Positions 1 through 64,000 of a stretch of DNA of 64,000 bases are shown piece by piece. Made by a program: the position numbers and the translations under genes. A model generated the notes under the pieces. The model was not told where the DNA came from and searched no databases. It was given only the letters and a program-made list of their open reading frames with translations. Every line of letters begins with the position of its first letter. The first letter of the stretch is position 1. This DNA is from Sipunculus nudus (Eukaryota > Annelida > Sipuncula > Golfingiida > Sipunculidae), in NCBI GenBank assembly GCA_026874595.1, contig CM049319.1, positions 627,501-691,500 of the forward strand, read 5' to 3'.

Positions 1-330
1 TTAAGGCCACACATTAAAACACGCAACTACTGTCAACAATGTAATGATTTTGGATATATAACTAAGGTCACACAACAGAACACGTCACTACGGTCTATCG
101 AAGACGACACAACAAAACACGCCTCTACAGTCTTAACTGTTATGATGTTGGATATATTATTAAGGCCACACATTAAAACACGCCAATACAGTCTGCACTG
201 ATATGGGGTTAAATATATTACTAAGGATACACATTAAAACACGCCAATACAGTCTGCACTGTTACGGTGTTGAATATATTACTAAGGATACACAATTAAA
301 CACGCCAATACAGTCTGCACTGAGATTGGG
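1..330 (+). repeat. Partial unit at left edge (variant 342-bp unit)
   Basis: The first 12 bases of monomer a are cut off by the window edge. The unit has unusual markers: TGTCAACAATG in a, an un-mutated CATTAAAACACG where c normally has CATTGAAACACG, and an e-like GGATACACATT at the start of d. It ends with the GAGATTGGG variant. The TGTCAACAATG and CATTAAAACACG markers recur only in the unit at 3224, so these two share a source. Confidence 0.9.
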
Positions 331-1636
331 TTGAATATATTATTAAGGCCACACATTAAAACACGCAACTACTGTCTACAATGTAATGATTTTGGATATA
401 TAACTAAGGTCACACAACAGAACACGTCACTACGGTCTATCGAAGACGACACAACAAAACACGCCTCTACAGTCTTAACTGTTATGATGTTGGATATATT
501 ATTAAGGCCACACATTGAAACACGCCAATACAGTCTGCACTGATATGGGGTTAAATATATTACTAAGGCCACACATTAAAACACGCCAATACAGTCTGCA
601 CTGTTACGGTGTTGAATATATTACTAAGGATACACAATTAAACACGCCAATACAGTCTGCACTGATATTGGGTTGAATATATTATTAAGGCCACACATTA
701 AAACACGCAGCTACTGTCTACAATGTAATGATTTTGGATATATAACTAAGGTCACACAACAGAACACGTCACTACGGTCTATCGAAGACGACACAACAAA
801 ACACGCCTCTACAGTCTTAACTGTTATGATGTTGGATATATTATTAAGGCCACACATTGAAACACGCCAATACAGTCTGCACTGATATGGGGTTAAATAT
901 ATTACTAAGGCCACACATTAAAACACGCCAATACAGTCTGCACTGTTACGGTGTTGAATATATTACTAAGGATACACAATTGAACACGCCAATCAGTCTG
1001 CACTGATATTGGGTTGAATATATTATTAAGGCCACACATTAAAACACGCAACTACTATCTACAATGTAATGATTTTGGATATATAACTAAGGTCACAAAA
1101 CAGAACACGTCACTACGGTCTATCGAAGACGACACAACAAAACACGCCTCTACAGTCTTAACTGTTATGATGTTGGATATATTATTAAGGCCACACATTG
1201 AAACACGCCAATACAGTCTGCACTGTTACGGTGTTGAATATATTACTAAGGATACACAATTAAACACGCCAATACAGTCTGCTCTGATATTGGGTTGAAT
1301 ATATTATTAAGGCCACACATTAAAACACGCAACTACTGTCTACAATGTAATGATTTTGGATATATAACTAAGGTCACACAACAGAACACGTCACTATGGT
1401 CTATCGAAGACGACACAACAAAACACGCCTCTACAGTCTTAACTGTTATGATGTTGGATATATTATTAAGGCCACACATTGAAACACGCCAATACAGTCT
1501 GCACTGATATGGGGTTAAATATATTACTAAGGCCACACATTAAAACACGCCAATACAGTCTGCACTGTTACGGTGTTGAATATATTACTAAGGATACACA
1601 ATTAAACACGCCAATACAGTCTGCACTGAGATTGGG
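331..1636 (+). repeat. 1,306-bp block, copy 1 (units 342-341-281-342)
   Basis: Units start at 331, 673, 1014 and 1295. Markers shared with the next block at exactly +1,306 are A-to-G at 710, the 60-bp e monomer with TTGAACACG near 985, CTATCT near 1052, GCTCTG near 1280 and C-to-T at 1397. A private C-to-A at 1098 (GGTCACAAAA) is absent from the second copy, so it arose after the duplication or was lost from that copy. Confidence 0.92.
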
Positions 1637-2942
1637 TTGAATATATTATTAAGGCCACACATTAAAACACGCAACTACTGTCTACAATGTAATGATTTTG
1701 GATATATAACTAAGGTCACACAACAGAACACGTCACTACGGTCTATCGAAGACGACACAACAAAACACGCCTCTACAGTCTTAACTGTTATGATGTTGGA
1801 TATATTATTAAGGCCACACATTGAAACACGCCAATACAGTCTGCACTGATATGGGGTTAAATATATTACTAAGGCCACACATTAAAACACGCCAATACAG
1901 TCTGCACTGTTACGGTGTTGAATATATTACTAAGGATACACAATTAAACACGCCAATACAGTCTGCACTGATATTGGGTTGAATATATTATTAAGGCCAC
2001 ACATTAAAACACGCAGCTACTGTCTACAATGTAATGATTTTGGATATATAACTAAGGTCACACAACAGAACACGTCACTACGGTCTATCGAAGACGACAC
2101 AACAAAACACGCCTCTACAGTCTTAACTGTTATGATGTTGGATATATTATTAAGGCCACACATTGAAACACGCCAATACAGTCTGCACTGATATGGGGTT
2201 AAATATATTACTAAGGCCACACATTAAAACACGCCAATACAGTCTGCACTGTTACGGTGTTGAATATATTACTAAGGATACACAATTGAACACGCCAATC
2301 AGTCTGCACTGATATTGGGTTGAATATATTATTAAGGCCACACATTAAAACACGCAACTACTATCTACAATGTAATGATTTTGGATATATAACTAAGGTC
2401 ACACAACAGAACACGTCACTACGGTCTATCGAAGACGACACAACAAAACACGCCTCTACAGTCTTAACTGTTATGATGTTGGATATATTATTAAGGCCAC
2501 ACATTGAAACACGCCAATACAGTCTGCACTGTTACGGTGTTGAATATATTACTAAGGATACACAATTAAACACGCCAATACAGTCTGCTCTGATATTGGG
2601 TTGAATATATTATTAAGGCCACACATTAAAACACGCAACTACTGTCTACAATGTAATGATTTTGGATATATAACTAAGGTCACACAACAGAACACGTCAC
2701 TATGGTCTATCGAAGACGACACAACAAAACACGCCTCTACAGTCTTAACTGTTATGATGTTGGATATATTATTAAGGCCACACATTGAAACACGCCAATA
2801 CAGTCTGCACTGATATGGGGTTAAATATATTACTAAGGCCACACATTAAAACACGCCAATACAGTCTGCACTGTTACGGTGTTGAATATATTACTAAGGA
2901 TACACAATTAAACACGCCAATACAGTCTGCACTGAGATTGGG
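1637..2942 (+). repeat. 1,306-bp block, copy 2 (units 342-341-281-342)
   Basis: Units start at 1637, 1979, 2320 and 2601 and repeat the length order and markers of the preceding block (G at 2016, T at 2703, GAGATTGGG at 2936). The direct adjacency of the two copies indicates a tandem duplication by unequal exchange or replication slippage. Confidence 0.92.
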
Positions 2943-3504
2943 TTGAATATATTATTAAGGCCACACATTAAAACACGCAACTACTGTCTACAATGTAATG
3001 ATTTTGGATATATAACTAAGGTCACACAACAGAACACGTCACTACGGTCTATCGAAGACGACACAACAAAACACCCCTCTACAGTCTTAACTGTTATGAT
3101 GTTGGATATATTATTAAGGCCACACATTGAAACACGCCAATACAGTCTGCACTGATATGGGGTTAAATATATTACTAAGGCCACACATTAAAACACGCCA
3201 ATACAGTCTGCACTGATATTGGGTTGAATATATTATTAAGGCCACACATTAAAACACGCAACTACTGTCAACAATGTAATGATTTTGGATATATAACTAA
3301 GGTCACACAACAGAACACGTCACTACGGTCTATCGAAGACGACACAACAAAACACGCCTCTACAGTCTTAACTGTTATGATGTTGGATATATTATTAAGG
3401 CCACACATTAAAACACGCCAATACAGTCTGCACTGATATGGGGTTGAATATATTACTAAGGATACACAATTAAACACGCCAATACAGTCTGCACTGAGAT
3501 TGGG
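2943..3504 (+). repeat. Two atypical 281-bp units of independent origin
   Basis: The unit at 2943 keeps c intact and fuses d (head) to e (tail CTGATATTGGG). The unit at 3224 keeps c with its GATATGGGG tail and goes straight to e, with no d sequence. Ordinary 281-bp units instead have a c/d hybrid. The 2943 unit also has G-to-C at 3075 (ACACCCCTC), a marker shared with units at 7083, 9756, 23786 and 45336. The 3224 unit shares TGTCAACAATG with the left-edge unit. Confidence 0.9.
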
Positions 3505-5312
3505 TTGAATATATTATTAAGGCCACACATTAAAACACGCAACTACTGTCTACAATGTAATGATTTTGGATATATAACTAAGGTCACACAACAGAACACG
3601 TCACTACGGTCTATCGAAGACGACACAACAAAACACGCCTCTACAGTCTTAACTGTTATGATGTTGGATATATTATTAAGGCCACACATTGAAACACGCC
3701 AATACAGTCTGCACTGATATGGGGTTAAATATATTACTAAGGCCACACATTAAAACACGCCAATACAGTCTGCACTGTTACGGTGTTGAATATATTACTA
3801 AGGATACACAATTAAACACGCCAATACAGTCTGCACTGATATTGGGTTGAATATATTATTAAGGCCACACATTAAAACACGCAACTACTGTCTACAATGT
3901 AATGATTTTGGATATATAACTAAGGTCACACAACAGAACACGTCACTACGGTCTATCGAAGACGACACAACAAAACACGCCTCTACAGTCTTAACTGTTA
4001 TGATGTTGGATATATTATTAAGGCCACACATTGAAACACGCCAATACAGTCTGCACTGTTACGGTGTTGACTATATTACTAAGGATACACAATTAAACAC
4101 GCCAATACAGTCTGCACTGATATTGGGATGAATATATTATTAAGGCCACACATTAAAACACGCAACTACTGTCTACAATGTAATGATTTTGGATATATAA
4201 CTAAGGTCACACAACAGAACACGTCACTACGGTCTATCGAAGACGACACAACAAAACACGCCTCTACAGTCTTAACTGTTATGATGTTGGATATATTATT
4301 AAGGCCACACATTGAAACACGCCAATACAGTCTGCACTGATATGGGGTTAAATATATTACTAAGGCCACACATTAAAACACGCCAATACAGTATGCACTG
4401 TTACGGTGTTGAATATATTACTAAGGATACACAATTAAACACGCCAATACAGTCTGCACTGATATTGGGTTGAATATATTATTAAGGCCACACATTAAAA
4501 CACGCAACTACTGTCTACAATGTAATGATTTTGGATATATAACTAAGGTCACACAACAGAACACGTCACTACGGTCTATCGAAGACGACACAACAAAACA
4601 CGCCTCTACAGTCTTAACTGTTATGATGTTGGATATATTATTAAGGCCACACATTGAAACACGCCAATACAGTCTGCACTGTTACGGTGTTGAATATATT
4701 ACTAAGGATACACAATTAAACACGCCAATACAGTCTGCACTGATATTGGGTTGAATATATTATTAAGGCCACACATTAAAACACGCAACTACTGTCTACA
4801 ATGTAATGATTTTGGATATATAACTAAGGTCACACAACAGAACACGTCACTACGGTCTATCGAAGACGACACAACAAAACACGCCTCTACAGTCTTAACT
4901 GTTATGATGTTGGATATATTATTAAGGCCACACATTGAAACACGCCAATACAGTCTGCACTGTTACGGTGTTGAATATATTACTAAGGATACACAATTAA
5001 ACACGCCAATACAGTCTGCACTGATATTGGGTTGAATATATTATTAAGGCCACACATTAAAACACGCAACTACTGTCTACAATGTAATGATTTTGGATAT
5101 ATAACTAAGGTCACACAACAGAACACGTCACTACGGTCTATCGAAGACGACACAACAAAACACGCCTCTACAGTCTTAACTGTTATGATGTTGGATATAT
5201 TATTAAGGCCACACATTGAAACACGCCAATACAGTCTGCACTGTTACGGTGTTGAATATATTACTAAGGATACACAATTAAACACGCCAATACAGTCTGC
5301 ACTGATATTGGG
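3505..5312 (+). repeat. Units 342-281-342-281-281-281
   Basis: Units start at 3505, 3847, 4128, 4470, 4751 and 5032. Private changes are A-to-C at 4071 in e of the second unit and T-to-A at 4128 (GGGATGAAT) at the first base of the third. The unit at 4128 carries the CAGTATGCACTG variant in d. The following run of three 281-bp units resembles the triple runs of the 2,332-bp super-units farther right. Confidence 0.92.
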
Positions 5313-7985
5313 TTGAATATATTATTAAGGCCACACATTAAAACACGCAACTACTGTCTACAATGTAATGATTTTGGATATATAACTAAGGTCACACAAC
5401 AGAACACGTCACTACGGTCTATCGAAGACGACACAACAAAACACGCCTCTACAGTCTTAACTGTTATGATGTTGGATATATTATTAAGGCCACACATTGA
5501 AACACGCCAATACAGTCTGCACTGATATGGGGTTAAATATATTACTAAGGCCACACATTAAAACACGCCAATACAGTCTGCACTGTTACGGTGTTGAATA
5601 TATTACTAAGGATACACAATTAAACACGCCAATACAGTCTGCACTGATATTGGGTTGAATATATTATTAAGGCCACACATTAAAACACGCCAATACAGTC
5701 TGCACTGTTACGGTGTTGAATATATTACTAAGGATACACAATTAAACACGCCAATACAGTCTGCACTGATATTGGGTTGAATATATTATTAAGGCCACAC
5801 ATTAAAATACGCAACTACTGTCTACAATGAAATGATTTTGGATATATAACTAAGGTCACACAACAGAACACGTCACTACGGTCTATCGAAGACGACACAA
5901 CAAAACACGCCTCTACAGTCTTAACTGTTATGATGTTGGATATATTATTAAGGCCACACATTGAAACACGCCAATACAGTCTGCACTGATATGGGGTTAA
6001 ATATATTACTAAGGCCACACATTAAAACACGCCAATACAGTCTGCACTGTTACGGTGTTGAATATATTACTAAGGATACACAATTAAACACGCCAATACA
6101 GTCTGCACTGATATTGGGTTGAATATATTATTAAGGCCACACATTAAAACACGCAACTACTGTCTACAATGTAATGATTTTGGATATATAACTAAGGTCA
6201 CACAACAGAACACGTCACTACGGTCTATCGAAGACGACACAACAAAACACGCCTCTACAGTCTTAACTGTTATGATGTTGGATATATTATTAAGGCCACA
6301 CATTGAAACACGCCAATACAGTCTGCACTGATATGGGGTTAAATATATTACTAAGGCCACACATTAAAACACGCCAATACAGTCTGCACTGTTACGGTGT
6401 TGAATATATTACTAAGGATACACAATTAAACACGCCAATCAGTCTGCACTGATATTGGGTTGAATATATTATTAAGGCCACACATTAAAACACGCAACTA
6501 CTGTCTACAATGTAATGATTTTGGATATATAACTAAGGTCACACAACAGAACACGTCACTACGGTCTATCGAAGACGACACAACAAAACACGCCTCTACA
6601 GTCTTAACTGTTATGATGTTGGATATATTATTAAGGCCACACATTGAAACACGCCAATACAGTCTGCACTGTTACGGTGTTGAATATATTACTAAGGATA
6701 CACAATTAAACACGCCAATACAGTCTGCTCTGATATTGGGTTGAATATATTATTAAGGCCACACATTAAAACACGCAACTACTGTCTACAATGTAATGAT
6801 TTTGGATATATAACTAAGGTCACACAACAGAACACGTCACTACGGTCTATCGAAGACGACACAACAAAACACGCCTCTACAGTCTTAACTGTTATGATGT
6901 TGGATATATTATTAAGGCCACACATTGAAACACGCCAATACAGTCTGCACTGATATGGGGTTAAATATATTACTAAGGCCACACATTAAAACACGCCAAT
7001 ACAGTCTGCACTGTTACGGTGTTGAATATATTACTAAGGATACACAATTAAACACGCCAATACAGTCTGCACTGAGATTGGGTTGAATATATTATTAAGG
7101 CCACACATTAAAACACGCAACTACTGTCTACAATGTAATGATTTTGGATATATAACTAAGGTCACACAACAGAACACGTCACTACGGTCTATCGAAGACG
7201 ACACAACAAAACACCCCTCTACAGTCTTAACTGTTATGACGTTGGATATATTATTAAGGCCACACATTGAAACACGCCAATACAGTCTGCACTGATATGG
7301 GGTTAAATATATTACTAAGGCCACACATTAAAACACGCCAATACAGTCTGCACTGTTACGGTGTTGAATATATTACTAAGGATACACAATTAAACACGCC
7401 AATACAGTCTGCACTGATATTGGGTTGAATATATTATTAAGGCCCACATTAAAACACGCAACTACTGTCTACAATGTAATGATTTTGGATATATAACTAA
7501 GGTCACACAACAGAACACGTCACTACGGTCTATCGAAGACGACACAACAAAACACGCCTCTACAGTCTTAACTGTTATGATGTTGGACATATTATTAAGG
7601 CCACACATTGAAACACGCCAATACAGTCTGCACTGTTACGGTGTTGAATATATTACTAAGGATACACAATTAAACACGCCAATACAGTCTGCACTGATAT
7701 TGGGTTGAATATATTATTAAGGCCACACATTAAAACACGCAACTACTGTCTACAATGTAATGATTTTGGATATATAACTAAGGTCACACAACAGAACACG
7801 TCACTACGGTCTATCGAAGACGACACAACAAAACACGCCTCTACAGTCTTAACTGTTATGATGTTGGATATATTATTAAGGCCACACATTGAAACACGCC
7901 AATACAGTCTGCACTGTTACGGTGTTGAATATATTACTAAGGATACACAATTAAACACGCCAATACAGTCTGCACTGATATTGGG
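5313..7985 (+). repeat. 2,673-bp block, copy 1
   Basis: Units start at 5313 (464), 5777 (342), 6119 (341), 6460 (281), 6741 (342), 7083 (342), 7425 (280) and 7705 (281). Markers: T at 5818 plus A at 5830 in the unit after the 464-bp unit, C at 7215 (ACACCCCTC), C at 7240 (GACGTTGG), a one-base deletion giving AAGGCCCACATT at the start of the 280-bp unit, and C at 7588 (GGACATATT). All recur 2,673 bp to the right. Confidence 0.93.
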
Positions 7986-10377
7986 TTGAATATATTATTA
8001 AGGCCACACATTAAAACACGCAACTACTGTCTACAATGTAATGATTTTGGATATATAACTAAGGTCACACAACAGAACACGTCACTACGGTCTATCGAAG
8101 ACGACACAACAAAACACGCCTCTACAGTCTTAACTGTTATGATGTTGGATATATTATTAAGGCCACACATTGAAACACGCCAATACAGTCTGCACTGATA
8201 TGGGGTTAAATATATTACTAAGGCCACACATTAAAACACGCCAATACAGTCTGCACTGTTACGGTGTTGAATATATTACTAAGGATACACAATTAAACAC
8301 GCCAATACAGTCTGCACTGATATTGGGTTGAATATATTATTAAGGCCACACATTAAAACACGCCAATACAGTCTGCACTGTTACGGTGTTGAATATATTA
8401 CTAAGGATACACAATTAAACACGCCAATACAGTCTGCACTGATATTGGGTTGAATATATTATTAAGGCCACACATTAAAATACGCAACTACTGTCTACAA
8501 TGAAATGATTTTGGATATATAACTAAGGTCACACAACAGAACACGTCACTACGGTCTATCGAAGACGACACAACAAAACACGCCTCTACAGTCTTAACTG
8601 TTATGATGTTGGATATATTATTAAGGCCACACATTGAAACACGCCAATACAGTCTGCACTGATATGGGGTTAAATATATTACTAAGGCCACACATTAAAA
8701 CACGCCAATACAGTCTGCACTGTTACGGTGTTGAATATATTACTAAGGATACACAATTAAACACGCCAATACAGTCTGCACTGATATTGGGTTGAATATA
8801 TTATTAAGGCCACACATTAAAACACGCAACTACTGTCTACAATGTAATGATTTTGGATATATAACTAAGGTCACACAACAGAACACGTCACTACGGTCTA
8901 TCGAAGACGACACAACAAAACACGCCTCTACAGTCTTAACTGTTATGATGTTGGATATATTATTAAGGCCACACATTGAAACACGCCAATACAGTCTGCA
9001 CTGATATGGGGTTAAATATATTACTAAGGCCACACATTAAAACACGCCAATACAGTCTGCACTGTTACGGTGTTGAATATATTACTAAGGATACACAATT
9101 AAACACGCCAATCAGTCTGCACTGATATTGGGTTGAATATATTATTAAGGCCACACATTAAAACACGCAACTACTGTCTACAATGTAATGATTTTGGATA
9201 TATAACTAAGGTCACACAACAGAACACGTCACTACGGTCTATCGAAGACGACACAACAAAACACGCCTCTACAGTCTTAACTGTTATGATGTTGGATATA
9301 TTATTAAGGCCACACATTGAAACACGCCAATACAGTCTGCACTGTTACGGTGTTGAATATATTACTAAGGATACACAATTAAACACGCCAATACAGTCTG
9401 CTCTGATATTGGGTTGAATATATTATTAAGGCCACACATTAAAACACGCAACTACTGTCTACAATGTAATGATTTTGGATATATAACTAAGGTCACACAA
9501 CAGAACACGTCACTACGGTCTATCGAAGACGACACAACAAAACACGCCTCTACAGTCTTAACTGTTATGATGTTGGATATATTATTAAGGCCACACATTG
9601 AAACACGCCAATACAGTCTGCACTGATATGGGGTTAAATATATTACTAAGGCCACACATTAAAACACGCCAATACAGTCTGCACTGTTACGGTGTTGAAT
9701 ATATTACTAAGGATACACAATTAAACACGCCAATACAGTCTGCACTGAGATTGGGTTGAATATATTATTAAGGCCACACATTAAAACACGCAACTACTGT
9801 CTACAATGTAATGATTTTGGATATATAACTAAGGTCACACAACAGAACACGTCACTACGGTCTATCGAAGACGACACAACAAAACACCCCTCTACAGTCT
9901 TAACTGTTATGACGTTGGATATATTATTAAGGCCACACATTGAAACACGCCAATACAGTCTGCACTGATATGGGGTTAAATATATTACTAAGGCCACACA
10001 TTAAAACACGCCAATACAGTCTGCACTGTTACGGTGTTGAATATATTACTAAGGATACACAATTAAACACGCCAATACAGTCTGCACTGATATTGGGTTG
10101 AATATATTATTAAGGCCCACATTAAAACACGCAACTACTGTCTACAATGTAATGATTTTGGATATATAACTAAGGTCACACAACAGAACACGTCACTACG
10201 GTCTATCGAAGACGACACAACAAAACACGCCTCTACAGTCTTAACTGTTATGATGTTGGACATATTATTAAGGCCACACATTGAAACACGCCAATACAGT
10301 CTGCACTGTTACGGTGTTGAATATATTACTAAGGATACACAATTAAACACGCCAATACAGTCTGCACTGATATTGGG
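7986..10377 (+). repeat. 2,673-bp block, copy 2 (ends before its last unit)
   Basis: Units start at 7986 (464), 8450 (342), 8792 (341), 9133 (281), 9414 (342), 9756 (342) and 10098 (280). The markers at 9888, 9913 and 10261 are exactly +2,673 from copy 1. The eighth unit of copy 1 (281 bp at 7705) is replaced here by a 341-bp unit at 10378, so the match ends around there. The 280-bp unit and its GGACATATT marker also occur at 24128 and 45678. Confidence 0.92.
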
Positions 10378-13300
10378 TTGAATATATTATTAAGGCCACA
10401 CATTAAAACACGCAACTACTGTCTACAATGTAATGATTTTGGATATATAACTAAGGTCACACAACAGAACACGTCACTACGGTCTATCGAAGACGACACA
10501 ACAAAACACGCCTCTACAGTCTTAACTGTTATGATGTTGGATATATTATTAAGGCCACACATTGAAACACGCCAATACAGTCTGCACTGATATGGGGTTA
10601 AATAAATTACTAAGGCCACACATGAAAAAAAGCCAATACAGTCTGCACTGTTACGGTGTTGAATATATTACTAAGGATACACAATTAAACACGCCAATCA
10701 GTCTGCACTGATATTGGGTTGAATATATTATTAAGGCCACACATTAAAACACGCAACTACTGTCTACAATGTAATGATTTTGGATATATAACTAAGGTCA
10801 CACAACAGAACACGTCACTACGGTCTATCGAAGACGACACAACAAAACACGCCTCTACAGTCTTAACTGTTATGATGTTGGATATATTATTAAGGCCACA
10901 CATTCAAACACGCCAATACAGTCTGCACTGATATGGGGTTAAATATATTACTAAGGCCACACATTAAAACACGCCAATACAGTCTGCACTGTTACGGTGT
11001 TGAATATATTACTAAGGATACACAATTAAACACGCCAATACAGTCTGCACTGATATTGGGTTGAATATATTATTAAGGCCACACATTAAAACACGCAACT
11101 ACTGTCTACAATGTAATGATTTTGGATATATAACTAAGGTCACACAACAGAACACGTCACTACGGTCTATCGAAGACGACACAACAAAACACGCCTCTAC
11201 AGTCTTAACTGTTATGATGTTGGATATATTATTAAGGCCACACATTGAAACACGCCAATACAGTCTGCACTGTTACGGTGTTGAATATATTACTAAGGAT
11301 ACACAATTAAACACGCCAATACAGTCTGCACTGATATTGGGTTGAATATATTATTAAGGCCACACATTAAAACACGCAACTACTGTCTACAATGTAATGA
11401 TTTTGGATATATAACTAAGGTCACACAACAGAACACGTCACTACGGTCTATCGAAGACGACACAACAAAACACGCCTCTACAGTCTTAACTGTTATGATG
11501 TTGGATATATTATTAAGGCCACACATTGAAACACGCCAATACAGTCTGCACTGATATGGGGTTAAATATATTACTAAGGCCACACATTAAAACACGCCAA
11601 TACAGTCTGCACTGTTACGGTGTTGAATATATTACTAAGGATACACAATTAAACACGCCAATACAGTCTGCACTGATATTGGGTTGAATATATTATTAAG
11701 GCCACACATTAAAACACGCAACTACTGTCTACAATGTAATGATTTTGGATATATAACTAAGGTCACACAACAGAACACGTCACTACGGTCTATCGAAGAC
11801 GACACAACAAAACACGCCTCTACAGTCTTAACTGTTATGATGTTGGATATATTATTAAGGCCACACATTGAAACACGCCAATTCAGTCTGCACTGATATG
11901 GGGTTTAATATATTACTAAGGCCACACATTAAAACACGCCAATACAGTCTGCACTGTTACGGTGTTGAATATATTACTAAGGATACACAATTAAACACGC
12001 CAATACAGTCTGCACTGATATTGGGTTGAATATATTATTAAGGCCACACATTAAAACACGCAACTACTGTCTACAATGTCATGATTTTGGATATATAACT
12101 AAGGTCACACAACAGAACACGTCACTACGGTCTATCGAAGACGACACAACAAAACACGCCTCTACAGTCTTAACTGTTATGATGTTGGATATATTATTAA
12201 GGCCACACATTGAAACACGCCAATACAGTCTGCACTGTTACGGTGTTGAATATATTACTAAGGATACACAATTAAACACGCCAATACAGTCTGCACTGAT
12301 ATTGGGTTGAATATATTATTAAGGCCACACATTAAAACACGCAACTACTGTCTACAATGTAATGATTTTGGATATATAACTAAGGTCACACAACAGAACA
12401 CGTCACTACGGTCTATCGAAGACGACACAACAAAACACGCCTCTACAGTCTTAACTGTTATGATGTTGGATATATTATTAAGGCCACACATTGAAACACG
12501 CCAATACAGTCTGCACTGTTACGGTGTTGAATATATTACTAAGGATACACAATTAAACACGCCAATACAGTCTGCACTGATATTGGGTTGAATATATTAT
12601 TAAGGCCACACATTAAAACACGCAACTACTGTCTACAATGTAATGATTTTGGATATATAACTAAGGTCACACAACAGAACACGTCACTACGGTCTATCGA
12701 AGACGACACAACAAAACACGCCTCTACAGTCTTAACTGTTATGATGTTGGATATATTATTAAGGCCACACATTGAAACACGCCAATACAGTCTGCACTGA
12801 TATGGGGTTAAATATATTACTAAGGCCACACATTAAAACACGCCAATACAGTCTGCACTGTTACGGTGTTGAATATATTACTAAGGATACACAATTGAAC
12901 ACGCCAATCAGTCTGCACTGATATTGGGTTGAATATATTATTAAGGCCACACATTAAAACACGCAACTACTATCTACAATGTAATGATTTTGGATATATA
13001 ACTAAGGTCACACAACAGAACACGTCACTACGGTCTATCGAAGAAGACACAACAAAACACGCCTCTACAGTCTTAACTGTTATGATGTTGGATATATTAT
13101 TAAGGCCACACATTGAAACACGCCAATACAGTCTGCACTGATATGGGGTTAAATATATTACTAAGGCCACACATTAAAACACGCCAATACAGTATGCACT
13201 GTTACGGTGTTGAATATATTACTAAGGATACACAATTAAACACGCCAATACAGTCTGCACTGATATTGGGTTGAATATATTATTAAGGCCACACATTAAA

Positions 13301-13832
13301 ACACGCAACTACTGTCTACAATGTAATGATTTTGGATATATAACTAAGGTCACACAACAGAACACGTCACTACGGTCTATCGAAGACGACACAACAAAAC
13401 ACGCCTCTACAGTCTTAACTGTTATGATGTTGGATATATTATTAAGGCCACACATTGAAACACGCCAATACAGTCTGCACTGTTACGGTGTTGAATATAT
13501 TACTAAGGATACACAATTAAACACGCCAATACAGTCTGCACTGATATTGGGTTGAATATATTATTAAGGCCACACATTAAAACACGCAACTACTGTCTAC
13601 AATGTAATGATTTTGGATATATAACTAAGGTCACACAACAGAACACGTCACTACGGTCTATCGAAGACGACACAACAAAACACGCCTCTACAGTCTTAAC
13701 TGTTATGATGTTGGATATATTATTAAGGCCACACATTGAAACACGCCAATACAGTCTGCACTGTTACGGTGTTGAATATATTACTAAGGATACACAATTA
13801 AACACGCCAATACAGTCTGCACTGATATTGGG
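10378..13832 (+). repeat. Units 10378-13832 (main part of a thrice-seen segment)
   Basis: Units start at 10378 (341), 10719 (342), 11061 (281), 11342 (342), 11684 (342), 12026 (281), 12307 (281), 12588 (341), 12929 (342), 13271 (281) and 13552 (281). Shared markers with the copies at +14,030 and +35,580 are the CATGAAAAAAAGCC cluster at 10624-10631, T at 11883 (CAATTCAG) and T at 11906 (GGTTTAATA). Private or differently shared changes are A at 10605, C at 10905, C at 12080 (TGTCATG) and A at 13045 (AAGAAGAC, also in the unit at 27923). Confidence 0.92.
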
Positions 13833-14979
13833 TTGAATATATTATTAAGGCCACACATTAAAACACGCAACTACTGTCTACAATGTAATGATTTTGGATA
13901 TATAACTAAGGTCACACAACAGAACACGTCACTACGGTCTATCGAAGACGACACAACAAAACACGCCTCTACAGTCTTAACTGTTATGATGTTGGATATA
14001 TTATTAAGGCCACACATTGAAACACGCCAATACAGTCTGCACTGATATGGGGTTAAATATATTACTAAGGCCACACATTAAAACACGCCAATACAGTCTG
14101 CACTGTTACGGTGTTGAATATATTACTAAGGATACACAATTAAACACGCCAATACAGTCTGCACTGATATTGGGTTGAATATATTATTAAGGCCACACAT
14201 TAAAACACGCCAATACAGTCTGCACTGTTACGGTGTTGAATATATTACTAAGGATACACAATTAAACACGCCAATACAGTCTGCACTGATATTGGGTTGA
14301 ATATATTATTAAGGCCACACATTAAAATACGCAACTACTGTCTACAATGAAATGATTTTGGATATATAACTAAGGTCACACAACAGAACACGTCACTACG
14401 GTCTATCGAAGACGACACAACAAAACACGCCTCTACAGTCTTAACTGTTATGATGTTGGATATATTATTAAGGCCACACATTGAAACACGCCAATACAGT
14501 CTGCACTGATATGGGGTTAAATATATTACTAAGGCCACACATTAAAACACGCCAATACAGTCTGCACTGTTACGGTGTTGAATATATTACTAAGGATACA
14601 CAATTAAACACGCCAATACAGTCTGCACTGATATTGGGTTGAATATATTATTAAGGCCACACATTAAAACACGCAACTACTGTCTACAATGTAATGATTT
14701 TGGATATATAACTAAGGTCACACAACAGAACACGTCACTACGGTCTATCGAAGACGACACAACAAAACACGCCTCTACAGTCTTAACTGTTATGATGTTG
14801 GATATATTATTAAGGCCACACATTGAAACACGCCAATACAGTCTGCACTGATATGGGGTTAAATATATTACTAAGGCCACACATTAAAACACGCCAATAC
14901 AGTCTGCACTGTTACGGTGTTGAATATATTACTAAGGATACACAATTAAACACGCCAATCAGTCTGCACTGATATTGGG
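13833..14979 (+). repeat. Units 464-342-341 opening the duplicated segment
   Basis: Units start at 13833, 14297 and 14639. The 122-bp insert is 14175-14296, and the next unit carries the paired marker AAAATACGC and CAATGAAATG. From about 14114 the sequence matches 35664 onward at offset 21,550. To the left of that point the two differ: d lies here at 14053-14113, but e lies at 35603-35663. Confidence 0.92.
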
Positions 14980-15321
14980 TTGAATATATTATTAAGGCCA
15001 CACATTAAAACACGCAACTACTGTCTACAATGTAATGATTTTGGATATATAACTAAGGTCACACAACAGAACACGTCACTACGGTCTATCGAAGACGACA
15101 CAACAAAACACGCCTCTACAGTCTTAACTGTTATGATGTTGGATATATTATTAAGGCCACACATTGAAACACGCCAATACAGTCTGCACTGATATGGGGT
15201 TAAATATATTACTAAGGCCACACATTAAAACACGCCAATACAGTATGCACTGTTACGGTGTTGAATATATTACTAAGGATACACAATTAAACACGCCAAT
15301 ACAGTCTGCACTGATATTGGG

Positions 15322-15602
15322 TTGAATATATTATTAAGGCCACACATTAAAACACGCAACTACTGTCTACAATGTAATGATTTTGGATATATAACTAAGG
15401 TCACACAACAGAACACGTCACTACGGTCTATCGAAGACGACACAACAAAACACGCCTCTACAGTCTTAACTGTTATGATGTTGGATATATTATTAAGGCC
15501 ACACATTGAAACACGCCAATACAGTCTGCACTGTTACGGTGTTGAATATATTACTAAGGATACACAATTAAACACGCCAATACAGTCTGCACTGATATTG
15601 GG
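15322..15602 (+). repeat. Reference 281-bp unit (a-b-c/d-e)
   Basis: The second commonest unit (70 copies). Blocks: a 15322-15382, b 15383-15480, a c/d hybrid 15481-15541 and e 15542-15602. The hybrid starts as c (CACATTGAAACACG) and ends as d (CTGTTACGGTG), so one 61-bp monomer was removed by exchange between neighbouring c and d. It often occurs in runs: three copies at 4470, 15322, 30035, 32086, 36872 and 63264 or nearby, and five at 55104-56508. Confidence 0.93.
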
Positions 15603-16164
15603 TTGAATATATTATTAAGGCCACACATTAAAACACGCAACTACTGTCTACAATGTAATGATTTTGGATATATAACTAAGGTCACACAACAGAACACGTC
15701 ACTACGGTCTATCGAAGACGACACAACAAAACACGCCTCTACAGTCTTAACTGTTATGATGTTGGATATATTATTAAGGCCACACATTGAAACACGCCAA
15801 TACAGTCTGCACTGTTACGGTGTTGAATATATTACTAAGGATACACAATTAAACACGCCAATACAGTCTGCACTGATATTGGGTTGAATATATTATTAAG
15901 GCCACACATTAAAACACGCAACTACTGTCTACAATGTAATGATTTTGGATATATAACTAAGGTCACACAACAGAACACGTCACTACGGTCTATCGAAGAC
16001 GACACAACAAAACACGCCTCTACAGTCTTAACTGTTATGATGTTGGATATATTATTAAGGCCACACATTGAAACACGCCAATACAGTCTGCACTGTTACG
16101 GTGTTGAATATATTACTAAGGATACACAATTAAACACGCCAATACAGTCTGCACTGATATTGGG

Positions 16165-16628
16165 TTGAATATATTATTAAGGCCACACATTAAAACACGC
16201 AACTACTGTCTACAATGTAATGATTTTGGATATATAACTAAGGTCACACAACAGAACACGTCACTACGGTCTATCGAAGACGACACAACAAAACACGCCT
16301 CTACAGTCTTAACTGTTATGATGTTGGATATATTATTAAGGCCACACATTGAAACACGCCAATACAGTCTGCACTGATATGGGGTTAAATATATTACTAA
16401 GGCCACACATTAAAACACGCCAATACAGTCTGCACTGTTACGGTGTTGAATATATTACTAAGGATACACAATTAAACACGCCAATACAGTCTGCACTGAT
16501 ATTGGGTTGAATATATTATTAAGGCCACACATTAAAACACGCCAATACAGTCTGCACTGTTACGGTGTTGAATATATTACTAAGGATACACAATTAAACA
16601 CGCCAATACAGTCTGCACTGATATTGGG
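16165..16628 (+). repeat. Reference 464-bp unit (342 + 122-bp insert)
   Basis: A 342-bp unit followed at 16507-16628 by two extra monomers: an a/d hybrid (head with TTATTAAGG, tail CTGTTACGGTG) and a second e. The same 122-bp insert lies at 5655, 8328, 14175, 22699, 28607, 30939, 33271, 38057, 44249, 49755 and 53394. A differently built version lies at 35664-35846. It looks like a unit that lost b, c and most of d by exchange between a and d, which share the stretch AAAACACGC. Confidence 0.92.
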
Positions 16629-19600
16629 TTGAATATATTATTAAGGCCACACATTAAAATACGCAACTACTGTCTACAATGAAATGATTTTGGATATATA
16701 ACTAAGGTCACACAACAGAACACGTCACTACGGTCTATCGAAGACGACACAACAAAACACGCCTCTACAGTCTTAACTGTTATGATGTTGGATATATTAT
16801 TAAGGCCACACATTGAAACACGCCAATACAGTCTGCACTGATATGGGGTTAAATATATTACTAAGGCCACACATTAAAACACGCCAATACAGTCTGCACT
16901 GTTACGGTGTTGAATATATTACTAAGGATACACAATTAAACACGCCAATACAGTCTGCACTGATATTGGGTTGAATATATTATTAAGGCCACACATTAAA
17001 ACACGCAACTACTGTCTACAATGTAATGATTTTGGATATATAACTAAGGTCACACAACAGAACACGTCACTACGGTCTATCGAAGACGACACAACAAAAC
17101 ACGCCTCTACAGTCTTAACTGTTATGATGTTGGATATATTATTAAGGCCACACATTGAAACACGCCAATACAGTCTGCACTGATATGGGGTTAAATATAT
17201 TACTAAGGCCACACATTAAAACACGCCAATACAGTCTGCACTGTTACGGTGTTGAATATATTACTAAGGATACACAATTAAACACGCCAATCAGTCTGCA
17301 CTGATATTGGGTTGAATATATTATTAAGGCCACACATTAAAACACGCAACTACTGTCTACAATGTAATGATTTTGGATATATAACTAAGGTCACACAACA
17401 GAACACGTCACTACGGTCTATCGAAGACGACACAACAAAACACGCCTCTACAGTCTTAACTGTTATGATGTTGGATATATTATTAAGGCCACACATTGAA
17501 ACACGCCAATACAGTCTGCACTGATATGGGGTTAAATATATTACTAAGGCCACACATTAAAACACGCCAATACAGTATGCACTGTTACGGTGTTGAATAT
17601 ATTACTAAGGATACACAATTAAACACGCCAATACAGTCTGCACTGATATTGGGTTGAATATATTATTAAGGCCACACATTAAAACACGCAACTACTGTCT
17701 ACAATGTAATGATTTTGGATATATAACTAAGGTCACACAACAGAACACGTCACTACGGTCTATCGAAGACGACACAACAAAACACGCCTCTACAGTCTTA
17801 ACTGTTATGATGTTGGATATATTATTAAGGCCACACATTGAAACACGCCAATACAGTCTGCACTGTTACGGTGTTGAATATATTACTAAGGATACACAAT
17901 TAAACACGCCAATACAGTCTGCACTGATATTGGGTTGAATATATTATTAAGGCCACACATTAAAACACGCAACTACTGTCTACAATGTAATGATTTTGGA
18001 TATATAACTAAGGTCACACAACAGAACACGTCACTACGGTCTATCGAAGACGACACAACAAAACACGCCTCTACAGTCTTAACTGTTATGATGTTGGATA
18101 TATTATTAAGGCCACACATTGAAACACGCCAATACAGTCTGCACTGATATGAGGTTAAATATATTACTAAGGCCACACATTAAAACACGCCAATACAGTC
18201 TGCACTGTTACGGTGTTGAATATATTACTAAGGATACACAATTAAACACGCCAATACAGTCTGCACTGATATTGGGTTGAATATATTATTAAGGCCACAC
18301 ATTAAAACACGCAACTACTGTCTACAATGTAATGATTTTGGATATATAACTAAGGTCACACAACAGAACACGTCACTACGGTCTATCGAAGACGACACAA
18401 CAAAACACGCCTCTACAGTCTTAACTGTTATGATGTTGGATATATTATTAAGGCCACACATTGAAACACGCCAATACAGTCTGCACTGATATGGGGTTAA
18501 ATATATTACTAAGGCCACACATTAAAACACGCCAATACAGTCTGCACTGTTACGGTGTTGAATATATTACTAAGGATACACAATTAAACACGCCAATACA
18601 GTCTGCACTGATATTGGGTTGAATATATTATTAAGGCCACACATTAAAACACGCAACTACTGTCTACAATGTAATGATTTTGGATATATAACTAAGGTCA
18701 CACAACAGAACACGTCACTACGGTCTATCGAAGACGACACAACAAAACACGCCTCTACAGTCTTAACTGTTATGATGTTGGATATATTATTAAGGCCACA
18801 CATTGAAACACGCCAATACAGTCTGCACTGTTACGGTGTTGAATATATTACTAAGGATACACAATTAAACACGCCAATACAGTCTGCACTGATATTGGGT
18901 TGAATATATTATTAAGGCCACACATTAAAACACGCAACTACTGTCTACAATGTAATGATTTTGGATATATAACTAAGGTCACACAACAGAACACGTCACT
19001 ACGGTCTATCGAAGACGACACAACAAAACACGCCTCTACAGTCTTAACTGTTATGATGTTGGATATATTATTAAGGCCACACATTGAAACACGCCAATAC
19101 AGTCTGCACTGATATGGGGTTAAATATATTACTAAGGCCACACATTAAAACACGCCAATACAGTATGCACTGTTACGGTGTTGAATATATTACTAAGGAT
19201 ACACAATTAAACACGCCAATACAGTCTGCACTGATATTGGGTTGAATATATTATTAAGGCCACACATTAAAACACGCAACTACTGTCTACAATGTAATGA
19301 TTTTGGATATATAACTAAGGTCACACAACAGAACACGTCACTACGGTCTATCGAAGACGACACAACAAAACACGCCTCTACAGTCTTAACTGTTATGATG
19401 TTGGATATATTATTAAGGCCACACATTGAAACACGCCAATACAGTCTGCACTGTTACGGTGTTGAATATATTACTAAGGATACACAATTAAACACGCCAA
19501 TACAGTCTGCACTGATATTGGGTTGAATATATTATTACGGCCACACATTAAAACACGCAACTACTGTCTACAATGTAATGATTTTGGATATATAACTAAG

Positions 19601-19803
19601 GTCACACAACAGAACACGTCACTACGGTCTATCGAAGACGACACAACAAAACACGCCTCTACAGTCTTAACTGTTATGATGTTGGATATATTATTAAGGC
19701 CACACATTGAAACACGCCAATACAGTCTGCACTGTTACGGTGTTGAATATATTACTAAGGATACACAATTAAACACGCCAATACAGTCTGCACTGATATT
19801 GGG

Positions 19804-19864
19804 TTGAATATATTATTAAGGCCACACATTAAAACACGCAACTACTGTCTACAATGTAATGATT
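19804..19864 (+). repeat. Monomer type a (61 bp), reference copy
   Basis: Begins TTGAATATATTATTAAGG and ends with the type-specific tail ACTACTGTCTACAATG followed by TAATGATT. The 5' half closely matches types c, d and e, while the 3' third is diverged from them. Positions 4-11 are the perfect palindrome AATATATT. Diagnostic variants used to trace units fall here: C-to-T at monomer position 42 with T-to-A at 54 (the marker after most 464-bp units), G-to-A giving CTATCT, and A-to-G giving CGCAGCT. Confidence 0.9.
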
Positions 19865-19962
19865 TTGGATATATAACTAAGGTCACACAACAGAACACGT
19901 CACTACGGTCTATCGAAGACGACACAACAAAACACGCCTCTACAGTCTTAACTGTTATGATG
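19865..19962 (+). repeat. Composite monomer type b (98 bp; two monomers fused)
   Basis: Bases 1-58 align as a diverged monomer (head TTGGATATATAACTAAGG). Bases 59-98 align with the last 40 bases of a d-like monomer: CACAACAAAACACGCC against CACATTAAAACACGCC, then CAGTCTTAACTGTTATGATG against CAGTCTGCACTGTTACGGTG. About 24 bp is missing at the join, which explains why unit lengths are 61n-24. This is the most diverged part of the unit and has the most CpG sites, including ACGTC, TACGG, ATCGAAG and GACGAC. It is present in every unit seen whole. Confidence 0.88.
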
Positions 19963-20023
19963 TTGGATATATTATTAAGGCCACACATTGAAACACGCCA
20001 ATACAGTCTGCACTGATATGGGG
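19963..20023 (+). repeat. Monomer type c (61 bp), reference copy
   Basis: Head TTGGATATATTATTAAGG, then the diagnostic CACATTGAAACACGCC, and tail CTGCACTGATATGGGG. In 281-bp units the 5' part of c is joined to the 3' part of d. They share ACACGCCAATACAGTCTG, which is where the exchange must lie. Confidence 0.9.
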
Positions 20024-20084
20024 TTAAATATATTACTAAGGCCACACATTAAAACACGCCAATACAGTCTGCACTGTTACGGTG
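20024..20084 (+). repeat. Monomer type d (61 bp), reference copy
   Basis: Head TTAAATATATTACTAAGG, then CCACACATTAAAACACGCC, and tail CTGCACTGTTACGGTG. It has 23 G/C of 61. It contains a short dyad ACAGT-CTGC-ACTGT (20064-20077). This type is missing as a whole monomer from ordinary 281-bp units. A C-to-A variant (CAGTATGCACTG) marks d monomers at 4393, 13194, 15245, 17577, 19165 and their duplicated copies. Confidence 0.9.
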
Positions 20085-20145
20085 TTGAATATATTACTAA
20101 GGATACACAATTAAACACGCCAATACAGTCTGCACTGATATTGGG
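20085..20145 (+). repeat. Monomer type e (61 bp), reference copy
   Basis: Head TTGAATATATTACTAAGG, then the diagnostic ATACACAATTAAACACGCC, and tail CTGCACTGATATTGGG. It has 21 G/C of 61. It closes nearly all units. A one-base-deleted 60-bp form with CCAATCAGTCTG makes 18 of the 19 units of 341 bp. A T-to-G variant (CTGAGATTGGG) marks unit ends at 324, 1630, 2936 and later near 7077, 9750, 23780 and 45330. Confidence 0.9.
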
Positions 20146-22356
20146 TTGAATATATTATTAAGGCAACACATTAAAACACGCAACTACTGTCTACAATGTA
20201 ATGATTTTGGATATATAACTAAGGTCACACAACAGAACACGTCACTACGGTCTATCGAAGACGACACAACAAAACACGCCTCTACAGTCTTAACTGTTAT
20301 GATGTTGGATATATTATTAAGGCCACACATTGAAACACGCCAATACAGTCTGCACTGATATGGGGTTAAATATATTACTAAGGCCACACATTAAAACACG
20401 CCAATACAGTCTGCACTGTTACGGTGTTGAATATATTACTAAGGATACACAATTAAACACGCCAATACAGTCTGCACTGATATTGGGTTGAATATATTAT
20501 TAAGGCCACACATTAAAACACGCAACTACTGTCTACAATGTAATGATTTTGGATATATAACTAAGGTCACACAACAGAACACGCCACTACGGTCTATCGA
20601 AGACGACACAACAAAACACGCCTCTACAGTCTTAACTGTTATGATGTTGGATATATTATTAAGGCCACACATTGAAACACGCCAATACAGTCTGCACTGA
20701 TATTGGGTTAAATATATTACTAAGGCCACACATTAAAACACGCCAATACAGTCTGCACTGTTACGGTGTTGAATATATTACTAAGGATACACAATTAAAC
20801 ACGCCAATACAGTCTGCACTGATATTGGGTTGAATATATTATTAAGGCCACACATTAAAACACGCAACTACTGTCTACAATGTAATGATTTTGGATATAT
20901 AACTAAGGTCACACAACAGAACACGTCACTACGGTCTATCGAAGACGACACAACAAAACACGCCTCTACAGTCTTAACTGTTATGATGTTGGATATATTA
21001 TTAAGGCCACACATTGAAACACGCCAATACAGTCTGCACTGTTACGGTGTTGAATATATTACTAAGGATACACAATTAAACACGCCAATACAGTCTGCAC
21101 TGATATTGGGTTGAATATATTATTAAGGCCACACATTAAAACACGCAACTACTGTCTACAATGTAATGATTTTGGATATATAACTAAGGTCACACAACAG
21201 AACACGTCACTACGGTCTATCGAAGACGACACAACAAAACACGCCTCTAAAGTCTTAACTGTTATGATGTTGGATATATTATTAAGGCCACACATTGAAA
21301 CACGCCAATACAGTCTGCACTGTTACGGTGTTGAATATATTACTAAGGATACACAATTAAACACGCCAATACAGTCTGCACTGATATTGGGTTGAATATA
21401 TTATTAAGGCCACACATTAAAACACGCAACTACTGTCTACAATGTAATGATTTTGGATATATAACTAAGGTCACACAACAGAACACGTCACTACGGTCTA
21501 TCGAAGACGACACAACAAAACACGCCTCTACAGTCTTAACTGTTATGATGTTGGATATATTATTAAGGCCACACATTGAAACACGCCAATACAGTCTGCA
21601 CTGATATGGGGTTAAATATATTACTAAGGCCACACATTAAAACACGCCAATACAGTCTGCACTGTTACGGTGTTGAATATATTACTAAGGATACACAATT
21701 AAACACGCCAATACAGTCTGCACTGATATTGGGTTGAATATATTATTAAGGCCACACATTAAAACACGCAACTACTGTCTACAATGTAATGATTTTGGAT
21801 ATATAACTAAGGTCACACAACAGAACACCTCACTACGGTCTATCGAAGACGACACAACAAAACACACCTCTACAGTCTTAACTGTTATGATGTTGGATAT
21901 ATTATTAAGGCCACACATTGAAACACGCCAATACAGTCTGCACTGTTACGGTGTTGAATATATTACTAAGGATACACAATTAAACACGCCAATACAGTCT
22001 GCACTGATATTGGGTTGAATATATTATTAAGGCCACACATTAAAACACGCAACTACTGTCTACAATGTAATGATTTTGGATATATAACTAAGGTCACACA
22101 ACAGAACACGTCACTACGGTCTATCGAAGACGACACAACAAAACACGCCTCTACAGTCTTAACTGTTATGATGTTGGATATATTATTAAGGCCACACATT
22201 GAAACACGCCAATACAGTCTGCACTGATATGGGGTTAAATATATTACTAAGGCCACACATTAAAACACGCCAATACAGTCTGCACTGTTACGGTGTTGAA
22301 TATATTACTAAGGATACACAATTAAACACGCCAATACAGTCTGCACTGATATTGGG

Positions 22357-25300
22357 TTGAATATATTATTAAGGCCACACATTAAAACACGCAACTACTG
22401 TCTACAATGTAATGATTTTGGATATATAACTAAGGTCACACAACAGAACACGTCACTACGGTCTATCGAAGACGACACAACAAAACACGCCTCTACAGTC
22501 TTAACTGTTATGATGTTGGATATATTATTAAGGCCACACATTGAAACACGCCAATACAGTCTGCACTGATATGGGGTTAAATATACTACTAAGGCCACAC
22601 ATTAAAACACGCCAATACAGTCTGCACTGTTACGGTGTTGAATATATTACTAAGGATACACAATTAAACACGCCAATACAGTCTGCACTGATATTGGGTT
22701 GAATATATTATTAAGGCCACACATTAAAACACGCCAATACAGTCTGCACTGTTACGGTGTTGAATATATTACTAAGGATACACAATTAAACACGCCAATA
22801 CAGTCTGCACTGATATTGGGTTGAATATATTATTAAGGCCACACATTAAAACACGCAACTACTGTCTACAATGAAATGATTTTGGATATATAACTAAGGT
22901 CACACAAAGGAACACGTCACTACGGTCTATCGAAGACGACACAACAAAACACGCCTCTACAGTCTTAACTGTTATGATGTTGGATATATTATTAAGGCCA
23001 CACATTGAAACACGCCAATACAGTCTGCACTGATATGGGGTTAAATATATTACTAAGGCCACACATTAAAACACGCCAATACAGTCTGCACTGTTACGGT
23101 GTTGAATATATTACTAAGGATACACAATTAAACACGCCAATACAGTCTGCACTGATATTGGGTTGAATATATTATTAAGGCCACACATTAAAACACGCAA
23201 CTACTGTCTACAATGTAATGATTTTGGATATATAACTAAGGTCACACAACAGAACACGTCACTACGGTCTATCGAAGACGACACAACAAAACACGCCTCT
23301 ACAGTCTTAACTGTTATGATGTTGGATATATTATTAAGGCCACACATTGAAACACGCCAATACAGTCTGCACTGTTACGGTGTTGAATATATTACTAAGG
23401 ATACACAAATAAACACGCCAATACAGTCTGCTCTGATATTGGGTTGAATATATTATTAAGGCCACACATTAAAACACGCAACTACTGTCTACAATGTAAT
23501 GATTTTGGATATATAACTAAGATCACACAACAGAACACGTCACTACGGTCTATCGAAGACGACACAACAAAACACGCCTCTACAGTCTTAACTGTTATGA
23601 TGTTGGATATATTATTAAGGCCACACATTGAAACACGCCAATACAGTCTGCACTGATATGGGGTTAAATATATTACTAAGGCCACACATTAAAACACGCC
23701 AATACAGTCTGCACTGTTACGGTGTTGAATATATTACTAAGGATACACAATTAAACACGCCAATACAGTCTGCACTGAGATTGGGTTGAATATATTATTA
23801 AGGCCACACATTAAAACACGCAACTACTGTCTACAATGTAATGATTTTGGATATATAACTAAGGTCACACAACAGAACACGTCACTACGGTCTATCGAAG
23901 ACGACACAACAAAACACCCCTCTACAGTCTTAACTGTTATGATGTTGGATATATTATTAAGGCCACACATTGAAACACGCCAATACAGTCTGCACTGATA
24001 TGGGGTTAAATATATTACTAAGGCCACACATTAAAACACGCCAATACAGTCTGCACTGTTACGGTGTTGAATATATTACTAAGGATACACAATTAAACAC
24101 GCCAATACAGTCTGCACTGATATTGGGTTGAATATATTATTAAGGCCCACATTAAAACACGCAACTACTGTCTACAATGTAATGATTTTGGATATATAAC
24201 TAAGGTCACACAACAGAACACGTCACTACGGTCTATCGAAGACGACACAACAAAACACGCCTCTACAGTCTTAACTGTTATGATGTTGGACATATTATTA
24301 AGGCCACACATTGAAACACGCCAATACAGTCTGCACTGTTACGGTGTTGAATATATTACTAAGGATACACAATTAAACACGCCAATACAGTCTGCACTGA
24401 TATTGGGTTGAATATATTATTAAGGCCACACATTAAAACACGCAACTACTGTCTACAATGTAATGATTTTGGATATATAACTAAGGTCACACAACAGAAC
24501 ACGTCACTACGGTCTATCGAAGACGACACAACAAAACACGCCTCTACAGTCTTAACTGTTATGATGTTGGATATATTATTAAGGCCACACATTGAAACAC
24601 GCCAATACAGTCTGCACTGATATGGGGTTAAATATATTACTAAGGCCACACATGAAAAAAAGCCAATACAGTCTGCACTGTTACGGTGTTGAATATATTA
24701 CTAAGGAAACACAATTAAACACGCCAATCAGTCTGCACTGATATTGGGTTGAATATATTATTAAGGCCACACATTAAAACACGCAACTACTGTCTACAAT
24801 GTAATGATTTTGGATATATAACTAAGGTCACACAACAGAACACGTCACTACGGTCTATCGAAGACGACACAACAAAACACGCCTCTACAGTCTTAACTGT
24901 TATGATGTTGGATATATTATTAAGGCGACACATTGAAACACGCCAATACAGTCTGCACTGATATGGGGTTAAATATATTACTAAGGCCACACATTAAAAC
25001 ACGCCAATACAGTCTGCACTGTTACGGTGTTGAATATATTACTAAGGATACACAATTAAACACGCCAATACAGTCTGCACTGATATTGGGTTGAATATAT
25101 TATTAAGGCCACACATTAAAACACGCAACTACTGTCTACAATGTAATGATTTTGGATATATAACTAAGGTCACACAACAGAACACGTCACTACGGTCTAT
25201 CGAAGACGACACAACAAAACACGCCTCTACAGTCTTAACTGTTATGATGTTGGATATATTATTAAGGCCACACATTGAAACACGCCAATACAGTCTGCAC

Positions 25301-27581
25301 TGTTACGGTGTTGAATATATTACTAAGGATACACAATTAAACACGCCAATACAGTCTGCACTGATATTGGGTTGAATATATTATTAAGGCCACACATTAA
25401 AACACGCAACTACTGTCTACAATGTAATGATTTTGGATATATAACTAAGGTCACACAACAGAACACGTCACTACGGTCTATCGAAGACGACACAACAAAA
25501 CACGCCTCTACAGTCTTAACTGTTATGATGTTGGATATATTATTAAGGCCACACATTGAAACACGCCAATACAGTCTGCACTGATATGGGGTTAAATATA
25601 TTACTAAGGCCACACATTAAAACACGCCAATACAGTCTGCACTGTTACGGTGTTGAATATATTACTAAGGATACACAATTAAACACGCCAATACAGTCTG
25701 CACTGATATTGGGTTGAATATATTATTAAGGCCACACATTAAAACACGCAACTACTGTCTACAATGTAATGATTTTGGATATATAACTAAGGTCACACAA
25801 CAGAACACGTCACTACGGTCTATCGAAGACGACACAACAAAACACGCCTCTACAGTCTTAACTGTTATGATGTTGGATATATTATTAAGGCCACACATTG
25901 AAACACGCCAATTCAGTCTGCACTGATATGGGGTTTAATATATTACTAAGGCCACACATTAAAACACGCCAATACAGTCTGAACTGTTACGGTGTTGAAT
26001 ATATTACTAAGGATACACAATTAAACACGCCAATACAGTCTGCACTGATATTGGGTTGAATATATTATTAAGGCCACACATTAAAACACGCAACTACTGT
26101 CTACAATGTAATGATTTTGGATATATAACTAAGGTCACACAACAGAACACGTCACTACGGTCTATCGAAGACGACACAACAAAACACGCCTCTACAGTCT
26201 TAACTGTTATGATGTTGGATATATTATTAAGGCCACACATTGAAACACGCCAATACAGTCTGCACTGTTACGGTGTTGAATATATTACTAAGGATACACA
26301 ATTAAACACGCCAATACAGTCTGCACTGATATTGGGTTGAATATATTATTAAGGCCACACATTAAAACACGCAACTACTGTCTACAATGTAATGATTTTG
26401 GATATATAACTAAGGTCACACAACAGAACACGTCACTACGGTCTATCGAAGACGACACAACAAAACACGCCTCTACAGTCTTAACTGTTATGATGTTGGA
26501 TATATTATTAAGGCCACACATTGAAACACGCCAATACAGTCTGCACTGTTACGGTGTTGAATATATTACTAAGGATACACAATTAAACACGCCAATACAG
26601 TCTGCACTGATATTGGGTTGAATATATTATTAAGGCCACACATTAAAACACGCAACTACTGTCTACAATGTAATGATTTTGGATATATAACTAAGGTCAC
26701 ACAACAGAACACGTCACTACGGTCTATCGAAGACGACACAACAAAACACGCCTCTACAGTCTTAACTGTTATGATGTTGGATATATTATTAAGGCCACAC
26801 ATTGAAACACGCCAATACAGTCTGCACTGATATGGGGTTAAATATATTACTAAGGCCACACATTAAAACACGCCAATACAGTCTGCACTGTTACGGTGTT
26901 GAATATATTACTAAGGATACACAATTAAACACGCCAATCAGTCTGCACTGATACTGGGTTGAATATATTATTAAGGCCACACATTAAAACACGCAACTAC
27001 TATCTACAATGTAATGATTTTGGATATATAACTAAGGTCACACAACAGAACACGTCACTACGGTCTATCGAAGACGACACAACAAAACACGCCTCTACAG
27101 TCTTAACTGTTATGATGTTGGATATATTATTAAGGCCACACATTGAAACACGCCAATACAGTCTGCACTGATATGGGGTTAAATATATTACTAAGGCCAC
27201 ACATTAAAACACGCCAATACAGTATGCACTGTTACGGTGTTGAATATATTACTAAGGATACACAATTAAACACGCCAATACAGTCTGCACTGATATTGGG
27301 TTGAATATATTATTAAGGCCACACATTAAAACACGCAACTACTGTCTACAATGTAATGATTTTGGATATATAACTAAGGTCACACAACAGAACACGTCAC
27401 TACGGTCTATCGAAGACGACACAACAAAACACGCCTCTACAGTCTTAACTGTTATGATGTTGGATATATTATTAAGGCCACACATTGAAACACGCCAATA
27501 CAGTCTGCACTGTTACGGTGTTGAATATATTACTAAGGATACACAATTAAACACGCCAATACAGTCTGCACTGATATTGGG
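22357..27581 (+). repeat. Units 22357-27581, left duplicate
   Basis: Units start at 22357 (464), 22821, 23163, 23444, 23786, 24128 (280), 24408 (341), 24749, 25091, 25372, 25714, 26056, 26337, 26618 (341), 26959 and 27301. Markers: C at 22586, A at 23522 (AAGATCAC), G at 24927 (AAGGCGACA), T at 25913, GAACTGTTAC at 25981 and GATACTGGG near 26951. The unit after the 464-bp unit keeps CAATGAAATG but lacks AAAATACGC. Bases 22908-22909 differ from the right-hand duplicate. Confidence 0.93.
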
Positions 27582-28264
27582 TTGAATATATTATTAAGGC
27601 CACACATTAAAACACGCAACTACTGTCTACAATGTAATGATTTTGGATATATAACTAAGGTCACACAACAGAACACGTCACTACGGTCTATCGAAGACGA
27701 CACAACAAAACACGCCTCTACAGTCTTAACTGTTATGATGTTGGATATATTATTAAGGCCACACATTGAAACACGCCAATACAGTCTGCACTGATATGGG
27801 GTTAAATATATTACTAAGGCCACACATTAAAACACGCCAATACAGTCTGCACTGTTACGGTGTTGAATATATTACTAAGGATACACAATTGAACACGCCA
27901 ATCAGTCTGCACTGATATTGGGTTGAATATATTATTAAGGCCACACATTAAAACACGCAACTACTATCTACAATGTAATGATTTTGGATATATAACTAAG
28001 GTCACACAACAGAACACGTCACTACGGTCTATCGAAGAAGACACAACAAAACACGCCTCTACAGTCTTAACTGTTATGATGTTGGATATATTATTAAGGC
28101 CACACATTGAAACACGCCAATACAGTCTGCACTGATATGGGGTTAAATATATTACTAAGGCCACACATTAAAACACGCCAATACAGTATGCACTGTTACG
28201 GTGTTGAATATATTACTAAGGATACACAATTAAACACGCCAATACAGTCTGCACTGATATTGGG
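27582..28264 (+). repeat. Units 341-342, second copy of a two-unit block
   Basis: Units start at 27582 and 27923. They share TTGAACACGCCAATCAG, CTATCT and the AAGAAGAC variant with the units at 12588 and 12929, and differ from the neighbouring 26618/26959 pair. This is the point where the left duplicate stops matching the right one, which instead has a 281-bp and then a 464-bp unit at 49132 and 49413. Confidence 0.9.
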
Positions 28265-29411
28265 TTGAATATATTATTAAGGCCACACATTAAAACACGC
28301 AACTACTGTCTACAATGTAATGATTTTGGATATATAACTAAGGTCACACAACAGAACACGTCACTACGGTCTATCGAAGACGACACAACAAAACACGCCT
28401 CTACAGTCTTAACTGTTATGATGTTGGATATATTATTAAGGCCACACATTGAAACACGCCAATACAGTCTGCACTGATATGGGGTTAAATATATTACTAA
28501 GGCCACACATTAAAACACGCCAATACAGTCTGCACTGTTACGGTGTTGAATATATTACTAAGGATACACAATTAAACACGCCAATACAGTCTGCACTGAT
28601 ATTGGGTTGAATATATTATTAAGGCCACACATTAAAACACGCCAATACAGTCTGCACTGTTACGGTGTTGAATATATTACTAAGGATACACAATTAAACA
28701 CGCCAATACAGTCTGCACTGATATTGGGTTGAATATATTATTAAGGCCACACATTAAAATACGCAACTACTGTCTACAATGAAATGATTTTGGATATATA
28801 ACTAAGGTCACACAACAGAACACGTCACTACGGTCTATCGAAGACGACACAACAAAACACGCCTCTACAGTCTTAACTGTTATGATGTTGGATATATTAT
28901 TAAGGCCACACATTGAAACACGCCAATACAGTCTGCACTGATATGGGGTTAAATATATTACTAAGGCCACACATTAAAACACGCCAATACAGTCTGCACT
29001 GTTACGGTGTTGAATATATTACTAAGGATACACAATTAAACACGCCAATACAGTCTGCACTGATATTGGGTTGAATATATTATTAAGGCCACACATTAAA
29101 ACACGCAACTACTGTCTACAATGTAATGATTTTGGATATATAACTAAGGTCACACAACAGAACACGTCACTACGGTCTATCGAAGACGACACAACAAAAC
29201 ACGCCTCTACAGTCTTAACTGTTATGATGTTGGATATATTATTAAGGCCACACATTGAAACACGCCAATACAGTCTGCACTGATATGGGGTTAAATATAT
29301 TACTAAGGCCACACATTAAAACACGCCAATACAGTCTGCACTGTTACGGTGTTGAATATATTACTAAGGATACACAATTAAACACGCCAATCAGTCTGCA
29401 CTGATATTGGG
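28265..29411 (+). repeat. Units 464-342-341, repeat of 13833-14979
   Basis: Units start at 28265, 28729 and 29071 and match the block at 13833 at offset 14,432, including the AAAATACGC/CAATGAAATG marker. This begins a partial third copy of the duplicated segment. Confidence 0.92.
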
Positions 29412-31743
29412 TTGAATATATTATTAAGGCCACACATTAAAACACGCAACTACTGTCTACAATGTAATGATTTTGGATATATAACTAAGGTCACACAACA
29501 GAACACGTCACTACGGTCTATCGAAGACGACACAACAAAACACGCCTCTACAGTCTTAACTGTTATGATGTTGGATATATTATTAAGGCCACACATTGAA
29601 ACACGCCAATACAGTCTGCACTGATATGGGGTTAAATATATTACTAAGGCCACACATTAAAACACGCCAATACAGTATGCACTGTTACGGTGTTGAATAT
29701 ATTACTAAGGATACACAATTAAACACGCCAATACAGTCTGCACTGATATTGGGTTGAATATATTATTAAGGCCACACATTAAAACACGCAACTACTGTCT
29801 ACAATGTAATGATTTTGGATATATAACTAAGGTCACACAACAGAACACGTCACTACGGTCTATCGAAGACGACACAACAAAACACGCCTCTACAGTCTTA
29901 ACTGTTATGATGTTGGATATATTATTAAGGCCACACATTGAAACACGCCAATACAGTCTGCACTGTTACGGTGTTGAATATATTACTAAGGATACACAAT
30001 TAAACACGCCAATACAGTCTGCACTGATATTGGGTTGAATATATTATTAAGGCCACACATTAAAACACGCAACTACTGTCTACAATGTAATGATTTTGGA
30101 TATATAACTAAGGTCACACAACAGAACACGTCACTACGGTCTATCGAAGACGACACAACAAAACACGCCTCTACAGTCTTAACTGTTATGATGTTGGATA
30201 TATTATTAAGGCCACACATTGAAACACGCCAATACAGTCTGCACTGTTACGGTGTTGAATATATTACTAAGGATACACAATTAAACACGCCAATACAGTC
30301 TGCACTGATATTGGGTTGAATATATTATTAAGGCCACACATTAAAACACGCAACTACTGTCTACAATGTAATGATTTTGGATATATAACTAAGGTCACAC
30401 AACAGAACACGTCACTACGGTCTATCGAAGACGACACAACAAAACACGCCTCTACAGTCTTAACTGTTATGATGTTGGATATATTATTAAGGCCACACAT
30501 TGAAACACGCCAATACAGTCTGCACTGTTACGGTGTTGAATATATTACTAAGGATACACAATTAAACACGCCAATACAGTCTGCACTGATATTGGGTTGA
30601 ATATATTATTAAGGCCACACATTAAAACACGCAACTACTGTCTACAATGTAATGATTTTGGATATATAACTAAGGTCACACAACAGAACACGTCACTACG
30701 GTCTATCGAAGACGACACAACAAAACACGCCTCTACAGTCTTAACTGTTATGATGTTGGATATATTATTAAGGCCACACATTGAAACACGCCAATACAGT
30801 CTGCACTGATATGGGGTTAAATATATTACTAAGGCCACACATTAAAACACGCCAATACAGTCTGCACTGTTACGGTGTTGAATATATTACTAAGGATACA
30901 CAATTAAACACGCCAATACAGTCTGCACTGATATTGGGTTGAATATATTATTAAGGCCACACATTAAAACACGCCAATACAGTCTGCACTGTTACGGTGT
31001 TGAATATATTACTAAGGATACACAATTAAACACGCCAATACAGTCTGCACTGATATTGGGTTGAATATATTATTAAGGCCACACATTAAAATACGCAACT
31101 ACTGTCTACAATGAAATGATTTTGGATATATAACTAAGGTCACACAACAGAACACGTCACTACGGTCTATCGAAGACGACACAACAAAACACGCCTCTAC
31201 AGTCTTAACTGTTATGATGTTGGATATATTATTAAGGCCACACATTGAAACACGCCAATACAGTCTGCACTGATATGGGGTTAAATATATTACTAAGGCC
31301 ACACATTAAAACACGCCAATACAGTCTGCACTGTTACGGTGTTGAATATATTACTAAGGATACACAATTAAACACGCCAATACAGTCTGCACTGATATTG
31401 GGTTGAATATATTATTAAGGCCACACATTAAAACACGCAACTACTGTCTACAATGTAATGATTTTGGATATATAACTAAGGTCACACAACAGAACACGTC
31501 ACTACGGTCTATCGAAGACGACACAACAAAACACGCCTCTACAGTCTTAACTGTTATGATGTTGGATATATTATTAAGGCCACACATTGAAACACGCCAA
31601 TACAGTCTGCACTGATATGGGGTTAAATATATTACTAAGGCCACACATTAAAACACGCCAATACAGTCTGCACTGTTACGGTGTTGAATATATTACTAAG
31701 GATACACAATTAAACACGCCAATCAGTCTGCACTGATATTGGG
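29412..31743 (+). repeat. 2,332-bp super-unit, tandem copy 1
   Basis: Units start at 29412, 29754, 30035, 30316, 30597 (464), 31061 and 31403 (341). The order is identical to 14980-17311 at offset 14,432. It is the first of four consecutive related super-units running to 38861. Confidence 0.93.
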
Positions 31744-34075
31744 TTGAATATATTATTAAGGCCACACATTAAAACACGCAACTACTGTCTACAATGTAAT
31801 GATTTTGGATATATAACTAAGGTCACACAACAGAACACGTCACTACGGTCTATCGAAGACGACACAACAAAACACGCCTCTACAGTCTTAACTGTTATGA
31901 TGTTGGATATATTATTAAGGCCACACATTGAAACACGCCAATACAGTCTGCACTGATATGGGGTTAAATATATTACTAAGGCCACACATTAAAACACGCC
32001 AATACAGTATGCACTGTTACGGTGTTGAATATATTACTAAGGATACACAATTAAACACGCCAATACAGTCTGCACTGATATTGGGTTGAATATATTATTA
32101 AGGCCACACATTAAAACACGCAACTACTGTCTACAATGTAATGATTTTGGATATATAACTAAGGTCACACAACAGAACACGTCACTACGGTCTATCGAAG
32201 ACGACACAACAAAACACGCCTCTACAGTCTTAACTGTTATGATGTTGGATATATTATTAAGGCCACACATTGAAACACGCCAATACAGTCTGCACTGTTA
32301 CGGTGTTGAATATATTACTAAGGATACACAATTAAACACGCCAATACAGTCTGCACTGATATTGGGTTGAATATATTATTAAGGCCACACATTAAAACAC
32401 GCAACTACTGTCTACAATGTAATGATTTTGGATATATAACTAAGGTCACACAACAGAACACGTCACTACGGTCTATCGAAGACGACACAACAAAACACGC
32501 CTCTACAGTCTTAACTGTTATGATGTTGGATATATTATTAAGGCCACACATTGAAACACGCCAATACAGTCTGCACTGTTACGGTGTTGAATATATTACT
32601 AAGGATACACAATTAAACACGCCAATACAGTCTGCACTGATATTGGGTTGAATATATTATTAAGGCCACACATTAAAACACGCAACTACTGTCTACAATG
32701 TAATGATTTTGGATATATAACTAAGGTCACACAACAGAACACGTCACTACGGTCTATCGAAGACGACACAACAAAACACGCCTCTACAGTCTTAACTGTT
32801 ATGATGTTGGATATATTATTAAGGCCACACATTGAAACACGCCAATACAGTCTGCACTGTTACGGTGTTGAATATATTACTAAGGATACACAATTAAACA
32901 CGCCAATACAGTCTGCACTGATATTGGGTTGAATATATTATTAAGGCCACACATTAAAACACGCAACTACTGTCTACAATGTAATGATTTTGGATATATA
33001 ACTAAGGTCACACAACAGAACACGTCACTACGGTCTATCGAAGACGACACAACAAAACACGCCTCTACAGTCTTAACTGTTATGATGTTGGATATATTAT
33101 TAAGGCCACACATTGAAACACGCCAATACAGTCTGCACTGATATGGGGTTAAATATATTACTACGGCCACACATTAAAACACGCCAATACAGTCTGCACT
33201 GTTACGGTGTTGAATATATTACTAAGGATACACAATTAAACACGCCAATACAGTCTGCACTGATATTGGGTTGAATATATTATTAAGGCCACACATTAAA
33301 ACACGCCAATACAGTCTGCACTGTTACGGTGTTGAATATATTACTAAGGATACACAATTAAACACGCCAATACAGTCTGCACTGATATTGGGTTGAATAT
33401 ATTATTAAGGCCACACATTAAAATACGCAACTACTGTCTACAATGAAATGATTTTGGATATATAACTAAGGTCACACAACAGAACACGTCACTACGGTCT
33501 ATCGAAGACGACACAACAAAACACGCCTCTACAGTCTTAACTGTTATGATGTTGGATATATTATTAAGGCCACACATTGAAACACGCCAATACAGTCTGC
33601 ACTGATATGGGGTTAAATATATTACTAAGGCCACACATTAAAACACGCCAATACAGTCTGCACTGTTACGGTGTTGAATATATTACTAAGGATACACAAT
33701 TAAACACGCCAATACAGTCTGCACTGATATTGGGTTGAATATATTATTAAGGCCACACATTAAAACACGCAACTACTGTCTACAATGTAATGATTTTGGA
33801 TATATAACTAAGGTCACACAACAGAACACGTCACTACGGTCTATCGAAGACGACACAACAAAACACGCCTCTACAGTCTTAACTGTTATGATGTTGGATA
33901 TATTATTAAGGCCACACATTGAAACACGCCAATACAGTCTGCACTGATATGGGGTTAAATATATTACTAAGGCCACACATTAAAACACGCCAATACAGTC
34001 TGCACTGTTACGGTGTTGAATATATTACTAAGGATACACAATTAAACACGCCAATCAGTCTGCACTGATATTGGG
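31744..34075 (+). repeat. 2,332-bp super-unit, tandem copy 2
   Basis: Units start at 31744, 32086, 32367, 32648, 32929 (464), 33393 and 33735 (341). It is the same as the preceding copy apart from a private A-to-C at 33164 (CTACGGCC) in d of the 464-bp unit. There is no counterpart at this position in the segment at 14.1-18.9 kb, so this copy is the net gain of one super-unit. Confidence 0.93.
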
Positions 34076-36529
34076 TTGAATATATTATTAAGGCCACACA
34101 TTAAAACACGCAACTACTGTCTACAATGTAATGATTTTGGATATATAACTAAGGTCACACAACAGAACACGTCACTACGGTCTATCGAAGACGACACAAC
34201 AAAACACGCCTCTACAGTCTTAACTGTTATGATGTTGGATATATTATTAAGGCCACACATTGAAACACGCCAATACAGTCTGCACTGATATGGGGTTAAA
34301 TATATTACTAAGGCCACACATTAAAACACGCCAATACAGTATGCACTGTTACGGTGTTGAATATATTACTAAGGATACACAATTAAACACGCCAATACAG
34401 TCTGCACTGATATTGGGTTGAATATATTATTAAGGCCACACATTAAAACACGCAACTACTGTCTACAATGTAATGATTTTGGATATATAACTAAGGTCAC
34501 ACAACAGAACACGTCACTACGGTCTATCGAAGACGACACAACAAAACACGCCTCTACAGTCTTAACTGTTATGATGTTGGATATATTATTAAGGCCACAC
34601 ATTGAAACACGCCAATACAGTCTGCACTGTTACGGTGTTGAATATATTACTAAGGATACACAATTAAACACGCCAATACAGTCTGCACTGATATTGGGTT
34701 GAATATATTATTAAGGCCACACATTAAAACACGCAACTACTGTCTACAATGTAATGATTTTGGATATATAACTAAGGTCACACAACAGAACACGTCACTA
34801 CGGTCTATCGAAGACGACACAACAAAACACGCCTCTACAGTCTTAACTGTTATGATGTTGGATATATTATTAAGGCCACACATTGAAACACGCCAATACA
34901 GTCTGCACTGATATGAGGTTAAATATATTACTAAGGCCACACATTAAAACACGCCAATACAGTCTGCACTGTTACGGTGTTGAATATATTACTAAGGATA
35001 CACAATTAAACACGCCAATACAGTCTGCACTGATATTGGGTTGAATATATTATTAAGGCCACACATTAAAACACGCAACTACTGTCTACAATGTAATGAT
35101 TTTGGATATATAACTAAGGTCACACAACAGAACACGTCACTACGGTCTATCGAAGACGACACAACAAAACACGCCTCTACAGTCTTAACTGTTATGATGT
35201 TGGATATATTATTAAGGCCACACATTGAAACACGCCAATACAGTCTGCACTGATATGGGGTTAAATATATTACTAAGGCCACACATTAAAACACGCCAAT
35301 ACAGTCTGCACTGTTACGGTGTTGAATATATTACTAAGGATACACAATTAAACACGCCAATACAGTCTGCACTGATATTGGGTTGAATATATTATTAAGG
35401 CCACACATTAAAACACGCAACTACTGTCTACAATGTAATGATTTTGGATATATAACTAAGGTCACACAACAGAACACGTCACTACGGTCTATCGAAGACG
35501 ACACAACAAAACACGCCTCTACAGTCTTAACTGTTATGATGTTGGATATATTATTAAGGCCACACATTGAAACACGCCAATACAGTCTGCACTGTTACGG
35601 TGTTGAATATATTACTAAGGATACACAATTAAACACGCCAATACAGTCTGCACTGATATTGGGTTGAATATATTACTAAGGATACACAATTAAACACGCC
35701 AATACAGTCTGCACTGATATTGGGTTGAATATATTATTAAGGCCACACATTAAAACACGCCAATACAGTCTGCACTGTTACGGTGTTGAATATATTACTA
35801 AGGATACACAATTAAACACGCCAATACAGTCTGCACTGATATTGGGTTGAATATATTATTAAGGCCACACATTAAAATACGCAACTACTGTCTACAATGA
35901 AATGATTTTGGATATATAACTAAGGTCACACAACAGAACACGTCACTACGGTCTATCGAAGACGACACAACAAAACACGCCTCTACAGTCTTAACTGTTA
36001 TGATGTTGGATATATTATTAAGGCCACACATTGAAACACGCCAATACAGTCTGCACTGATATGGGGTTAAATATATTACTAAGGCCACACATTAAAACAC
36101 GCCAATACAGTCTGCACTGTTACGGTGTTGAATATATTACTAAGGATACACAATTAAACACGCCAATACAGTCTGCACTGATATTGGGTTGAATATATTA
36201 TTAAGGCCACACATTAAAACACGCAACTACTGTCTACAATGTAATGATTTTGGATATATAACTAAGGTCACACAACAGAACACGTCACTACGGTCTATCG
36301 AAGACGACACAACAAAACACGCCTCTACAGTCTTAACTGTTATGATGTTGGATATATTATTAAGGCCACACATTGAAACACGCCAATACAGTCTGCACTG
36401 ATATGGGGTTAAATATATTACTAAGGCCACACATTAAAACACGCCAATACAGTCTGCACTGTTACGGTGTTGAATATATTACTAAGGATACACAATTAAA
36501 CACGCCAATCAGTCTGCACTGATATTGGG
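34076..36529 (+). repeat. Chimeric 2,454-bp super-unit
   Basis: Units start at 34076 (342), 34418 (281), 34699 (342, with the GAGGTTAAAT marker), 35041 (342), 35383 (281 plus three extra monomers, 464 in total), 35847 (342) and 36189 (341). The first 1,588 bp match 17312-18899. After 35664 the sequence matches 14114 onward. The super-unit is therefore a join between two different places of the duplicated segment. Confidence 0.9.
35664..35846 (+). repeat. Three extra monomers e - a/d - e at a crossover junction
   Basis: The 281-bp unit at 35383 ends with e at 35603-35663, then a second e follows directly at 35664-35724. An a/d hybrid (35725-35785) and a third e (35786-35846) come next. Elsewhere e is followed by a or an a-headed monomer. 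The e-e join is a one-monomer register slip, and the two possible parents share TTGAATATATTA exactly at this point. Confidence 0.9.
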
Positions 36530-38861
36530 TTGAATATATTATTAAGGCCACACATTAAAACACGCAACTACTGTCTACAATGTAATGATTTTGGATATAT
36601 AACTAAGGTCACACAACAGAACACGTCACTACGGTCTATCGAAGACGACACAACAAAACACGCCTCTACAGTCTTAACTGTTATGATGTTGGATATATTA
36701 TTAAGGCCACACATTGAAACACGCCAATACAGTCTGCACTGATATGGGGTTAAATATATTACTAAGGCCACACATTAAAACACGCCAATACAGTATGCAC
36801 TGTTACGGTGTTGAATATATTACTAAGGATACACAATTAAACACGCCAATACAGTCTGCACTGATATTGGGTTGAATATATTATTAAGGCCACACATTAA
36901 AACACGCAACTACTGTCTACAATGTAATGATTTTGGATATATAACTAAGGTCACACAACAGAACACGTCACTACGGTCTATCGAAGACGACACAACAAAA
37001 CACGCCTCTACAGTCTTAACTGTTATGATGTTGGATATATTATTAAGGCCACACATTGAAACACGCCAATACAGTCTGCACTGTTACGGTGTTGAATATA
37101 TTACTAAGGATACACAATTAAACACGCCAATACAGTCTGCACTGATATTGGGTTGAATATATTATTAAGGCCACACATTAAAACACGCAACTACTGTCTA
37201 CAATGTAATGATTTTGGATATATAACTAAGGTCACACAACAGAACACGTCACTACGGTCTATCGAAGACGACACAACAAAACACGCCTCTACAGTCTTAA
37301 CTGTTATGATGTTGGATATATTATTAAGGCCACACATTGAAACACGCCAATACAGTCTGCACTGTTACGGTGTTGAATATATTACTAAGGATACACAATT
37401 AAACACGCCAATACAGTCTGCACTGATATTGGGTTGAATATATTATTAAGGCCACACATTAAAACACGCAACTACTGTCTACAATGTAATGATTTTGGAT
37501 ATATAACTAAGGTCACACAACAGAACACGTCACTACGGTCTATCGAAGACGACACAACAAAACACGCCTCTACAGTCTTAACTGTTATGATGTTGGATAT
37601 ATTATTAAGGCCACACATTGAAACACGCCAATACAGTCTGCACTGTTACGGTGTTGAATATATTACTAAGGATACACAATTAAACACGCCAATACAGTCT
37701 GCACTGATATTGGGTTGAATATATTATTAAGGCCACACATTAAAACACGCAACTACTGTCTACAATGTAATGATTTTGGATATATAACTAAGGTCACACA
37801 ACAGAACACGTCACTACGGTCTATCGAAGACGACACAACAAAACACGCCTCTACAGTCTTAACTGTTATGATGTTGGATATATTATTAAGGCCACACATT
37901 GAAACACGCCAATACAGTCTGCACTGATATGGGGTTAAATATATTACTAAGGCCACACATTAAAACACGCCAATACAGTCTGCACTGTTACGGTGTTGAA
38001 TATATTACTAAGGATACACAATTAAACACGCCAATACAGTCTGCACTGATATTGGGTTGAATATATTATTAAGGCCACACATTAAAACACGCCAATACAG
38101 TCTGCACTGTTACGGTGTTGAATATATTACTAAGGATACACAATTAAACACGCCAATACAGTCTGCACTGATATTGGGTTGAATATATTATTAAGGCCAC
38201 ACATTAAAATACGCAACTACTGTCTACAATGAAATGATTTTGGATATATAACTAAGGTCACACAACAGAACACGTCACTACGGTCTATCGAAGACGACAC
38301 AACAAAACACGCCTCTACAGTCTTAACTGTTATGATGTTGGATATATTATTAAGGCCACACATTGAAACACGCCAATACAGTCTGCACTGATATGGGGTT
38401 AAATATATTACTAAGGCCACACATTAAAACACGCCAATACAGTCTGCACTGTTACGGTGTTGAATATATTACTAAGGATACACAATTAAACACGCCAATA
38501 CAGTCTGCACTGATATTGGGTTGAATATATTATTAAGGCCACACATTAAAACACGCAACTACTGTCTACAATGTAATGATTTTGGATATATAACTAAGGT
38601 CACACAACAGAACACGTCACTACGGTCTATCGAAGACGACACAACAAAACACGCCTCTACAGTCTTAACTGTTATGATGTTGGATATATTATTAAGGCCA
38701 CACATTGAAACACGCCAATACAGTCTGCACTGATATGGGGTTAAATATATTACTAAGGCCACACATTAAAACACGCCAATACAGTCTGCACTGTTACGGT
38801 GTTGAATATATTACTAAGGATACACAATTAAACACGCCAATCAGTCTGCACTGATATTGGG
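36530..38861 (+). repeat. 2,332-bp super-unit, tandem copy 4
   Basis: Units start at 36530, 36872, 37153, 37434, 37715 (464), 38179 and 38521 (341). It corresponds to 14980-17311 at offset 21,550 and lies inside the right-hand copy of the large duplication. Confidence 0.93.
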
Positions 38862-41800
38862 TTGAATATATTATTAAGGCCACACATTAAAACACGCAAC
38901 TACTGTCTACAATGTAATGATTTTGGATATATAACTAAGGTCACACAACAGAACACGTCACTACGGTCTATCGAAGACGACACAACAAAACACGCCTCTA
39001 CAGTCTTAACTGTTATGATGTTGGATATATTATTAAGGCCACACATTGAAACACGCCAATACAGTCTGCACTGATATGGGGTTAAATATATTACTAAGGC
39101 CACACATTAAAACACGCCAATACAGTATGCACTGTTACGGTGTTGAATATATTACTAAGGATACACAATTAAACACGCCAATACAGTCTGCACTGATATT
39201 GGGTTGAATATATTATTAAGGCCACACATTAAAACACGCAACTACTGTCTACAATGTAATGATTTTGGATATATAACTAAGGTCACACAACAGAACACGT
39301 CACTACGGTCTATCGAAGACGACACAACAAAACACGCCTCTACAGTCTTAACTGTTATGATGTTGGATATATTATTAAGGCCACACATTGAAACACGCCA
39401 ATACAGTCTGCACTGTTACGGTGTTGAATATATTACTAAGGATACACAATTAAACACGCCAATACAGTCTGCACTGATATTGGGTTGAATATATTATTAA
39501 GGCCACACATTAAAACACGCAACTACTGTCTACAATGTAATGATTTTGGATATATAACTAAGGTCACACAACAGAACACGTCACTACGGTCTATCGAAGA
39601 CGACACAACAAAACACGCCTCTACAGTCTTAACTGTTATGATGTTGGATATATTATTAAGGCCACACATTGAAACACGCCAATACAGTCTGCACTGATAT
39701 GAGGTTAAATATATTACTAAGGCCACACATTAAAACACGCCAATACAGTCTGCACTGTTACGGTGTTGAATATATTACTAAGGATACACAATTAAACACG
39801 CCAATACAGTCTGCACTGATATTGGGTTGAATATATTATTAAGGCCACACATTAAAACACGCAACTACTGTCTACAATGTAATGATTTTGGATATATAAC
39901 TAAGGTCACACAACAGAACACGTCACTACGGTCTATCGAAGACGACACAACAAAACACGCCTCTACAGTCTTAACTGTTATGATGTTGGATATATTATTA
40001 AGGCCACACATTGAAACACGCCAATACAGTCTGCACTGATATGGGGTTAAATATATTACTAAGGCCACACATTAAAACACGCCAATACAGTCTGCACTGT
40101 TACGGTGTTGAATATATTACTAAGGATACACAATTAAACACGCCAATACAGTCTGCACTGATATTGGGTTGAATATATTATTAAGGCCACACATTAAAAC
40201 ACGCAACTACTGTCTACAATGTAATGATTTTGGATATATAACTAAGGTCACACAACAGAACACGTCACTACGGTCTATCGAAGACGACACAACAAAACAC
40301 GCCTCTACAGTCTTAACTGTTATGATGTTGGATATATTATTAAGGCCACACATTGAAACACGCCAATACAGTCTGCACTGTTACGGTGTTGAATATATTA
40401 CTAAGGATACACAATTAAACACGCCAATACAGTCTGCACTGATATTGGGTTGAATATATTATTAAGGCCACACATTAAAACACGCAACTACTGTCTACAA
40501 TGTAATGATTTTGGATATATAACTAAGGTCACACAACAGAACACGTCACTACGGTCTATCGAAGACGACACAACAAAACACGCCTCTACAGTCTTAACTG
40601 TTATGATGTTGGATATATTATTAAGGCCACACATTGAAACACGCCAATACAGTCTGCACTGATATGGGGTTAAATATATTACTAAGGCCACACATTAAAA
40701 CACGCCAATACAGTATGCACTGTTACGGTGTTGAATATATTACTAAGGATACACAATTAAACACGCCAATACAGTCTGCACTGATATTGGGTTGAATATA
40801 TTATTAAGGCCACACATTAAAACACGCAACTACTGTCTACAATGTAATGATTTTGGATATATAACTAAGGTCACACAACAGAACACGTCACTACGGTCTA
40901 TCGAAGACGACACAACAAAACACGCCTCTACAGTCTTAACTGTTATGATGTTGGATATATTATTAAGGCCACACATTGAAACACGCCAATACAGTCTGCA
41001 CTGTTACGGTGTTGAATATATTACTAAGGATACACAATTAAACACGCCAATACAGTCTGCACTGATATTGGGTTGAATATATTATTACGGCCACACATTA
41101 AAACACGCAACTACTGTCTACAATGTAATGATTTTGGATATATAACTAAGGTCACACAACAGAACACGTCACTACGGTCTATCGAAGACGACACAACAAA
41201 ACACGCCTCTACAGTCTTAACTGTTATGATGTTGGATATATTATTAAGGCCACACATTGAAACACGCCAATACAGTCTGCACTGTTACGGTGTTGAATAT
41301 ATTACTAAGGATACACAATTAAACACGCCAATACAGTCTGCACTGATATTGGGTTGAATATATTATTAAGGCCACACATTAAAACACGCAACTACTGTCT
41401 ACAATGTAATGATTTTGGATATATAACTAAGGTCACACAACAGAACACGTCACTACGGTCTATCGAAGACGACACAACAAAACACGCCTCTACAGTCTTA
41501 ACTGTTATGATGTTGGATATATTATTAAGGCCACACATTGAAACACGCCAATACAGTCTGCACTGATATGGGGTTAAATATATTACTAAGGCCACACATT
41601 AAAACACGCCAATACAGTCTGCACTGTTACGGTGTTGAATATATTACTAAGGATACACAATTAAACACGCCAATACAGTCTGCACTGATATTGGGTTGAA
41701 TATATTATTAAGGCAACACATTAAAACACGCAACTACTGTCTACAATGTAATGATTTTGGATATATAACTAAGGTCACACAACAGAACACGTCACTACGG

Positions 41801-43906
41801 TCTATCGAAGACGACACAACAAAACACGCCTCTACAGTCTTAACTGTTATGATGTTGGATATATTATTAAGGCCACACATTGAAACACGCCAATACAGTC
41901 TGCACTGATATGGGGTTAAATATATTACTAAGGCCACACATTAAAACACGCCAATACAGTCTGCACTGTTACGGTGTTGAATATATTACTAAGGATACAC
42001 AATTAAACACGCCAATACAGTCTGCACTGATATTGGGTTGAATATATTATTAAGGCCACACATTAAAACACGCAACTACTGTCTACAATGTAATGATTTT
42101 GGATATATAACTAAGGTCACACAACAGAACACGCCACTACGGTCTATCGAAGACGACACAACAAAACACGCCTCTACAGTCTTAACTGTTATGATGTTGG
42201 ATATATTATTAAGGCCACACATTGAAACACGCCAATACAGTCTGCACTGATATTGGGTTAAATATATTACTAAGGCCACACATTAAAACACGCCAATACA
42301 GTCTGCACTGTTACGGTGTTGAATATATTACTAAGGATACACAATTAAACACGCCAATACAGTCTGCACTGATATTGGGTTGAATATATTATTAAGGCCA
42401 CACATTAAAACACGCAACTACTGTCTACAATGTAATGATTTTGGATATATAACTAAGGTCACACAACAGAACACGTCACTACGGTCTATCGAAGACGACA
42501 CAACAAAACACGCCTCTACAGTCTTAACTGTTATGATGTTGGATATATTATTAAGGCCACACATTGAAACACGCCAATACAGTCTGCACTGTTACGGTGT
42601 TGAATATATTACTAAGGATACACAATTAAACACGCCAATACAGTCTGCACTGATATTGGGTTGAATATATTATTAAGGCCACACATTAAAACACGCAACT
42701 ACTGTCTACAATGTAATGATTTTGGATATATAACTAAGGTCACACAACAGAACACGTCACTACGGTCTATCGAAGACGACACAACAAAACACGCCTCTAA
42801 AGTCTTAACTGTTATGATGTTGGATATATTATTAAGGCCACACATTGAAACACGCCAATACAGTCTGCACTGTTACGGTGTTGAATATATTACTAAGGAT
42901 ACACAATTAAACACGCCAATACAGTCTGCACTGATATTGGGTTGAATATATTATTAAGGCCACACATTAAAACACGCAACTACTGTCTACAATGTAATGA
43001 TTTTGGATATATAACTAAGGTCACACAACAGAACACGTCACTACGGTCTATCGAAGACGACACAACAAAACACGCCTCTACAGTCTTAACTGTTATGATG
43101 TTGGATATATTATTAAGGCCACACATTGAAACACGCCAATACAGTCTGCACTGATATGGGGTTAAATATATTACTAAGGCCACACATTAAAACACGCCAA
43201 TACAGTCTGCACTGTTACGGTGTTGAATATATTACTAAGGATACACAATTAAACACGCCAATACAGTCTGCACTGATATTGGGTTGAATATATTATTAAG
43301 GCCACACATTAAAACACGCAACTACTGTCTACAATGTAATGATTTTGGATATATAACTAAGGTCACACAACAGAACACCTCACTACGGTCTATCGAAGAC
43401 GACACAACAAAACACACCTCTACAGTCTTAACTGTTATGATGTTGGATATATTATTAAGGCCACACATTGAAACACGCCAATACAGTCTGCACTGTTACG
43501 GTGTTGAATATATTACTAAGGATACACAATTAAACACGCCAATACAGTCTGCACTGATATTGGGTTGAATATATTATTAAGGCCACACATTAAAACACGC
43601 AACTACTGTCTACAATGTAATGATTTTGGATATATAACTAAGGTCACACAACAGAACACGTCACTACGGTCTATCGAAGACGACACAACAAAACACGCCT
43701 CTACAGTCTTAACTGTTATGATGTTGGATATATTATTAAGGCCACACATTGAAACACGCCAATACAGTCTGCACTGATATGGGGTTAAATATATTACTAA
43801 GGCCACACATTAAAACACGCCAATACAGTCTGCACTGTTACGGTGTTGAATATATTACTAAGGATACACAATTAAACACGCCAATACAGTCTGCACTGAT
43901 ATTGGG
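38862..43906 (+). repeat. Units 38862-43906, right duplicate of 17312-22356
   Basis: Units start at 38862, 39204, 39485, 39827, 40169, 40450, 40792, 41073, 41354, 41696, 42038, 42380, 42661, 42942, 43284 and 43565. All rare markers of the left duplicate are present at +21,550: 39702, 41088, 41715, 42134, 42800, 43379 and 43416. Confidence 0.93.
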
Positions 43907-46900
43907 TTGAATATATTATTAAGGCCACACATTAAAACACGCAACTACTGTCTACAATGTAATGATTTTGGATATATAACTAAGGTCACACAACAGAACA
44001 CGTCACTACGGTCTATCGAAGACGACACAACAAAACACGCCTCTACAGTCTTAACTGTTATGATGTTGGATATATTATTAAGGCCACACATTGAAACACG
44101 CCAATACAGTCTGCACTGATATGGGGTTAAATATACTACTAAGGCCACACATTAAAACACGCCAATACAGTCTGCACTGTTACGGTGTTGAATATATTAC
44201 TAAGGATACACAATTAAACACGCCAATACAGTCTGCACTGATATTGGGTTGAATATATTATTAAGGCCACACATTAAAACACGCCAATACAGTCTGCACT
44301 GTTACGGTGTTGAATATATTACTAAGGATACACAATTAAACACGCCAATACAGTCTGCACTGATATTGGGTTGAATATATTATTAAGGCCACACATTAAA
44401 ACACGCAACTACTGTCTACAATGAAATGATTTTGGATATATAACTAAGGTCACACAACAGAACACGTCACTACGGTCTATCGAAGACGACACAACAAAAC
44501 ACGCCTCTACAGTCTTAACTGTTATGATGTTGGATATATTATTAAGGCCACACATTGAAACACGCCAATACAGTCTGCACTGATATGGGGTTAAATATAT
44601 TACTAAGGCCACACATTAAAACACGCCAATACAGTCTGCACTGTTACGGTGTTGAATATATTACTAAGGATACACAATTAAACACGCCAATACAGTCTGC
44701 ACTGATATTGGGTTGAATATATTATTAAGGCCACACATTAAAACACGCAACTACTGTCTACAATGTAATGATTTTGGATATATAACTAAGGTCACACAAC
44801 AGAACACGTCACTACGGTCTATCGAAGACGACACAACAAAACACGCCTCTACAGTCTTAACTGTTATGATGTTGGATATATTATTAAGGCCACACATTGA
44901 AACACGCCAATACAGTCTGCACTGTTACGGTGTTGAATATATTACTAAGGATACACAAATAAACACGCCAATACAGTCTGCTCTGATATTGGGTTGAATA
45001 TATTATTAAGGCCACACATTAAAACACGCAACTACTGTCTACAATGTAATGATTTTGGATATATAACTAAGATCACACAACAGAACACGTCACTACGGTC
45101 TATCGAAGACGACACAACAAAACACGCCTCTACAGTCTTAACTGTTATGATGTTGGATATATTATTAAGGCCACACATTGAAACACGCCAATACAGTCTG
45201 CACTGATATGGGGTTAAATATATTACTAAGGCCACACATTAAAACACGCCAATACAGTCTGCACTGTTACGGTGTTGAATATATTACTAAGGATACACAA
45301 TTAAACACGCCAATACAGTCTGCACTGAGATTGGGTTGAATATATTATTAAGGCCACACATTAAAACACGCAACTACTGTCTACAATGTAATGATTTTGG
45401 ATATATAACTAAGGTCACACAACAGAACACGTCACTACGGTCTATCGAAGACGACACAACAAAACACCCCTCTACAGTCTTAACTGTTATGATGTTGGAT
45501 ATATTATTAAGGCCACACATTGAAACACGCCAATACAGTCTGCACTGATATGGGGTTAAATATATTACTAAGGCCACACATTAAAACACGCCAATACAGT
45601 CTGCACTGTTACGGTGTTGAATATATTACTAAGGATACACAATTAAACACGCCAATACAGTCTGCACTGATATTGGGTTGAATATATTATTAAGGCCCAC
45701 ATTAAAACACGCAACTACTGTCTACAATGTAATGATTTTGGATATATAACTAAGGTCACACAACAGAACACGTCACTACGGTCTATCGAAGACGACACAA
45801 CAAAACACGCCTCTACAGTCTTAACTGTTATGATGTTGGACATATTATTAAGGCCACACATTGAAACACGCCAATACAGTCTGCACTGTTACGGTGTTGA
45901 ATATATTACTAAGGATACACAATTAAACACGCCAATACAGTCTGCACTGATATTGGGTTGAATATATTATTAAGGCCACACATTAAAACACGCAACTACT
46001 GTCTACAATGTAATGATTTTGGATATATAACTAAGGTCACACAACAGAACACGTCACTACGGTCTATCGAAGACGACACAACAAAACACGCCTCTACAGT
46101 CTTAACTGTTATGATGTTGGATATATTATTAAGGCCACACATTGAAACACGCCAATACAGTCTGCACTGATATGGGGTTAAATATATTACTAAGGCCACA
46201 CATGAAAAAAAGCCAATACAGTCTGCACTGTTACGGTGTTGAATATATTACTAAGGAAACACAATTAAACACGCCAATCAGTCTGCACTGATATTGGGTT
46301 GAATATATTATTAAGGCCACACATTAAAACACGCAACTACTGTCTACAATGTAATGATTTTGGATATATAACTAAGGTCACACAACAGAACACGTCACTA
46401 CGGTCTATCGAAGACGACACAACAAAACACGCCTCTACAGTCTTAACTGTTATGATGTTGGATATATTATTAAGGCGACACATTGAAACACGCCAATACA
46501 GTCTGCACTGATATGGGGTTAAATATATTACTAAGGCCACACATTAAAACACGCCAATACAGTCTGCACTGTTACGGTGTTGAATATATTACTAAGGATA
46601 CACAATTAAACACGCCAATACAGTCTGCACTGATATTGGGTTGAATATATTATTAAGGCCACACATTAAAACACGCAACTACTGTCTACAATGTAATGAT
46701 TTTGGATATATAACTAAGGTCACACAACAGAACACGTCACTACGGTCTATCGAAGACGACACAACAAAACACGCCTCTACAGTCTTAACTGTTATGATGT
46801 TGGATATATTATTAAGGCCACACATTGAAACACGCCAATACAGTCTGCACTGTTACGGTGTTGAATATATTACTAAGGATACACAATTAAACACGCCAAT

Positions 46901-49131
46901 ACAGTCTGCACTGATATTGGGTTGAATATATTATTAAGGCCACACATTAAAACACGCAACTACTGTCTACAATGTAATGATTTTGGATATATAACTAAGG
47001 TCACACAACAGAACACGTCACTACGGTCTATCGAAGACGACACAACAAAACACGCCTCTACAGTCTTAACTGTTATGATGTTGGATATATTATTAAGGCC
47101 ACACATTGAAACACGCCAATACAGTCTGCACTGATATGGGGTTAAATATATTACTAAGGCCACACATTAAAACACGCCAATACAGTCTGCACTGTTACGG
47201 TGTTGAATATATTACTAAGGATACACAATTAAACACGCCAATACAGTCTGCACTGATATTGGGTTGAATATATTATTAAGGCCACACATTAAAACACGCA
47301 ACTACTGTCTACAATGTAATGATTTTGGATATATAACTAAGGTCACACAACAGAACACGTCACTACGGTCTATCGAAGACGACACAACAAAACACGCCTC
47401 TACAGTCTTAACTGTTATGATGTTGGATATATTATTAAGGCCACACATTGAAACACGCCAATTCAGTCTGCACTGATATGGGGTTTAATATATTACTAAG
47501 GCCACACATTAAAACACGCCAATACAGTCTGAACTGTTACGGTGTTGAATATATTACTAAGGATACACAATTAAACACGCCAATACAGTCTGCACTGATA
47601 TTGGGTTGAATATATTATTAAGGCCACACATTAAAACACGCAACTACTGTCTACAATGTAATGATTTTGGATATATAACTAAGGTCACACAACAGAACAC
47701 GTCACTACGGTCTATCGAAGACGACACAACAAAACACGCCTCTACAGTCTTAACTGTTATGATGTTGGATATATTATTAAGGCCACACATTGAAACACGC
47801 CAATACAGTCTGCACTGTTACGGTGTTGAATATATTACTAAGGATACACAATTAAACACGCCAATACAGTCTGCACTGATATTGGGTTGAATATATTATT
47901 AAGGCCACACATTAAAACACGCAACTACTGTCTACAATGTAATGATTTTGGATATATAACTAAGGTCACACAACAGAACACGTCACTACGGTCTATCGAA
48001 GACGACACAACAAAACACGCCTCTACAGTCTTAACTGTTATGATGTTGGATATATTATTAAGGCCACACATTGAAACACGCCAATACAGTCTGCACTGTT
48101 ACGGTGTTGAATATATTACTAAGGATACACAATTAAACACGCCAATACAGTCTGCACTGATATTGGGTTGAATATATTATTAAGGCCACACATTAAAACA
48201 CGCAACTACTGTCTACAATGTAATGATTTTGGATATATAACTAAGGTCACACAACAGAACACGTCACTACGGTCTATCGAAGACGACACAACAAAACACG
48301 CCTCTACAGTCTTAACTGTTATGATGTTGGATATATTATTAAGGCCACACATTGAAACACGCCAATACAGTCTGCACTGATATGGGGTTAAATATATTAC
48401 TAAGGCCACACATTAAAACACGCCAATACAGTCTGCACTGTTACGGTGTTGAATATATTACTAAGGATACACAATTAAACACGCCAATCAGTCTGCACTG
48501 ATACTGGGTTGAATATATTATTAAGGCCACACATTAAAACACGCAACTACTATCTACAATGTAATGATTTTGGATATATAACTAAGGTCACACAACAGAA
48601 CACGTCACTACGGTCTATCGAAGACGACACAACAAAACACGCCTCTACAGTCTTAACTGTTATGATGTTGGATATATTATTAAGGCCACACATTGAAACA
48701 CGCCAATACAGTCTGCACTGATATGGGGTTAAATATATTACTAAGGCCACACATTAAAACACGCCAATACAGTATGCACTGTTACGGTGTTGAATATATT
48801 ACTAAGGATACACAATTAAACACGCCAATACAGTCTGCACTGATATTGGGTTGAATATATTATTAAGGCCACACATTAAAACACGCAACTACTGTCTACA
48901 ATGTAATGATTTTGGATATATAACTAAGGTCACACAACAGAACACGTCACTACGGTCTATCGAAGACGACACAACAAAACACGCCTCTACAGTCTTAACT
49001 GTTATGATGTTGGATATATTATTAAGGCCACACATTGAAACACGCCAATACAGTCTGCACTGTTACGGTGTTGAATATATTACTAAGGATACACAATTAA
49101 ACACGCCAATACAGTCTGCACTGATATTGGG
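43907..49131 (+). repeat. Units 43907-49131, right duplicate of 22357-27581
   Basis: Units start at 43907 (464), 44371, 44713, 44994, 45336, 45678 (280), 45958 (341), 46299, 46641, 46922, 47264, 47606, 47887, 48168 (341), 48509 and 48851. The A-run cluster near 46204-46211, GGCGACA at 46477 and GAACTGTTAC at 47531 match the left copy. At 44458-44459 it has the common bases CA where the left copy has AG. Confidence 0.93.
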
Positions 49132-49876
49132 TTGAATATATTATTAAGGCCACACATTAAAACACGCAACTACTGTCTACAATGTAATGATTTTGGATAT
49201 ATAACTAAGGTCACACAACAGAACACGTCACTACGGTCTATCGAAGACGACACAACAAAACACGCCTCTACAGTCTTAACTGTTATGATGTTGGATATAT
49301 TATTAAGGCCACACATTGAAACACGCCAATACAGTCTGCACTGTTACGGTGTTGAATATATTACTAAGGATACACAATTAAACACGCCAATACAGTCTGC
49401 ACTGATATTGGGTTGAATATATTATTAAGGCCACACATTAAAACACGCAACTACTGTCTACAATGTAATGATTTTGGATATATAACTAAGGTCACACAAC
49501 AGAACACGTCACTACGGTCTATCGAAGACGACACAACAAAACACGCCTCTACAGTCTTAACTGTTATGATGTTGGATATATTATTAAGGCCACACATTGA
49601 AACACGCCAATACAGTCTGCACTGATATGGGGTTAAATATATTACTAAGGCCACACATTAAAACACGCCAATACAGTCTGCACTGTTACGGTGTTGAATA
49701 TATTACTAAGGATACACAATTAAACACGCCAATACAGTCTGCACTGATATTGGGTTGAATATATTATTAAGGCCACACATTAAAACACGCCAATACAGTC
49801 TGCACTGTTACGGTGTTGAATATATTACTAAGGATACACAATTAAACACGCCAATACAGTCTGCACTGATATTTGG
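49132..49876 (+). repeat. Units 281-464 after the right duplicate
   Basis: Units start at 49132 and 49413, with the insert at 49755-49876. The order equals 13552-14296 at offset 35,580. The last e has a private G-to-T giving GATATTTGG near 49874. The next unit (49877) lacks the AAAATACGC/CAATGAAATG marker that normally follows a 464-bp unit, so a rearrangement joint lies close to 49877. Confidence 0.88.
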
Positions 49877-52368
49877 TTGAATATATTATTAAGGCCACAC
49901 ATTAAAACACGCAACTACTGTCTACAATGTAATGATTTTGGATATATAACTAAGGTCACACAACAGAACACGTCACTACGGTCTATCGAAGACGACACAA
50001 CAAAACACGCCTCTACAGTCTTAACTGTTATGATGTTGGATATATTATTAAGGCCACACATTGAAACACGCCAATACAGTCTGCACTGATATGGGGTTAA
50101 ATATATTACTAAGGCCACACATTAAAACACGCCAATACAGTATGCACTGTTACGGTGTTGAATATATTACTAAGGATACACAATTAAACACGCCAATACA
50201 GTCTGCACTGATATTGGGTTGAATATATTATTAAGGCCACACATTAAAACACGCAACTACTGTCTACAATGTAATGATTTTGGATATATAACTAAGGTCA
50301 CACAACAGAACACGTCACTACGGTCTATCGAAGACGACACAACAAAACACGCCTCTACAGTCTTAACTGTTATGATGTTGGATATATTATTAAGGCCACA
50401 CATTGAAACACGCCAATACAGTCTGCACTGTTACGGTGTTGAATATATTACTAAGGATACACAATTAAACACGCCAATACAGTCTGCACTGATATTGGGT
50501 TGAATATATTATTACAGCCACACATTAAAACACGCAACTACTGTCTACAATGTAATGATTTTGGATATATAACTAAGGTCACACAACAGAACACGTCACT
50601 ACGGTCTATCGAAGACGACACAACAAAACACGCCTCTACAGTCTTAACTGTTATGATGTTGGATATATTATTAAGGCCACACATTGAAACACGCCAATAC
50701 AGTCTGCACTGTTACGGTGTTGAATATATTACTAAGGATACACAATTAAACACGCCAATACAGTCTGCACTGATATTGGGTTGAATATATTATTAAGGCC
50801 ACACATTAAAACACGCAACTACTGTCTACAATGTAATGATTTTGGATATATAACTAAGGTCACACAACAGAACACGTCACTACGGTCTATCGAAGACGAC
50901 ACAACAAAACACGCCTCTACAGTCTTAACTGTTATGATGTTGGATATATTATTAAGGCCACACATTGAAACACGCCAATACAGTCTGCACTGATATGGGG
51001 TTAAATATATTACTAAGGCCACACATTAAAACACGCCAATACAGTCTGCACTGTTACGGTGTTGAATATATTACTAAGGATACACAATTAAACACGCCAA
51101 TACAGTCTGCACTGATATTGGGTTGAATATATTATTAAGGCCACACATTAAAACACGCAACTACTGTCTACAATGTAATGATTTTGGATATATAACTAAG
51201 GTCACACAACAGAACACGTCACTACGGTCTATCGAAGACGACACAACAAAACACGCCTCTACAGTCTTAACTGTTATGATGTTGGATATATTATTAAGGC
51301 CACACATTGAAACACGTCAATACAGTCTGCACTGATATGGGGTTAAATATATTACTAAGGCCACACATTAAAACACGCCAATACAGTCTGCACTGTTACG
51401 GTGTTGAATATATTACTAAGGATACACAATTAAACACGCCAATACAGTCTGCACTGATATTGGGTTGAATATATTATTAAGGCCACACATTAAAACACGC
51501 AACTACTGTCTACAATGTAATGATTTTGGATATATAACTAAGGTCACACAACAGAACACGCCACTACGGTCTATCGAAGACGACACAACAAAACACGCCT
51601 CTACAGTCTTAACTGTTATGATGTTGGATATATTATTAAGGCCACACATTGAAACACGCCAATACAGTCTGCACTGATATTGGGTTAAATATATTACTAA
51701 GGCCACACATTAAAACACGCCAATACAGTCTGCACTGTTACGGTGTTGAATATATTACTAAGGATACACAATTAAACACGCCAATACAGTCTGCACTGAT
51801 ATTGGGTTGAATATATTATTAAGGCCACACATTAAAACACGCAACTACTGTCTACAATGTAATGATTTTGGATATATAACTAAGGTCACACAACAGAACA
51901 TGTCACTACGGTCTATCGAAGACGACACAACAAAACACGCCTCTACAGTCTTAACTGTTATGATGTTGGATATATTATTAAGGCCACACATTGAAACACG
52001 CCAATACAGTCTGCACTGTTACGGTGTTGAATATATTACTAAGGATACACAATTAAACACGCCAATACAGTCTGCACTGATATTGGGTTGAATATATTAT
52101 TAAGGCCACACATTAAAACACGCAACTACTGTCTACAATGTAATGATTTTGGATATATAACTAAGGTCACACAACAGAACACGTCACTACGGTCTATCGA
52201 AGACGACACAACAAAACACGCCTCTACAGTCTTAACTGTTATGATGTTGGATATATTATTAAGGCCACACATTGAAACACGCCAATACAGTCTGCACTGT
52301 TACGGTGTTGAATATATTACTAAGGATACACAATTAAACACGCCAATACAGTCTGCACTGATATTGGG
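49877..52368 (+). repeat. Third copy of the 18900-21391 segment
   Basis: Units start at 49877, 50219, 50500, 50781, 51123, 51465, 51807 and 52088, in the same order as 18900-21391 (offset 30,977) and 40450-42941 (offset 9,427). Shared markers are CAGTATGC in the first unit, C in ATTAC at 50515 and ACGCCACTAC near 51561. Private changes are ATTACAGCC near 50516, ACACGTCAATAC near 51317 and AACATGTCAC near 51901. It lacks GGCAACACA and CTCTAAAGTC of the other two copies. Confidence 0.9.
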
Positions 52369-53515
52369 TTGAATATATTATTAAGGCCACACATTAAAAC
52401 ACGCAACTACTGTCTACAATGTAATGATTTTGGATATATAACTAAGGTCACACAACAGAACACGTCACTACGGTCTATCGAAGACGACACAACAAAACAC
52501 GCCTCTACAGTCTTAACTGTTATGATGTTGGATATATTATTAAGGCCACACATTGAAACACGCCAATACAGTCTTAACTGTTATGATGTTGGATATATTA
52601 TTAAGGCCACACATTGAAACACGCCAATACAGTCTGCACTGTTACGGTGTTGAATATATTACTAAGGATACACAATTAAACACGCCAATACAGTCTGCAC
52701 TGATATTGGGTTGAATATATTATTAAGGCCACACATTAAAACACGCAACTACTGTCTACAATGTAATGATTTTGGATATATAACTAAGGTCACACAACAG
52801 AACACGTCACTACGGTCTATCGAAGACGACACAACAAAACACGCCTCTACAGTCTTAACTGTTATGATGTTGGATATATTATTAAGGCCACACATTGAAA
52901 CACGCCAATACAGTCTGCACTGATATGGGGTTAAATATATTACTAAGGCCACACATTAAACACGCCAATACAGTCTGCACTGTTACGGTGTTGAATATAT
53001 TACTAAGGATACACAATTAAACACGCCAATACAGTCTGCACTGATATTGGGTTGAATATATTATTAAGGCCACACATTAAAACACGCAACTACTGTCTAC
53101 AATGTAATGATTTTGGATATATAACTAAGGTCACACAACAGAACACGTCACTACGGTCTATCGAAGACGACACAACAAAACACGCCTCTACAGTCTTAAC
53201 TGTTATGATGTTGGATATATTATTAAGGCCACACATTGAAACACGCCAATACAGTCTGCACTGATATGGGGTTAAATATATTACTAAGGCCACACATTAA
53301 AACACGCCAATACAGTCTGCACTGTTACGGTGTTGAATATATTACTAAGGATACACAATTAAACACGCCAATACAGTCTGCACTGATATTGGGTTGAATA
53401 TATTATTAAGGCCACACATTAAAACACGCCAATACAGTCTGCACTGTTACGGTGTTGAATATATTACTAAGGATACACAATTAAACACGCCAATACAGTC
53501 TGCACTGATATTGGG
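52369..53515 (+). repeat. Irregular units 342*-341*-464
   Basis: The unit at 52369 is 342 bp by a different route: a, b, then a c/b hybrid (52528-52588, tail CTTAACTGTTATGATG), then c/d and e. The unit at 52711 is 341 bp because d (52931-52990) lacks one A (CATTAAACACG), unlike the other 341-bp units where e is short. The 464-bp unit at 53052 has its insert at 53394-53515 and is followed by a unit without the usual marker. Confidence 0.92.
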
Positions 53516-56500
53516 TTGAATATATTATTAAGGCCACACATTAAAACACGCAACTACTGTCTACAATGTAATGATTTTGGATATATAACTAAGGTCACAC
53601 AACAGAACACGTCACTACGGTCTATCGAAGACGACACAACAAAACACGCCTCTACAGTCTTAACTGTTATGATGTTGGATATATTATTAAGGCCACACAT
53701 TGAAACACGCCAATACAGTCTGCACTGATATGGGGTTAAATATATTACTAAGGCCACACATTAAAACACGCCAATACAGTCTGCACTGTTACGGTGTTGA
53801 ATATATTACTAAGGATACACAATTAAACACGCCAATACAGTCTGCACTGATATTGGGTTGAATATATTATTAAGGCCACACATTAAAACACGCAACTACT
53901 GTCTACAATGTAATGATTTTGGATATATAACTAAGGTCACACAACAGAACACGTCACTACGGTATATCGAAGACGACACAACAAAACACGCCTCTACAGT
54001 CTTAACTGTTATGATGTTGGATATATTATTAAGGCCACACATTGAAACACGCCAATACAGTCTGCACTGTTACGGTGTTGAATATATTACTAAGGATACA
54101 CAATTAAACACGCCAATACAGTCTGCACTGATATTGGGTTGAATATATTATTAAGGCCACACATTAAAACACGCAACTACTGTCTACAATGTAATGATTT
54201 TGGATATATAACTAAGGTCACACAACAGAACACGTCACTACGGTCTATCGAAGACGACACAACAAAACACGCCTCTACAGTCTTAACTGTTATGATGTTG
54301 GATATATTATTAAGGCCACACATTGAAACACGCCAATACAGTCTGCACTGATATGGGGTTAAATATATTACTAAGGCCACACATTAAAACACGCCAATAC
54401 AGTCTGCACTGTTACGGTGTTGAATATATTACTAAGGATACACAATTAAACACGCCAATACAGTCTGCACTGATATTGGGTTGAATATATTATTAAGGCC
54501 ACACATTAAAACACGCAACTACTGTCTACAATGTAATGATTTTGGATATATAACTAAGGTCACACAACAGAACACGTCACTACGGTCTATCGAAGACGAC
54601 ACAACAAAACACGCCTCTACAGTCTTAACTGTTATGATGTTGGATATATTATTAAGGCCACACATTGAAACACGCCAATACAGTCTGCACTGTTATGGTG
54701 TTGAATATATTACTAAGGATACACAATTAAACACGCCAATACAGTCTGCACTGATATTGGGTTGAATATATTATTAAGGCCACACATTAAAACACGCAAC
54801 TACTGTCTACAATGTAATGATTTTGGATATATAACTAAGGTCACACAACAGAACACGTCACTACGGTCTATCGAAGACGACACAACAAAACACGCCTCTA
54901 CAGTCTTAACTGTTATGATGTTGGATATATTATTAAGGCCACACATTGAAACACGCCAATACAGTCTGCACTGATATGGGGTTAAATATATTACTAAGGC
55001 CACACATTAAAACACGCCAATACAGTCTGCACTGTTACGGTGTTGAATATATTACTAAGGATACACAATTAAACACGCCAATACAGTCTGCACTGATATT
55101 GGGTTGAATATATTATTAAGGCCACACATTAAAACACGCAACTACTGTCTACAATGTAATGATTTTGGATATATAACTAAGGTCACACAACAGAACACGT
55201 CACTACGGTCTATCGAAGACGACACAACAAAACACGCCTCTACAGTCTTAACTGTTATGATGTTGGATATATTATTAAGGCCACACATTGAAACACGCCA
55301 ATACAGTCTGCACTGTTACGGTGTTGAATATATTACTAAGGATACACAATTAAACACGCCAATACAGTCTGCACTGATATTGGGTTGAATATATTATAAA
55401 GGCCACACATTAAAACACGCAACTACTGTCTACAATGTAATGATTTTGGATATATAACTAAGGTCACACAACAGAACACGTCACTACGGTCTATCGAAGA
55501 CGACACAACAAAACACGCCTCTACAGTCTTAACTGTTATGATGTTGGATATATTATTAAGGCCACACATTGAAACACGCCAATACAGTCTGCACTGTTAC
55601 GGTGTTGAATATATTACTAAGGATACACAATTAAACACGCCAATACAGTCTGCACTGATATTGGGTTGAATATATTATTAAGGCCACACATTAAAACACG
55701 CAACTACTGTCTACAATGTAATGATTTTGGATATATAACTAAGGTCACACAACAGAACACGTCACTACGGTCTATCGAAGACGACACAACAAAACACGCC
55801 TCTACAGTCTTAACTGTTATGATGTTGGATATATTATTAAGGCCACACATTGAAACACGCCAATACAGTCTGCACTGTTACGGTGTTGAATATATTACTA
55901 AGGATACACAATTAAACACGCCAATACAGTCTGCACTGATATTGGGTTGAATATATTATTAAGGCCACACTTTAAAACACGCAACTACTGTCTACAATGT
56001 AATGATTTTGGATATATAACTAAGATCACACAACAGAACACGTCACTACGGTCTATCGAAGACGACACAACAAAACACGCCTCTACAGTCTTAACTGTTA
56101 TGATGTTGGATATATTATTAAGGCCACACATTGAAACACGCCAATACAGTCTGCACTGTTACGGTGTTGAATATATTACTAAGGATACACAATTAAACAC
56201 GCCAATACAGTCTGCACTGATATTGGGTTGAATATATTATTAAGGCCACACATTAAAACACGCAACTACTGTCTACAATGTAATGATTTTGGATATATAA
56301 CTAAGGTCACACAACAGAACACGTCACTACGGTCTATCGAAGACGACACAACAAAACACGCCTCTACAGTCTTAACTGTTATGATGTTGGATATATTATT
56401 AAGGCCACACATTGAAACACGCCAATACAGTCTGCACTGTTACGGTGTTGAATATATTACTAAGGATACACAATTAAACACGCCAATACAGTCTGCACTG

Positions 56501-57534
56501 ATAATGGGTTGAATATATTATTAAGGCCACACATTAAAACACGCAACTACTGTCTACAATGTAATGATTTTGGATATATAACTAAGGTCACACAACAGAA
56601 CACGTCACTACGGTCTATCGAAGACGACACAACAAAACACGCCTCTACAGTCTTAACTGTTATGATGTTGGATATATTATTAAGGCCACACATTGAAACA
56701 CGCCAATACAGTCTGCACTGATATGGGGTTAAATATATTACTAAGGCCACACATTAAAACACGCCAATACAGTCTGCACTGTTACGGTGTTGAATATATT
56801 ACTAAGGATACACAATTAAACACGCCAATACAGTCTGCACTGATATTGGGTTGAATATATTATTAAGTCCACACATTAAAACACGCAACTACTGTCTATA
56901 ATGTAATGATTTTGGATATATAACTAAGGTCACACAACAGAACACGTCACTACGGTCTATCGAAGACGACACAACAAAACACGCCTCTACAGTCTTAACT
57001 GTTATGATGTTGGATATATTATTAAGGCCACACATTGAAACACGCCAATACAGTCTGCACTGATATGGGGTTAAATATATTACTAAGGCCACACATTAAA
57101 ACACGCCAATACAGTCTGCACTGTTACGGTGTTGAATATATTACTAAGGATACACAATTAAACACGCCAATACAGTCTGCACTGATATTGGGTTGAATAT
57201 ATTATTAAGGCCACACATTAAAACACGCAACTACTGTCTACAATGTAATGATTTTGGATATATAACTAAGGTCACACAACAGAACACGTCACTACGGTCT
57301 ATCGAAGACGACACAACAAAACACGCCTCTACAGTCTTAACTGTTATGATGTTGGATATATTATTAAGGCCACACATTGAAACACGCCAATACAGTCTGC
57401 ACTGATATGGGGTTAAATATATTACTAAGGCCACACATTAAAACACGCCAATACAGTCTGCACTGTTACGGTGTTGAATATATTACTAAGGATACACAAT
57501 TAAACACGCCAATACAGTCTGCACTGATATTGGG
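53516..57534 (+). repeat. Units 53516-57534, including five consecutive 281-bp units
   Basis: Units start at 53516, 53858, 54139, 54481, 54762, then 281-bp units at 55104, 55385, 55666, 55947 and 56228, then 342-bp units at 56509, 56851 and 57193. Private single-base changes are common: A at 53964, T at 54696, A at 55398, T at 55971, A at 56025, A at 56504, T at 56868 and T at 56899. I found no long duplicate of this stretch in the window. Confidence 0.91.
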
Positions 57535-57815
57535 TTGAATATATTATTAAGGCCACACATTAAAACACGCAACTACTGTCTACAATGTAATGATTTTGGA
57601 TATATAACTAAGGTCACACAACAGAACACGTCACTACGGTCTATCGAAGACGACACAACAAAACACGCCTCTACAGTCTTAACTGTTATGATGTTGGATA
57701 TATTATTAAGGCCACACATTGAAACACGCCAATACAGTCTGCACTGTTACGGTGTTGAATATATTACTAAGGATACACAATTAAACACGCCAATACAGTC
57801 TGCACTGATATTGGG

Positions 57816-57857
57816 TTGAATATATTATTACTAAATACAGTCTGCACTGATATGGGG
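57816..57857 (+). repeat. 42-bp rearranged monomer
   Basis: It reads TTGAATATATTATTACTAAA then TACAGTCTGCACTGATATGG and GG. Compared with a full monomer, the middle (GGCCACACATT to ACGCC region) is lost and a TTA appears doubled. An identical copy is at 60130-60171, so this one event was amplified with its super-unit. Confidence 0.9.
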
Positions 57858-58663
57858 TTAAATATATTACTAAGGCCACACATTAAAACACGCCAATACA
57901 GTCTGCACTGTTACGGTGTTGAATATATTACTAAGGATACACAATTAAACACGCCAATACAGTCTGCACTGATATTGGGTTGAATATATTATTAAGGCCA
58001 CACATTAAAACACGCAACTACTGTCTACAATGTAATGATTTTGGATATATAACTAAGGTCACACAACAGAACACGTCACTACGGTCTATCGAAGACGACA
58101 CAACAAAACACGCCTCTACAGTCTTAACTGTTATGATGTTGGATATATTATTAAGGCCACACATTGAAACACGCCAATACAGTCTGCACTGTTACGGTGT
58201 TGAATATATTACTAAGGCCACACATTAAAACACGCCAATACAGTCTGCACTGTTACGGTGTTGAATATATTACTAAGGATACACAATTAAACACGCCAAT
58301 ACAGTCTGCACTGATATTGGGTTGAATATATTATTAAGGCCACACATTAAAACACGCAACTACTGTCTACAATGTAATGATTTTGGATATATAACTAAGG
58401 TCACACAACAGAACACGTCACTACGGTCTATCGAAGACGACACAACAAAACACGCCTCTACAGTCTTAACTGTTATGATGTTGGATATATTATTAAGGCC
58501 ACACATTGAAACACGCCAATACAGTCTGCACTGATATGGGGTTAAACATATTACTAAGGCCACACATTAAAACACGCCAATACAGTCTGCACTGTTACAG
58601 TGTTGAATATATTACTAAGGATACACAATTAAACACGCCAATACAGTCTGCACTGATATTGGG

Positions 58664-58883
58664 TTGAATATATTATTAAGGCCACACATTAAAACACGCA
58701 ACTACTGTCTACAATGTCATGATTTTGGATATATAACTAAGGTCACACAACAGAACACGTCACTACAGTCTATCGAAGACGACACAACAAAACACGCCTC
58801 TACAGTCTTAACTGTTATGATGTTGGATATATTATTAAGGCCACACATTGAAACACGCCAATACAGTCTGCACTGATATTGGG
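58664..58883 (+). repeat. 220-bp unit (a-b-c/e)
   Basis: Two monomers shorter than the full unit: c (CACATTGAAACACG) runs straight into the tail of e (CTGATATTGGG). The exchange lies in the stretch from ACACGCC to CTGAT that c and e share. Copies at 60978-61197 and 62763-62982 are in equivalent positions of the three right-hand super-units, so the deletion happened once. Confidence 0.92.
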
Positions 58884-59848
58884 TTGAATATATTATTAAG
58901 GCCACACATTAAAACACGCAACTACTGTCTACAATGTAATGATTTTGGATATATAACTAAGGTCACACAACAGAACACGTCACTACGGTCTATCGAAGAC
59001 GACACAACAAAACACGCCTCTACAGTCTTAACTGTTATGATGTTGGATATATTATTAAGGCCACACATTGAAACACGCCAATACAGTCTGCACTGATATG
59101 GGGTTAAATATATTACTAAGGCCACACATTAAAACACGCCAATACAGTCTGCACTGTTACGGTGTTGAATATATTACTAAGGATACACAATTAAACACGC
59201 CAATACAGTCTGCACTGATATTGGGTTGAATATATTATTAAGGCCACACATTAAAACACGCAACTACTGTCTACAATGTAATGATTTTGGATATATAACT
59301 AAGGTCACGCAACAGAACACGTCACTACGGTCTATCGAAGACGACACAACAAAACACGCCTCTACAGTCTTAACTGTTATGATGTTGGATATATTATTAA
59401 GGCCACACATTGAAACACGCCAATACAGTCTGCACTGTTACGGTGTTGAATATATTACTAAGGATACACAATTAAACACGCCAATACAGTCTGCACTGAT
59501 ATTGGGTTGAATATATTATTAAGGCCACACATTAAAACACGCAACTACTGTCTACAATGTAATGATTTTGGATATATAACTAAGGTCACACAACAGAACA
59601 CGTCACTACGGTCTATCGAAGACGACACAACAAAACACGCCTCTACAGTCTTAACTGTTATGATGTTGGATATATTATTAAGGCCACACATTGAAACACG
59701 CCAATACAGTCTGCACTGATATGGGGTTAAATATATTACTAAGGCCACACATTAAAACACGCCAATACAGTCTGCACTGTTACGGTGTTGAATATATTAC
59801 TAAGGATACACAATTAAACACGCCAATACAGTCTGCACTGATATTGGG

Positions 59849-62078
59849 TTGAATATATTATTAAGGCCACACATTAAAACACGCAACTACTGTCTACAAT
59901 GTAATGATTTTGGATATATAACTAAGGTCACACAACAGAACACGTCACTACGGTCTATCGAAGACGACACAACAAAACACGCCTCTACAGTCTTAACTGT
60001 TATGATGTTGGATATATTATTAAGGCCACACATTGAAACACGCCAATACAGTCTGCACTGTTACGGTGTTGAATATATTACTAAGGATACACAATTAAAC
60101 ACGCCAATACAGTCTGCACTGATATTGGGTTGAATATATTATTACTAAATACAGTCTGCACTGATATGGGGTTAAATATATTACTAAGGCCACACATTAA
60201 AACACGCCAATACAGTCTGCACTGTTACGGTGTTGAATATATTACTAAGGATACACAATTAAACACGCCAATACAGTCTGCACTGATATTGGGTTGAATA
60301 TATTATTAAGGCCACACATTAAAACACGCAACTACTGTCTACAATGTAATGATTTTGGATATATAACTAAGGTCACACAACAGTACACGTCACTACGGTC
60401 TATCGAAGACGACACAACAAAACACGCCTCTACAGTCTTAACTGTTATGATGTTGGATATATTATTAAGGCCACACATTGAAACACGCCAATACAGTCTG
60501 CACTGTTACGGTGTTGAATATATTACTAAGGCCACACATTAAAACACGCCAATACAGTCTGCACTGTTACGGTGTTGAATATATTACTAAGGATACACAA
60601 TTAAACACGCCAATACAGTCTGCACTGATATTGGGTTGAATATATTATTAAGGCCACACATTAAAACACGCAACTACTGTCTACAATGTAATGATTTTGG
60701 ATATATAACTAAGGTCACACAACAGAACACGTCACTACGGTCTATCGAAGACGACACAACAAAACACGCCTCTACAGTCTTAACTGTTATGATGTTGGAT
60801 ATATTATTAAGGCCACACATTGAAACACGCCAATACAGTCTGCACTGATATGGGGTTAAACATATTACTAAGGCCACACATTAAAACACGCCAATACAGT
60901 CTGCACTGTTACAGTGTTGAATATATTACTAAGGATACACAATTAAACACGCCAATACAGTCTGCACTGATATTGGGTTGAATATATTATTAAGGCCACA
61001 CATTAAAACACGCAACTACTGTCTACAATGTAATGATTTTGGATATATAACTAAGGTCACACAACAGAACACGTCACTACGGTCTATCGAAGACGACACA
61101 ACAAAACACGCCTCTACAGTCTTAACTGTTATGATGTTGGATATATTATTAAGGCCACACATTGAAACACGCCAATACAGTCTGCACTGATATTGGGTTG
61201 AATATATTATTAAGGCCACACATTAAAACACGCAACTACTGTCTACAATGTAATGATTTTGGATATATAACTAAGGTCACACAACAGAACACGTCACTAC
61301 GGTCTATCGAAGACGACACAACAAAACACGCCTCTACAGTCTTAACTGTTATGATGTTGGATATATTATTAAGGCCACACATTGAAACACGCCAATACAG
61401 TCTGCACTGTTACGGTGTTGAATATATTACTAAGGATACACAATTAAACACGCCAATACAGTCTGCACTGATATTGGGTTGAATATATTATTAAGGCCAC
61501 ACATTAAAACACGCAACTACTGTCTACAATGTAATGATTTTGGATATATAACTAAGGTCACACAACAGAACACGTCACTACGGTCTATCGAAGACGACAC
61601 AACAAAACACGCCTCTACAGTCTTAACTGTTATGATGTTGGATATATTATTAAGGCCACACATTGAAACACGCCAATACAGTCTGCACTGATATGGGGTT
61701 AAATATATTACTAAGGCCACACATTAAAACACGCCAATACAGTCTGCACTGTTACGGTGTTGAATATATTACTAAGGATACACAATTAAACACGCCAATA
61801 CAGTCTGCACTGATATTGGGTTGAATATATTATTAAGGCCACACATTAAAACACGCAACTACTGTCTACAATGTAATGATTTTGGATATATAACTAAGGT
61901 CACACAACAGAACACCTCACTACGGTCTATCGAAGACGACACAACAAAACACGCCTCTACAGTCTTAACTGTTATGATGTTGGATATATTATTAAGGCCA
62001 CACATTGAAACACGGTGTTGAATATATTACTAAGGATACACAATTAAACACGCCAATACAGTCTGCACTGATATTGGG
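59849..62078 (+). repeat. Right-hand super-unit, copy 2 (2,230 bp)
   Basis: Units start at 59849 (445), 60294, 60636, 60978 (220), 61198 (281), 61479 (342) and 61821 (258). The 42-bp scar is 60130-60171. Markers C at 60861 and A at 60913 are +2,314 from copy 1. It diverges after the 220-bp unit and ends with the unique 258-bp unit. Confidence 0.92.
61821..62078 (+). repeat. 258-bp unit with a 23-bp deletion
   Basis: The third monomer (61980-62017) is only 38 bp: GAAACACG joins directly to GTGTTGAATATATTACT. Relative to a c/d hybrid, 23 bp is missing between two ACG triplets, a 3-base microhomology. This is the only unit of this length in the window. Confidence 0.92.
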
Positions 62079-63825
62079 TTGAATATATTATTAAGGCCAC
62101 ACATTAAAACACGCAACTACTGTCTACAATGTAATGATTTTGGATATATAACTAAGGTCACACAACAGAACACGTCACTACGGTCTATCGAAGACGACAC
62201 AACAAAACACGCCTCTACAGTCTTAACTGTTATGATGTTGGATATATTATTAAGGCCACACATTGAAACACGCCAATACAGTCTGCACTGTTACGGTGTT
62301 GAATATATTACCAAGGCCACACATTAAAACACGCCAATACAGTCTGCACTGTTACGGTGTTGAATATATTACTAAGGATACACAATTAAACACGCCAATA
62401 CAGTCTGCACTGATATTGGGTTGAATATATTATTAAGGCCACACATTAAAACACGCAACTACTGTCTACAATGTAATGATTTTGGATATATAACTAAGGT
62501 CACACAACAGAACACGTCACTACGGTCTATCGAAGACGACACAACAAAACACGCCTCTACAGTCTTAACTGTTATGATGTTGGATATATTATTAAGGCCA
62601 CACATTGAAACACGCCAATACAGTCTGCACTGATATGGGGTTAAACATATTACTAAGGCCACACATTAAAACACGCCAATACAGTCTGCACTGTTACAGT
62701 GTTGAATATATTACTAAGGATACACAATTAAACACGCCAATACAGTCTGCACTGATATTGGGTTGAATATATTATTAAGGCCACACATTAAAACACGCAA
62801 CTACTGTCTACAATGTAATGATTTTGGATATATAACTAAGGTCACACAACAGAACACGTCACTACGGTCTATCGAAGACGACACAACAAAACACGCCTCT
62901 ACAGTCTTAACTGTTATGATGTTGGATATATTATTAAGGCCACACATTGAAACACGCCAATACAGTCTGCACTGATATTGGGTTGAATATATTATTAAGG
63001 CCACACATTAAAACACGCAACTACTGTCTACAATGTAATGATTTTGGATATATAACTAAGGTCACACAACAGAACACGTCACTACGGTCTATCGAAGACG
63101 ACACAACAAAACACGCCTCTACAGTCTTAACTGTTATGATGTTGGATATATTATTAAGGCCACACATTGAAACACGCCAATACAGTCTGCACTGTTACGG
63201 TGTTGAATATATTACTAAGGATACACAATTAAACACGCCAATACAGTCTGCACTGATATTGGGTTGAATATATTATTAAGGCCACACATTAAAACACGCA
63301 ACTACTGTCTACAATGTAATGATTTTGGATATATAACTAAGGTCACACAACAGAACACGTCACTACGGTCTATCGAAGACGACACAACAAAACACGCCTC
63401 TACAGTCTTAACTGTTATGATGTTGGATATATTATTAAGGCCACACATTGAAACACGCCAATACAGTCTGCACTGTTACGGTGTTGAATATATTACTAAG
63501 GATACACAATTAAACACGCCAATACAGTCTGCACTGATATTGGGTTGAATATATTATTAAGGCCACACATTAAAACACGCAACTACTGTCTACAATGTAA
63601 TGATTTTGGATATATAACTAAGGTCACACAACAGAACACGTCACTACGGTCTATCGAAGACGACACAACAAAACACGCCTCTACAGTCTTAACTGTTATG
63701 ATGTTGGATATATTATTAAGGCCACACATTGAAACACGCCAATACAGTCTGCACTGTTACGGTGTTGAATATATTACTAAGGATACACAATTAAACACGC
63801 CAATACAGTCTGCACTGATATTGGG
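62079..63825 (+). repeat. Right-hand super-unit, copy 3 (1,747 bp to last full unit)
   Basis: Units start at 62079, 62421, 62763 (220), 62983, 63264 and 63545. It starts at the position equivalent to 60294 (offset 1,785), so the 445-bp unit is missing. Markers C at 62646 and A at 62698 are conserved. A private T-to-C gives TTACCAAGG near 62311. Three 281-bp units follow the 220-bp unit. Confidence 0.92.
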
Positions 63826-64000
63826 TTGAATATATTATTAAGGCCACACATTAAAACACGCAACTACTGTCTACAATGTAATGATTTTGGATATATAACT
63901 AAGGTCACACAACAGAACACGTCACTACGGTCTATCGAAGACGACACAACAAAACACGCCTCTACAGTCTTAACTGTTATGATGTTGGATATATTATTAA
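63826..64000 (+). repeat. Partial unit at right edge
   Basis: The first 175 bp of a unit: all of a, all of b and the first 16 bp of c, cut by the window edge. The sequence is consensus. The array clearly continues beyond the window. Confidence 0.95.

Follow-up and report, generated by a model that had tools for sequence, protein, structure and literature searches.

An e-e junction in a Sipunculus nudus satellite array as the probable seam of a recent 4,786-bp tandem duplication

Two copies of the same 61-bp monomer, here called e, stand side by side in a satellite array of the sipunculid Sipunculus nudus (contig CM049319.1 of assembly GCA_026874595.1, positions 627,501 to 691,500; this stretch of 64,000 nucleotides is the window referred to throughout, and all coordinates are counted from its first base). 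How did this order arise, and how large is the rearrangement that it records? The growth of satellite arrays is attributed to exchange or replication that is out of register. The seams of such events are usually hard to see, as the copies are either identical or already rearranged. In the case described here both the product and a paralog with the pre-event order survive, so that the displacement (4,786 bp), the phase and the shared tract (13 bp) can all be measured.

Nearly the whole window, positions 2-63652, is one tandem array according to Tandem Repeats Finder. We decomposed the sequence by dynamic programming into eight reference monomers, which gave 1,129 segments covering the entire window. 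In brief, a, c, d, e and f are monomers of 61 bp, p is a partial monomer of 37 bp, h is a hybrid of c and d, and E is e with a d-like tail, the form seen at the e-e join. Monomers e and d are identical at 52 of 61 positions. The monomers are organized as units named acdefp (99 in the window, 76 of 342 bp and 23 of 341 bp), ahefp (72, each of 281 bp) and acdedefp (12, each of 464 bp), besides which the window holds a handful of odd units that also end in p. With diverged monomers set in a fixed order and near-identical multi-monomer units, the array is a higher-order-repeat satellite. The 281-bp unit has the structure that a c by d exchange would be expected to produce. A two-base variant of f can be used as a lineage marker. 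It has nine copies in the window, eight of them in acdedefp units (8 of 12; unit starts 5431, 8104, 13951, 16283, 28383, 30715, 33047 and 37833) and one in the unit that harbors the e-e join, and it is found nowhere else.

The two e monomers occupy 35603-35663 and 35664-35724 on the plus strand, in the phase beginning TTGAATATATTA. They are identical at 61 of 61 positions, and the exact 61-bp period at the pair extends over 35602-35736. Among the 212 monomers of e type (e or E) in the window, the successor is f in 196 cases, d in 13, c in 2 and e in a single case; the 13 successions from e to d comprise 12 inside 464-bp units and one inside the unit with the join. The original prediction had described the e-e order as unique, and at one in 212 e-type monomers this holds for the window. 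Further e-e joins, which with unchanged flanking context would by its own terms have counted against it, were searched for across the window, and none were found.

In the phase beginning ACACA, the join takes the form of a hybrid monomer at 35623-35683 (plus strand), with the head of e and the last 8 bases of d. This hybrid is exactly 61 bp long, present as a single copy, and identical to e at 58 and to d at 55 of 61 positions. A normal e follows directly at 35684-35744. Decomposition and unit comparison place the join in a fusion unit of 464 bp, ahEedefp (35501-35964, plus strand). An ahefp unit of 281 bp supplied the left part and an acdedefp unit of 464 bp the right part, and it is the right part that carries the two-base f variant otherwise confined to the 464-bp units.

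The junction is taken from one assembled sequence, in which the copies of the duplication, the parents, the shared tract and the restored pre-event order described below can be read directly. It is also a single junction in a near-identical repeat array, which would fit an assembly artefact, and a chimeric read could have produced it. A misjoin in the assembly graph, however, would be expected to arise in long identical stretches and to create no new sequence. The junction creates 15 successive 31-mers (within 35646-35690) that are single copy in the window, and the join is in monomer phase. We thus consider an artefact or a chimeric read very improbable. A 29-base tag across the junction likewise occurs only once in the window.

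We did not find inverted repeats of 10 bases or more in 35400-35964. Of the open reading frames with 60 aa or more, ten overlap 34800-36800, among them a 94-aa frame (35383-35667) that spans the e-e join. Most of these frames recur along with the units of the array, and we take none of them as a gene.

The flanks of the join were traced by exact matching over all offsets within the window. On the left, 33165-35675 is identical to 16401-18911 over 2,511 bp, and this diagonal extends back to 29959 (corresponding to 13195) with a single difference, at 33164. On the right, 35663-44457 is identical to 14113-22907 over 8,795 bp, and the diagonal extends to 49343 (corresponding to 27793), which makes 13,681 bp in total; the only differences are at two adjacent bases (22908-22909 against 44458-44459). 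Base 33164 and the pair at 22908-22909 fall in clusters of single-copy 31-mers and therefore look like private changes acquired after copying. The right match starts and the left match ends in a tract common to both parents, the 13-bp GTTGAATATATTA at 35663-35675 (plus strand). Position 14113 belongs to the d at 14073-14133, the first d in the unit that starts at 13951. The offset is 16,764 to the left of the join and 21,550 to the right, which gives a register shift of 4,786 bp.

It had been proposed from the sequence that the odd order joins two parents that share sequence at the join, and that an exchange slipped by one monomer there also started a large duplication. The two-parent join stands, with a resolution of 13 bp; the size of the slip and the start of the large duplication do not. 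Both sources are those named in that proposal, although the left match, exact over 16401-18911, exceeds the interval 17312-18899 given there. The shared sequence is present as well, at 35663-35675, with 13 bp rather than 12.

The register shift equals the length of a tandem duplication. Copy 1 (30877-35662) and copy 2 (35663-40448), both on the plus strand, adjoin at the join and differ at one of 4,786 positions, with C at 33164 in copy 1 against A at 37950 in copy 2. When one copy is excised, a canonical ahefp unit reappears, and 29959-49343 healed in this way matches 13195-27793 over 14,599 bp with three differing bases. The latter stretch (plus strand), hereafter R1, is the unrearranged paralog with the pre-event order. 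The locus thus has what characterizes a tandem duplication, near-identical adjoining copies, a repeat phase that is kept at the seam, and an order that is restored by excision. The 13-mer is shared at 187 displacements, ranging from 30 to about 28,300 bp, and only those of 61 and 4,786 bp give complete duplications. The third best, 2,454 bp, has 10.4% mismatch (256 of 2,454) and was rejected as the size of the duplication, as was 7,118 bp (1,750 of 7,118 positions mismatched). Based on these observations, we suggest that a single recent tandem duplication of 4,786 bp probably left the e-e join as its seam. The displacement is accordingly 4,786 bp and not the one monomer first proposed; across the join, only the class of the monomer is shifted by one, e against d.

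The 61-bp displacement is the e-e pair itself. It is a complete duplication in its own right, and as the two e monomers are identical at all 61 positions, the pair could also have a two-step origin. First, an exchange of e with e in register would have given a unit ahedefp of 403 bp; replication slippage would then have doubled e, adding 61 bp. This we regard as improbable. No copy of the intermediate ahedefp is seen in the decomposed window, and two events are needed where one in-phase exchange between e and d yields the same sequence. A local slip of one monomer as the sole event was rejected, the ahedefp precursor being absent from the window.

For the 4,786-bp duplication, we propose the following course. 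Two near-identical stretches, on sister chromatids or homologs, would pair 4,786 bp out of register while the 61-bp monomers remained in phase. The e of a 281-bp unit would then face the first d of a 464-bp unit, and the strands would switch inside the 13-bp tract common to e and d. The recombination step would be either a crossover or a restart of replication at the displaced repeat, and a single event would have sufficed to make the join. Out-of-register homologous exchange and break-induced replication would leave the same seam, and the two would be inseparable from sequence. The reciprocal seam, with the head of d and the tail of e, gave 0 matches in the window. This is not decisive, since that product would be held by the sister or the homolog.

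To judge the shared tract, joins were simulated within the window. Random joins shared at least 13 bases in 1,090 of 193,468 draws (0.56%). When the joins were in phase and between unlike monomers, 27% of 158,415 draws did so. For in-phase joins of e and d (11,621 draws) the share was 63%, with exactly 13 bases in 23%. The 13-bp sharing points to phase-guided pairing and does not show that the joining was driven by microhomology. We rejected the tract as a special microhomology, its length being ordinary among the simulated in-phase e/d joins. Nor is the 13-mer a rare site, as it occurs 420 times in the window.

The join lies within a second large copy, R2 (28189-49343, plus strand), which contains the 4,786-bp duplication and matches R1 in near-perfect runs at offsets 14432, 16764 and 21550. 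In its first part, 28189-32578 is identical to 13757-18146. Between the offsets 14,432 and 16,764 there is a step of 2,332 bp. A block of seven units has just this length; it is made up of one 464-bp unit, three of the 342-bp type and three of 281 bp. In R1 there is one complete copy of the block (from 13951); in R2 there are two to the left of the join (28383 and 30715), and each complete block then runs into the first part of a further one. Seen along the window, it is present once at 13951-16282, as a tandem pair at 28383-33046, and headed by the fusion unit at 35501-37832. It forms a third level of repetition, over monomer and unit.

The join had also been thought to mark the start of the large duplication. 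It does not, since the homology to R1 runs kilobases further left (28189-32578, and 29959-35675 with one difference). This bears on another explanation, in which the join was left by a tandem duplication of 21,550 bp that starts here, or else by an exchange between a homolog carrying R1 and R2 and a homolog carrying R1 only. From 14113 the right flank does follow R1 over 13,681 bp, with two bases differing, but R1 homology continues to the left of the join. Sister exchange at this distance moreover predicts a match over the whole displaced length. Such a match is not found: 35663-57212 and 14113-35662 differ at 5,757 of 21,550 positions, and the near-perfect match ends at 49343. The version with two haplotypes also requires a prior copy of R1. 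We consider this explanation, in both versions, highly unlikely.

The left flank likewise speaks to gene conversion, in which a short tract of a 464-bp unit would have been overwritten by a neighbouring 281-bp unit. When the fusion unit is compared with the unit at 13951, 12 sites differ, all of them in positions 95-162, and this distribution is tract-like. To the left of a short conversion tract the sequence would return to the first diagonal. Instead, identity at the 21,550 offset falls leftward: it is 0.76 in the 400-bp bin at 35000, 0.62 in that at 34600 and 0.30 in that at 34200. At the 16,764 offset, every bin from 30200 to 35000 has an identity of 1.00 after rounding. A short conversion tract was rejected on these grounds, and is exceedingly unlikely.

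A further reading concerns R2 as a whole. All of it (28189-49343) could stem from one episode of break-induced replication with several backward jumps of the template, which we find unlikely, if still conceivable. Both the additional block of 2,332 bp and the duplication of 4,786 bp would belong to that episode, and the e-e seam would be one of the jump points rather than the trace of a separate, later crossover. The ages of the steps cannot be separated; with one differing site in 4,786 and three differing bases in 14,599, there are too few differences to tell whether the 4,786-bp event or the larger duplication came first.

The window was also scanned for other irregular joins, each 400-bp stretch being tested for an ungapped match elsewhere in the window with fewer than 6 mismatches. 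This left 1,911 of 63,601 stretches unmatched. They fall into five zones, around 3190, 35628, 52.2-52.95 kb, 58.8 kb and 62.0 kb. With stretches of 800 bp, 5,145 of 63,201 were unmatched, in thirteen zones. Single-copy 31-mers form 28 clusters, of which 22 have the length of a point change and six do not (3190, 3416, 35646, 52545, 52931 and 61985). Other odd joins are thus present in the window, and the e-e join is not unique as a kind. Among the nine sites listed with their exact flanks, it has the longest pair of mutually overlapping flanks. For comparison, an aa join at 52548 has an overlap of 8 bp and flanks of 673 and 394 bp. In that region, 52487-52608 (unit aahefp) consists of a and then a monomer with the head of c and the body of a, and the exact matches overlap by 8 bp.

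Some odd joins recur two or three times and are not single copy (57830/60144, 58843/61157/62942 and 58220/60534/62319). At 57775-57877 and 60089-60191 the join does not keep the monomer phase: e is interrupted after TTATT, and the sequence resumes inside c. This 103-bp piece has two copies, and was therefore probably copied after it arose. The left flank of the copy at 57775-57877 (57069-57830) matches 18153-18914. The e-e join departs from this source within a few bases of the same break, with 57827 as the counterpart of 35675. A shortened monomer of 38 bp at 62000-62037, 23 bp under 61, has the head of c and the tail of d and is crossed by single-copy 31-mers. The region 3061-3622 holds two consecutive odd units that are singletons, acefp followed by adefp. 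Hybrid-looking monomers are seen at 3183 (head of d, body of e) and 3403 (c-like middle, tail of d).

Searches for known elements gave no hits. We found no RNA families in 34000-38000 at E values up to 1, and no tRNA in the 64-kb window. One exact 25-mer had no match in bacterial and archaeal contigs or in viral contigs, and similarity searches gave no match for 35501-35964 in phages or for 13951-14756 in plasmids. A text search of the literature for six monomer strings found no publication containing any of them, and among the matches listed for literature on 61-bp repeats, none was recognised as this array.

The process that we propose is in itself textbook and an ordinary event; it is this case that is unusually clean. 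Unequal exchange as a model of satellite evolution reportedly goes back to Smith in 1976. As outlined in a later account (PMC8997354), exchange between tandem repeats that are out of register produces duplications and reciprocal deletions, and higher-order repeats come about likewise. The e-e join is the same in kind, and what allows its seam to be narrowed down to 13 bp is the survival of a paralog that retains the pre-event order. Two sources (PMC8997354, PMC11034957) describe how out-of-register break-induced replication, restarting behind the fork, duplicates arrays. That model would predict the same seam at this locus and should leave no reciprocal product. For yeast rDNA, expansion by break-induced replication is favoured (PMC8997354), and centromeric arrays expand and contract in cultured cells (PMC11034957); both are background with no direct bearing on this organism.

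Two human repeats offer a comparison of structure. The VNTR at Xp22.33 also has a 61-bp period, and its higher-order repeats, of 1.6 and 2.5 kb in an array of 18 kb, are irregular as well (PMC2588610); the period alone is compared, and we claim no relation between the two arrays. The hybrid monomers of human alpha satellite described with CentromereArchitect (PMC8336445) combine, like the hybrid at the e-e join, the prefix of one monomer with the suffix of another. Unlike alpha satellite, the array described here is built from a 61-bp monomer family, and the likeness drawn here is one of build.
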